Part shown: in pieces, positions 1 to 64,000 of the stretch
How the letters are laid out: each line of letters starts with the position of its first letter
Position numbering within the stretch: position 1 is the stretch's first letter
Assembly: GCA_039583875.1 (NCBI GenBank)
Contig: CM077159.1
Coordinates: forward strand, 4,715,371-4,779,370
Reading direction: 5' to 3'
Length of the DNA stretch: 64,000 nucleotides
Source: Platanthera guangdongensis
Lineage: Eukaryota; Streptophyta; Magnoliopsida; Asparagales; Orchidaceae
Notes under the pieces: generated by a model
Databases searched by the model: none
What the model was told of the DNA's origin: nothing
What the model saw: only the letters and a program-made list of their open reading frames with translations
Translations under genes and position numbers: made by a program

Positions 1-284
1 CGAGCCGGACCGTCGCGACATGCCTGTCTTCTATCGGGGCGGGTCGGTGGCCAGGTCGCGAGTGGGGGCTGGACGGCGGCGGCTGCGACCCCGGTCGGCT
101 CGCTCGCCTCGCCGGGCTCTCCGCGCGACCTGCTCGCTCGCTTCGTTGACTCGCCCGCCTGAAATGTGCGAGAGCGGGCCAGGCCTTCTTCCGTTCATCT
201 GTCTTGCTGTTCGGGTGCGGGTCGTGGGACTTGGTCTGCTCGACCTCCCTGGCGGGACCCGCTCGCCGGACACGGGGTTGTACA
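1..284 (-). mobile_element. GC-rich fragment ending in a G-type LTR terminus
   Basis: Read on the minus strand from 284, the block opens TGTACAACCCCGTGTCCGG, close to the terminus TGTACAACCCCGTAGCCGG of the LTRs at 47017 and 57460. Its very GC- and CpG-rich composition stops sharply at 284/285, where element B sequence begins. The overlapping open frames look like a by-product of composition and I trust none. I infer the first part of an inverted LTR element inserted into B just upstream of ORF3; the rest lies outside the window and no TSD can be tested. Confidence 0.45.
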
Positions 285-398
285 GAAATCATTTCCAAGC
301 ACTCGAGTACCCGTCCGCCGCTTCATCTTCACTCGAGAAATTGTAGAGCCGCGACTCTTCCTCTTCCCCGCGACAGAGTTTTTCCCTTTTTCTGGATC
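285..398 (+). promoter_or_regulatory. Remnant of the pre-ORF3 control region of element B
   Basis: This short stretch before the ORF3 start holds two copies of the B-family motif ACTCGAG (near 303 and 335), the motif that is iterated in the LTR of the same element. In elements A and C the matching interval is a dense motif array, so the left part of this one was probably cut off by the fragment at 1-284. Confidence 0.4.
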
Positions 399-2785
399 AT
401 GGCCGTCGTCTCCAAGATTGGCGTAGGATCGGAACTCGTTACCTCCGGGATTGCCGAGCTTTCAGACGGCTTTCACAACCTGCTGATTCTTCTAGACACC
501 GCAGGGTTATCCTTCATCCTGCAAGAGCCCTGCCGGATTCTCTTCCCAGAAGTAGCCAAATTCTTCTCAAATCTGAAGGTCAAAAGGAATGGCAAAGTCC
601 TGAAATCCAAGGTGCAAGGTTTGAAAATTAAACTCAACAAGATCATTGTCTCTCAACTTCTCCGATTACCGAAAGTAGAGGAAGAAGATCAATTAGATGC
701 TGAAGACTCAGACAGAACAACCCTATTCTGTGGCATTTCAGCTGATGCTCCGTACATCAAAAGGTCAGACATGAATGCAGAAGGAAAATTTCTGGTTGAT
801 GTTATTGGGAAGATTTTACTGTGCAAGACCAACTCCATAAGAGACATACCATCGTATTTCTTCAACATAATGCAAGCCATTGTCTGCCGCAAGAAATTCC
901 AATTTGGTATGCTGATTCTGGATAAAATCAAGGACAGTTTAAAATCCCCCAACTACGCAGAATAATCTCTCTGCTCCTCCATGAAACAAATCCTCAGGTA
1001 TTCGACTTCTCCGAAGGGACCCCTCTTCACCACATGAAGAAGGTCTCCATTTCTTCCATTCAGAGATGGGAGCTTAAGCTGAAGAATCCTACCCAAGCTG
1101 CAAAGCTTTCAGAAGTTCCAGCAGATCCAGCATTAGAAGACAGGATTCCATCTCCCTCTCCTCATCATGTGGCCAGCTCCTCTGGTGCACCAAGTGAGGG
1201 GGAGCCTGCTCCTTCTACCTCAGTCAGGAAGCCCTCTCCTCAGCTAGCAATTCCTTCCCTACCTCATACTCCACAAAGTCCAGCAACTCCCTCAGATGAG
1301 ATACCTCAAGAATCTCTTCTCTCAACAGCCGCTATCATAGATGCTATGATTGCAGAGCTCTCTGAGGAAGTGATGCCTATTCCTCCTCTATCTCCTCTAG
1401 CTCCATCCTCTGAATGTCACAAGGACTCAACTCCATCATAGTCTCCTGTACAGTCTCCAGCCAGGACTCCAGCCAAATCTCCAGCTGCTCTCAAAGACCA
1501 GCAAGACACCATTCTTATTTCTGATGAGCCCTCTCCAGAGCTAGCATAAGCTCCTCTCAGAAATCTAGATTTCTCTTTCCCTCAGGTTACAGAAGAAGGG
1601 GTTGCTCTCATTTCTACCACCAGAGCTCATAGCTCTGTGATCATTGAAGAAATAGCTCCATGTGTAACTCCTCCCCTTCCTTCTGTTGCTCCTCCTGCTG
1701 TTGCACCGGCTGCCTGTCCCTCTCCAGATTTTTTGTCCCAAATCTCTTTCCTGCTGCAAGAATAAATAAATTATTTTGATACTTCTCTAAAGATTGTAAC
1801 TGATAAGGTAACTGCTCTCGAGACTGAGATGAGCAGAGGCTTTGCTGAAATTCAGCATAATACTGACAAGCTTAAGTATTTATTTCAACTTGGTGGCAAA
1901 GCCCTTGACCACACTATCACTAGTGTTGGAGAAGTTATGGAACAAGGTGTCACCCTGTCCTCTAATCAGATAGATCTAGACAAGAGGAATGAAACCAACA
2001 AATTGAAAATATGTGAAGAAGTTGGTCTTTTCAAAGAAGATACTATAGAAAAGTTATCTGTTGAAATCAGAAAGGGGGAGGGATTGATCAAAGAACTCAA
2101 AGAACAAGTAGAAAAATCAGCTGCTCAGAAGTCAGATGTATGGGAAGCTCATGTGAAGACAATTCATGATGATGTGCTAGCCCAGATACAGAGTGTCAAA
2201 TTTCATACCTATGACACTGATGTATGGATGCACAATCAGATTCTGCCAGACCTTGTTGTTGACCCCAACATCATTCCCCGTCATTTAAACCCTCTAGCTA
2301 CAGATGTATCTGCTCCAGCTGCTCCTCTGCAACCTACCTTCTCTCCCAGGCCTGGAGACACATTTGCTCCTCCAGACTCCTATGCTCCATGCTGGGAAGA
2401 AGATCTTGCTGACATCTTCCTTCAGGCTCCTCCAGAGATCAAAACCTACAAGAAGAAAGGGAAGTATGGTGAAGGCCCCTCTGCTAGCAAGACTGCTCCT
2501 ACCAAGGCTACTGAACATGCTGAAGTTTGGTCTCCAACCTCCAAATCCCTGATTCTGGAAACTCTCAGACTAGTTATGGAATTCCATAAGAGCAGAAATA
2601 TTCATTACAGATCATATGAATGGGAACTCTATGAAAAATCCATGACCAAGAGAAGAATCTATGACAGAGAATATGGGAGGAACAACCCTGCAGCCCCTCC
2701 TAGACCTCCCAAGTATTATCCCAAACCCTACTGCTACCAGAGGAGACAACAAGAGAAATTGGACAGACAACAAAATCAAGGCTGA
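399..2785 (+). pseudogene. Sirevirus ORF3 of element B (broken)
   Basis: Extra ORF between pol and the 3' LTR, about 795 codons. The ATG at 399 is chosen because it follows the leader and aligns with the ORF3 starts of A (23713) and C (11648). The N-terminal 220 residues are a helical domain with the block KFLVDVIGKILL, shared with A (KFLSEIVGKVIL) and C (KFLADLVGKVLL). A Pro/Ser-rich linker follows, then a helical segment, then a C-terminal block WSPTSK...KYYPKPYCY (near residues 710-775) that matches A. I see no signal peptide or membrane segment, so an envelope role is not supported. The domain resembles the 'putative plant transposon protein' family; this is inference. Breaks: a one-base frameshift near 955 and in-frame stops TAG 1439, TAA 1547 and TAA 1763. 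Confidence 0.75.
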
Positions 2786-2974
2786 CTTTCAAGGATTTTT
2801 GAGTGTGTGGAATGATTGACTGTAGAATTGATAATATTGGATATTGTTATTTATATAATTCTAAGTTTTTGCTCTTATTATCCATTCTCATAGTCTATTG
2901 CTTGTTTGCACATTTTCTACTTAGCTTCTTTTTATGTCTTTAATTCACCTTAGTGTAAAGGGTTCTGACTTCAA

Positions 2975-2989
2975 CAAATAGGGGGAGAT
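2975..2989 (+). other. Polypurine tract of element B
   Basis: CAAATAGGGGGAGAT lies directly before the LTR start TGTTGGG. The same AAATAGGGGGA core precedes the 3' LTRs of C (14649) and A (26821). It is the expected primer for plus-strand DNA synthesis. Confidence 0.85.
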
Positions 2990-3302
2990 TGTTGGGAACT
3001 ATGTCCACATTAACCCAGATTTGATGAAGTCACACTGGAACTAAGATGAATTAGGTTGTATTTGATGCTTTGTTTGAGTTATGTGTTTGCAGGATTCCAA
3101 TGGGAAGTGTAGACCAATGTCAGTCTACAATGGGTCACCAAATAAAGGACCATATAGTGTAATTCCTCATTGTGTGTTCCAAAGTGTTGACTCATGTGTA
3201 GCCTCTCTATTGGGATACACTTCATACTCCAGCTATAGTACTGTGAAAAGACTTGATACTGATTCCCCTCTAGTAGAAGAAAAATTGCTGACAGATATTT
3301 CT

Positions 3303-4100
3303 AAGTATTTCTCTCGAGTAGGTCCTTAACTACTCGAGTAGATTGCTTGAGAAATACTCGAGTAAAAAGTTCTGCATACTCGAGTAAGAAAATCCTTCCT
3401 CTCGTGAAGTTAAGTAAAACACTCGAGTAGTTCACTGACATACTCGAGTAGCTTACTTAACTACTCGAGTAGATCTCTCTTCCTACTCGAGTTGCCCAAA
3501 ATTCAGCTTCCAAGTTTCTCTAAGTAAATCACTCGAGTAGTCCAAGTCACATACTCGAGTAGCTTATTTTCTCTCGAGTAGCTTATACTCGAGTAGTTCC
3601 AGATTTCTCTCTCTCAGAATTTTTTCTAAGTCATTCACTCGAGTAGGTATTCTATATACTCGAGAAGTTCTCGACACTATGTCGAGTAACTCTCTTCTCT
3701 ATGTCGAGTAGTTTAGAAATACTCGAGTAAGTCCTTCATATACTCGAGAAGATTTCTTTTATCTCGAGTACTTAAACCTAACTACTCGAGTAGCTGTTTT
3801 TTCCCGTGTGCAGAATATTTCTATGTATTTGTCTCGAGTAGTTCTTCTAACCACTCGAGTTGTTCAATTCTACCTACTCGTGTAGTACAACTTATACTCC
3901 AGTAGTTCCACTCCTTCCTGAGAAACTTTTCTGTGTACTCGAGTAGATCTTCTAAAGTACTCGAGTAATTGACTATATGCACTCAAGTAGTTCTCTTCTA
4001 CATACTCGAGTAGTCATGATTTTTATACCCGAGTAAAATTTCTTTGCTTACTCGAGTAGTCTCTGACCTACTCGAGTAGTTTTATACATACTCGTGTATA
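3303..4100. repeat. TACTCGAGTA palindrome array in the U3 of LTR B
   Basis: About 25 copies of CTCGAG, most in the context TACTCGAGTAG, at irregular spacing of 15-45 bp, plus decayed forms such as CTCGTG, TCGAGA and CTCAAG. The spacers are unrelated to each other, so this is a dispersed motif array and not a tandem duplication. It ends just upstream of the TATA box. Confidence 0.9.
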
Positions 4101-4218
4101 TGACCTCATTTTCCCTGAAATTTCTTCTAAGTCTAGATTTGACAGATTTTAAAATCCCGTGATATGATTGGTCCACGTGTAAGTCATTAAAACCGATTTT
4201 GACCGTTATTAGTACTCC

Positions 4219-4226
4219 TATAAAAG
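4219..4226 (+). promoter_or_regulatory. TATA box of LTR B
   Basis: TATAAAAG directly after the motif array; transcription would start about 30 nt downstream, placing the (CT)n tract and the hairpins in the RNA. Confidence 0.65.
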
Positions 4227-4324
4227 GTCTTGTCTAATCGACAAACCCTAATCAGAAAAACAAATCTTTCAAGAAGAAAATTATTCTAAGTTTTGCAGCC
4301 TCCGCTTTCCAAAAAGAATCGTTG

Positions 4325-4328
<4 letters not shown>

Positions 4329-4364
<36 letters not shown>
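4329..4364. repeat. (CT)n microsatellite
   Basis: Uninterrupted CT dinucleotides of about 36 bp in the transcribed part of LTR B. Confidence 0.95.
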
Positions 4365-4366
<2 letters not shown>

Positions 4367-4650
4367 ACGGAACGAAAGCCGCCGCCGCCTCTGTTCTTCT
4401 CCGGCAAGGGTTTTGATCTTCAGAGGAAATAGACAGAAAAAGCTCTCCAGATCGAGATCGATTTTCAAATACTCATCTTCTGTCCGATCGTTGAAGCATG
4501 AAGTTCAGATCTACTTTTGCCGAGAATCATTCTTCAACTTTTCTGATAAAGATGCACGCCAAGAAGAAGATTACAATTTCTGTTTTATTTTCAGATCTGA
4601 ACCAGATGATTTCACTGTTTGTATTTTTCAATACTTGAATTTCATTTCTG

Positions 4651-4788
4651 TAGGAGAATTTTTCTCCGAGTGTAGGAGTTTTCCACTCCGAGTTTGTAGG
4701 AAGGTGTTTCTTCCGAGTTGTAGATCCAGTGGATTGGATTGAGATTGTAGGAACTTTGTTCCGAGGGTAGGATTGATTTTCAATCCGA
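4651..4788 (+). repeat. Array of six mini-hairpins in LTR B
   Basis: Six consecutive units of 20-26 nt, each GTAG, stem, 3-6 nt loop, complementary stem, then GAG. Stem pairs in order: GGAGAA/TTCTCC, GGAGT/ACTCC, GGAAG/CTTCC, ATCC/GGAT, GGAAC/GTTCC, GGATTG/CAATCC. Frames are constant and stems differ, which points to selection on RNA pairing. The position is about 430 nt after the TATA box. Confidence 0.85.
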
Positions 4789-5002
4789 GATAGTGGAGTA
4801 GCCGAGTCTAGTTTATTGCTAGATTGGTGAGGGAAAGTGGATGTACCCAAGATCGGGGAACCACTATAAACCTTGTCTCGTTTGTGATGTTTTATTAGTT
4901 AGATCTGTGCTATGTTCTAAGATTTTTTTATTCCGCAAAAGACGCACAACTCACCTATTCACCCCCCTCTAGGTGATTTAGGTTGTCAACTATTATCTTT
5001 CA

Positions 5003-5819
5003 ACAACACGAGAAGAACAAGAATATACCCAGTCAGAAAAACATAGACTGACAGCAAGATTTCATACAGCACCAGAAAAGCTTCACACAAAAACTCATAC
5101 TGAAGCTCACAGTGACAGGCAGTGATCTTTATTCAGAAGAAGAAGAACAATCATACTATATCAAGAGTCTTCTTCTTCAACATTCTCTCCAGGACTTCCA
5201 TGGACAACAGATATCAAATCAATCAAGAAGATCATGCATCACTGCTTGTCCAGAACTCTGATTGAAGACCTATCACCCTACAGCAAAACTTCTAAATCTT
5301 CCTGAACCATTCACTATTTCAGGGGGAGCTTTTGGTAAACATCAATCCACAAGTTTTCTCAGTATATTGAGAAAGAGAAGACAAAATCACTCTCTCACTC
5401 CCTCCTATACAAAGGGTTGTCATCTCCCTTCAAAAGTGATTCCTAGTTGCAAGTCTCCTTACCAAAAGACTTGAGTTAGTTTTTGGTGACCTGATCAAAA
5501 CTCATTGGTGTCAGACACCTGATCAAAAACCTGAGTGGATTGCTACCAAGGGTGGTAGAAGAGTGGACTACCCAGATTTGGGGAACCACTATAAATTTCT
5601 TGTGTCGTCTGGTTGGCTATATTTTTCTTTTTTTTATTGTTGTGTGGCTATGATTAGGTTGATTATTATCTGCTTTATAATTTTCTATTACTGTACCTTT
5701 CAGTTTACAGCAAAAGCTGAAAAACACTTTTTTGTTTTGGGACCTAACAAATTTTAAATATACTCTATTCACCCCCCCCCCCCCCCTCTAGAGTATTGTA
5801 GATCTAACCCTCACTTTCA
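5003..5819 (+). mobile_element. Right part of the 5' LTR of element C
   Basis: Matches 28853-29657 almost base for base, starting CAACACGAGAAGAACAAG. It ends CTCACTTTCA directly before the PBS and contains inverted repeats near 5454-5565 (for example GGTGTCAGACACC and CTACCAAGGGTGGTAG) and the C-loop hairpin at 5760-5796. Confidence 0.9.
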
Positions 5820-5821
5820 AT

Positions 5822-5836
5822 TGGTATCAGAGCAGG
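5822..5836 (+). other. Primer-binding site of element C
   Basis: TGGTATCAGAGCAGG, two bases after the LTR end, is the standard plant Copia site complementary to the 3' end of initiator tRNA-Met. Confidence 0.9.
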
Positions 5837-5928
5837 TTCCTTTGGTTGCACAAGTTAATCCTTGAACCAAAGATCCTGTGTTGGATCTACATAACACTTT
5901 GTTCAAATTTTAAAGTAGAACCACAGCT

Positions 5929-8063
5929 ATGGCACAGAACAAAGATTATGCAAGCACCAGACCTCCAGTTTGCAACTTGCAAAAGTTTGAAATATGGAAG
6001 ACAAGAATCAAGTTGTATATGAATTCTATTGATGAAGATATCTTTGCTTCCATCTTAACAGGAGTAACTCAAGCACCTGCAGCTTCTATAAGAACCTCTA
6101 CAAATATGACTGCAGTACCTCCTCCAGATTATAATGATGCTTACAGGAAAGCCAAGATGGCTGATGCAAAAGCCATGAACATATTAGCACAAATAATGTC
6201 TGATGACATTTTCCAGAAGGTTGCTGAGTGTACATCAGCAAAAGCCATTTGGGACTCCCTAAACCAAATGGTTGATGGATCAGCTGATGAAAGGAAGGAT
6301 ATAAGATCAAATCTCATATTCCAACATGAGAATTTCAAGAAACAGGAAGCTGAGACAGTGTCAGAGATGTATAATAGATTAAGCTCAATTATTAATGAGC
6401 GAAAAACTCTGGACAAGGTCATCACTCTCACTGAAGTGAATGACAAAATTCTGATTTGCTTCCCAAGCTCATGGGACACAAGAATTTGGCCCATCAAGGT
6501 GGGCAGATGCCTGAATGAGATGTCAACTGAATCTTTACTGGGCAAACTGAAATCTTATGAGCAGTTAATTAAGACAAGGGAGGCTGCTGAACAAAGGACA
6601 ACTACTGTAGCTAGAAGAGATCAGAACATAGCATTCAAAGACTCAAAAGAATCAGAATCTTCAACATCAAATGAAGAACTTATAAGTCTCTTGGCTAAGA
6701 GATTTTTCAACATGGCTAGAAAAGACTTCAGGAGGAAGTCAGCAAGAAAGGATGACAGGCCAAAGTATGATAAGACACCAACAAAGGAAGTGGTGTGTTA
6801 TGGATGCAGAAATCCTGGGCACTTCCTCTCTAAGTGTCCAGAGAATCAGAAGAAAGAGAAGAGAAGAGAAAAGGAAAAGGATTCTAGAAAGCAGTTCACC
6901 AACAAACCCTCTTCCAGCAAACACAAGAGGAGGAAAAGGGGTTTGTAGCTGAGATTTGGAGTGAGACTGGAAGAGGAGTCAACATCTTCAAGCTCCAGTG
7001 AAGATGAAGAAGAAGAAAGAGCAAAAGAGGTTTGCCTCATGGCAATTGATGCCTTAAGAAGCAACTCAGAAGAAGGAGACTCAGACAATGAGGAAGCTTC
7101 TGAATCAGAAGCTGATCAGGTATTATCATGGTTTGATTATAATTCAGAATCTTTTAAATCAGATTTTAAAATCATGTGTTTAGATTTAATCAACTCTGAG
7201 AAGGAAATCAAACTTCTCAGAGATAAGCAAGTTAACTATGATAGCTTAGTATTAGAAAATACAAAATTGAAAAATGAAATAGATATGTTTAGTGAACAAA
7301 TCACCCTTCTGAAAGATGAATTAAATAAGGCAAAACAGCTAGAAGAATCACTAAATGGAAGAAGCAAACAACTAGCAGAAATCACTAACACATCTAATGC
7401 TAAATTTAATGGAAGTAAGTTAGGATTAGGTGCATCATCTAGTGAACCACCTGTTATTCAGAAAAACCGCCTGTCACAACCCATCAATTGTATTTCTGAG
7501 AAAGGAAAGAAGAATACTGAGCAGGTATATAAAGTAAATAAAATTCTTGAACAAATTCAAACTAAGGACAAAATTGAAAAACAGAAAACAACCAATAAAA
7601 ACAAAGTTCAGCAATTTTCGTCGACCTCCGATCGACGAAGAGGGACCAGTTCGTCGAACCCAGATCTACGAGCTCTGGACGCCAACTATAGTTATCATTA
7701 TTCGTCTAACTGCAATCGACGAACTTTGTATGGTTCGTCGAGCAGAGATCGACGAACGTGGGGCACAGAGAATGAACCTGATTATTCTCTGGGCAGAGAT
7801 TGACGATCTAAACCCAATTCGTCGAACTCTGGTCGACGAACTTACATAAATTCGTCGAACCCATGAAGACTTAACCAAACCTATAACTTTAACAGAAACT
7901 TAAATGCTTCCAGAAACCATTTAATCCCCTAGTTGACTGGAACATTCCACCTAGGAGATACCACCCCCTAGGATATAAATCCCAGCCAGACTTTTCTATT
8001 ATTTCTAGTTTCTCCTATCAGCCATACAAAGGGCCCAAGGTTACCTGGGTCAAAAATAACTAA
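5929..8063 (+). pseudogene. gag of element C (broken)
   Basis: Structural protein forming the virus-like particle. The ATG at 5929 starts MAQNKDYAS, matching the gag start of D. The N-terminal Copia gag domain includes AKAIWDSLNQM near residues 104-114. A CCHC zinc knuckle, CYGCRNPGHFLSKC, lies near residues 288-301, followed by a Lys/Arg-rich tail. A stop at 6946 is followed by the same frame from 6961; the short stretch between reads as gag in another frame, so two compensating indels are likely. The acidic/Ser-rich and coiled-coil part runs to 7803 (TGA), after which the frame is lost. The last residues before the gag-terminal TAA at 8061 (VTWVKNN) match D. A family motif array lies inside the coding region at 7615-7860. 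Confidence 0.85.
7615..7860. repeat. TTCG(T/A)CGAA motif array inside gag of element C
   Basis: About ten copies of TCGTCGA or its complement TCGACGA in alternating orientation (for example TTCGTCGAAC and GATCGACGAACG). The same motif fills the pre-ORF3 region (11262-11580) and the LTR (14850-15625) of this element, and the matching place in D (31300-31560). Confidence 0.85.
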
Positions 8064-8081
8064 CTGTTTATATTGTAGGTG
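8061..8081 (+). promoter_or_regulatory. gag-pol junction with TAA and acceptor-like site (C)
   Basis: The gag-terminal TAA (8061) is followed in frame by CTG TTT ATA TTG TAG|GTG, then pol. D has TAA TTG TTT ACT TTG CAG|GTA and A has TAA TCT GTT TTG CAG|GTA. The conserved stop plus pyrimidine-rich TTGCAG looks like either a readthrough site or a 3' splice site; in C the CAG has become TAG. Confidence 0.5.
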
Positions 8082-11000
8082 AAAAAGTGTCCAGGGGTAA
8101 ATGAAACTTGGTACCTAGACAGTGGCTGCTCCAAGCATATGACTAGCAGCAAGGACATCCTATTAAACTACAAGTCCAAATTGGGGCCAAAGGTTATCTT
8201 TGGTGACTCAAAATGTGGTCAGTCAGAAGGAGTTGGAGAAGTAAGAATAGGAACTGTCACATTCAGAAAAGTGACATATGTAAGTGTACTGAAGCATAAC
8301 CTAATCTCCATAAGTCAATTATGTGATGATGGTTATCAGGTATACTTTAACCCTTCTACTTGCTCTATCATTAATAAAAATAACTAAACTGTTTTAACTG
8401 AAATTAGACAAGGAAACATTTACCTAGTAAACTTTTCTTCTGTCACAACTGATATCTGCTTACTGAATTTAACTAGTAATCAGAATGACTTATGGCACAA
8501 AAGACTAGGACATGTAAATCTGAAAAATATTGCTAGGTTATCTAAGCACAACCTTGTTAGAGGTCTACCTTCTGCTCCCTACAAGAAGGAAGGTCTCTGC
8601 ATGGCTTGTCAATTAGGCAAGCAAACTAAAACTAGTTTCAAATCAATTAATAAGAGTGATTCACCTAGGATCCTGTACTTGCTACACTTGGATCTTTTTA
8701 GACCCATTGCAGTACAAAGCCTAGGAGGGAAATCCTACACTTTAGGTATAGTGGATGACTTCTCCAGGTTCAGTTGGGTATTCTTTCTGAGAACAAAGTC
8801 AGATACATTCAAGGTTCTTACAGATTTTCTCAGGACTATACAGATTGAGTTCTCTACTCATGTTGCATTGATCAGAAGTGATCATGGCACAGAGTTTGAG
8901 TCTCTTCTTATGCATGAGTTCTGTGAGAAGCAAGGTATCAGGCATTGCTTCTCAGCTCCTATAACTCCCCAACAAAATGGGGTAGCTGAAAGGAAAAATA
9001 GAACACTCATTGAAGCTGCAGGTACATTACATGTTGATGCATACATGCCACTAACCTTCTGGGCAGAGGCTGTAAGCACTGCAAACTATGTCCTGAATAG
9101 GAGTTTAATTCACAAACTGAAGAACAAGACTCCCTATGAATTGCTCAAAGTGAAGAAACCTAAAATAAACTATTTCAAAGTTTTTGGTTATACCTGTTAC
9201 ATACATAATAACAACAAGAAATATGTTAGAAAGTTTGAAGCTAAGGCTGACGTGGGAGTTTTTCTAGGATACTCTCAAGTAAGTAAGGCTTATAGGGTAT
9301 TCAATAAATCAACATTAAAAGTAGAAGAGTCAATTCATGTTTCTTTTGATGAAACTAACATGTATTGCAAGGAGAAAGAAGTTTATACCATTAGCAACTT
9401 GCAGGTACCCCACTTATGTGAGACATTGGATGGACTAAACCTCTCCCAAGAGGTTCCTAGTCATCCCTCTCCACAGGTCATTGAAGATAGTGAAGAAGAT
9501 GAAGCTAAAGAACATGAGCCTCAACCAACAACAAATATAATTCCGCATGAGGAATTTATTCAAAATGTTGTTGCACAACCAACTCCACCCACTGATTTTG
9601 TCACACTTAGGGATCACCCCAGATCTCAAGTAATTGGAGACATTTCAGCAGGTGTACAGATAAGGCATCAACTCAACCAAGATTTGATGCATGCCTGTTT
9701 TCTCTCTCAGGTTGAACCTCTGACCATTCATGATGCTGAGCAAGATCCCCACTAGATCCTTGCAATGCAAGAGGAATTAAACCAATTTGAGAGATGTAGA
9801 GTTTGGGATTTGGTTCCAAGACCCCAAAACTATCCAGTTATTAGAACCAAATGGGTGTTCAGGAATAAGCTTGATGCCCAAGGAGTCATTGTGAGGAACA
9901 AGGCTAGGCTTGTTGCTCAAGGATATAGGCAAGAGGAAGAAATTGACTATGATCAGACCTTTGCACCAGTTGCAAGGTTGGAATCTATAAGGATTTTCCT
10001 TGCCTATGCAGCATTCAAAAGGTTCAAAGTCTTTCAAATGGATGTGAAAAGTGTCTTCTTAAATGGAGTGCTACAAGAAGAGGTTTATGTAGAACAACCT
10101 TCAGGTTTTGTTTCTCCAACTTATCCCTCTTATGTTTTTAGATTAAATAAGGCTCTTTATTGTCTAAAGCAAGCTCCAAGAGCTTGGTATGAGACCTTAG
10201 CAAGTTTCTTATTAGAGCATAAATTTATAAGAGAAACTGTAGATAAAACCCTTTTCACTAGACATCATAAGGACCAAATTTTGTTAGTGCAAATCTATGT
10301 AGATGACATCATATTTGGCTTTACAGATTCAAAATTGTGCAAGAGGTTTTCTGACCTCATGCATTCTAAATTTGAAATGAGTAGCATGGGAGAGCTTTCA
10401 TATTTCCTTGGTCTCCAAGTGAAATAACTGCTTGATGGCATCTTCATCTCACAATCAAAATATGTTAAAGAACTTCTAAAGAAGTTTGGGATGGCTGATG
10501 CCTCAGCAAAGAAAACTCTCATGGCTACAAATGTTGTTGTGGACTCTGATATACCAGGAAAACCTGTAGATCAGAAACTTTAGAGGGGCATTGTTGGGTC
10601 CCTATTATACCTCACAGCAAGTAGGCCAGATATTATGTTTGCTACATTTCTTTGTGTTAGGTTCCAAGTGAACCCTAAAAAATCTCATCTGATTTTCTTA
10701 AAAAGGATTTTAAGATATATAAAGAGTTGTCCTGATCTAGGCCTATGGTATCCTGCTGAATCAGAATTTGAGTTAACTGGATACTCTGATGCTGATTTTG
10801 CTGGATGCAGGGTAGATAGAAAAAGTACTTCAGGAACTTGTCAGTTCCTGGGTAAGAGACTAGTATCATGGTTTTGTAAGAAGCAAACATCAGTGTCAAC
10901 ATCAACTATTGAAGCAGAATATATTGCAGCAGGCAGCTGTTGTTCACAGATGCTGTGGATACAAAATCAACTTCTAGATTATGGGTTCAACTTAAATAAT

Positions 11001-11249
11001 TCAACCCTATTCTGTGATAATACTAGTACTATAGTCATAGCACAAAATGCAGTTCACCATAGTAGGACAAAGCATATTGACATAAGACATCATTTCATTA
11101 GGGAGTGTGTAGACAAAAATAAGATTAAGCTTGTATATAACTACACTGATTTACAAAAAGCTGATATATTCACCAAACCTCTGGATGTGAAAAATCATGC
11201 TTTCTTTCTAAATCAGCTGGGAATGATCAATGGAGAAGGCTTAGTTTAA
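8079..11249 (+). pseudogene. pol polyprotein of element C (broken)
   Basis: One continuous frame encoding, in order: aspartic protease (WYLDSGCSKHMT, near 8108), GAG-pre-integrase zinc finger (WHKRLGHVN...CMACQ), integrase with catalytic D, D, E in place (LDLFRP, RSDHGTEF, NGVAERKNR), reverse transcriptase with YVDD near 10300, and RNase H ([18 protein letters not shown]). It would process Gag-Pol, copy the RNA and integrate the DNA. Four in-frame stops break it: TAA 8385 (D has CAA here), TAG 9753 (A has TGG), TAA 10425 and TAG 10581. There are no frameshifts, so the decay is recent. The typical sirevirus LFGP of integrase reads LFRP. Confidence 0.92.
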
Positions 11250-11261
11250 GTTCTGTCTGCA

Positions 11262-11580
11262 TTCGACAAATTCTCCAGGATTCGTCGAACGGAGTTCGAC
11301 GAACCGGGGAAGGTTTGAGGGAGATTCGTCGAACGGAGTTCGCCGAATTCTCTGTGAGTGAAACAATTTTCGTCGATCACAGATCGACGAACTTTGCTTC
11401 AGAAGATATTCGTCGACCGGAGTTCGACGAATTGTCTTCAAGTCTTCTGAATGAGATCGACGAATTATTTATTATTAAATCATTTCGTCGACCTCAGTTT
11501 GAAGAACTAATTTTACTTTCATGGAACGGAGTTTGTCGATTCATATTATGAAAACCATCTATCTAGGTTTTCTTCGACCT
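11262..11580. repeat. Motif array between pol and ORF3 of element C
   Basis: About a dozen copies or half-copies of TTCGTCGAAC/GTTCGACGAA in both orientations between the pol stop and the ORF3 start, the same motif as in its LTR and gag. I see no clear TATA box. The stretch ends in a pyrimidine-rich run and TTGCAGGTGATTTC just before the ORF3 ATG. Confidence 0.8.
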
Positions 11581-11647
11581 CCATCCTGCGCTTTCTATTC
11601 CCTTGCACTTGATTGTCGTATCTGTGTCTTTCTTGCAGGTGATTTCA

Positions 11648-14473
11648 ATGGCGGCTCTGGCCAGCAATCTCGCAGGAATAAAATTTGACACCGGATTTGA
11701 CGTGGATTTCGATTCGTTTCAGCATTCCGATCCAATATTTCTGTATATCCTGGAACTTTGTGAAGAACAGGAACTAAAAACCCTGATGTCGAGAAGGATC
11801 AAATTACACAGTATGGAAATCAGGGAATGGGTATACACCCTGTCGTCAACAGAAGAGAATATCTTGACGGGCACCATCGCGGGTAACTCAATCTCTTTAA
11901 CCCCCGCAATCTTAACTGAGATTTTTGGATTGAAAAATGGAGAAGAGGACCTCGAACTTGAAACAGAGGAGACTGATATGATGTTGAACCTCATGGAATA
12001 TGGTGGAGAAAATCTCCATAAATTGTTGAAGAAACACTTGTCTGCGCCCTATAAATTCTTAGCAGACTTGGTTGGCAAAGTACTCCTAGGAAAATACACT
12101 GCACACGATTACATTACGATACAACAGTTTCTGGTTATGTGTGCAATTATCAACAAGAAGCAAATAGACTGGGCACAACTTCTATTTGACTTGATAAAGA
12201 AGAAGAATACTAAGAAGGAAGTATGTTTTGGAAGAATTCTAGGAATCTTCCTCCAGGAAAAGACTGTTGAATCCCTGGTCTCCCAGACCATATTCATAAA
12301 TGTCAGTAAAAGGCTGACCTGTGCCTTATTTGGCAGATGGGATAGGACCATTACTAAGCCCTCTCAGGCTTCCACCTCTTCCATCAAAGCTTCTGAAGGC
12401 ACAAGGGCTGTCAAAGTCACTCCTCACCCTACTAAAGAGAGCATTCCTTCCACATCTTCTCTTCCAGCTCCCCTTCCAACAACAACAAAATCCCCAGTCA
12501 CCCCATCATTACCAATTCACATCACTGACATTCCATCTTCCTCTCTTCAGGCAAATCAACCACCCATACCTCCTGAATCCCCTCATGACACCTACATCTC
12601 TACACCACAACAGTCTCCACTTCCCCCACATCTCTCTTACATACCATCTTACATCCTACCATCTGACACAATGATGCAAGATGCCACCCTTCCATTCCCA
12701 TCACCATCAACCCTTCACATACCTGATGTTCCACCCTCCATTCCATCACTGGTTGCCACCTCTTCCACACAAACTACACCACCATCTACCACTTTCTCAC
12801 TGGACCTCTCTACCATCTCATCTATAATCACCATCATCACTCCCATTCTTAAATTACTTATAGCAGAGGCCATTAAACCTCTTGCTACCACCATTACCTC
12901 TTTATCTGCTCAAATATCTGCTCTTACTGCTGCCCCCTCCTCAGTCAGGGGCCTGGCCTCAGTTCCCACTGAAACCAGGTAGGGGGAGATGCCTGATGAT
13001 GAAGCAGCAGCTACAGCTTCAGATACTTCAGCTCCAGCACCATCAGATACTCCAGTCCCCACAGTAGTATATACAGATTGTATAGATAAAGATTTAATTG
13101 ATTTTATTGATACTGATATGGACATTGATGACACTGTTGGTGATTTTATCCTCAATCCCACAGTTAATTTACAAGAATTGCTGAAAACTTTTGATACTGT
13201 ATATATGCATTCTCCTCCAGCAAAATTCACTAAGCCACATTTGGCTATTGTGCCTTATACTTCTCCTGTCAGTCCAGCAGTTGTTTAGCAACTATATGAC
13301 AGTTTTGAAATTCCACCTTCTGCACCAACCTCTGCAGTCAGTCCATCCTCTCCAGAAGCTATCTCAGCACCAATCTTTGTGATGGATGACTCCCTTATGC
13401 CAGATCTAGATGAGTTGATCTTGGCTGACATTGAAGAAGAAAATAATGCAGTAGCTGAAAGCACTGTCCTAGTTACTTCTGATTTTTGCATAGTCTCTTC
13501 TTCAACTCCTGCTGAAACTCTAGCCTTTGAAACTTCTGCTCCTGCTACAGAAAAGACTATTATTTATGATAAAGCCTTGACAGTATTGGATGCTCTATAT
13601 GATAACCCTCAGGGTTCTGCAAGTGATGATGATGAAGAAGATTCAGATGAAGAAACTGCTAAGAAGAAGAAGAAAATATTGTCAAAGAAAAGGAAAGCCC
13701 CTCCTCATGCTGCTAAGCCAAACCCAAAGAATGACACTCCATTCTATATTCTCCAAAATATTACTCCTTATAAAGGGATGCCAGCATGGATGTGGTTATC
13801 AAAAAATCAGCAAAAGGAGAAGAAAAGAAGTAGGAAATATTCTCCTCCACCAGTTCAGAGATACAGAAGAGATCCACCTCCTCCACCTCCTCCAGCAGCT
13901 GGTGCCACTGGATCTAGCTCTCGGAGATCTGCTCCTATGTAAACTTATCAGAGACATCACGGGAGATCTTCTGGAAGCAGTCAGCAAATGCATCATTCTT
14001 CAGGAAATTAACAACAGCAACATCAACAGCATCAGCAGCAACAACCAACTCTCTCTGCAGAACAGAAAACTGACAGTCCCAACAGACCATATTCACCTCC
14101 TGTTCCCTTTGAGGATCCTGAAACAGAAACCACTGCTAAAATGGCCAGATTCTAGGAACTTGTTGGTCTATCCTTGATTAATAAAGCAAAAGCTGAAGGC
14201 AAAGATATATCAGGATATTCCACCATGTCCAAATACAGGAAGGAAGAACTCAAAAGATTTGACAAAGTAAATAAATTGTTTAATGTTGATGATTACATGA
14301 AGCTTCATCCTGAAGTAGTTGTCACTAGAACTACATCTCTGAAGATTATTGGGGTAGCTGACATGACAATGACACAGGCACAGGCTTTAAATCCAAATAG
14401 AGAAATTATCTTTTCAAAGCCAGGAGAGAAGACAGAAGAAGACAAGTCCATGGAGAAGAAGCAGAAGAAGTAA
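11648..14473 (+). pseudogene. Sirevirus ORF3 of element C (broken)
   Basis: About 940 codons between pol and the 3' LTR. The ATG at 11648 (MAALASNLAG) is preferred over the in-frame ATG at 11603 because it follows the leader, as in A and B. The N-terminal helical domain carries GTIAGNSISLTPAILTEIFGL-like and KFLADLVGKVLLGK blocks shared in pattern with A and B. A long Pro/Ser/Thr-rich linker (residues 240-440) follows, then acidic and basic low-complexity stretches. The C-terminus differs from the WSPTS...PKPY block of A and B. One frame runs throughout, broken by stops TAG 12980, TAG 13286, TAA 13940, TAA 14009 and TAG 14153; at least four fit CAG/CAA changed to TAG/TAA. No membrane helix is evident, and the function is unknown. 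Confidence 0.75.
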
Positions 14474-14648
14474 TCTTTACTTTGTTTTAATTTCTTTCTG
14501 TATTTGCTTTCAAACTATATTATTTGTTTAAACAAAGCGTATGTACATATATATTTGCTGCATGTGTTAGTAATACTCTCCCAGATATATCTTTTTCTTG
14601 CTTTGTTTACTCTCATATGTTTGGTTTGAGTCTTTTAGTGACCTCACC

Positions 14649-14663
14649 CAAATAGGGGGAGAT
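14649..14663 (+). other. Polypurine tract of element C
   Basis: CCAAATAGGGGGAGAT directly before the LTR start TGTTGGATCC, as in A and B. Confidence 0.85.
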
Positions 14664-14849
14664 TGTTGGATCCCTAGTTGATTTGGGCTAGGTTCACTAA
14701 CTTAGGATGTGACCCAACATGTATAGCCAGGGTCAAAGTTGTTTCCTAAAGTCTAGGCCAAGTCCTTAGAGTCAACATCAGATGGACCAGCTATCAACAA
14801 GACCATCAGAGACTCGAGAATTAGAAGATTTCAAGACTAAGTAAAATGA

Positions 14850-15625
14850 GTTCGACGTTCGTCGAACTCAGGTCGACGAAAGGCGTTCTCAGCTCGACGA
14901 TCTTGAGATATTTCTCTAAGCTGAGCTCGATGATCTTCATTCTCTGGTTGACGAAAACTGGGATACTTCAATAAACTAAAGTTAGGAAAACTCCAGATTA
15001 TTCTAAGTCCAACTTCAGGCTTTGGTCAACGAACAAGATTCTGAGCTCGACAAATTTGGACCTCAAGTTCACAACAACCTTCTGTTAGAGGATCTCAGGT
15101 CGACGAAGTCAACTTCTCAGGCCGACGAATTCTCAGGTCGACGAACTGTGTTCTTTGGTCGACGAATTCTGGAACCAGAAGATTTGTGTCGACACTTAGG
15201 GCATGTGTCGACACAAACTAAGTCGACACCAAAAAACTTATGTTGACACCAGAAAACTTATGTCGACACCAGAAAACTTATGTCGACACCAGAAAACTTA
15301 TGTCGACACCAGAAAACTTGTGTCGACACCAAGATTAATCAATCGACACCAGAAGTTTCATGTCGACACACAAAATATCAGTCAACACAAAATATTTGAC
15401 TAAGTACAGAATTGTTGCTGAACTCCAGCCGACGAATGTAATTGTCAGCTCGACGAACTTCAGACAAAAAAGGTAAAGGTTCTGATGCATGCAAGTTCTG
15501 TTATCAGTTCGACGAACTTGGAACTCAGCTCGACGAACAAAAGCTGTCTGGTTGACGAATACAAAATCTCAGTTCGACGAACTAGTAACTCAGCTCGACG
15601 AATTCTGTTATTCGTTCGATGATTC
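14850..15625. repeat. TCGACGAA motif array in LTR C
   Basis: Around twenty copies of TCGACGAA or TTCGTCGAA, often as AGCTCGACGAA or AGGTCGACGAA, flank a central block with a different motif (15186-15390). Confidence 0.85.
15186..15390. repeat. 20-bp tandem repeat with the A-family motif inside LTR C
   Basis: A near-perfect 20-bp tandem, TGTCGACACCAGAAAACTTA, in about seven units with decayed copies at both ends. The core GTGTCGACAC is the private motif of element A, not of C, and it is absent from the other two C arrays. Confidence 0.9.
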
Positions 15626-16040
15626 CAGACTTAGCCATTTCCGACATTCAATCCTCACTCAAATGCAATAATTCCTGATAAATTAATGACTCAAATATTC
15701 TCTGAATATAGCCATTATAGGAAGCATTAATTACAGTCTTCTTCAGGAATATTACTTGCTGATTTTCCATGGGACAGTTGAGGAAATGATTAAATGCCGA
15801 TTATTCTCAAGGCGTCAGCATTAATTACAGAGGATTCAAATTTTTGAGAAGATATAGAAGAAAACAAGATCGATAATATGTAGAAAGGAAGGCAACATGT
15901 TGGGTACATTGGTTCAAATGTACCTGATTTGAAGAAGCCTCACCCAACTTAATGATATACATCAAAATGTATTTGATGAGTTTTGAGTTTACTTGTGCAG
16001 GTTAAGTATTTGCAGGAAAGATGGAAAAGTTTCTAAGTCC

Positions 16041-16917
16041 ATGTGTCGACACCCAGAGGGAAAGTGTCGACACTTAAGAAGACTTGTGTCGACACCCAGG
16101 CAAGCAGTGTCGACACTTGGAGTCATTGTGTCAACACCAGGGATGCAGAGTCGACACCAGACAGAAAGTGTCGGCACAAGGAGCTGTGTTGACACTCAAT
16201 GAAGAAAAATGCAGTGAAGCAGTGTCGACACTTAACAGTTGTGTCGACACCCTGAGGAACTGTGTCTACATCAAAAAGTGTCGACACTTGGAGGCTGTGT
16301 CGACACTCAGCAAAAGTCAGCAGAGACTAAGTATAAGTGTCGACACCCAGAGCAATGTGTCGACACACAGCAGAAGAGTCAACACTTGAAGAAAGTGTCG
16401 ACACAAGAAAGCATGTGTCGACACTCAGCTGAAGACTCAACACTTGAAGAAAGTGTCGACACAAGGAGCTGTGTCGACACTTAGCAAAGTTCAAGAATAT
16501 TCTAAGTACAAGTGTCGACATAAAGGAGATGTGTCGACACTCAGCAAAAGTCTCAAAAGAAGAAGAATGTGTCGACACAAAGAGTTGTGTCGACACTCAG
16601 CAAGTATCAACACTAAAGACATGTGTCGACACCAAGAAGAAGTGTCAACACTTAACAAGTTCAACACATGAAGATGTGTCGACACAAAGGAGTTGTGTCG
16701 ACACTTAGAAGAATACAACAAAGTGCTGAAAAAAATAAAGTGTTGTGTCGACACTTAATATCAGTGTCGACACATGAAGAAGAAGCAGTGTCGAGATATA
16801 AAATCTACAATACAAGGAGTTGTGTCGACACCTTGTAGTCTAGTGTCGACACTTAGACAACTTATGTCGACACTTAGTCTATAAGTGTCGACACTTAAAG
16901 ACAGACAGTCTCGACAC
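16041..16917. repeat. GTGTCGACAC palindrome array in the U3 of LTR A
   Basis: About 25 exact copies of the 10-bp perfect palindrome GTGTCGACAC plus a dozen one-base variants, with unrelated spacers of about 10-30 bp. The variants mostly change the central CpG (TCAA, TTGA), as expected from methyl-cytosine decay. Confidence 0.95.
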
Positions 16918-17051
16918 TTTTAGACAGTTACAGAATTTTCAAGAACTGACTGGATGACTTGACAGCTGCCATTCCAGCCAGTCTACTGCACCTGTCAGAG
17001 TTGTCAGAAATCAGTTATGAACCGGACCAGCCGGTTACTATGAAGAAGGCC

Positions 17052-17059
17052 TATAAATA
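17052..17059 (+). promoter_or_regulatory. TATA box of the 5' LTR of A
   Basis: TATAAATA in CCTATAAATAGGC, about 130 bp after the last palindrome. The same box is at 27991 in the 3' LTR and, in almost the same context, at 23606 before ORF3. Confidence 0.75.
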
Positions 17060-17419
17060 GGCTTATACTGTCTATAGAAGAAGATTGATTAGAAGATCAA
17101 CACATCAAGTAATACAAAGAAGATCTAGCTATCAAGTGAAGATCTAAGTAGTTGGAGAGAGAGAACTCCATCCAAGAAGACAGCCGTTGGAACCAGGCTG
17201 AGAAGAAGGGTTCAGATTTATTCTGAATCTTAAGTAGCAGACATCAAGGATCAACTGCAGAAGAGATCAATCTTATTGTGTTCTACTTTCAAGAAGCTTT
17301 GAAGAAAGCCAAGTCAGGTTGATTTCAGCTGAGTTCTTCCAAGAACTCATCAAGAAACTCACAACTCTTCTCTCTTTTCACTGAGTTGTTGAGATTACAT
17401 TTTGGTATTCATATTTTCT

Positions 17420-17649
17420 TGTAGGATCCTTAGGAATCTGAGTTTGTAAGCTTGTAATTATAAAGGCTGAGTGTAGGGCTTGAGTGCTTGAGTGTAGGAG
17501 AGTTGTATCTCTGAGTGTAGGCCTATTGTGGCTGAGTGTAGGCCTTGGTGGCTGAGGGTAGGCCTTGGTGGCTGAGTGTAAGCTTTGTGAAGAAGCTGAG
17601 TTGTAGGGCCTTGGGCCTGAGCTGTAGGAACCTGTTTTTGGGTTCTGAG
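17420..17649 (+). repeat. Array of about ten mini-hairpins in the 5' LTR of A
   Basis: Units framed by TGTAGG and CTGAG. Stems include AGAG/CTCT, AGCTT/AAGCT, GGCC/GGCC and GAACC/GGTTC. Several units are partly decayed by C-to-T or G-to-A changes relative to the 3' LTR (for example GGAATC here against GGGATC at 28371). Confidence 0.8.
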
Positions 17650-17909
17650 ATAGTGGAGGAGTTTGGCTGAATCTAGTACACTGCTAGATAGGCGAAGGGG
17701 GAAAGTGGATGTACCCAAACCTTGGGGAACCACTATAAAACTGTGTGTCTACTGTGTGCTTGTGGAATTCTGTGATTGTTGATTGTGTGCTGTGATAAAG
17801 TAGATTTAATTCTGTGTTATAAGGTGAATTCTGCCTAAAAAGTTAAAAAGATTTAAGTCACCTATTCACACCCCCCCCCTCTAGGTGATTAGGTACAATA
17901 TCTTTCAAG

Positions 17910-17925
17910 TGGTATCAGAGCCAGG
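17910..17925 (+). other. Primer-binding site of element A
   Basis: TGGTATCAGAGCCAGG, two bases after the LTR end, complementary to initiator tRNA-Met. Confidence 0.92.
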
Positions 17926-18012
17926 TTCCTCAAAAAGAGACATAACTGTCTGAGTAGATCCTATTGGCAGATTCAGTGTAAGTAAATTACAGAATCAAGA
18001 AAATCAAGAACC

Positions 18013-20049
18013 ATGGGTTCCACTGAGAATCATAAGGAATTGGGATCCATGAAGCTACCCATATGTAGGAAAGAGATCTTTGGCATCTGGAAGGAAAGGG
18101 TGAGACTGTTTATGGAAGCCTCAGACCCTAGGATTTATATCACAGTGCAAGTAGGGCCATATGTTCCTATGAAGGTTTCAGTCTTAGTTGCAAATCAGAG
18201 AACACCTAAGGATTTCTCTGAAATGACAAAGGATGAAATTGTTCTAGCCACAATGGACAAAAGGGCTCAAAACATCATTGTGAGTGCCATAGATGATGCT
18301 ACTTTTCAGAATTTGATACACTGTAAGACAGCTAAAGAGATGTGGGATACTCTTATTATGTATATGGAGGGTTCTGAAGAAGTGAGGCAAGATAGGAAAT
18401 CCTTGCTAAAACAAGAATATGAAAGCTTTAGGAAAGGTAGATCTGATAGCATAACTGAATGCTATAAAAAGTTCTATAAGATTGTGAATGAGCTTATGTC
18501 CTATGGAAGAGAGTTCAAGAATTATGAGCTCAATGATAAGTTCTTAAGGTCCCATACAAAAGATTGGGACACCAAGATCTGTGCCATTAGGGAAATGGCA
18601 AAGTTGGCAGAAATTCCTCCACCAACACTATTTGGAAAACTGCTATCCTATGAGATGCAGTTGATGGTGAGGAAAGAAGAGGATAAATCAACAAGAAGTG
18701 AACATAAAGAAAGGACAGTGGCCTTTAAAACAGAAGCCCCCAGAAAGTACAGAAGTAAGTCACCAACTACACCAGCAAAAGTAGCTGAAACTGAGTCAGA
18801 TGAGTCAGCAAGCAGAAAATCTGAAAGCAGTGAAAGTGATGAGGACTTTGCTGCCTTCACAAGACATTTTCAGAAGTTCTTAAAGAAGAAACAGTGGAGG
18901 ACAAGGCCCTCTACTTCACAGGGTAAAGAAGACTATTATCAGAATAAAAAGTCTTCAAAGAAAGACATGAAAAAGACTAAGTCTAGCAAAGCAACTCTTT
19001 CAAAAATTGTATGCTATTGCTGTAATAGACAAGGACATGTTGTTGCAGACTGTCCAGAGAAAAGGAAGGAGTCAAATGATAAGAAAAAGACTCCATTCAA
19101 GGGCAAGAAGGAAAAGTCTTTTGTTGCCAAAAAGGATAAGAGCCTGTCAGACATTTCTTCATCAGAAACTGAGTCAGATGCTGAGGCATATATAGGGCTG
19201 TTTGCTGAAGAAGAAGAAGAAGAGTTCATTCAGATCATGAACTCTATATATGAACAAGAAGACAGTCAATGCCAAGGGGTAATGGCATTGACAGAAACTG
19301 ACAAAATCCTAGAGCAGCCAGGACCTAGTAAGGTACAAAATTGTTCTTTCAGTTCAATTTTTTGTGCTAGTTCAGAATCAGATTCATCATCATCAAGTGA
19401 TGAGAGTGCATCTGAGTCTGAAGAGGATATTAATCAGTTGATAGATGAATATAAAGTTCTGTTGTAAGCATTTAAGAAATGCAAATCCTTGGCCAAGAGT
19501 CAAGCTAAGGAGATTGTAAGTCTCAAAATGGCTGCAACTGATTATGAGAAGATGTTTGATCAAAAGCTAAATGAGATAGCCAGACTGAAGCACATAACTG
19601 TGATTCAGATGGGGACTATAACATATAATAATGATCAAATCAAGAGTCTGGAGATTAGTCTTCAGAAGGAGAGAGATCTAGTTGCTAGGTTTTCTAAACC
19701 TAAGTCAGTTCTACCTTTAATTAATGAATTTGTTCATCACAAAGGTAAAGCTGGACTGGGATTTACTAAACTTGCAAGGACTGTCAAGTCCAAGTCCAAG
19801 GGCAAAGCCCCAACTCTCAACAAGCCAGCTGTAGATAAAACAGCTAAGATTGTACCTAAGCAAAGGTACAATAAGTTTGAGTGTTGGTGTTGTGGCAAGG
19901 TAGACCACTTTACAATGGACTGTTGGCACAATGCTAGTGCCAAAGTGAGTAGCAAACTGCCTGTTGGAAAACCTGCAGGTAGCTTTGTTAGGAAGCAAAC
20001 TAACCAGTACCAAGGACCCAAGAATTCTTTGGGTTCTAAGGTTCACTAA
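18013..20049 (+). pseudogene. gag of element A (one internal stop)
   Basis: Particle-forming protein of about 678 codons from ATG 18013 (MGSTENHKELG). The N-terminal Copia gag domain includes AKEMWDTLIMYMEGS near residues 111-125. There are two CCHC zinc knuckles: CYCCNRQGHVVADC near residues 335-348 and CWCCGKVDHFTMDC near 627-640. A Ser/acidic-rich stretch and a coiled-coil segment lie between them. The only internal break is TAA at 19465. The terminal TAA at 20047 is followed in the same frame by pol after a TTTTGCAG acceptor-like run, as in C and D. Long gags with two knuckles fit the sirevirus lineage. Confidence 0.9.
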
Positions 20050-20055
20050 TCTGTT

Positions 20056-23000
20056 TTGCAGGTAAGTCCAAGTAGCCATGCCCCAATATGGTACTTGGAC
20101 AGTGGATGTTCCAGACATATGACTGGAATAAGGGGTTTACTAAAGGACTACACACCCATCAAGGATGGTCCAAAAGTCACCTTTGGTGGTTCTGAAAAAG
20201 GGATCATCAAGGGTTTTGATAATATATCTAACTCCTATATTACAATTACTCAAGTGGCCTATGTTAAAGGTTTGAAACATAACCTTATTATTATAAGTCA
20301 ATTTAGTGATGTAGGATATGACATCTCATTTGTCAAAAATGGTTGTCATATCAGGAGGTCAAATAATCAAGAGATCATTTTGACTGGCTATAGAAAAAGA
20401 AATGTCTACTGCTTAGACATTATGGTTGAGAACAATGGTTCTCCAGTGTGACTAGTAGCTGATGAAACAGTCTCTCAATGTGTCAAATGGCACAAGAGGC
20501 TAGCCCATCTTAACTACAAGACAATTGGCAAACTCTTTAGCAAAGAGTTAGTGAGGAATGGTCCTCAAGTTAAGTGTATTAAAAATGGTATTTGCTCAGC
20601 TTGTCAAAAGGGCAAGCAGACTAGATCCACCTTTAGAAGTATTGAAAACAAAGATGCTGTGAGGTGTTTATTCCTCTTGCATATGGATCTCTTTGGTCCA
20701 ATGCCAGTTCACAGCCTGGGTAGGAAGTTCTATACCTTTGTAGTTGTAGATGACTACTCAAGGTTTTCCTGGGTGTTCTTCCTTAGACAGAAATCTGAAA
20801 CACCTAGTGTCTTCTATAGCTTTGTCAAACAAATTCAGAATGAACTAGACAGTACAGTGGTCAAAATAAGAAGTGACAATGGTACTGAATTTCAGTCTGA
20901 TAGTATGGCAAAACTATGTGAAGAATTTGGGATATTTCAAGAGTTTTCTTCACCAAGAACACATCAGCAAAATGGCATTGCTGAGAGGAAAAATAGAACC
21001 TTGATTGAGGCTGGTAGGACCCTATTAAGTGATACATCACTACCAGAATATTTCTGGGCTGAAGCAGTTAATACTGCATGCCATGTTATTAATAGGGCTA
21101 CCATTACTAAAAGCCACAACAAGACCCCCTATGAGGTTGTGAAAGGCAGGAAACCAAACCTATCCTACTTCAGAATCTTTGGTTGTAAGTGCTTTATACT
21201 TAACAATGGAAAGTCTTACTTGACTAAGTTTGCTGCCAAGTCCCAAGAGGGAATTTTTGTTGGGTACAGCAACAACAGTAAGGCTTATAGAGTCTACAAC
21301 TTGTCTACACAAGTTGTAGAAGAATCTGTGCATGTAGTATTTGATGAAACTAGACTTATTTACAATGAGTTGTCTAGTAGTGTATGCAGCTCCTCAGGTA
21401 TAACAAAGAAGATGGACAAGCTCACTATAGAAGAAGAACCTACTGCAAGACAGTAAGTAGAAGATAGTGGCTGCTGTCCAGGGGGAGTACTACATGTACC
21501 TAATGCAGATGAAGTTCAAGGCGTGCAGCAAGATGAAGAAACTGAAGAAGTTCAACCTGAAGTCAGGATGCCTCCAGCCAATAGGCATCTTAGAGATCAT
21601 CCAGCAGAATAAATCATTGGTGATCCAAGATAAGGGGTACAAACAAGGAGCAAAAATCTGAATGCAGCAATCTACTCCAGTTTTCTATCCCAAGTTGAAC
21701 CAAAGAAGTTTGAAGAAGCCATCCTAGACCCTCATTGGATTGAGGCAATGCAAGAAGAGCTGAATCAGTTCAAGAGGTGCAAGGTCTAGGAACTTGTTCC
21801 TAAACCTAAAGACCACAACATAATTGGGACTAAGTGGATCTATATGAACAAGATGTATGAACATGGAATCATCATTAAGAACAAAGCAAGATTGGTTGCT
21901 AAAGGATATAGGCAGGAAGAAGGTATTGACTTTGATCAATCCTTTGCTCCAGTAGCCAGACTGGAAGCCATAAGGATGTTCCTGGCCTATGCAACCTTTC
22001 AAGGATTTAAAGTTTACCAAATGGATGTCAAGTCAGCATTTCTAAATGGTAATCTAAAAGAGGATGTCTATGTGGAACAGCCATCAGGTTTTGTTGATTC
22101 AACTCAACCTAATCATGTTTATAGACTTAGGAAAGCATTGTATGGGTTAAAGCAAGCCCCTAGGGCTTGGTATGAAACTCTATCTAGTTTCCTCGTTGAG
22201 AATAAGTTCACAAGGGAGAAAATAGACAAGACTCTATTCCTTAGGGAATCCAGAGGCAAAGTTATACTAGTCCAAATATATGTAGATGACATAATATTTG
22301 GGTCTACTGAAAGTAGTCTTTGCAAAAAGTTTGCAAAAGTAATGCAAGGACAATTTGAGATGAGTAGTATGGGGGAGCTTAAGTTTTTCTTGGGTCTCCA
22401 AGTAAGACAGACTGAGAATGGTTTATCCATATGCCAGTCTAAGTTCACCCTAGAACTCATAAGGAAGTATGGTATGGATTCATCCAGTACCATGAAGACT
22501 CCTATGGGGTCAAGTATGTCTCTTAGCAAGAATGATGCAGGGAAACCTGTAGATGAGTCTGTGTATAGAGGGATAGTTGGCTCCCTATTATATTTGACTG
22601 TAAGTAGACCAGATATCATGTATGCTACATGTGTCTGTGCAAGGTATCAAGCTTGCCCTAAAGAGTCTCATTTGACAGCAGTCAAAAGGATATTGAGATA
22701 TCTAAAGGGCACTCCTTATCTAGGCCTCTGGTATACTAGGAATGGGGATTTTGAAGTAACAGGTTATTCAGATGCAGACTTTGCAGGATGCAAAGAAGAC
22801 AGAAAAAGCACAACTGGAACCTGTCAATTCCTAGGTGGAAGACTGATTTCATGGAGTAGCAAAAAGCAAACAAGTGTGGCTATCTCCACTGCAGAATCAG
22901 AATATGTGGCTGCAGGAAGTTGCTGTGCTCAACTTCTATTGATACAACATCAGCTTGAGGATTATGGATTTCAGGTAAGTAGAACACCACTGTTTTGTGA

Positions 23001-23223
23001 TTCTACTAGTGTTATATCAATTGCACATAATCCTGTTTCCCATAGTAGAACCAAACATATTGAAATAAAATATCATTTTCTTAGAGAACATGTAGAAAAA
23101 GAAGATATTTTACTGGAATATGTTAGAACAGATAATCAACTAGATGATATGTATACTAAGCCCTTAGAAGAAACTAAGTTCAATAGGTTTAAAATTGAAC
23201 TAGGTATGATAAACTTAGAATAA
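20056..23223 (+). pseudogene. pol polyprotein of element A (broken)
   Basis: Protease with IWYLDSGCSRHMT near 20086; zinc-binding KWHKRLAHLN...CSACQ; integrase with catalytic residues present (HMDLFGP, RSDNGTEF, NGIAERKNR); reverse transcriptase with [10 protein letters not shown] near 22280; RNase H with [10 protein letters not shown] and [10 protein letters not shown], ending in the usual TKPL tail. The frame is continuous with gag. Five in-frame stops: TGA 20449, TAA 21454, TAA 21610, TAA 21631 and TAG 21787. The last is at a conserved Trp and the TAAs fit former CAA codons. From 21790 to the end, RT and RNase H are fully open, so the ORF from 21844 looks intact but lacks its N-terminal partners. 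Confidence 0.94.
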
Positions 23224-23249
23224 GTTTATAGAAATGGCTAAGTAAAAAG

Positions 23250-23690
23250 GTGTCGACACATAGAGATATCTGTGTCGACACAGAAAAGTGGTGTCGACAC
23301 TTCAGGGAAAAGGTGTCGACACATCTAGGCAGTTTGTGTCGACACTTCAGAAAGTTAGTGTCGACACATGACAAGTAGGTGTCGACACAACCATGGTGGT
23401 GTCGACACTTAGTGTTTACTCAGAATTATCTAAGTAAAGACTCGACTATGTGTCGAGTTAAGTGGTGTCGACACATATATTCTGTTGACTAAACTTGTGT
23501 CGACACAGTGTGTCGAGACATTATAAGTCTGTGTCGACACTTTTAAACAGTGTCGACACAATTTCAGTTAGCTGACCCGCCTTTTCATCTTCAAACCTAG
23601 AAAGGTATAAATAGGATTTTACCTTAGTCTGTCGACACGCTTTCAAAAGTTTCGAGACCAAACTTGTGTGTCGACACCTCTCTTCTCTCC
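23250..23690 (+). promoter_or_regulatory. Putative ORF3 promoter of A: palindrome array plus TATA box
   Basis: Between pol and ORF3 there are about 13 exact GTGTCGACAC palindromes, then TATAAATAGG at 23606-23615, then about 100 bp to the ORF3 ATG at 23713. This repeats the LTR arrangement (array, then TATAAATAGG) in a place with no LTR. I infer a separate promoter for an ORF3 transcript. No transcript evidence is available here. Confidence 0.6.
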
Positions 23691-23712
23691 AGTCAAATTC
23701 TTCAAACCCTAA

Positions 23713-26547
23713 ATGGCGCCAAAGCTCGAGGACAACGTCAATGAAGGCTATGAACTGGTGCGAGATGCGTTTGGTGATGCAGACCCGGAGATTAAGACTG
23801 TGATAACCCTAGTCACAAACTCAGGGTTAGAATATCTTGTTTCAGAGCCGACTAAAATCTAGAAGAAAGAAGTCTTGGAATTTCTCAATGGAGCAACCCT
23901 AGACGACACTGGATTCAAGATCAAGTCCAGAGTTCATGGTGAAAAGGTTAAAGTTTCACCAAAACGTTTGAGGAAAGTCCTTCAGTTACCAAGAACTAAG
24001 GAAGAAGAAGAGGTTACTGCTTCCAGGACCAGAGATGCATTGGCATGGTGTGGTCTGGATTCAAAGATGAAAATTGGATCAGTGTTCAATAGAAAAGGAA
24101 TGAACAGCAAGGGGAAATTCCTGTCAGAAATTGTTGGCAAAGTGATATTGAGCAAACCTGGAGGGCAAGACAGGGTATCTGCCCATATGTTTAATCTCAT
24201 GACCAGGATAATCTTCAGCCTGAAAACTGACTGGTCTGTAGTGATCTTTGAGAAGATTAAGGAAAGCCTAAAGAAGCCCAACTTGGGCAGGATCTTAAGT
24301 CTATACCTTGCTGGTATTATATCAGAAGTTATGAGTCAAGCTGCCGGCAGTAAAATCAACCACATGAGAAGAATGGACATGAGAATCTTCTCAAGATGGG
24401 ACAGAGTTTTGACAAAAGAGATGCCTACTCCTGAGAAAGAAACCCCACACAAGAATAAGAAGAAAACTGCCCCAGTGGCTCAGGTTCCCTCTAGCAGCTC
24501 TGGTAGTGAAGAGCATGTTGTCTTTACTCCAGAAGAGGATGTAGAAGGAAATGTTGTGAAATCTCCATCTCAACAAGATACTGCAGTGATGCAGGGGGAG
24601 CTACCTCAGGCTAGCCCCTTACACCTGGATTCAGTCCAGGGGGAGCCACTAGTAGTGGAAGAGTCAACTCCACTGGAAAGTGAGCAAGCTACAAACATAA
24701 TTCTAGAGGTAATCACTGAGCTTAATGCTTTAGCTTTTCCTATAGAGGATACTGATTTGTCTAATGTTTATCAGCAACCACAGATTTATAGTCTACCACC
24801 AGATGTTGTCATGGAGGACACATCTGTTACAGTTCAAATTATATCTGATCCAGTGGTAGATGAGCAAAGAATTTCTCCTGTCCATTCACCACAAGAATTT
24901 ACAATGGAAGATTTATTTGTTAATCTGGATCAACAAGACCTTGAGAAGGAATGTACTGCTGCTGAGGGGGAGAATGCTCCAGTTGAGGGGGAGCAATTGC
25001 CAATTCTAGAAGAAACTACAAGGTAAGAACCTGAGAAGGCACCAGAAGTGCAGAAGGTGTTACCTCCAAGCCCTAAGGAGAGGGTAGAGATAGCCAGCAC
25101 CTCAGCTTCTGAATATGAGGAGGCAACAAGGGCTAAGAAAAAGAAGTTTCAAGTATTCAAAAGAAGGAGCCAGAGTTATAAAAAGGCATTGCAAACCATA
25201 GCACCACAGCCAGCACTACATCCAACTCCAACTGTAGATTACAGTGCTCTAATGGTTGCTCTGCAAATCAAGCTTGATGAGCACAGGAAAGCTTTAGAGA
25301 CATATGTGGATGAGGGTCATAAATCCCTCCAATTTGATTTAGCCCAAGAAATAAAGTCTATTAGATTTGAAATGAATCTTAATAAGAAAGAGATGACTGA
25401 CTGCTTCCACAAGGGAGGGCATGCAGTAGTCTACTTAGCTTCTCATCAAGAGAAAATCAAGGCTCAAGTAAATGACATAGCACTGAAGCAGGGGTATGTT
25501 CTAGAGAACCAAATCAGAATGAATGACAATTTGACAGAATCTCACAATGCTATTGTCACAGAGATGAAGAACATTGCTGTTGGCCTGACAACTTCTACTG
25601 CTACTACTATGGCAGATTTTGACAAAGCATTTCAAGGGGAAATAACTGTTGTTAAGACTGTCATACTAGACTCTCAGAAGATCATAACTGACAAACTCCA
25701 AAGGTTAAAACCTTACTTTAAAGATGGATTCAACTATTTGGATGCCCAATTCAGATTTCAAAAGGATGATCTGAGGGATCACATGGTTAGAGAAGTCATA
25801 AAGGGGGAGAGAGTGTTAGTCAAAGCCAGCTCTGATCATGCCAAGTGGAAATCCAATTCTATCAGAGCTACTTTTGGTTATCCTCCTCTTTGTGATGATG
25901 ATAATGTTGCAGAATCTGGGATTAATCCTGCATATCTAGGAGGGGAGCAACCTGAAGTGGCTCAAGTGATCTATCCTCCACCAGATTTTGATATGGTTCA
26001 AGCTGACATACAGTCCATGTATAGTCCACCTGATGGAAATCAGAAGGTTATTCTTGATAAAGTGGTTCAGCCAGTATCTGAGGCTTTACAGGAAGCTATC
26101 TTGAAAGAGCAAGCTGAACAAGAAGCCAGACTGTCTAAGAAGAGGTTCGGGGAGCAAGCTGAACTAAGACCAGACTTTGAGCAGTGGAGCCCCACTTCAA
26201 GAAATATTATCTTAACTGCAAGGAAAGCTGCAAAAGATAATATACAAGACAGAAATAAATGGTTTTCTGAACTTGAATGGAGGAAACATGAGACAAGGCA
26301 AGAAGCCATAGTCCAATACAGGAGAAAGGCCAAGATGGGAAAGCTACCTCCTACTGCTCAAGAGCCTAGCAAGTACTTTCCCAAGCCTTATCATTATTTT
26401 GAGAGGCAAAAGATCAAAGCTGAAGAGCTAAAGAAGAAGGAGCTTAAAGGGAAAAAGCCTGCTGCTGCTGAAGACACTGAAGCCTCAGTACAAGCCAAAG
26501 TACAATCTGGGAAGGGCATAGTAATTAAGGAGGCTGAACAGAAATAG
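23713..26547 (+). pseudogene. Sirevirus ORF3 of element A (two stops)
   Basis: About 945 codons in one frame from ATG 23713 (MAPKLEDNVNEG). Residues 55-230 form the conserved helical domain (VHGEKVKVSPKRLRKVLQLP, GKFLSEIVGKVIL, then RILSLYLAG). A Ser/Glu-rich linker follows, then a long helical, probably coiled-coil region (about residues 510-720), then the C-terminal block WSPTSRNIIL near residue 824 and KYFPKPYHY near 886, shared with B, with a basic tail. No signal peptide or membrane helix is seen, so the name 'envelope-like' is not supported. Stops: TAG 23860 and TAA 25024; the second lies in AAGGTAAGA, which is also a good 5' splice-site match. The function is unknown; conservation of both ends between families argues it was useful. 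Confidence 0.78.
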
Positions 26548-26820
26548 AATTGAAATTTTCTTAAGTTTACTATGTAATCTTTTGATGTTAAACATTCTGT
26601 AAACTTTTGGAAAATGAATATGACAAGTTATTAGAACAATGTGTTGTGTGATAAATTTGTTGTGTGATAAATTTATTTCATTGTTGTTCTGAGATTATGT
26701 CTATGTATACATGTTTGATTGATACATGTTTATGTTTGCCCTGTTATATATTCCTGCTATACATCATGTTATGATTTTATTCTTTATGGTGTATATCATT
26801 GACTAAGGGTTATGACTTCT

Positions 26821-26836
26821 CCAAATAGGGGGATAT
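26821..26836 (+). other. Polypurine tract of element A
   Basis: CCAAATAGGGGGATAT directly before the 3' LTR start at 26837. Confidence 0.85.
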
Positions 26837-28852
26837 TGTTGGGTACATTGGTTCAAATGTACCTGATTTGAAGAAGCCTCACCCAACTCAATGATATACA
26901 TCAAAATGTATTTGATGAGTTTTGAGTTTACTTGTGCAGGTTAAGTATTTGCAGGAAAGATGGAAAAGTTTCTAAGTCCATGTGTCGACACCCAGAGGGA
27001 AAGTGTCGACACTTAAGAAGACTTGTGTCGACACCCAGGCAAGCAGTGTCGACACTTGGAGTCATTGTGTCGACATCAGGGATGCAGAGTCGACACCAGA
27101 CAGAAAGTGTCGACACAAGGAGCTGTGTCGACACTCAATGAAGAAAAATGCAGTGAAGCAGTATCGACACTTAACAGTTGTGTCAACACCCTGAGGAACT
27201 GTGTCTACATCAGAAAGTGTCGACACTTGGAGGCTGTGTCGACACTCAGCAAAAGTCAGCAGAGACTTAGTATAAGTGTCGACACCCAGAGCAATGTGTT
27301 GACACACAGCAGAAGAGTCAACACTTGAAGAAAGTGTCGACACAAGAAAGCATGTGTCGACACTCAGCTGAAGACTCAACACTTGAAGAAAGTGTCGACA
27401 CAAGGAGCTGTGTCGACACTTAGCAAAGTTCAAGAATATTCTAAGTACAAGTGTCGACACAAAGGAGATGTGTCGACACTCAGCAAAAGTCTCAACAGAA
27501 GAAGAATGTGTCGACACAAGGAGCTGTGTCGACACTCAGCAAGTATCAACACTGAAGACATGTGTCGACACCAAGAAAAAGTGTCGACACTTAACAAGTT
27601 CAACACATGAAGATGTGTCGACACAAAGGAGTTGTGTCGACACTTAGAAGAATACAACAAAGTGCTGAAAAAAACAAAGTGTTGTGTCGACACTTAATAT
27701 CAGTGTCGACACATGAAGAAGAAGCAGTGTCGAGATATAAAATCTACAACACAAGGAGTTGTGTCGACACCTTGTAGGCTAGTGTCGACACTTAGACAAC
27801 TTGTGTCGACACTTAGTCTATAAGTGTCGACACTTAAAGACAGACAGTCTCGACACTTTTAGACAGTTATAGAATTTTCAAGAACTGACTGGATGACTTG
27901 ACAGCTGCCATTCCAGCCGGTCTACTGCACCTGTCAGAGTTGTCAGAAATCAGTTATGAACCGGACCAGCCGGTTACTATGAAGAAGGCCTATAAATAGG
28001 CTTATACTGTCTACAGAAGAAGATTGATTAGAAGATCGACACATCAAGTAATACAAAGAAGATCTAGCTATCAAGTGAAGATTTAAGTAGTTGGAGAGAG
28101 AGAACTCCATCCAAGAAGACAGCCGTTGGAACCAGGCTGAGAAGAAGGGTTCAGATTTATTCTGAATCTTAAGTAGCAGACATCAAGGATCAACTGCAGA
28201 AGAGATCAATCTTATTGTGTTCTACTTTCAAGAAGCTTTGAAGAAAGACAAGTTAGGTTGATTTCAGGTGAGTTCTTCCAAGAACTCATCAAGAAACTCA
28301 CAACTCTTCTCTATTTTCACTGAGTTGTTGAGATTACATTTTGGTATTCATATTTTCTTGTAGGATCCTTAGGGATCTGAGTTTGTAAGCCTGTAATTAT
28401 AAAGGCTGAGTGTAGGGCTTGAGTGCCTGAGTGTAGGAGAGTTGTATCTCTGAGTGTAGGCCTGTTGTGGCTAAGTGTAGGCCTTGGTGGGTGAGTGTAG
28501 GCCTTGGTGGCTGAGTGTAAGCTTTGTGAAGAAGCTGAGTTGTAGGGCCTTGGGCCTGAGCTGTAGGAACCTATTTTGGGGTTCTGAGATAGTGAAGGAG
28601 TTTGGCTGAATCTAGTACACTGCTAGATATGCAAAGGGGGAAAGTGGATGTACCCAAACCTTGGGGAACCACTATAAAACTGTGTGTCTACTGTGTGGTT
28701 GTGGAATTCTGTGATTGTTGATTGTGTGCTGTGATAAAGTAGATTTAATTCTGTGTTATAAGGTGAATTCTGCCTAAAAAGTTAAAAAGATTTAAGTCAC
28801 CTATTAACCCCCCCCCCCCCCCCCTCTAGGTGATTAGGTACAATATCTTTCA
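26837..28852 (+). mobile_element. 3' LTR of element A
   Basis: 2,016 bp with the same parts as the 5' LTR: array 26980-27857, TATA 27991, hairpins 28359-28588, C-loop hairpin 28797-28833 with a longer C run. The hairpin stems are better preserved here than in the 5' copy. Confidence 0.95.
28359..28588 (+). repeat. Array of about ten mini-hairpins in the 3' LTR of A
   Basis: First units read GATCC/GGATC, AGCC/GGCT and GGC/GCC, all paired, while the 5' copies of these three units carry mismatches. Frames TGTAGG and CTGAG are kept. Confidence 0.8.
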
Positions 28853-28857
28853 CAACA

Positions 28858-29657
28858 CGAGAAGAACAAGAATATACTCAGTCAGAAAAACATAGACTGA
28901 CTGCAAGATTTCATACAGCATCAGAAAAGCTTCACACAAAAACTCATACTGAAGCTCATAGTGACAGGCAGTGATCTTTATTCATAAGAAGAAGAACAAT
29001 CATACTATATCAAGAGTCTTCTTCTTCAACATTCTCTCCAGAACTTCCAAGGACAACAGATATCAAGAATATCCTGCATCACTGCTTGTCCAGAACTCTG
29101 ATTGAAGACCTATCACCCTACAGCAAAGCTTCTAAATCTTCCTGAACCATTCACTATTTCAGGGGTAGCTTTCGCTAAACATCAATCCACAAGTTTTCTC
29201 AGTTTATTGAGAAAGAGAAGACAAAATCACTCTCTCACCCCCTCCTGTACAAAGGGTTGTCATCTCCCTTCAAAAGTGATTCCTGATTGCAAGTCTCCTT
29301 ACCAAAAAACTTGAGTTGATTTTTGGGGACCTGATCAAAACCCATTGGTGTCGGGCACCTGATCAAAACTCTGAGTGGATTCCTACCAAGGGTGGTAGAA
29401 GAGTGGACTACCCAGATTCGGGGAACCACTATAAATTTCTTGTGTCGTCTGGTTGCCTATATTTTTCTTTTTGTTTCTTGCTGTGTGGCTGTGATTAGGT
29501 TGATTATTATCTGCTTTCCAATTTTCTATTACTGCACCTTTCAGTTTACAGCAAAAGTTGTAACAGCACTTTTTGTTTTGGAACCTAACAAATTTTAAAG
29601 ATACTCTATTCACCCCCCCCCCCCTCTAGAGTATTATAGATCTGACCCTCACTTTCA
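28858..29657 (+). mobile_element. 3' LTR of element C, right part
   Basis: Continues the LTR interrupted at 15897. It is collinear with 5003-5819 and ends CTCACTTTCA. Element D sequence on the opposite strand starts at 29658. Confidence 0.92.
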
Positions 29658-31085
29658 AGTTCTTCTTCACTATCTTCATCGGCTTGTGGAGGAGGAGGTG
29701 GTATAACCTCTTGTGGAAGATTCAACTCACCCAATTTCTCACACAAGTGAGATACCTGCAAGATGCTATTGGTAGAAATTTCTTTCTCCTTATAAGACAT
29801 GTTAGTCTCATCAAAAGTTACATGTATTGATTCCTCAATTTTTAAAGAAGATTTATTGAACACCCTATAAGCTTTGCTGACTTGGGAATATCCTAAAAAA
29901 ATTCCCTCTTCAGCCTTAGCTTCAAACTTTCTAATATATTTCTTGTTATTATTGTGAATGTAATATATGCAACCAAATACTTTAAAATAGGTGATTTTAG
30001 GTTTCTTCCCTTTGAGCAATTCATAGGGAGTCCTATTCTTAAGTTTATGTATTAAACTCCTGTTCTGTACATAATTTACTGTGCTTACAGCCTCTGCCCA
30101 AAAGGATTGGGGAATGTAAGCATCTGCAAGTAATGTGCCTACAGCTTTAATTAAGGTTCTATTCTTCATTTCAACTATCCCATTTTGTTGAGGAGTTCTA
30201 GGAGCCGAGAAGCAATGCATGATACCTTCCTTCTCACAGAACTCATGCATAAGAAGAGACTCAAACTTTATACCATGATCACTTCTGATCAATGCAACAT
30301 GAGTAGAATACTCAATCTGTATGGTCCTGAGAAAATCTGTAAGAACTTTAAATCTATCTGACTTAGATCTCAGAAAAAACACCCAAGTGAATCTAGAGAA
30401 GTCATCTACAATAACTAGGGTATAAGATTTCCCTCCTGGGCTTTGTACAGCAATAGATACAAAAAGGTCCATGTGTAGCAAGTACAAGATCTTAGGTGAA
30501 TCACTCTTCTTAACTGATTTAAAACTAGATTTAGTTTGCTTGCCTAGTTGACAAGCCCAGCAGAGGCCTTCCTTATTGTAGGGACCAGAAGGCAAAACTC
30601 TCACAAGGTTGTCTTTAGATAGCCTAGCAATATTTTTCATATTAACATGTCCTACTCTTTTATGCCAAGGATCATTTTGATTGCTAACAATGTTAAGTAA
30701 ACAGATATCTGAATTTGTAGAATGAAAATCTACTATATATATGTTACCTTGTCTATTTCCAATTAAAACAGTTTGTTTTTCTTTATTAAAAATAATACAA
30801 GATGTTGAGTTAAAGTGTACTTGATAACCTTCATCACATATTTGACTTATGGAGATGAGGTTATGCTTGAGTCCACATACATATGCCATATTTTTGAAAG
30901 TGACTGCTCCAATCTTTACTTCTCCAAAGCCCTCTAACTAGCCCCAATTTGAATCACCAAAGATAACCTTTGGTCCAGCTTGGACTTGTAGTTATCTAAG
31001 TTGTCCTTGCTGTCAGTCATATGCTTGGAGCATCCACTGTCCAGATACCATTTTTGCTTAACAGCTGGACAGCGCTTTACCTGCA
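29658..31085 (-). pseudogene. pol of element D, protease and integrase only (truncated)
   Basis: Minus-strand frame beginning after the acceptor-like TTTGCAG at 31081. The protease motif KWYLDSGCSKHMT lies near 31050. A frame break follows around 30930-30890, after which the frame is open from 30889. Integrase zinc finger WHKRVGHVN...CWACQ; catalytic HMDLFVS (the usual GP after LF is VS), RSDHGIKFES (E of the usual GTEF is K) and NGIVEMKNR, where the catalytic E is kept but the flanking ER is EM. The frame ends where element C is inserted; reverse transcriptase and RNase H are absent from the window. Continuation into LTR C sequence past 29657 is an artefact. Confidence 0.85.
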
Positions 31086-31095
31086 AAGTAAACAA

Positions 31096-33213
31096 TTAGT
31101 TGTTCTTAACCCATGTTACCTTGGGTCCTTGTTTCTTTACATAAGAAAAGCTAGATATTACTGAGAATTAAGGTTGGGATTTATATCCTAAGCGATGATA
31201 TATTTTGGGAGGAATTATCCAGTCAGCAAGTGGATTAAAAGGTCTTCTAGATTGATTAGTGTTTCTGTCAAAGTTATGATTTTTATTAAGTCTGTCTGGG
31301 TTCGACGAAAAGTTGTTAGTTCGTCGACCAGAGTTCGACGAAATGGGATGAGATCGTTGATCTCTGCTCAGAGAATGAACATATTAATTTTATGTGCCCC
31401 AAGTTCATCGATCTCTGCTCGACGAACCATACACAATTCGTCGATCGCAGTAAGACGAATAATTATTATATAGATTTGCGTTCATAGTTTGTCGACTGGA
31501 GTTCGACGAACTGACCACATTTCATCGATCTGAGTTCGACGAAATCTGCTGAACATTGTTCTGGTTATGATGTTTCTTATCCTGTCTTCTGTTTTATTTT
31601 TGTGTGTAATTTCAGTTTGATTGGGATTGTTATTATCTACCTTTGCTTTACCCTTTTCAGACACAAATTTTATTGGTGTGGATATTATGTTCTTCTTGAG
31701 TATGAGGGGTAAACTTGATGATGCACGCAAGCCCAGTTTGACATTCTGTCTGGCATTGACTGTACTTGTGATGTCCATCATCTTAAGGCTTATTCCATTG
31801 AGAGATTCCTCAAGTTATTCGGCCTCACATAGATCTGTTTTTAAAGACATGATTTGTCCATTGGCTAGAGTTAGTTCATCTTTCAATTTAGTGTTTTCAG
31901 AAATTAGATTTTTTTGATTGGCTAGTCTTTTCCTAAGTATTTTAATTTCTTTTTCTGAGTTAATTAGATCAATACACAAGGTTTTAAACTTAATTTTGAA
32001 AGTATCAGAACTATAATCAAAAGTTGAGAGTACCTGATCAGCTTCTGACTCTGAAGCTCCTTCATTGTCAGATTCTTCTTCATCATCTGATTGACTTCTG
32101 AAGGCATTGATGGCCATGAGGCAGATTTTCTTGGCCCTTGCCTCTTCTTCCTCTTCACTAGAACTGGAAGATGTGGATTCATCTTCAGTGTCACTCTAGT
32201 TTTCAGCTACAAAACTCTTCTCCTTCTTTTGTATTTACTGGACAAAGCCCTTGAGCTTTGCTATCTTCTGGAGTCCTTCTCTCTTCTTCTTTCTTTCTTT
32301 TGATTCTCTGGACACTCTGAAATAAAGTGTCCAGGTTTCCTACAGCCAAAGCATACTACTTCTTTAGTAGGAGTTTTGTCATACCTTGGATTATCATCCT
32401 GCCTGGATGATTTTCTTCTGAAGTCCTTTCTTGACATTTTGTAAAGTATCTTGGCAAGGAGACTCATCAATTCTGCATTTATTATTGAAGCTTCAGTCTC
32501 TTCAGTAGCCTTGAATGCCAAGTTGTGCTCCTTTCTTGCTGGTGGAGGAGTTCTTTGTTCAGCTGCTTCTCTAGACTTTATCAGCTGCTCATAAAACTTG
32601 AGCTTTCCTAATAGAGATTCTGTGGAAATATCATTTAAGCTCCCGACCTGCTTGATTGGCCAGATCCTTGAATCCCATGAGCTTGGGAAGTATATGAGGT
32701 TTTTATCATTGACTTCAGTAAGGGTGATGTCCTTATCCAAAGTCTTCAGCTCTTGAAGATTAAGCTCAGTCTGTCGTACATGTTAGAAACAGATTCTGAT
32801 TCATCCTTCTTGAAATTCTCATATTAGGATATGAGATTTGATTTTTTGTCTTTCCTTTCATCAACAAAGCCAGCCACCATTTGGTTGAGAGAGTCCCAAA
32901 TGGCCTTGGCTGAAGTGCATTCAGCCACTTTCTGGAAGATGTCATCAGACATTGTTTGGTCCAGAATGTTCATGGCTTTAACATCAACAACCTTGGCTTT
33001 CATTTGAGCATCAGTCCACTCAGGTGGTGGAACTGCATGAGTGCTAGAAGTTGCTGTAGATGCAGATGGTTGAGGAGGACCTGTCAAGATAGAATTGTAG
33101 ATGTCCTCATCAATAGAATTCATATAAAGTTTTATTCTTGCCATCCAGATGGCAAACTTATTTAAGTTGCACACTGGAGGTCTGGTTCTTGCATAATCTT
33201 TGTTCTGTGTCAT
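31096..33213 (-). pseudogene. gag of element D (broken)
   Basis: Minus-strand gag starting MTQNKDYARTRPPVCNLNKF at 33213, closely similar to gag of C. It has AKAIWDSLNQM, a CCHC knuckle CFGCRKPGHFISEC (near 32340), an acidic Ser-rich stretch and a coiled-coil part. It is interrupted by stops near 32824 and 32260 and by frame changes near 32740 and 31800. It ends at the conserved VTWVKNN and TAA (31096-31098), followed by the gag-pol acceptor-like site. The family motif array occupies 31300-31560. Confidence 0.85.
31300..31560. repeat. TTCG(T/A)CGAA motif array inside gag of D
   Basis: About ten motif copies (GTTCGACGAA, TTCGTCGACC, GATCTCTGCTCGACGAA) at the place corresponding to 7615-7860 of C, so the array is an ancestral part of this family's gag. 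Confidence 0.8.
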
Positions 33214-33301
33214 GCTTTAAATATAATACTTAATAGAAATAAAATATCAGATCTAACAAAGGATCTTTTGGTTCAAGGGTTAGCTTGTACAACCAAAGGA
33301 A

Positions 33302-33316
33302 CCTGCTCTAATACCA
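33302..33316 (-). other. Primer-binding site of element D
   Basis: Minus strand TGGTATTAGAGCAGG, one base different from the C site. Confidence 0.85.
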
Positions 33317-33318
33317 AT

Positions 33319-34276
33319 TGAAAGTGAGGGTTAGACCTGAAATACTCTAGAGGGGGGTGAATAGAGTATCTTTAAAACTTTTAATGCTATTTACTGATTA
33401 ATAAAAACTACATAGTTGGAAAGCTATTTGACACCAGAATTTGGCTGAGAGTAAAAAGCAGTCCTAAGATAAATTATTCTACCACGGGCAAAGCAGAAGT
33501 TAAACTAACTATAAAATGCACAGCAAACCTAACTAGTACAGGCAGAGCAAGAACAAAAGAAAGAGGGCAACCAGACAACACAAGAATTTTATAGTGGATC
33601 CCTAACCTGGGTACATCCACTCTTCTACCACCCTGGTAGGAATCCACTAACAGGTTTTGATCAGGTGACTGCCACCAATGAGCTTTTGATCAGATGCTCA
33701 AAAACTAAACCAAGTCTTTTGATCAGGTGACTTGCAACCAAGGAATGACTTTTGAAGGGAGTTAAAGAACCCTTTGTACAGTGAGGGGATGAGAGAGTGA
33801 TGGTGTCTTCTCTTTCTCAAATACAACAGTTAACTGCTTTCTCTAGAGCCTTGCCAATTCTGTGCATCAAGATCGTCGAGCTGAGAATCTAACTTCGTCG
33901 ACTGGAGTTCAGTGAAATGTTTCTGGACTTAGAATATTGAGATGTTTTTGGACTAGAATATTGAAGTAGAGTATCCAGAAATCGTCGACCTGAGAACTAT
34001 GTTTATCAAGCTCAACTCAGAGAATTGTCTCTGAGTTCGTCGAGTTGAGCACAACTTTCATCGAGCTGAGTTCGATGAACGTCGAACTCATTTTCCTGAG
34101 TCTTTAAAATTTCTCTAAGTCTTGAGTCCTCTGCAATCTGTTGTTGGCTGATCCATACAGTGTTGACTCAAGGACATGGCCTATACTCTAGGACACAAAC
34201 ATGACCCTGGCTATACAGTTTGGGTCAAACATCCTAGTTTAGTGAACCTAGCTCAAATCCAACTAGTGATCCAACA
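33319..34276 (-). mobile_element. 5' LTR of element D (958 bp)
   Basis: Minus strand TGTTGGATCACTAGTTGG to CTCACTTTCA. It belongs to the same family as the C LTR but is about half the length: the central part of the C LTR is missing. A reduced TCGTCGA array lies at 33865-34090, and the C-loop hairpin has arms at 33342-33349 and 33362-33369. Confidence 0.9.
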
Positions 34277-34513
34277 CCAATCCTTGGTTAGGGACCTGAG
34301 AAATTTATCATTCAGCTCATAGGTGTTGAAGAACCTTCTATATGTACTCAGTTCATTGACAGTTCTGAAGAATCTCTCAAAATGTTCAGCAATGCCCTCA
34401 GACTTTCCATGTCTGAAGGCCTCATACTCCTGGTTGAGCATGGATTTTCTATCATCCCTCATCTCTTTTGAGCCTTCCATGAACACCATTAAGGTGTCCC
34501 ACATCTCCTTGGA
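34277..34513 (-). pseudogene. gag of element F, second fragment
   Basis: Minus-strand coding MWDTLMVFMEGSKEMRDDRK through LRSLTKDW, matching gag of A over the same residues. It joins, across the TSD of J, to the first fragment at 44187-44509. It is cut at the left by element D. Confidence 0.88.
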
Positions 34514-37485
34514 TGTAACACCCTCGAATTTTTCGGCAATTATTTAAGTCCTCATTTGGCGTTACGTTGGCGCATTCCCGGCTCGTGCCGTTGTTAGAGT
34601 ACCTCGTTAGGTGTTCTTAGAGGTTATAGCCTGTTGTATGGTTTCCCCAGCTAGTCGGTGTCTGTTTTGGAGGCCCGGCTGAGCCTCTTAGGGAATCCCT
34701 GTACTTTGGCTTCCGGCGAGGTTTGCCCAAGTGTGTGGTCGTCGGAGGTTGTGTCCGACTTCGCCGATGTTTTCGTAGCCCGAGTGTTTAGCTACGGTGC
34801 GGATTTGTTCGGAATCCGAGAGCGTTAGTTTTCACGCCTTTTCGACGGTCGCTAGTTAGCAAGTCGTCATTTGTGCGAGCATATTTTTCATGTTTGCGCA
34901 TTTAGGGCATAGCGCGTGTTGTAGACATGCAAGGTTTTAATAATTTGCGGTTGCGTGTCTGCGATCATGTGTTAGTGTGTATGTATAAATATATATATAT
35001 GTGTGTTAGTGTGTATGTATAAATATATATATATGTGTGTTAGGGTGTATGTATAGGTATATATATATATGAGTGTTGGTGTGTATATATATAAATATAT
35101 GTATATAAATAAATAAGTATATATATATATAATCCGATTAGGTTTAGAAATCCCCCCCCCCCCAAAAAAAACCGTCGGCTGCCTGGAACCCGAGCGGAAG
35201 AAGGAAACCAGGCGGAAGTGCCCCGCAGCGCTCCGACCGCTCGTTCGCCGCCATTTTCAGCCCGGATCTCCAGTTCGAGGCCGGATTCGGACTCCTCTAG
35301 GCTAGATCTTCGTTCCGAGGTAACTATTTTGGGATTTCACCATCTCTTTTGCCCGATTGGTAGATTAGGTTGCGTTTTTTTCTTGGTTTGATGGTGTTGT
35401 TCTTCCCGGTTGGGTTGTCCATGATTTTTCCCCACTTTTGCTTGTGGCCGGCGGTTGAGAAGAGGGAGCTTGGCCGTTTTTTTGTTCTTCAAAGGCAACC
35501 AAGGCAAGTGCGCCCTTCGCCCTTGTCAAAATAAGTTCTATATAAAGCTCTTGAATTTTTTTTGTTGCTTGATTTCAGATTTCTGATTCCCTCCTAGGCT
35601 TTTGCTCACCCGAAATCCTTGATGCTAATCCTCACTTGTTGTATGTTGCGGTTTCACTGTTAGGAGTGCTGGAATGAATTTTATACCATATGATGTATTA
35701 GGCTAAATGCTGCATTTTTTTTGGACTCTGAGTCATGCCCAGATTTCGTTAAGAATTTTAACTTGTCCTTGTTCAAATGCCTGGTTTGCTTAAATTGCGA
35801 TCGGAAAGAGTTTAGCCTTAGAGTTCTTTTTGTTTGGCCTTGAACAATGCCCAAATCGAGTACATAGCTTGTAGTTTGCTCTTTTCAATAAATTGTCGTA
35901 GCTTTGGATCTTGCCCAAGTGAGTATAGTTTGAAGCCTCAAGTTAATCGTTTATGTTAGTACCAAATAAATCGTGCGTGGATGGGTAACGAATTAATTAT
36001 GTCTTTATATCAAATTAATTATGCATGTTTCGTTGTCTAACCGATTTCTTATGTGATGGCGACCAACTAATGGTACACGTTTAATTGAATGTCGTACTAC
36101 TTGCATAATTGCAGTTTCGTTCTCCTTTCATTTTTATTTGTGTCAAACTACTTGCTTGGACAACTCGACGGTTAGTCCGTTGGTTAGTATATTAGGATCT
36201 TAGGTGGGTTGCTCTAGAGTATTAGGGGTTCAGTGTGACTTCTTGGTGGTTCATGGAACCACTAGCAAGGGTTTTCCCGAGTCACTCAGTGCTGGAGTAG
36301 GATGTGATTTGAGGTGGGTCGGACCGATGCCGCCACCCTTGTTTTACTTCTTGTCTTATTAAGACAATGTGAGATGTTTGGTTGAATTGGACCGATGCCA
36401 CCACCACAGCACCTTGAGATGTTTAGGCCTGTTAGACGTGGTTGGACCGTTGACACCAGTCTAGGCCCTTATTTCTGATTTTTTGTCCATCTCCAGTACT
36501 AGGTGACTCTTTCTGCTCTAGCTTTATACCTGGATTTATTATTTTGCTAATCCTTCCTGCAGAGATTTGAGAGGCTTGACTTCACCCGTGCACTTGGTGC
36601 ACCCCTTTTTGCTCACTCACGGCGAGTATTATTCCTTCGTTTGCTTACTTTAGCCCCCACCTGGTTCACTTTTTCCTTACGCTATTGTTTCATTTTTCTA
36701 TTGATATATATATATATATATATTGCTTTGCTGAGGTGTTCCCTTCTTTGAATGCCTCAGGTTCAGGATTATAGCCGACTGTGCGGCTAGGATTCTTCTG
36801 GAGTTTGCTGGTGTTATAGCTGCTGCTGAGTCTCTTTTCCTCACTCCTGGGAGGTAGTTTCTTTAGACTTATAGTACAGACATGCCTACTCACCAGTGGG
36901 TTCGTGTCAGTTGTTGGCGCCCACTGGTGGTTTCTCTTTTAGATACTTTGTACCTTGCTTATACTGCTAGATTTTTCCTGTTTTGGAGTTTATTAAACTT
37001 GCTTCCGGGATGATTTATGTTAGGTTGCTAGTTACTTTAAAACCTATAAAGAAAATAATTATTATATCAAAAACATAGACAACATGTTTTTCTTTCTAAA
37101 AAGCTTAATCACTATTTTCAAACCACGTAAAAAGGGTATTTCCTATATATAATATATAAATCAAATCTAGGGTCTTGCATAGCCTTAGGCGTCCCCTGGG
37201 GACGCTTAAGCATTCTCTTAGGGTGTTAAAAAAATGAATAAAGTATTTTCCGCTACGTATAAGTATAATTTTGAAGGGTGGACTAGTTGATCCACGAAGC
37301 CGAGGGATACGGCCTCAAAAATATAATTGCTTTCCACATCATTAAAGCTTTTGAACTTTCATAGTCTTAGTAGTTGGTGGTTGCCTGAGCGTCGACAGTT
37401 ATCCCCTGTCTGACGTGGCATCACATCGCGCGTTTTCTTCTACTCTGATACTCCTTAAATTTTGGAGAAAATGCGGGTTGTGACA
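34514..37485 (+). mobile_element. 5' LTR of element J
   Basis: 2,972 bp. The first 660 bp (to 35173) have no counterpart in the 3' copy. An AT-rich tandem of about four 34-bp units lies at 34968-35125, followed by a C/A run near 35152. From 35174 on it matches 41879-44186 with few changes. I see no open frame of interest. Confidence 0.93.
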
Positions 37486-37487
37486 GT

Positions 37488-37502
37488 TGGTATCAGGGGG
37501 AG
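37488..37502 (+). other. Primer-binding site of element J
   Basis: TGGTATCAGGGGGAG, two bases after the LTR; the first ten bases match the initiator tRNA-Met complement, the rest diverges. Confidence 0.7.
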
Positions 37503-37644
37503 GTTGCTTGACAATTTGTCGGGCAACCTTTCCTTTTAGGTATTAGAAGTTTAGCATCATGTCATACACACACCGATATGTCATCAGCACGTCTTGGCTG
37601 AAGCACGAACACTACACTCATAGCATAACATGAAGTATACGGGG

Positions 37645-37820
37645 CATATTATGTAGTATGGGATGCATAATATGTGTTCGTATATGGATCCACCATAGGA
37701 GGCCACATGTGAGGGTTATGTAGTATGGGATGCATAACCTCACCACATGAATGCGACTAGCACGTTTTCTTTTTCGTTGCATGAAAATGTTATGTAGTAT
37801 GGGATGCATAACATTTTCAT
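37645..37820 (+). repeat. Three leader hairpins with one constant loop (J)
   Basis: The core TATGTAGTATGGGATGCATA occurs at about 37650, 37717 and 37790. Outer arms differ but pair each time: CATATTATG/CATAATATG (37645-37674), GTGAGGGTTATG/CATAACCTCAC (37705-37748) and the 14-bp ATGAAAATGTTATG/CATAACATTTTCAT (37781-37820). They lie in the untranslated leader between PBS and gag. Confidence 0.85.
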
Positions 37821-38053
37821 GTGTACGCCGCTCATAACATGCATTAGGGCCTTTTTAGAATGCATAGCACAATCATGCATAGCATAACATTGCATAAGCA
37901 CAACGTGCCAAGCTAAAGACTTGCAGGATGACATATGTACACACATGGTTTTGAGTCAAAAAGATTATAAATTCATGCATTCTCGATTTAGGCACAAGAG
38001 TTAGTGTGATGGTGGTGAACCATCTTAGGTTAATCACGACATTATTTCCCCTG

Positions 38054-38058
<5 letters not shown>

Positions 38059-38113
<55 letters not shown>
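38059..38113. repeat. (AT)n microsatellite in the J leader
   Basis: About 55 bp of pure AT. Confidence 0.95.
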
Positions 38114-38114
<1 letters not shown>

Positions 38115-38226
38115 CCCCAGAGCAAGTTGGCAGTGAAAGCAAGTACTTATATAGGTTTGTCTGTACCTGTTGTTTTGTCCTAGTAGTTGACCTAGGTTCT
38201 GATGTTTGTTTGTTGATCTTTTTAGG

Positions 38227-39460
38227 ATGGCGCCTAAGCATAGAGTGGCGAGATCGACTCCCCAATCTCAGGGCGGGTCTTCTGGTACTCAAAGCGGTAC
38301 AGTTATGGAAAGTCTGAGGCAGAGCAATGAGGCTCTATCGAGGCAGATGGTGGACGTTCAGTCTCAGATCCAGTCCCTGTTATCTGTGGTGGCAGGACTA
38401 GCCCCGAGAGCGCAGGACCCTGCTGCGGGTTTAGCTGTTCCCGCACCTCCTGCACCCCCAGCCCCTTTGGTGCCTCCAGTGGTGGTGCCCCCGGATATGG
38501 CTTTCATCACTCATTTCCAGTGACTGCGACCCCCTACCTACGATGGTAAGGCGGACTTCATGATATTGGATGACTGGTTGATTACCATAGAAGAAATATT
38601 TCACTACTCTGGAGTATCTGAGGATCAGAAGGTGATGCTGGCCGCCTATCAGCTGAAGGGGTTAGCGAAGAGCTGGTGGATGAGGGAGAAGGAGGGAATG
38701 GCAGGAGGAAGCACTTGGGCTTCCTTCAAGGAGATCTTGATGCGGAAATTTCTACCGTCAGTGGAGCGAGACAGGCTGATGAATGATTTCTTGCATCTGA
38801 AGCAGAGGCAGCTCTCAGTCAGCGAGTATGAGATTGAGTTCAGCAAACTCAGTCGCTTTGCCCCTAGTTTGGTGAGCTCAGAGGAGGATAGAGCAAAGCG
38901 TTTCCTCGGTGGCCTGCGGAGCGATGTACAGCAGCTAGCGGTGGCTCTTGGAGCGGTGAGTTATGCTGGGGCAGTGGAGGCCGCTTTGAAGGTAGAGGCC
39001 ATCGAAAACGCGAAGCATAGAGGACAGCAGGCGAGGAATGAAAAGAGGAAAGCTGTTGAAGCGAAGAGTCGCCTTGTGCCCGATGCTCATTCGGGGAAGA
39101 GGAGCAAGGAGGTGTGTAGTTTTTGTGGCCGGTCGGGCCATCCTGCTGAGAGATGTTTCAAGAGGGCTGCGGCGCAGAAGGAGCATGTGCATGCTATTCA
39201 GGGTGCTCCCAGGCAGAATGTGGTGTGTACTTTGTGCAAGAAAGAGGGCCACGATGTTGCTCGTTGCTGGTTGAAGGACAAGGTCTGCTATCAGTGCGGA
39301 CAGAAAGGTCACACCAAGGCCCGATGCCCGCAGCTCCAGTCTGTGCACCGACCAGTTCCTCTTTAGGCGTTGCCACCGCCTCAGTCTATGGATAGAGGCA
39401 AAGGGAAGCTGAACGTGATATCCGCAGCGGAGGCTCAAACTTCGACGCAAGTCATTTCAG
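38227..39460 (+). pseudogene. gag of element J (Gypsy), two stops
   Basis: Capsid and nucleocapsid protein from ATG 38227 (MAPKHRVARSTPQ). A Pro-rich N-terminus is followed by a retrotransposon gag domain (YDGKADFMILDDWLITIEEI to ERDRLMNDFLHLKQ) and three CCHC knuckles: CSFCGRSGHPAERC, CTLCKKEGHDVARC and CYQCGQKGHTKARC (near 39117-39335). Stops: TGA 38521 (fits former CGA) and TAG 39364 (fits former CAG); the frame continues past both to 39460. There the codon GGT can be split at a GT donor. Without splicing, translation stops at TAG 39475; with splicing it runs on into protease. Confidence 0.88.
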
Positions 39461-39556
39461 GTAAACCTTCTCGCTAGTCTTTTACTTCTTTTGCAGATTA
39501 GTCTGGCTTTTGTTTTCTTTATTGACTGTGCAATTTCCCCGTTGATATTTATATAG
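39461..39556 (+). other. Intron-like 96-nt segment at the gag-pol junction of J
   Basis: Starts CAG|GTAAAC at 39461 and ends TTTATATAG|GG at 39556 after a T-rich tract. It contains an in-frame TAG (39475) soon after the donor. Removing it joins gag to protease in frame within one Gly codon, giving the ISGSF-type join usual in plant Gypsy polyproteins. Confidence 0.65.
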
Positions 39557-41858
39557 GGAGTTTTAAGGTAAAGAACCGCTGGGCGCGCGTTCTCTTTGAC
39601 TCAGGTGCTACCCACTCATTTGTGGCTAGGGCCTTTGTAGAGCGGTGTCAGCGGGTTCTTGATCGTATCGGTGATGCCTTTTGTGTCAAATTCCCCTCAG
39701 GTGATTCCGTGATATCAGATCAGGGCATTCTGGATTGTCCTATTATGTTGGGAGATTTCCCAGCCAAGGCATATCTGAAGGTTATAGATTTGGAAGATTT
39801 CGACGTCATCCTGGGTATGGATTGGTTGTCCAGATATGATGCAGTGATCCAGTGCAGGGGTAAGCGCTTGGATTTCAAGAAGGACAACGGTCAGCCTGGG
39901 AGTATTTATGGCGATCTACGCCAGGCCTCTCCGGCGATTTCTGCGGTATGTGCTCAGAGGTTATTCAGTGCTGATTGTTTTGCTTGCTTAGTCTAGGTGT
40001 TGGGGACTGTTAGCAGTATGCCGCTGTTGGATGAGATTCCTGTTGTCCGTGAGTTTTCGGATGTGTTTCCTAGCGACCTTCCCGGTCTTCCCCCTGCCAG
40101 AGATGTCGAGTTCGTGATTGATTTGGAGCCGGGTACGCGCCCTATTGCTAAGTCGCCGTACCGGATGGCCCCGCGAGAGCTGGAGGAGCTGCGTACCCAG
40201 CTGGATGAGTTATTGGAGAAGGGTTTCATAAGGCAGAGCTCGTCGCCCTAGGGTGCACCCGTTCTTTTTGTGAAGAAGAAAGATGGTTCGATGCGCCTTT
40301 GCATCGACTATAGGGAGTTGAACAAAGTCACCATCAAGAACAGGTACCCCCTGCCCAGAATCGACGACTTATTCGATCAGTTACGTGGCAGTTCCGTGTT
40401 CTCCAAGATTGACCTTCGATCAGGATATCATCAGCTCAGGATCCGGGAGTCGGACATTCCGCGGACGGCTTTTCGATCGAGGCATGGACATTTCGAATTC
40501 CTAGTTATGTCTTTTGGGTTGACCAACGCGCCATCAGCATTTATGGACATGATGAACCGGGTGTTCAAGGATTTTCTGGACAAGTTTATGGTCGTATTCA
40601 TAGATGACGTTCTGATTTACTCACGGAATGCTGCGGAGCATGATCAGCACTTGCGGTTGGTGTTATCTGCCTTGAGAGATCATCAGTTGTACGCCAAGTT
40701 GAGCAAATGTGAGTTCTGGTTACCTCAGGTGTCCTTCCTAGGTCATGTGGTGAACAAGGATGCAATTTCAGTGGACCCGGTGAAGATTTCTGCAGTGATG
40801 GATTGGCATAGGCCGAGCACACCCAAGGAGATTAGGAGCTTCTTGGGGTTGGCCGGCTATTATAGATGGTTTGTTGAGGGCTTTTCTACCTTGGCAGCCC
40901 CCTTAACTAAGCTGACGCAGAAGCATGCAGCGTTCATCTGGAGCGAGCAGTGCGAGGAGGCCTTTCTGGAGCTAAAGAGGAGATTGTGCACTGCTCCTAT
41001 TCTGACATTGCCTACGGAGGGCAAGCACTATGATGTTTATGTGGATGCATCGCATGTTGGGCTCGGAGGCGTGTTGATGCAAGAGGGGAAGGTGATCGTG
41101 TATGGGTCGCGGCAGTTGAAAACTCATGAGCGGAATTACCCTACGCATGACCTCGAGTTTGCGGCGGTGATTTTTGCATTGAAGCTGTGGAGGCATCTAC
41201 TCTTTGGGGCTCAGTGCAAGATTTTCACAGATCATAAGAGCCTGAAGTACGTGTTTACTCAGAAGGAGCTGAATCTGCGCCAGCGACGGTGGCTAGAGTT
41301 CGTGGCCGATTATGACGTGGAGATCCAGTACCATCCAGGCAAGGCCAATGTGGTGGCCGACACCCTGAGCCGCAAGACAGGGAAGATCTTCAACCTCACG
41401 GCGGACCGTTTAGTGGAAGAGTTCTTGTTGATGGACATCTCGGTGGGAGGCTGTGATTTGCAAAGCAGTTTGGCAGTGGCAGAGCCATCTTGGATTTCGC
41501 TCACCAGGTTGCACCAGAAGGATGATCCAGATTTGTTACACCTGTACCTCAGGGCTGAGAGAGGGGAGTTGCCGGATTTCTCCATCGATGATTCGGGTAC
41601 CTTAAAGTACCGCGGCAGGTTTTGCATCCCCGTGGTTGGAGACGTCAGGAGTATGGTATGCAAAGAGGCTCATGGATCCAGTGTTGCCTACCACCCAGGA
41701 TCCACGAAGATGTATCATGATTTGAAGCAGATCTCCTGGTGGCATGGTATGAAAGGGGATATAGCTCGGTATGTTTCTGAATGTTACACTTGCAAGCGGG
41801 TGAAGGCCGATCATGGGAGGCCTGGTGGAAAGTTGACTCCTTTGGAAATCCCGACTTG
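39557..41858 (+). pseudogene. pol of element J (Gypsy), truncated in integrase
   Basis: Aspartic protease (VLFDSGATHSFV near 39592, ILGMDWL near 39810); reverse transcriptase ([10 protein letters not shown] near 40300, [11 protein letters not shown] near 40590); RNase H ([25 protein letters not shown]); integrase HHCC zinc finger ([20 protein letters not shown] near 41785). The protein should continue with the integrase catalytic core and C-terminus, but after LEIPTW the sequence jumps to a 20-bp filler and then the inside of the LTR. Stops: TAG 39994 and TAG 40249 (at the conserved Trp of SPWGAP). The frame is otherwise open, so the element was recently intact up to the deletion. Confidence 0.93.
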
Positions 41859-41878
41859 GCCGGATACGGGGTTGTACA
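41859..41878 (-). other. 20-bp filler resembling a G-type LTR terminus
   Basis: On the minus strand from 41878: TGTACAACCCCGTATCCGGC, one base different from the block that ends at 284 and close to the G LTR start. It sits exactly between the broken integrase and the truncated 3' LTR of J. Confidence 0.5.
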
Positions 41879-44186
41879 GTCGGCTGCCTGGAACCCGAGC
41901 GGAAGAAGGAAACCAGGCGGAAGTGCCCCGCAGCGCTCCGACCCCTCGTTCGCCGCCATTTTCAGCCCGGATCTCCAGTTCGAGGCCGGATTCGTACTCC
42001 TCTAGGCAAGATCTTCGTTCCGAGGTAACTATTTTGGGATTTCACCATCTCTTTTGCCCGATTGGTAGATTAGGTTGCGTTTTTTGTTTCTTGGTTTGAT
42101 GGTGTTGTTCTTCCCGGTTGGGTTGTCCAGGATTTTTCCCCACTTTTGCTTGTGGCTGGCGGTTGAGAAGAGGGAGCTTGGCCGTTTTTTTTGTTCTTCA
42201 AAGGCAACCAAGGCAAGTGCGCCCTTCGCCCTTGTCAAAATAAGTTCTATATAAAGCTCTTGAATTTTTTTTGTTGCTTGATTTCAGATTTCCGATTCCC
42301 TCCTAGGCTTTTGCTCACCTGAAATCCTTGATGCTAATCCTCACTTGTTGTATGTTGCAGTTTCACGGTTAGGAGTGTTGGAATGAATTTTATACCATAT
42401 GATGTATTAGGCTAAATGCTGCATTTTTTTGGACTCTGAGTCATGCCCGGATTTCGTTAAGGATTTTAACTTGTCCTTGTTCAAATGCCTGGTTTGCTTA
42501 AATTGCGATCGGAAAGAGTTTAGCCTTAGAGCTCCTTTTGTTTTGCCTTGAACAATGCCCAAATCGAGTACATAGCTTGTAGTTTGCTCTTTTCAATAAA
42601 TGTCGTAGCTTTGGATCTTGCCCAAGTGAGTATAGTTCCAAGCCTCGAGTTAATCGTTTATGTTAGTACCAAATAAATCGTGCGCGGATGGGTAACGAAT
42701 TAATTATGTCTTTATATCAAATTAATTATGCCTGTTTCGTTGTCTAACTGATTTCTTATGTGATGGCGACCAACTAATGGTACACATTTAATTGAATGTC
42801 GTACTACTTGCATAATTGCAGTTTCGTTCTGCTTTCATTTTTATTTGTGTCAAACTACTTGCTTGGACAACTCGACGGTTAGTCCGTTGGTTGGTATATT
42901 AGGCTCTTAGGTGGGTTGCTCTAGAGTGTTAGGGGTTCAGTGTGACTTCTTGGTGGCTCATGGAACCACTATCAAGGGTTTTCCCGAGTCACTCAGTGCT
43001 GGAGTAGGATGTGATTTGAGGTGGGTCGGACCGATGCCGCCAACCTTGTTTTACTTCTTGTCTTATTAAGACAATGTAAGCTGTTTGGTTGAGTTGGACC
43101 GATGCCACCACCACAGCACCTTGAGATGTTTAGGCATGTTAGACGTGGTTGGACCGTTGCCACCAGTCTAGGCCCTTATTTCTGATTTTTTGTCCATCTC
43201 CAGTACTAGGTGACTCTTTCTTCTCTAGCTTTATACCTGGATTTATTATTTTGCTAATCCTTCCTGCAGAGATTTGAGAGGCTTGACCTCACTCGTGCAC
43301 TTGGTGCACCCCTTTTTGCTCACACACGGCGATTATTATTCCTTCGTTTGCTTACTTTAGCCCCCACCTGGTTCACTTTTTCCTTATGCTATTGTTTCAT
43401 TTTTCTATTGATATATATATATATTGCTTTGTTGAGGTGTTCTCTTCTTTGAATGCCTCAGGTTCAGGATTATAGCCGACTGTGCGGCTAGGGTTCTTCT
43501 GGAGTTTGCTAGTGTTATAACTGCTGCTGAGTCTCTTTTCCTCACTCCTGCGAGGTAGTTTCTTTAGACTTGTAGTACAGACATGCCTACTCACCAGTGG
43601 GTTCGTGTCAGTTGTTGGCGCCCACTGGTGGTTTCTCTTTTAGATACTTTGTACCTTGCTTATACTGCTAGATTTTTCCTATTTTGGAGTTTATTAAACT
43701 TGCTTCCGGGATGATTTATGTTAGGTTGCTAGTTACTTTAAAACCTATAAAGAAAATAATTACTATATCAAAAACATAGACAACATGTTTTTCTTTCTAA
43801 AAAGCATAATCACTATTTTCAAACCACGTAAAAAGGGTATTTCCTATATATAATATATAAATCAAATCTAGGGTCTTGCATAGCCTTAGGCGTCCCCTGG
43901 GGACGCTTAAGCATTCTCTTAGGGTGTTAAAAAAATGAATAAAGTATTTTCCGCTACGTATAAGTATAATTTTGAAGGGTGGACTAGTTGATCCACGAAG
44001 CCGATGGATACGGCCTCAAAAATATAATTGCTTTCCATATCATTAAAGCTTTTGAACTTTCATAGTCTTAGTAGTTGGTGGTTGCCTGAGCGTCGACAGT
44101 GATCCCCTGTCCGACGTGGCATCACAACGCACGTTTTCTTCTACTCTGCTACTCCTTAAATTTTGGAGAAAATGCGGGTTGTGACA
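41879..44186 (+). mobile_element. 3' LTR of element J, 5'-truncated
   Basis: Starts at GTCGGCTGCCTGG, equivalent to 35174 of the 5' LTR, and ends TTGTGACA before the TSD. The first 660 bp of the LTR and the end of pol are deleted. Confidence 0.93.
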
Positions 44187-44509
44187 TTGGAGGTCTTGCA
44201 GTGCACCAGATTCTGGAATGTAGAATCATCTACTGCACTAGCAATGATATTTTGAGCTCTCTTGTACATGGAGGCAAGGAGGAGCTCATCCTTGTTCATT
44301 TCTTCATATGATTTAAGAGTCTGGATGTTGGCTTCCAGAACTGAGATCTTCATGGGGATGAAGGGTCCCTCATGGACTGTGATGTATATCCTAGGGTCAG
44401 TAGCTTCCATGAACATCCTGACCCTTTCCTTCCAAAGCTCAAACCCTTCCTTTCTGCAAATTGGCGACTTCATGGCTTCTAATTCCTTGTATTTTACACC
44501 AGACCTCAT
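44187..44509 (-). pseudogene. gag of element F, first fragment
   Basis: Minus-strand gag starting MRSGVKYKELEAMKSPICRK at 44509, similar to gag of A (PICRKE, LWKERVRMFMEATDPRIYITV). It runs open to VHCKTS at 44187, where J is inserted. Continuation into the J LTR is an artefact. Confidence 0.88.
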
Positions 44510-44567
44510 TACTTATCTTTTAGCTAACCTTGGAGGTATACTCAGATTGTTAAATCCTTTTTAGTAA

Positions 44568-44583
44568 CCTCCCTCTGATACCA
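44568..44583 (-). other. Primer-binding site of element F
   Basis: Minus strand TGGTATCAGAGGGAGG, two bases after the LTR end at 44586. Confidence 0.88.
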
Positions 44584-44896
44584 CTTGAACGTTATTTAAT
44601 TCAAGGTTAGCTAATCACCTAGAGGGGGGTGAATAGGTCATTGAGATTTTAATAAATCTTTTGATGTATTCAAGTTGTACTAACTAGAGCTTGTCCTTAA
44701 AGCCTGCAATCATAAAGAAAAACATGCACATACAGCAAACACAAGAATTTATATTGGTTCCCCAATTGGGTACATCCACTTTCCCTCCCACCTATCCAAC
44801 TTACTTGTTGGACTCATTGCAAACTTCTTCACTATGCTTCTCAGAGCTTAAACCTCAAGCCCACAACCTTACAAACATATTCTTCATAGAATCCAA

Positions 44897-45396
44897 CTCA
44901 GAACCATACAGGTTCTAACCTCAGAGCTCTGCAGAACTCCTACAGCTTAGTGATCCAGAGATCATCTACCTCAGCCTTATTTCTAAGGCCTACACTCAGG
45001 CTCTTCAGCCCTACAGCTTCAAGCACACGGCCCTACTCTCAGAGTGCTGCAACACTCCTACAACTCAGTACCCTTTCAGGTACCTACAGCTCAGCCTCCT
45101 CCAAGGCCTACAATCTCAGTGATAATCTTGTCACCTACAGCTCAGTGATTGTTCAGTCACCTACCTCAGGCACAAGACCCTACACTCAGGCTGGAAGGAT
45201 AGTCCTACCTCAGATCCACACTTGGATCCTACCTCAAAGAGCAGCACTCTCCCACCTCAGGCACTTAAGCCCTACAACTCAGATCCTCACTTGGATCCAG
45301 TGCCACAACAGGGCACCTACCTCAGTGACAAATTTATCACCTACCTCAGGCACAAAGTGCCCTACACTCAGATTAAGGAAACCTAAATCCTATAGG
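44897..45396 (-). repeat. Array of about 21 mini-hairpins in LTR F
   Basis: On the plus strand each unit reads CTCAG, stem, loop, stem, CCTAC. Stem pairs in order include GAACC/GGTTC, TGATC/GATCA, GCCTT/AAGGC, GAGTG/CACTC, GTACC/GGTAC, GCCT/AGGC, GTGA/TCAC (three units), GATCC/GGATC (twice), AGAG/CTCT, GTGCC/GGCAC, GGCAC/GTGCC and GATT/AATC. About 15 of 21 units have a clean stem of four or more pairs. The position is about 370 nt after the TATA box. Confidence 0.9.
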
Positions 45397-45766
45397 AAAA
45401 AAATAAGAATGAAGAAAAAAAAATAATTGACTTAGATAAATAACTCTGAGTCAACTTTGCTGGACTAAGTAGATTTCAGTCCAGCTCACTTGTTATAAAA
45501 GGAATCATCCTTCTTCTACTGCTATCACTTTTTACTGTTGTACTGATGAGCAGCTTCCACCTTGCTGATGAGATGAACCAGCTTTACTATTCTGTAGAGA
45601 ACAACCTTACTGAGCTTGAAGAGCTTCAGCTATCATTCTTTGCCTTCAGGCTATCTTGGTTAGACTTCAGCTTTTAAGCTTGATCGGAAGTAAAATGTCC
45701 AACCGCCTCTATTAATTTCTCATTCTGTTTGTTTGATTCGTTAACCTTAATCCCTTTTTTATTTCC

Positions 45767-45777
45767 CCTTTTATATA
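45767..45777 (-). promoter_or_regulatory. TATA box of LTR F
   Basis: Minus strand TATATAAAAGG, between the U3 arrays and the hairpin array. Confidence 0.6.
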
Positions 45778-46029
45778 TGTTGATTTGAATCAACGGCACC
45801 ATAGTATGTGGGCCCAGTAAGGATTGGTGAGCGCCAACTCCATAAGAAACGGACAAAACATCTTTCGACACTGTAGAAGCATTCCCACAATGGCTTCTTG
45901 TAATTTTGACTTTGATGACATCAGCAGTGGTCATATGTATCTGGACTTAGAAAATACTCCAGAATCCCATCAAGCATTGAGTGGTGTTAAGACACTCAAC
46001 GCCATCAGCCTTGGCTCTCAGCGCTTCTA

Positions 46030-46870
46030 GACTTAAGAAATTTTCCTGGATTTGTCTCAGCGGTTTTGTCTCAGCGGTCTCAGCGGTTTTTCATTATCAG
46101 CTGAGACAAGCCTTTATCTCAGCACTTTCTTCTAATCTGTCGTCTCAGCTATTTTTGCACATAACTGTCTCAGCGGTTTTGTCTCGGCAGTTTTGTCTCA
46201 GTGGTCTCTGCGGTTATTCATTTATCAGCTGAGACAAACCTTTGTTTCAGCGCTTTCTTCTTATCTACTGTCTCAGCGATTTTTGCACTTCATTGTCATA
46301 GTGATTTTCTTCTTAATTGTCTCTGTGCTTCCTTCTTCATTAGAAGCGTTGAGTGAACCTGCTTCACTCAACGCTTCTAGACTTAGAAAAAATTCCAGCT
46401 AATTTATCTCTGATGTCTCAGCCGTCTCAGCGCCATCTTCTCATCTGTCTCAGCTGTCTCAGCGGTCTCAACACCATCTTCTCAATTATCTTCAGATGTC
46501 TCAACGCTATCTTCACAGCTATCTCAGCTGTCTCAGCGATCTCAACGCGTTCTTCTCAGCGGTCTCAGCGCTTTTGCCTTAGATAGATTTTCTGGCTTTA
46601 GCTTGACAAGATTTGAGCTGAGCTCGACAAACCGCAAACTGAGCTCGACGAACTTTGATCTTCTCAGCGGCCTCAGCGCTTTTTGCCTTAGTCAATTTTT
46701 CTCTTACTTTTGTTTGATCAGCGTTGTGCTGATCTCGATGAACTGTAACCTGAGCTCGACAAACTTCGAGTTGAGTTTGATGAATTTTGAATCCTGAGTT
46801 TTTAAGCTTAACTTAAGGAATGCTGAGTTGAGCTCGACGATCAGCGAGTTGAGTTCGATGAAATCTGAGC
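46030..46870. repeat. U3 motif arrays of LTR F
   Basis: Two motif classes: GTCTCAGCGGT and shortened CTCAGCG, 25 or more copies at 46055-46690, and a smaller set of GAGCTCGACGAAC-type motifs at 46615-46880 resembling the C/D family motif. Confidence 0.8.
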
Positions 46871-47016
46871 TAAGTTTGATGAAATTTGAGTTTACTGCCC
46901 AACTCATTTTTCTTCACCTGTCTAATCATTGACTACCTGCATGCATGAACTAGAGCACACATCAAATACATTGTGTGTGTATGTCATTGACCCGTTTGAC
47001 TTCTTACAAATCTGGG

Positions 47017-47162
47017 TGTACAACCCCGTAGCTGGGCGAGACCCTCCCCAAATATCAGCCTAGGGGCGTGTTGTGGGCGATGAGTTGGTGCGACCCCGTT
47101 TGAGGAGGTGCGGGTTCTCGTGCGTGCGTGCGGAAATTTTATGCGCACAAGTTTAGAATTTG

Positions 47163-47250
<88 letters not shown>

Positions 47251-49298
47251 TAATATTTTATATTATATTATAATATATATTATATATGATACTTATAGGA
47301 TAGAGGGGCTAGAAGAAAAGAGGCAGGGGGGATTTTTGGGCAGGGGGGCAGCAGGTATCGGGGGAGAGAAATAAATAAAGAAAAGGGAATAAAAAAGGGG
47401 GCTGGGGACACAGCAGAAAAAAGGGGGAGAAAAACAGCAGGAGAGGAAAAGGAGGAAAGAAGAGGCATCGGGGGTTTTGGGGGGGGGGGGGGGGGGATTT
47501 TTCTGCTTCTCCGTTAGGGCTCGTCCAGGAGGACAGCCAACCCGCGCAGCTCCCTCTCCCTCCAGCCGCCACCCTCCCTCTCTCCGGCCATCTAAAGCAG
47601 CCGCCCGCCCCCGCCCCTCTCTCTCTCCCGCCGATCTAGGGCACGGCCGCCCCTTCCTCACTCCCTCTCTCCCGTCGCTGGCAAGGCTAGGGCACGGCCG
47701 CCCCTTCCTCACTCCCTCTCTCCCATCGCCGGCAAGGCTAGGGCATGGCCGCCCCCTTCCTCACTCCCTCTCTCCCGTCGCCGGCAAGGCTAGGGCACGG
47801 CCTCCCCTTCCCCACTCCCACTCTCCTGTCGCTGGCGAGGCTAGGGCACAGCCGGCCCCTTTTCCTCTCTCCCGTCGCCGGCAAAGGAGCAGCGCAGCCG
47901 GCCCCCTTTTTTCTCTCTCCCGTCGGCCTACATTGGTGGCAGCCCGAGCCCCGCCTCCCTCTTTCTCTCCGGCCACCTAAAACAGCAGCAACCGCGTGCC
48001 ACTTCCTTTTCCAACAGCCTGGAGAAACTAGGCCCCCCTCCTTTTTTCCCGGCCTGGAGCAGCACACCTTGACCTTCCCCTCTCCCGGCAGCAAGCTCGG
48101 TCTGGAGCGAGGCTCGGCCTGGAGTGAGGCTCGGCCTGGAGCGAGGCTCGGCCTGGAGCAATGCTCGGCCTGGAGTGGAGATCGACCACCGATGCGGCCG
48201 CACGCAGCAGAATCGACCCGGAGCTCCTCTCCCCCCCCCCCCCCCCCCCCGCCGCCAAGCACGCGACAAGGGTAACGATGTTTCAACTTGGGCAGGTAAA
48301 GCCTTCAGTTTACATACTTGCATGGAAGCCCCTCTCCACCAACGGGTGGGGTGAAGGGAGCTTTCCGATGGGTTGACGTGTACGTCCCCGCAATTAATTG
48401 CATTAGTACCCGGAAGCGTGAGTACGGGTTTAGGCATGCTGTGTGAAGCCCATCCGGACGTGTGAGCCGGATTGGTGATGTTTTGGGGTTCCCGGAGAAG
48501 ACTCCGAGGAAGTTGTTTATTTAGCCGCTTGCAGGGAATGCGCACCATAGCCCCAAAAAAGGGGATGTGCGCAATATGTTTGGCCCGCTTATATTAGCCG
48601 ACCGATGACTAGTTGGCCGCTGCTCGTCGAGACGTTGGCGTACAGGTGTTGCAGTACCAGGCGGGGAATGACGGGCTTAATCCCGAGCTTATGCTGGCCC
48701 TCGAAGGCCTTTTTATTTATATTTCCGGCCTGCGTGCCGAGTATGGAATTTATATTCATGTAATATTTTTTCATATCTGTGATGCTCTGTGAATATAGTT
48801 TACTCCTCCTGTCTTGGGCGAGCGGTGTGTTCGTGAACCGCTCCCCCCGTGTGGGCCCTGAGGTATAGATGCCGGGAAGCCCCTGATGGCCCGTTGTCAT
48901 ACTTTCAGAGTAGCGGAGTTCCGCTATTAGCGGCCCAATTGGGGCTGCGTAGAGTAGGGCTGCTGGAAGGTTTTGCGCCAATAGTAAGACGGGAGGGGAA
49001 CATTTTACATAGACCCGAGGTGGCACCTTTAGTTAAGGAGTGGATCTTGAGATCCTCCTCAGATGTCCCGGTCGGCCAAGAGAGCCCTCCGAAGGTGCCT
49101 TAGCTCATCCCTTGTCTTGGGAGGGGAAGAGTTTGTTAGTCTTCCGGGTATGCGGCGGGTCCTCCACGCTGAGACCTTGGGTCTGTCCCCTTGTGTTCCT
49201 ATTCTTGTGCCTAGATCGTTCGCTTGAGGGTAGTAGGTGCGCGGTCACCCATTCCCCAAGGGTCGAACTCCACAGGAGACCGATTTCCGGTTTCAACA
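47017..49298 (+). mobile_element. 5' LTR of element G
   Basis: 2,282 bp. It contains a long (TA)n (47165-47247), G runs near 47480, tandem CCGTCGCCGGCAAGGCTAGG units (47640-47900), a 17-bp tandem CGGCCTGGAGCGAGGCT (about 48098-48180) and a C run. Pro/Arg-rich open frames across these repeats are compositional. Confidence 0.9.
47165..47247. repeat. (TA)n microsatellite in LTR G
   Basis: About 83 bp of TA; the 3' LTR has a shorter tract near 57600-57640. Confidence 0.95.
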
Positions 49299-50393
49299 TT
49301 TTGGTGCGGTGAGCGTGGAGAGTGACCAGCACAGAAGAACTCAGGCGAACGTCATGGCTATAGAAGTGGAACCAAGTCTCGACCATGGACAAGCGTTGAT
49401 ACTTTGTGTGTAAGGTCCTCATACTCAGAGTTGTCCCCTCCCATAGTTGTTGTTTGAATCCCATAGCATTTGGAGTAGGATTTGCTCCTATTTGAAGCGC
49501 TTCTACCTATGAAAACCCATGTGTCCCCACTTGTTACATCAACGAGAAACCTGGAGGTTATTGTCTTTAAGATCAAGTAAGAGAGCAGGTGAGAGGTATT
49601 AGGAGCCGGGGTGACCTGAAAGGGTTCCCTCCCTAGCGGTAATATGTTATCTCTTCCTTGTAATTCAATAACGGTCAAGTTCTCTCTTTATTACCAATTC
49701 GCCTCAAGCTTCTGAGGACTTCAAGGGTTAGCCTCACGATCGACTCCGGAAGCCAAACGTCCAACCCGTTCCTTTTAAATAGCCTAGTTCGGACGATGGG
49801 ACGGTGCCGCGGGACTTTAAGCGCTATTGTAAGACCGAACCTCTGCACTGACGGACGAGATCAGCTCCCCCATTGAACGTCGGCCTATGTCCCCCCGATT
49901 GCATCTCTCTTCCGATTGGAGGAATTATTATGAAAAGGCTCGGACGCCAGCTTCCCGATTTGACGACTTCCAGATCGTCTCTCTTATGAAAATAATGCGT
50001 CCTCTGTTTGTAAGAACATCAGTGCTATTAACTCTCCAGCACCTCTTAAGTAAACAGGATGTCTCCACCTCAAGCAAAGTCAAGTCCTCAGGTAATAGTG
50101 GACCCCGAGCAGATCCCGCTGTCAGGCTCTCACCTAGCTGGCAGGGCCGGAAGTCACTCGGTGTCATTCGTGGGCCTCGAGCAAATCCCGCTGTCAGGCT
50201 CTCACCTAGCTGGCAGGGCCGGAAGTCACTCGATGGCGGTAGTTTTGGACCCCGAGCTGATCCCGCTGTCATGTAATCATCTAGCTGGCAGGGCCGGAAG
50301 TCACTCGGTGTCATCCGTGGTCCTCGAGCAGATCCCGCTGTCAGGCTCTCACCTAGCTGGCAGGGCCGGAAGTCACTCGATGGCGGTAGTTTT
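49299..50393 (+). other. Leader and non-coding interior of G, left part
   Basis: After the LTR comes TTTTGGTGCGGTGAGCG. TGG plus the following bases weakly resemble the TGGCGCCGTTGCC-type PBS of some Gypsy elements and do not match initiator tRNA-Met. No frame with retroelement motifs is seen. The last 295 bp are the tandem repeat described next. Confidence 0.5.
50099..50393. repeat. 73-bp tandem repeat of G, left block
   Basis: Units share GAGCAGATCCCGCTGTCAGG...GCCGGAAGTCACTCG and alternate between two tails, GTGTCATCCGTGGGCCTC and ATGGCGGTAGTTTTGGACC, so the true period is a dimer of about 146 bp. Element H is inserted in the TTTT of the second tail. Confidence 0.9.
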
Positions 50394-52260
50394 TGTTGAA
50401 TTCTGTGAAGTGAAAGTGGGTGAATGGAAGGCTTGGGAAACCTATCCGCGCGGACTATGCGGACTGGGTTGGCGGACTGCTAGGTCGGCAGGGATGTTGC
50501 AGGCGGTTTGCTCTGTGGCGGCCTGGGCGGTCTATTCGCGCGGACTACGCGGACAGCAGCGGCGGTCTGACAGGCCAGTGTATGCTCAGCAGGCGGTTTA
50601 CTCCCAGGAAGTAACCGAGCGGATAGGAATGTTATCCGCGGAGTCCGGCAAGAAGCGGACTGAAGAACTGGAGCCCGGCAGACCGGTTTGGCAGTTGCCT
50701 TGGTCTTGCTCTAGTGAAGCGGCAAGTAGTAGTCGCGGAGACCGCCGGTCAGCGCGGACAGAAACTGGAGGTAGCCCGGTATGGCGGGCTAGATCCAGTG
50801 TCCGCCAGTAAGTGCGGACTGGCCCTTGTGGCCAGCGGACTGGACTTGGTGGGAATTGAACCAAGTCCAGGATGGCTCAGTCCGGGGAGATCGGGCAGTG
50901 GAGCGCGGGCTGGTTTCTCAGTCCGTCAAGCGTAGTAGAAGCGTTGTTGCCTTGCTTGCTAGCTTGGGAAATGCGGCCTGGAGAATTGCTTGTGCAGGAG
51001 CGTGCGGACTGGAGCCGGAGTCCGCTGAGTCCGGTTTAGCCTTGTGACGAGGTAATGGACTCAGGAGTTGCGGACTGGAGTCTGTTGTTAGCGGACTGGA
51101 TTGGCGTGTCCGCTAAGTCCGGAGGTGCCTTGGCAATGAGGTAATGGACTTGGGATATGCGGACGGAAGCCGGGTGTTCGCTGAGTCCGGCAGGTGCCTT
51201 GATGGCGAGGCTGCGGGCTCGGGTTTTGCGGGCTGATGCCTTGTCCGCAGAATGGCGGACACGGCTGTTGTGGAGTCCGGCTGTGGTGGTCCTGGCTTGG
51301 CCTTTGGCGGCAAGGCAGGCTGGATATTGGAGTCCGGCCTTGGAGAAGCTGGGGCGGACTGGCTATCTGCACAGGAGCGGCGAACTGGAAGGTGTGTCCG
51401 CGGGCTGTGCGGACACACTTGTTCTAGCTGCGGGTTGTGGCGGTGATCCTATCGGTCAGGGCGGTGACCATACTCATCGTCGTGCCTATAAATAGGACTC
51501 ATGTCACATCAGGAAATAAGACAACCTAAACCGAAGTAAGTGAACAGTATTTGAGCTCGCGTAAGTTGCTGCGGTCTGGACTTTATGTCCGCGCGGATTG
51601 AGAGTTGACCCGGTTGTGCTGTGCAGGTTGTGCGGATAGCGCTGGAAAGCCAGGACTTGGCTCTGATTGCGGTCAGGGACAGTGCGGACTCTGCGGTTAA
51701 GCAACAGGCGGTAAACAGCAGGTCGCGGATAGCGACCAGGCGGTTTTCTCTTTGGCGACTTGGTTCGGGGTTCAGGAAGTCACCTGCTTCAGGCGGACTG
51801 TTCCATTCGGTGACGCAGCTTGTGCGGTCTGGCGGCATGCAGACCGGCGGTGAAGAGCTAAGCATTGGAATAAGGGGTGAGTCCGCGCGGCTTGGGTTGC
51901 GGTCTGGCGACCTGGCGGACTGAGCGGACTCCACAGCAGTAGGTCGGCGGCTTGTTGATTGAGTTCGCGCGGCTTGTTTTTTGTTCTTGTCTGTGTAACT
52001 GTCTCTGCTCTCCCGGTGTTGGGTGTTGGTGAAGCATGTCTCGCCATGTATGTCTCGTCTTGTAAAGAAGTTTGCTCTTGATCAATAAAGAAGCTTGTGC
52101 TGCATGTGTTGCTGGTTATTACTGCTTTGTTGAGATAACCCCTGCTAACTCCACGATCCGGGAAAACTTTCAACATTATAAGTGGGCGTATTCTCCTTCG
52201 GTTTGTTGAGTTTTCAGCAGGGTATCCATGGGGGCGTCTGCGGTTTGTTGAATTTTAACA
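50394..52260 (+). mobile_element. 5' LTR of element H
   Basis: The U3 carries about 28 copies of GCGGAC/GTCCGC, mostly as GCGGACT, ending near the TATA box at 51487 (TATAAATAGG). A polyadenylation-like AATAAA lies near 52083. Confidence 0.93.
51487..51496 (+). promoter_or_regulatory. TATA box of H
   Basis: TATAAATAGG in GCCTATAAATAGGAC, repeated in the 3' LTR at 55683. Confidence 0.7.
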
Positions 52261-52275
52261 TGGTATCAAAGCGAG
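52261..52275 (+). other. Primer-binding site of H
   Basis: TGGTATCAAAGCGAG directly abuts the LTR end and is complementary to initiator tRNA-Met (Copia variant with CAAAGC). Confidence 0.88.
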
Positions 52276-52346
52276 GTTGTTGGAGTGGTCAAGCAGTGCT
52301 CAATGGAAGTAGTTGCTCGTCTGAAGAGGAAACCAGTGGTAGAACC

Positions 52347-55007
52347 ATGGCAGTGGAGGATGCAAGTTGTCTTGGTATTGATCTCCTTACAGAGGCGAAC
52401 TGTGAACGGTGGAAGTCCTGTATGAAGAGCTTTCTTCTTGGCGAGAACCTTTGGGAGGTTGTATGCGGAGCAGGAAGACAAGAGGATACTGCTGGCAATG
52501 CTGAGGCGATGAGAGCTTGGAAGGAGGCAAATGCGAAAGCGGAGTCTATCCTCAAGCAGGTGATCTCATCGGAGCTCTTGGACCACATCAGTGGATGTCG
52601 GTCAGCTGCGGAGGTTTGGACTTCCCTTGATGGGTTGTTCAGGAAGGAGGTGAAGGTTGCTGCGGAAGATGGTCCCTCTACTTCATATCAGGAAGAAAGG
52701 AGTGTTTCTCCTAGGCGTGATAGCAAGAGGAAGGAAGGACCACGGTGCTATAAATGCAAGCAGCAAGGTCATCTTCGGAAGGAGTGCAAGGTTGTCTTGC
52801 TCTCGGAGAACGTAGCTCAGGTAGGGAGGATGGAGAAGAACGTAGTTGAGATTTCAACTAGTTCTGGAGTTGATCGAAGGAATGCCAGTGATAGTGCAGC
52901 TATCTGGCATGAAAGACTGGGGCATGTAGGGATGGACAAGCTGAAAGCAATGGCGGAAAGAAGACTCGTAAGAGGCTTGCCTAGATTGTCATCCTATGGC
53001 GATGGTCAGGGGTGTGCGGGATGTCAGGAGAGTGGAGTCTATCGCTTCATGGTTGACAAAGCACAATCCAGGAGTAATGCACCATTGGCGGTTGTCCATT
53101 GTGCTCTGGTGGGACCGACCGTCACGGCCAGTCTTGGAGGCAGCAGGTTCATGCTGATATTGGTTGATGACTATTCTGGGTATACTTGGGTATACTTTAT
53201 GAAGAGGAAGTTCAACATGGTACGCTTGTTTGTGGAGTTCAAGAAGCTTGTGGAAGGCCAGCTTGGCCGGAGGATCAAGGTGTTGAGGACAAGTTTCGGT
53301 GGTGAGTTTGGCTCAACCGAGTTCTCACGCTTTTGCAGGAAGCAAGGGATCCGGATGGAGCTTTCTTGTGGACATACTTCACAACAGGGTAGTATTGCAG
53401 CTCGGATGATCCGTTGGTTAACGGAGACCTGCAAGTGTTGGCTTCAGAGTAAAGGCATTCTGAAGGCTCTTTGGGCGGAGGGAATAGCCTGTGCTGCTCA
53501 TGTCATCAACCGGATGCCTCTTAGTCCGATCATAATGAAGACTCCTTATGAGCTGATGTTCGGAGTGAAGCCCTCAGTGAAGCACCTTCGGGTGTTTGGA
53601 TCTACCTGCTATATACATTCTTCGGGTGCTCTCAAGACAAAGCTAGTCTTTGTTGGGTATGATGAGCAGAGAAGAAGATGGAGGTGTATGGATCCTGCGA
53701 CGAAGAAACTTATAGTGTCGAGAGACATTGTTTTTGATGAGTTGACGCCGTATTGGGGTAGCTCTTATGTGGAGCTAGAGATAAGCAGGTTAGATGGTGG
53801 GCTGAAGGAGGCTGCTGCTAAGGAAGTGGAGTTACCTGAGTCACCAGGTGTTCCAGGTTGTTCTAGCTCCGGGGCAAAGGCGTCAGAGTCGGGAAGAAGG
53901 GGGAGCGATGCTCCAGGACCTTCTGGCTCGAAGGCGGAGGCTTCCGGTTCAGGAAGCAAGGGGAGCGATGTTCCAGGCAGTTCTTGTTCAAGAGGGGAGT
54001 CTTCTGGTTCAGGAAGCAGGGGGAGCGTTGCTCCAGATGCTTTTGGTTCCAGTAAGGAGGCGTCTTGTTCAGAGAGCAAAGGGGGCATTGTTCCGGGTTT
54101 GCCCGGGAACGGAGCTGGTTCAAAAGCAGCGGAGGTGGTTAGCCATGATCAGGTTCTTCGGAGATCGAAGAGGATCAGTAAGCCACCAGCTCGATATTGT
54201 GAAGGGAACACGGCGGACTTGGTCCCGTGTTTCCTTGTTATCCCTCAGGTCGAGCAAGGTACTTCTGGCTGTGATGACCCCACTAGAATCAAGGAGGTGG
54301 TTGACACCAAGTCTGAAGAGGTGACTTCTCTCAGAGGCAACGAGGCTTGGGCTTCTGGGTCCAAGGAAGTTGGTGATACTCCTGTGATGCAAGAGTGGAG
54401 GTTGAAGCTGAAGAAGGCAGAGGGAAGCATGACTCCTTTGTGGAGATGCTGGAGGGCTCCCTCATGGTCCATGATATGCGGGGCGAGGACTATGTCTTTG
54501 ACATCTCTTCGTAGATGCTATCGGAAGGACCAGGTGCAAGGTTACGGGAGCTGCTGGAGTTATACACCACTTCTCACTTCAAGGGGGAGTGTTGAATTCT
54601 GTGAAGTGAAAGTGGGTGAATGGAAGGCTTGGGAAACCTATCCGCGCGGACTACGCGGACTGGGTTGGCGGACTGCTAGGTCGGCAGGGATGTTGCAGGC
54701 GGTTTGCTCTGTGGCGGCTTGGGCGGTCTGTTCACGCGGACTACGGGGACAGCAGCGGCGGTCTGACAGGCCAGTGTATGCTCAGAAGGCGGTTTACTCC
54801 CAGGAAGTAACTGGGCGGATAGGAATGTTATCCGCGGAGTTCGGCAAGAAGCGGACTGAAGAACTGGAGCCCGGCAGACCGGTTTGGCAGTTGCCTTGGT
54901 CTTGCTCTAGTGAAGCGGCAAGTAGTAGTCGCGGAGACTGCCGGTCAGCGCGGACAGAAACTGGAGGTCGCCCGGTATGGCGGGCTAGATCCAGTGTCCG
55001 CCAGTAA
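52347..55007 (+). CDS. Gag-integrase remnant ORF of H, catalytic triad lost
   Basis: One open frame of about 887 codons; the ATG at 52347 (MAVEDASCLG) is chosen because the in-frame ATG at 52260 overlaps the LTR end and PBS. In order: short Copia gag domain, CCHC knuckle CYKCKQQGHLRKEC (residues 134-147), no protease, integrase zinc finger IWHERLGHVG...CAGC, integrase core, Gly/Ser-rich repeats (about residues 510-595), and the LRRSKRISKPPARY motif. All three catalytic acids are replaced: Ala at 53103, Ser at 53292, Ala at 53400. Surrounding residues (GGEF, INRMP, TPYELMFG, VFG) are kept. RT and RNase H are absent. The last 140 codons read into the 3' LTR, so the natural end may be before 54590. 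It may act as an RNA-binding partner in trans; this is inference. Confidence 0.8.
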   Translation: MAVEDASCLGIDLLTEANCERWKSCMKSFLLGENLWEVVCGAGRQEDTAGNAEAMRAWKEANAKAESILKQVISSELLDHISGCRSAAEVWTSLDGLFRKEVKVAAEDGPSTSYQEERSVSPRRDSKRKEGPRCYKCKQQGHLRKECKVVLLSENVAQVGRMEKNVVEISTSSGVDRRNASDSAAIWHERLGHVGMDKLKAMAERRLVRGLPRLSSYGDGQGCAGCQESGVYRFMVDKAQSRSNAPLAVVHCALVGPTVTASLGGSRFMLILVDDYSGYTWVYFMKRKFNMVRLFVEFKKLVEGQLGRRIKVLRTSFGGEFGSTEFSRFCRKQGIRMELSCGHTSQQGSIAARMIRWLTETCKCWLQSKGILKALWAEGIACAAHVINRMPLSPIIMKTPYELMFGVKPSVKHLRVFGSTCYIHSSGALKTKLVFVGYDEQRRRWRCMDPATKKLIVSRDIVFDELTPYWGSSYVELEISRLDGGLKEAAAKEVELPESPGVPGCSSSGAKASESGRRGSDAPGPSGSKAEASGSGSKGSDVPGSSCSRGESSGSGSRGSVAPDAFGSSKEASCSESKGGIVPGLPGNGAGSKAAEVVSHDQVLRRSKRISKPPARYCEGNTADLVPCFLVIPQVEQGTSGCDDPTRIKEVVDTKSEEVTSLRGNEAWASGSKEVGDTPVMQEWRLKLKKAEGSMTPLWRCWRAPSWSMICGARTMSLTSLRRCYRKDQVQGYGSCWSYTPLLTSRGSVEFCEVKVGEWKAWETYPRGLRGLGWRTARSAGMLQAVCSVAAWAVCSRGLRGQQRRSDRPVYAQKAVYSQEVTGRIGMLSAEFGKKRTEELEPGRPVWQLPWSCSSEAASSSRGDCRSARTETGGRPVWRARSSVRQ
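54577..54589 (+). other. Polypurine tract of H
   Basis: CTTCAAGGGGGAG directly before the 3' LTR start TGTTGAATTC. Confidence 0.85.
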
Positions 55008-56456
55008 GTGCGGACTGGCCCTTGTGGCCAGCGGACTGGACTTGGTGGGAATTGAACCAAGTCCAGGATGGCTCAGTCCGGGGAGATCGCGCAGTGGAGC
55101 GCGGGCTGGTTTCTCAGTCCATCAAGCGTAGTAGAAGCGTTGTTGCCTTGCTTGCTAGCTTGGGAAATGCGGACTGGAGAATTGCTTGTGCAGGAGCGTG
55201 CGGACTGTAGCCGGAGTCCGCTGAGTCCGGTTTAGCCTTGTGACGAGGTAATGGACTCAGGAGTTGCGGACTGGAGTCTGCTGTTAGCGGACTGGATTGG
55301 CGTGTCCTCTAAGTCCGGAGGTGCCTTGGAAATGAGGTAATGGACTTGGGATATGCGGACGGAAGCCGGGTGTTCGCTGAGTCCGGCAGGTGCCTTGATG
55401 GCGAGGCTGCGGGCTCGGGTTTTGCGGGCTGATGCCTTGTCCGCAGAATGGCGGACACGGCTGTTGTGGAGTCCGGCTGTGGTGGTCCTGGCTTGGCCTT
55501 TGGCGGCAAGGCGGGCTGGATATTGGAGTCCGGCCTTGGAGAAGCTGGGGCGGACTGGCTATCTGCACAGGAGCGGCGAACTGGAAGGTGTGTCCGCGGG
55601 CTGTGCGGACACACTTGTTCTAGCTGCGGGTTGTGGCGGTGATCCTATCGGTCAGGGCGGTGACCATACTCATCGTCGTGCCTATAAATAGGACTCATGT
55701 CACATCAGGAAATAAGACAACCTAAACCGAAGTAAGTGAACAGTATTTGAGCTCGCGTAAGTTGCTGCGGTCTGGACTTTGTGTCCGCGCGGATTGAGAG
55801 TTGACCCGGTTGTGCTGTGCAGGTTGTGCGGATAGCGCTGGAAAGCCAGGACTTGGCTCTGATTGCGGTCAGGGACAGTGCGGACTCTGCGGTTAAGCAA
55901 CAGGCGGTAAACAGCAGGTCGCGGATAGCGACCAGGCGGTTTTCTCTTTGGCGACTTGGTTCGGGGTTCAGGAAGTCGCCTGCTTCAGACGGACTGTTCC
56001 ATTCGGTGACGCAGCTTGTGCGGTCTGGCGGCATGCAGACCGGCGGTGAAGAGCTAAGCATTGGAATAAGGGGTGAGTCCGCGCGGCTTGGGTTGCCGTC
56101 TGGCGACCTGGCGGACTGAGCGGACTCCACAGCAGTAGGTCGGCGGCTTGTTGATTGAGTCCGCGCGGCTTGTTTTTTGTTCTTGTCTGTGTAACTGTCT
56201 CTGCTCTCCCGGTGTTGGGTGTTGGTGAAGCATGTCTCGCCATGTATGTCTCGCCTTGTAAAGAAGTTTGCTCTTGATCAATAAAGAAGCTTGTGCTGCA
56301 TGTGTTGCTGGTTATTACTGCTTTGTTGAGATAACCCCTGCTAACTCCACGATCCGGGAAAACTTTCAACATTATAAGTGGGCGTATTCTCCTTCGGTTT
56401 GTTGAGTTTTCAGCAGGGTATCCAAGGGGGCGTCTGCGGTTTGTTGAATTTTAACA
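54590..56456 (+). mobile_element. 3' LTR of element H
   Basis: Same length as the 5' copy, with the same GCGGAC array and TATA box; open frames on both strands are shared between the copies and are compositional. Confidence 0.93.
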
Positions 56457-57180
56457 GTTTTGGACCCCGAGCAGATCCCGCTGCCAGACTCTCATCTAGC
56501 TGGCAGGGCCGGAAGTCACTCGGTGTCATCCGTGGGCCTCAAGCAGATCCTACTGTCAGGCTCTCACCTAGCTGGCAGGGCCGGAAGTCACTCGATGGCG
56601 GTAGTTTTGGACCCCGAGCAGATCCCGCTGCCAGGCTCTCATCTAGATGGCAGGGCCGGAGGTCACTCGGTGTCATCCGTGGGCCTCTAGCAGATCCCGC
56701 TGTCAGGCTCTCACCTAGCTGGCAGGGTCGGAAGTCACTCGATGGCGGTAGTTTTGGACCCCAAGCAGATCCCGCTGTCAGGATCTCATCTAGCTGGCAG
56801 GTCCGGAAGTCACTCGGTGTCATCCGTGGGCCTCGAGTAGATCCTGCTGTCAGGCTCTCACCTAGCTGGCAGGGCCGGAAGTCACTCAATGGCGGTAGTA
56901 GTGGACCCCGGGTTGACTCGCCGTCATGCTCTCATTAGCTGGCAGGGCTGTAGGCACGCCTGGGGGGAAACGGTTGGTTCTTGGAGAGTTTTTGCAGGAC
57001 CCCGAGTGATGCTCGGCCCCGGGTAGACCCGCTGCCTGGCTCCTACTAGCTGGCAGGTCTGTAGGCTCGTTTGGGGGGTAAGGGACCCCGATTGCTTCTC
57101 GGCCCCGGGTAGACTCGTTGTCAGGCTCTCATTAGCTGGCAGGGTTGTAGGCATACCTGGGGGGAAAGGAATAGCTCCGC
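56457..57180. repeat. Tandem repeat of G, right block with divergent tail
   Basis: Continues the alternating 73-bp units for about six copies to about 56900, then more divergent, longer units (GGCCCCGGGTAGACTCG...CTAGCTGGCAGG) to about 57170. The gradient from uniform to diverged copies suggests local amplification at one end. Confidence 0.85.
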
Positions 57181-57442
57181 GTGCACAATGAGATACAAAA
57201 TATATGACTTTCTTATTTCGCGATATCACGAGAAATTGTATACTTGTTATAAGTAATGGTATAAGGGAAATTCAATAGCAGTGAGCCAAAGGGTATCGAG
57301 TGCTTCAAAAGGTTCAGAAATGTCATGGGGAGATTGATGTTCCGAGTGCAAATTTCAGTTTCTCTCAAAAATTTTTTTGGGTCGGCTCCCACTCGTCGGA
57401 TACGTTGGGTTGGATGATTCTTTCCGAGCTTGTGTCAAGCTC

Positions 57443-57456
57443 GAAAAGAGTGGGGA
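57443..57456 (+). other. Polypurine tract of G
   Basis: GAAAAGAGTGGGGA, three bases before the 3' LTR start at 57460. Confidence 0.65.
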
Positions 57457-57459
57457 TTG

Positions 57460-57597
57460 TGTACAACCCCGTAGCCGGGCGAGTGGGACCGTCCCCAAAT
57501 ATCAGCCTAGGGGCGTGTTGTGGGCGACGAGTTGGTGCAACCCCGTTTGAGGAGGTGCGGGTTCTCGTGCGTGCGGAAGTTTTATGCACACAAGTTT

Positions 57598-57646
<49 letters not shown>

Positions 57647-59687
57647 ATTATAATATATATAATATATGATACTTATAGGATAGACGGGATAGAAGAAAAG
57701 AGGCAGGGGGGATTTTTGGGCAGGGGGGCAGCAGGTATCGGGGGAGAGAAATAAATAAAGAAAAGGGAATAAAAAAGGGGGCTGGGGACACAGCAGAAAA
57801 AAGGGGGAGAAAAACAGCAGGAGAGGAAAAGGAGGAAAGAAGAGGCATCGGGGGTTTTTTTTGGGGGGGGGGGGGATTTTTCTGCTTCTTCGTTAGGGCT
57901 CGGCCAGGAGGACAGCCGACCCGCGCCGCTCCCTCTCCCTCCGGCCGCCACCCTCCCTCTCTTCGGCCATCTACAGCAGCCACCCACCCCCGCCCCTCTC
58001 TCTCTCCCACCGATCTAGGGCACGGCCGCCCCCTTCCTCACTCCCTCTCTCCCGTCGCCGGAAAGGCTAGGGCACGGCCGCCCCTTCCTCACTCCCTCTC
58101 TCCCGTCGGCGGCAAGGCTAGGGCACGGCCGCCCCCTTCCTCACTCCCTCTCTCCCGTCGCCGGCAAGGCTAGGGTACGGCCGCCCCTTCCCCACTCCCT
58201 CTCTCCCATCGCCGGCGAGGCTAGGGCACAGCCGGCCCCTTTTCCTCTCTCCCGTCGCCGGCAAAGGAGCATCGCAGCCGGCCCCCTTTTTTCTCTCTCC
58301 CGTCGGCCTACATTGGCGGCAGCCCGAGCCCCGCCTCCCTCTTTCTCTCCGGCCACCTAAAACAGCAGCAACCGCGCGCCACTCCCTTTTCCAGCCTCCT
58401 GGAGCAACCCGGCCTCCTCCTTTTTTCCCGGCCTGGAGCAGCACACCTTAACATTCCCCTCTCCCGGCAGCAAGCTCGGTCTGGAGCGAGGCTCGGCCTG
58501 GAGCGAGGCTCGGCCTGGAGCGAGGCTCGGCCTGGAGCGAGGCTCGTCCTGGAGCAAGGCTCGGCCTGGAGTGGAGATCGACCGCCGGCGCGGCCGCACG
58601 CAGCAGAATCGACCCGGAGCTCCTCTCCCCCCCCCCCCCCCGCCAAGCACGCGACAAGGGTAACGATGTTTCAACTTGGGCAGGTGAAGCCTTCAGTTTA
58701 CATACTTGCATGGAAGCCCCTCTCTACCAACGGGTGGGGGGGAAGGGAGCTTTCCGATGGGTTGATGTGTACGTCCCCGTAGTTAATTTCATTAGTACCC
58801 GGAAGCGTGAGTCCAGGTTTAGGCATGCTGTGTGAAGCCCATCTGGACATGTGAGCCGGATTGGTGATGTTCTGGGGTTCTCGGAGAAGACTCCGAGGAA
58901 GTTGTTTATTTAGCCGCTTGCAGGGAATGCGCACCATAGCCCCAAAAAAGGGGATGTGCGCAATATGTTTGGCCCGCTTATATTAGCCGACCGATGACTA
59001 GTTGGCCGCCGCTCGTCGAGACGTTGGCGTACAGGTGTTGTAGTACCAGGAGGGGAATGACGGGCTTAAGCCTGAGCTTGTGCTGGCCCTCGAAGGCCTT
59101 TTTGTTTATATTTCCACCCCGCGTGCCGAGTATGGAATTTATATTTCTGTAATATTTTTTCATATCTGTGATGCTCTGTGAATATAGTTTACTCCTCCTG
59201 TCTTGGGCGAGTGGTGTGTTCATGAACCGCTCCCCCCGTGTGGGCCCCGAGGTATAGATGCTGGGAAGCCCCTGATGGCCCGTTGTCATCCTTTCAGAGT
59301 AGCGGAGTTCCGCCAATAGCGGTCCAATTGGGGCTGCGTAGAGTAGGGCTGCTGGACGGTTTTGCGCCAATAGTAAGACGGGCGGGGAACATTTTACATA
59401 GACCCGAGGTGGCACCTTTAGTTAAGGAGTGGATCTTGAGATCCTCCTCAGATGTCCCGGTCGGCCAAGAGAGAACTCCGAAGGTGCCTTAGCTCAGCCC
59501 TTGGCTTGGGAGGGGAAGAGTTTGTTAGTCTTCCGGGTATGCGGCGGGTCCTCCACGCTGAGACCTTGGGTCTGTCCCCTTGTATTCCTAGTCTTGTACC
59601 TAGATCGTTCGCTTGAGGGTAGTAGGTGCGCGGCCACCCCTTCCCCAAGGGTCGAACTCCACAGGAGACCGATTTCCGGTTTCAACA
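57460..59687 (+). mobile_element. 3' LTR of element G
   Basis: 2,228 bp, collinear with the 5' LTR; it differs mainly in (TA)n and homopolymer lengths and scattered substitutions. Confidence 0.92.
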
Positions 59688-59692
59688 CTGGG

Positions 59693-60057
59693 ATATTGGG
59701 ATCAATAGAACTAATAGGCCCTATTGATGTACAAAGTTTGGGAGGAAAGTCATACACTTTAGTTATTGTTGATGACTTCTCTAGACTCACTTGGGTGTTC
59801 TTTCAGAGAAACAAGTTAGATAACTTTAAAGTTCTTACAGATTTTCTTAAGAGCATACAGATTGAGTAATCTACTCAGGTTGCACTGATCAGAAGTGATT
59901 ATGGCATCGAGTTTGAATCTCTTCTCATGCAAGAATTTTATGAGAAGGAAGGTATCAGGTATTATTTTTTTGCTCCTAGAATTCCTCAACAAAATGGGAT
60001 TGCAGAAAGGGAAAATAGAACCCTTATTGAATCTACTGGGATATTGCTTGTAGATGC
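59693..60057 (+). pseudogene. Sirevirus integrase fragment K
   Basis: Plus-strand fragment of the integrase core, C/D type: LIGPIDVQSLGGKSYTLVIVDD, then a stop (TAA at 59867), then LIRSDYGIEFESLLM and QQNGIAERENRTLIES. The first Asp and the zinc finger are missing and RT is absent. It is bounded on the left by the TSD of G, beyond which lies the truncated LTR F on the other strand, and on the right by LTR E. It is a relic of an older element that I cannot join to any other piece here. Confidence 0.85.
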
Positions 60058-60267
60058 TGAAAGTCCACCTAGTGTCAACTATCATCACCTATGGGGGGGG
60101 AATAGGTGACGTGCAGCGTTTTTGCGGAATTTAAAATTGAACCTGCACAATAAAATAAAACAGCACAGCAAAGAAAGTACACAAGCAATTTATAGTGGTT
60201 CCCCGATTTGGGTACATCCACTTTCCCCCTTCGACCTATCTCCAAATAAGGGATGACTCGGTCTCTT

Positions 60268-60391
60268 TACCAACAAGATTGAAATCCAATCCTTGCACTA
60301 TCGAAAGGAACCCTTCCACACGTAAGAGTCAACACTCCCACAATACGGGTTGCACCCAACACTTACACCTCGGAACAAACGTTCCTTTACA
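60268..60391 (-). repeat. Array of five mini-hairpins in LTR E
   Basis: Stem pairs on the plus strand: GATTG/CAATC, GGAA/TTCC, GAGT/ACTC, GGGT/ACCC, GGAAC/GTTCC. Frames are weaker than in A, B and F. Confidence 0.65.
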
Positions 60392-60914
60392 ACAAAAAAG
60401 AACTAGAATGTACAAGAAATACAAACTACGTTTGGAGGCTAAGGTGTCCCTCTTCATTGTCGACGTGTTCTTGAAGTCCACGAAGAGTCCACAACCCTAG
60501 ATCTCTCTTGGAGAGAATCTCCCCGGAACCAGCGGCGGCAAGATGGATGGCGGCTTGGTTCACAGGATCGGCGGCGACAACGGTGTGCGGCTGCTGTACT
60601 TGGAGATCCAAACTTCGTAGCAAAGCTAGCTAGGTCTTCCAACGGTCACACTAGGATCGATCGTCTCGATCGATTCGGACGGGGAAGGATTTCCCGATCA
60701 ACAAATCAAGAGACAAAGGATCTCTGGTTAGACGCGTGAGACTCTAAACTTGGCTAAGCTTCTGTCGCCGGAAGTTCTGGAAGAACCACGATCAAAAGCG
60801 GCGACCAACTAGCATGAGCGGCGACGGCGGCGGCGGAGCAGTTTCGCGAACTAGGTCACGGTTGGCGGCTCGCGTATTTCTTTTCTGTGTCTATACTGTT
60901 CAAAAATACCTATA

Positions 60915-60922
60915 TATTTATA
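60915..60922 (-). promoter_or_regulatory. TATA box of LTR E
   Basis: Minus strand TATAAATA, about 110 bp downstream (in LTR sense) of the U3 array. Confidence 0.55.
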
Positions 60923-61034
60923 CACAAGTAATACTCCAATATAACCGTTATGGGTCCCACCTCAAGAAACCCTAACCCCAGTTCAGAACAGCGCCAGCGG
61001 CAGAATCCGGTCCAGCGGTTTCCAAAAAAATCGC

Positions 61035-61420
61035 CCAAGTCAAAATCGGCGAGAATCGAAGGTGATTCTCGTCGAATCGGCGAGAATCAAAGGTAATTCT
61101 CGTCGATTCGGCGAGAATCAAAGATTATTCTCGGCGATGTTGACTTGATTGCACACTCTGATATAGCCGGGTCGAGACGGCGAGAATCAGCCAGTGACTC
61201 TCGACGATTCGGCGAGAATCACTAGTGATTCTCGCCGAATCGGTGAGAATCACTTGGTGATTCTCGTCGATTCTTACTTAGAATCAGAGTTGCTCGCTTT
61301 GAAGTAGCTGGATCGAGTCGGCGAGAATTAGCCAATGATTCTCGACGATTCGGCGAGAATCACTAGTGATTCTCGCCGAATCGGCGAGAATCACTTGGCG
61401 ATTCTCGTCGATTTACACTT
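61035..61420. repeat. GATTCTCG(C/T)CGA motif array in LTR E
   Basis: Copies of ATTCGGCGAGAATC facing GATTCTCGTCGATTC, giving long inverted repeats (for example around 61211-61245 and 61333-61388) in about eight pairs. This is the private motif of this family. Confidence 0.88.
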
Positions 61421-61748
61421 AGACGATTTTTCGTCTTTCCGCCCATGAGGTGCTCCTTGACCCATCCTTGCTCCTTGTCTGCTCTTGCCTTAACACAGCC
61501 CTGTACTTGAAAATAAGTACACTCCAATAGAGAGAGTACACGTAGGCCAACACACTGATCTGCTCAACGAGGGATTACGTCGTGCAGACCCGTGTATATT
61601 GACCTACTGCACCCTGACATTGGTGTGCACTTAGCGTGGAATAACTGCAAGCACAACTTGAGATATTTTGTCAAATACATTGTCTATTTACCTTAGCTTG
61701 TTCAGGGGCTTCTTCAAATCAGGTTCGTTGTGCATACAATACCCAACA

Positions 61749-64000
61749 ATGTCAATCTAGACCATATCTAGGAGTACACCAAAAATGGAAATTTTTGGGG
61801 ACACTTTTTATATAGTTTTGGAAATTATTTAATTTCTCTATGATAATTTAATTAGGTGGTCTAATGACCTCCAAACCCTCCCAAATTTTGGTGAGTGGTC
61901 CCTGGGCTCATGTTATGTATCTGTATAAGGTTTCACCTAATTTGGATGTGTTTTGAATAGGTATTGACCCAACCCTAACTTTTCCTTAATAAGGGTATTT
62001 TGGTCAAAAAGTGCACTTTTGCTTTTGAGTGTCCAAATCACCTCTGTAGAGGCTGCAATTTGGGCCAATGACTTGATATGGCATTTAGCACCTCCCCATG
62101 GAATGTGTGGTAGAGTGGAATTGATTTGCCATAAGTTCCTAGGCCAAACCCTAAGGAAGGACCTTTGTGCCTTGTGAAGGGCATGAGTCCTAAACACCTT
62201 GGATGAACTTCAAATTTTGTATGGAGGGTCCTAGGGTATATAAAACCCTCTGGTAAAAATCTTAAAGAATTTTGAAAAGGGTAGGGTCCACAAAACCCTA
62301 ACCCTAGCTTAGGTCATAAAATTGTAGTGCTAGTTTAGGTTAGCTAAACTCCTTGAAATATAATAAAATTTGGGTAGTGTGGGAATAAGGATATTTTGAG
62401 CCTCTGGTAATTTATTTGGGAAGTTTTGATCAATACTTGTAGCACTTCATTTGTAACCGATAGGATTGCTCTAATTAATAATTTGACTATTGTGATCTCA
62501 CTGCCCATTGAAAGGTCATGAAAATTTGGCAGAGGTAGTTTTAGACCATATTTATCATATATGATTTTAAATAAAAATTTTGGATACATAATTAGGGCAT
62601 CTACTTCACAAGTGCATTACTTTGGTTACATAATAAATAATTCATGAGAAAATCAAGTATAACCTTGTTGAATTTCATGTTCAAAAAATTTTAATAAAAT
62701 TTTGATGGATAATTAGTATACTTTGTTCATTAACCCATAAACTTGGAATTTCATGAGAAAATCAAGTATAACCTTATTATTAAATGATAAATTATGAAAC
62801 TTGATCTAGAGTATTTATATGCCATCATAACCATCCTTGAAGTTTCTCTGAATTTTTGGAGGTATTATTGCTCTAAAATATTCTAAAATGACTTATTATG
62901 AGATATATTTGAAATTAAAATTAAGGGCCTAAACCTTGCTGAAAAATTGGAAGACTTAGGCTTTATGGTTGATTATTCATTTTGTAATTAACATAAATTT
63001 AGTGGATTATTATCGTGTCTGAAATTGGTACTTCATGTTCAAAACTTGGGCTTTTTGGATACTAGAATAAATAAATAAATTATCAGACAAATTAGGAAAA
63101 TTATGAATTTCTGGATTTATGCTAAAACTGTCATTATAGCCCTTTAATAATTATCATAGGGGTACTGGATGATTATTTGATGTACCTCCCATTTTACGAG
63201 TCATATATCTTAAGTGGTCTGCATATAGTAAAAACTGCAGAAATCATGTTGGAGTATAATTGGATGCATGTCTTGGGATTAGTGGTAGGCTGGTTTGGAT
63301 GGATAAAGATAAGTTCATTATTGGTAGTAGGAGGAGTAGAGGGATGGATTGGCTAGAGTTAAGCGGTGCCCGGGATCGACGAAAGATCGTCTTCCCCGAG
63401 GTGAGGTAGAGTCAAATCACCCTAGGATTAGCCTATTGTAACATGAGAATGTAATGCGTAAGGGAATCAACCAATAATAATAATAAGCACCTTGCGAAAG
63501 GGAACGCTGGGCGTAATCCCAACATAGTTCCTAGTGCTCCTTGAGAGCCCTTCACAGGGAATACCGGGGGCAGTCCTGGGTTAACGTAAACTGTATTAAC
63601 AAGCTGAAAAGAGTAACTTAGTAATTAGGGTTGCACATTTCACGAACACAGATAGCACTGGAAGATAGTTGGAAGCTTCGGCTTGGATAGTTAAGAGACG
63701 AACGTTTGGGTCCGGGGAGATTCGGCTCGATTGTTTGAGACGGACATTTTGGTCCGGGGAGCTTCGGCTCGGTTTTTGGATACGTTAAATTTGCATGTGC
63801 ATAAAAGGAAAGGAAATTAAGGTGGTGGGTCTTCGGTATTGGAGGGTCGATGCACCGACGCCAATACGCTGACTCGGCAAGTGTGGTTAGCAGTTCGCCA
63901 ACAGAAGTCCGGTGCTCCAGCCTACAAGTGTACGCAGGAGTCCGCTTCGTGCACCAAGCGTTGAGGCGTACGATAGGTCTGACCGGTAGTGCTTTACTGG
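61749..64000. other. Unassigned AT-rich, then GC-richer sequence
   Basis: No gene, retroelement protein motif or LTR terminus recognised. 61749-63240 is AT-rich and looks like old unique or decayed sequence. From about 63360 GC content rises; 63660-63780 holds two imperfect copies of a unit with TCCGGGGAG and TTCGGCTCG, possibly part of an unknown LTR running out of the window. Confidence 0.4.

Follow-up and report, generated by a model that had tools for sequence, protein, structure and literature searches.

What does a tandem series of small hairpins in a long terminal repeat (LTR) do, when the paired letters differ from unit to unit and the pairing is retained? The window (the whole 64,000-nucleotide stretch of Platanthera guangdongensis DNA that was analyzed) raises this question on the minus strand of one LTR, here LTR F. 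A preliminary description counted about 21 tandem mini-hairpins there and placed them downstream of a TATA box, within the transcript. The array is real and lies where it was placed, but its limits are slightly wider than described, with the first core base at 45390, the last at 44843, and about 22 units between them. LTR F has its 3′ end at 44586 and reaches up to about 47020, its 5′ end being approximate. In order along the minus strand, the features of this region are:

45771..45777, minus strand: TATA box of LTR F (from sequence), about 380 nt upstream of the array
44843..45390, minus strand: mini-hairpin array of LTR F, about 22 units, frame (U)GUAGG...CUGAG (sequence, folding, pairing test)
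44794..44813, minus strand: final hairpin ahead of the motif, GUCCAAC..GUUGGAU (sequence, folding); families G/A and K have different stems there
44751..44780, minus strand: conserved motif hairpin AGUGG-AUGUA-CCCAA..UUGGG-GAA-CCAAU, containing the shared upstream AUG; its 3′ arm is altered in the window copy
44611..44630, minus strand: a feature described in PMC2829016 (from sequence)
44573..44585, minus strand: AGTGG spacer and primer binding site TATCAGAG, adjoining the end of LTR F (from sequence)

Most F units consist of (U)GUAG, a stem of 3–8 pairs including the frame, a short loop, and C-U-GAG, and the 22 unit cores of the window copy fold with 3–8 pairs each. The arms vary between units yet match inside each unit. 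For the 20 units recovered by an automatic parser, on which the pairing test rests, 82 of 100 own-arm comparisons over five outer positions paired, against a permuted mean of 50.3 (sd 4.4), and none of 20,000 permutations reached this value. Comparison of folding with dinucleotide shuffles, the check suggested by the preliminary description, gave an excess in six 100-nt windows of the F array, although a moderate one (z -0.5 to -2.8, with pairs limited to 30 nt); for F, arm permutation is the stronger test. Some units of the window F copy are damaged, GGACTATCCTTCCAGCCT among them, as they would be in a dead copy. An Rfam search of positions 44500–46000, with E up to 1, returned 0 matches.

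Arrays with a constant frame and variable stems are found in F and in two further LTR families within the window, G and A:

17424..17646, plus strand: array in the 5′ LTR of element G, copy G1 (sequence, pairing test)
28363..28585, plus strand: array in the 3′ LTR of element G, copy G2 (sequence, pairing test)
4653..4786, plus strand: 6-unit array of LTR A, most units having the frame GUAG...CCGAG (sequence, pairing test)

Own-arm pairing was 33/40 in G1 and in G2 (9 of 20,000 permutations as high) and 28/30 in LTR A (27 of 20,000); most frames of LTR A close with CCGAG rather than CUGAG. When distinct units were pooled within families, Watson–Crick pairs at the four inner positions numbered 970/1272 in F (392 when permuted), 266/364 in G (111), and 88/132 in A (39), counts in which the parser may have taken in some chance matches outside arrays. 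Near-identical adjacent units were seen in the arrays. A fourth family in the genome, K (for example locus L020), carries hairpins in the same place with a different frame, such as UUGUAA..CG. In all four families, F, G, A, and K, the position of the array ahead of the motif is constant, and one extra hairpin lies between the two, with the stem UCUAG..CUAGA in G and A and other stems in F and K; the motif that follows is AGUGG-AUGUA-CCCAA..UUGGG-GAA-CCACU or a near variant.

Array windows of F, G, A, and K showed an excess of local folding, despite the different frame of K. Of the two 100-nt windows nearest upstream of the motif, the better one gave z values of -3.2 (G1), -3.5 (LTR A), -4.4 (L020), -2.7 (L101), and -4.0 (L028). 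Some windows outside the arrays fold well too (G1 -3.7, L101 -2.8, L015 -4.6). In the same test, family E gave no sense-strand excess (z -1.5 or weaker, with -0.8 and -0.3 on the same better-window measure). Family E LTRs lie at 4962–5820, 28819–29658, and 33543–33824, one of them adjoining element G, and carry a motif, GTGGACTACCC, that resembles the GTGGATGTACCC hairpin.

Across the 4.25 Gb of genome searched, we counted 48,247 exact occurrences of the motif GGGAAAGTGGATGTACCCAA..GGGGAACCA (reversed control, 0) and 323,552 matches to the unit pattern CTGAG..TGTAGG..CTGAG, which misses the frames of A and K (reversed control, 690). The 100 places listed among the unit-pattern matches held 73 different strings and 72 different cores. 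These 72 cores came from the first 7.3 Mb of one contig and were selected by their frame only; Watson–Crick pairs occupied 180 of their 216 inner positions, against a permuted mean of 70. A search for the motif in viral contigs found no match.

We classify the carriers as Sirevirus-like Ty1/copia elements. Profile searches in element G matched Retrotran_gag_2 (3.1e-18) and RVT_2 (4.1e-67), and its gag gave a weak zinc-knuckle match (16.6 bits, cut-off 20.8). The 5′ LTR junction of G, CA-AGTGG-TATCAGAGC, fits the Sirevirus form (CA, ATTGG or AGTGG, TATCAGAGC); at the F junction the last base of the primer binding site differs from the TATCAGAGC form. The Sirevirus C-rich signal is present in element G, and the Sirevirus feature described in PMC2829016 was found by sequence in F, G, and A. 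A search for polypurine tracts (AGGGGGAGAT, up to one mismatch) found one exact AGGGGGAG adjoining LTR A (2980) and AGGGGGATAT adjoining the 3′ LTR of G (26827), the Sirevirus feature being several AGGGGGAG tracts before the 3′ LTR. Above the TATA boxes lie three types of U3 repeat, at 16038–16900 in G (GTGTCGACAC), 3311–4110 in A (ACTCGAGTAG), and 46048–46570 in F (GCTGAGAC). Those of G and A are palindromic (GTGTCGACAC in G and ACTCGAGT in A) and have the core TCGA; the CGG-CCG core of Sirevirus palindromes is absent from them. Yet that core is not universal, Tnd-1 being an exception given in PMC2829016, and we therefore use the term Sirevirus-like.

Three other features of the window were observed. 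Between the reverse transcriptase and the 3′ LTR of element G (23875–26547) lie two long ORFs of 383 and 499 aa, possibly the envelope-like region of Sireviruses; the shorter has a weak Pfam match to Transposase_32, below the cut-off, and the longer has no Pfam match. A pair of LTRs that are 97% identical (35171–37490 and 41876–44190) delimits another retroelement (35171–44190), which by our reading is nested in the gag region of F, where gag-like sequence seems to resume near 34510. Finally, positions 61026–61431 form an imperfect inverted repeat of about 400 bases with 75% identity to its own reverse complement.

The preliminary description held that the stems vary freely in sequence but keep their pairing, and pointed to genome-wide copies of F as the place to look for compensation. 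Among 40 F-family copies (the window copy among them), 4603 of 5157 cells were unchanged. One-sided changes led to G.T in 149 cells, to A.C in 133, to other mismatches in 204, and to another Watson–Crick pair in 46, and double changes gave 15 double Watson–Crick cells and 7 other double cells. One-sided, mostly uncompensated changes dominate, and we rejected covariation inside the F family; the claim of kept pairing thus fails among these 40 copies, although it holds between units. We read the uncompensated changes as decay after insertion. Because F copies decay as dead copies would, the comparison was moved to lineages and internal branches, and it is between element lineages that covariation should be read, as dead copies within a single family degrade with no compensating changes.

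Between lineages the result was different. Nine sequences of F lineages had 700 paired cells out of 740 and changes on both sides at 12 of 85 pairs. On a tree of the G group (25 sequences, 54 pairs) built on the sequence above the array, internal branches carried 11 double-sided and 10 one-sided pair-keeping changes versus 8 breaks, and terminal branches carried 1, 10, and 18, respectively. Slid controls gave both-side changes at 0–4 pairs in the F lineages and 0–3 double-sided changes on the internal branches of G, comparisons in which the actual structures, having been taken from one aligned sequence, are favored over the controls. Averaged over 20 reconstructions, the G values (double-sided, one-sided kept, broken) were 9.2, 12.5, and 7.2 on internal branches and 1.0, 11.2, and 18.0 on terminal branches. 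The tree tests of K (15 sequences; 7.3 kept and 2.0 broken on internal branches, 5.7 and 14.5 on terminal branches, 0 double-sided changes) and A (6 sequences; 2.1 and 1.0, then 3.0 and 4.0, with almost no double-sided changes) are based on small numbers of events, and on internal branches some K slid controls, too, retain more pairs than they lose. Fisher tests of kept versus broken pairs on internal versus terminal branches, calculated on rounded counts with branches treated as independent, gave p 0.017 for G and p 0.0002 for G, K, and A together.

Rates of change differed among the parts of a unit. On the internal branches of G, changes per site were 0.07 in the frame GAG, 0.17 in GTA, 0.26 at the closing pair, 0.66 in the stem, 1.43 in the loop, and 1.47 in the stretch above the array; on terminal branches, the values were 0.07, 0.23, 0.11, 0.37, 0.74, and 0.59. 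The frame thus appears to be held while stems move with compensation and loops are free. The frame is least changed on terminal branches also, and therefore part of its contrast with the loop may stem from unit choice and alignment. We conclude, from the sequences compared, that stem sequence has turned over from lineage to lineage within the G and F groups with pairing kept, and that selection on leader structure is well supported. Paired letters that are free, with pairing and linkers kept, suggest an undescribed RNA structure that the element needs.

Whether the paired molecule is RNA or single-stranded DNA was approached through strand tests. A bias of G.T over A.C mismatches was found in F (p 0.025), G (p 0.009), and the shared units of G (p 0.029), and was absent in A (p 0.18), the shared units of F (p 0.25), and the 72-core sample (7 versus 6). 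Folding z-scores of the arrays were alike in sense and antisense. The mismatch bias is weak where present, and pairing in RNA rather than in single-stranded DNA has only indirect support.

The AUG content of the leader bears on where the array acts. In copy G1 the relevant features are:

17704..17738, plus strand: motif hairpin of G1 with a 9-codon upstream ORF, AUG at 17709, stop at 17736–17738
18013..19467, plus strand: gag-like ORF of element G (from sequence), whose AUG is the second after the expected start site in G1

The G1 leader (17078–18013, about 930 nt) has a single AUG in 929 nt, in the motif; above the motif there are 0, versus 9.4 expected from dinucleotides, and 274 nt separate the stop of the 9-codon ORF from the gag ACCAUGG. 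Counting leader AUGs in 12 distinct loci (13 of 61 rows kept, G1 of the window being the same locus as L042), we found exactly one in 4 of the 12 and 2–4 in the others. Sense-strand AUGs per kb were then determined from the expected start site to the array, in the array, and from the motif to the primer site, and compared with sequence above the TATA box: G had 2.3, 0.7, and 2.6 versus 17.8; A had 1.8, 0, and 0 (the last from 1 copy) versus 13.7; K had 0.7, 1.3, and 6.0 (the last from 3 copies) versus 5.9; and F had 5.0, 7.5, and 6.4 versus 25.7. In the first two stretches CAT, the reverse complement, occurred per kb at 9.2 and 1.8 in A, 13.9 and 3.9 in F, 11.7 and 5.7 in G, and 5.0 and 5.9 in K, so that in the F array AUG is commoner than CAT. 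A shortage of leader AUGs is evident in three families, G, K, and A, but weak in F. Because the leader is poor in AUG, the array is likely transcribed and in the part of the leader scanned by ribosomes, which agrees with its earlier placement in the transcript, less strongly for F than for the other families.

An AUG downstream of the array is shared by families F, G, K, and A. The ORF that it opens has 9 codons in 51 of 52 G copies, 8 in 21 of 22 F copies, and 28 in 11 of 16 K copies, and is variable among 6 A copies, counting only copies with an exact motif match (52/54 in G, 22/44 in F, 16/16 in K, 6/6 in A). Counts upstream of the array also required that a TATA box lie inside fixed limits, which left 52 copies in G, 16 in F, 9 in K, and 6 in A. 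The window copies G1 and F are the same loci as L042 and L001, respectively; both entries of each pair went into the AUG and upstream-ORF tallies, and both entries of the G1 pair into the leader count. We rejected the idea that the upstream ORF encodes a conserved peptide, because ORF length and frame vary between families. When whole leaders were folded, frame bases had a paired probability of 0.53–0.56 compared with an average of 0.58–0.63, an exposure little above average, and several hairpins formed weakly.

Our preferred reading, to which we assign a probability of roughly 0.4, is that about 5 to 25 small hairpins in tandem would make the long 5′ leader of a Sirevirus-like genomic RNA a repeated binding platform, with Gag as the likeliest partner. 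The stems would serve as spacers, keeping a repeated word (GAG..GUAG) single-stranded between helices, and the leader would thereby present many equal binding sites in series. The likeliest reader would be the element's own Gag, with many weak sites marking the RNA for packaging and reverse transcription; we favor Gag by analogy, because HIV nucleocapsid sites are described in PMC3362945 as G-rich single strands bordered by stable helices, and because the gag of G gives a zinc-knuckle match, if a weak one. Stems would drift because pairing alone is needed. New units were probably born by tandem duplication, as adjacent units are near-identical, and would then diverge with compensation. Several observations count against this reading: the low exposure of linkers in the predicted whole-leader fold does not suit a simple binding word, the hairpins of K do without the frame, tolerance of G.U over A.C is weak, and windows outside the arrays also fold well. 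We are a little more hesitant about a broader proposal, namely that multiple hairpins with constant linkers and drifting stems, placed in the AUG-poor leader of an abundant group of plant retrotransposons, form a new type of RNA architecture and would act as a repeated protein platform settling whether the genomic RNA is translated or packaged.

The main rival, which we consider possible but rather unlikely, is control of translation, with the array as a 5′ enhancer of a short upstream ORF that permits reinitiation: the hairpins would refold behind the scanning 40S subunit and hold initiation factors, and scanning would resume past the motif ORF to gag. The near absence of AUGs from the leaders of G, K, and A, the shared AUG after the array, the almost constant ORF lengths in G and F, and the single leader AUG and 274-nt interval of G1 all fit, as does yeast GCN4, where progressively folding elements precede a reinitiation-permissive upstream ORF (PMC3131280). 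Against it, the ORF mostly has 28 codons in K and is variable in A, up to about 25 hairpins look like more than necessary, and the constancy of the AUG is partly built in because copies were counted only where a pattern containing that AUG matched. We judge it improbable that there is no selection on pairing at all and that a mutational process, such as reverse-transcriptase template switching in a hairpin, rewrites one arm from the other. Such rewriting would account for stems that are mostly exact Watson–Crick, for G.T being barely favored over A.C in the 72-core sample, and for double-sided changes as common as one-sided pair-keeping ones (11 and 10) on the internal branches of G; against it speak stems that end at the frame, the least changing part, an array that holds one place ahead of the motif in four families, and a closing pair that, rather than becoming perfect, stays G.T in 307/318 F and 91/91 G units (the parsing frame allows only C or T there).

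Two further readings are less probable still. The repeated UGUA words and the A-rich motif could set a poly(A) site, with hairpins juxtaposing the signals of 3′-end processing or transcription. UGUA does stand in many linkers and AUAAA follows the motif, but many F units have GGUAGG without UGUA, and in a published model of Sire LTRs (PMC3601003) the poly(A) site falls close to the TATA box; we give this reading a small chance. A search of three ranges for A15 tracts 8–98 nt downstream of the motif found none, which is uninformative on the poly(A) site. Small RNAs come into question in two forms. Dicer substrates are far longer than stems of 3–8 bp, and on this ground we set aside the suggestion of the preliminary description that the array is a decoy for small-RNA silencing. 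The same shortness speaks against a recognition of the array, as palindromic repeats of the Sirevirus regulatory region, by host small-RNA pathways, which we regard as very improbable. Sirevirus LTRs are known for palindromic repeats (PMC2829016), and small RNAs map to Sirevirus LTR palindromes in maize (PMC10760457); however, the known palindromes have one sequence in common and are located upstream of the TATA box, whereas the array lies downstream and its stems differ, and palindromic U3 repeats exist here as a separate feature.

How does the array compare with known systems? Palindromes in maize Sirevirus LTRs were reportedly treated by Bousios et al. in 2016. The packaging leaders of retroviruses and retrotransposons contain a few distinct hairpins. 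The nearest likeness in kind of element, and in repeated palindromic units within the LTR, is to the repeated motifs of Sirevirus LTRs (Bousios et al. 2010, PMC2829016), which lie upstream of the TATA box, have one palindrome per element with a mostly CGG-CCG core, and are read as promoter elements; the array lies downstream of the TATA box, its stems differ, and the frame alone is common to its units. With packaging leaders (PMC3362945) it shares a structured 5′ leader and G-containing single strands between helices, and differs in repeating a single design about 5 to 25 times in tandem. The GCN4 uORF1 elements (PMC3131280) are likewise folded and directly precede a short upstream ORF, but they belong to a yeast cellular mRNA, number four, and form no tandem array. 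The ribosome-shunt leaders of plant pararetroviruses (PMC5902531) are similar in their length, short upstream ORF, structure, and Met-tRNA primer site; they have one large stem-loop with the short ORF ahead of it, whereas here many small hairpins are followed by the short ORF. No shunt-type short ORF was found in G1, where the stretch from the expected start site down to the motif is free of AUG, and folded pieces of the leader show small hairpins. A literature search, with most subscription papers outside it, found no description of such an array.

To our knowledge, the choice of plant copia RNAs for packaging and the translation of their long leaders are poorly understood. The array would offer a compact, testable candidate signal for packaging or leader translation that a single genome contains in hundreds of thousands of copies, and its many unit variants would amount to a natural covariation experiment in which the requirements for structure, frame, and loop may be separated.
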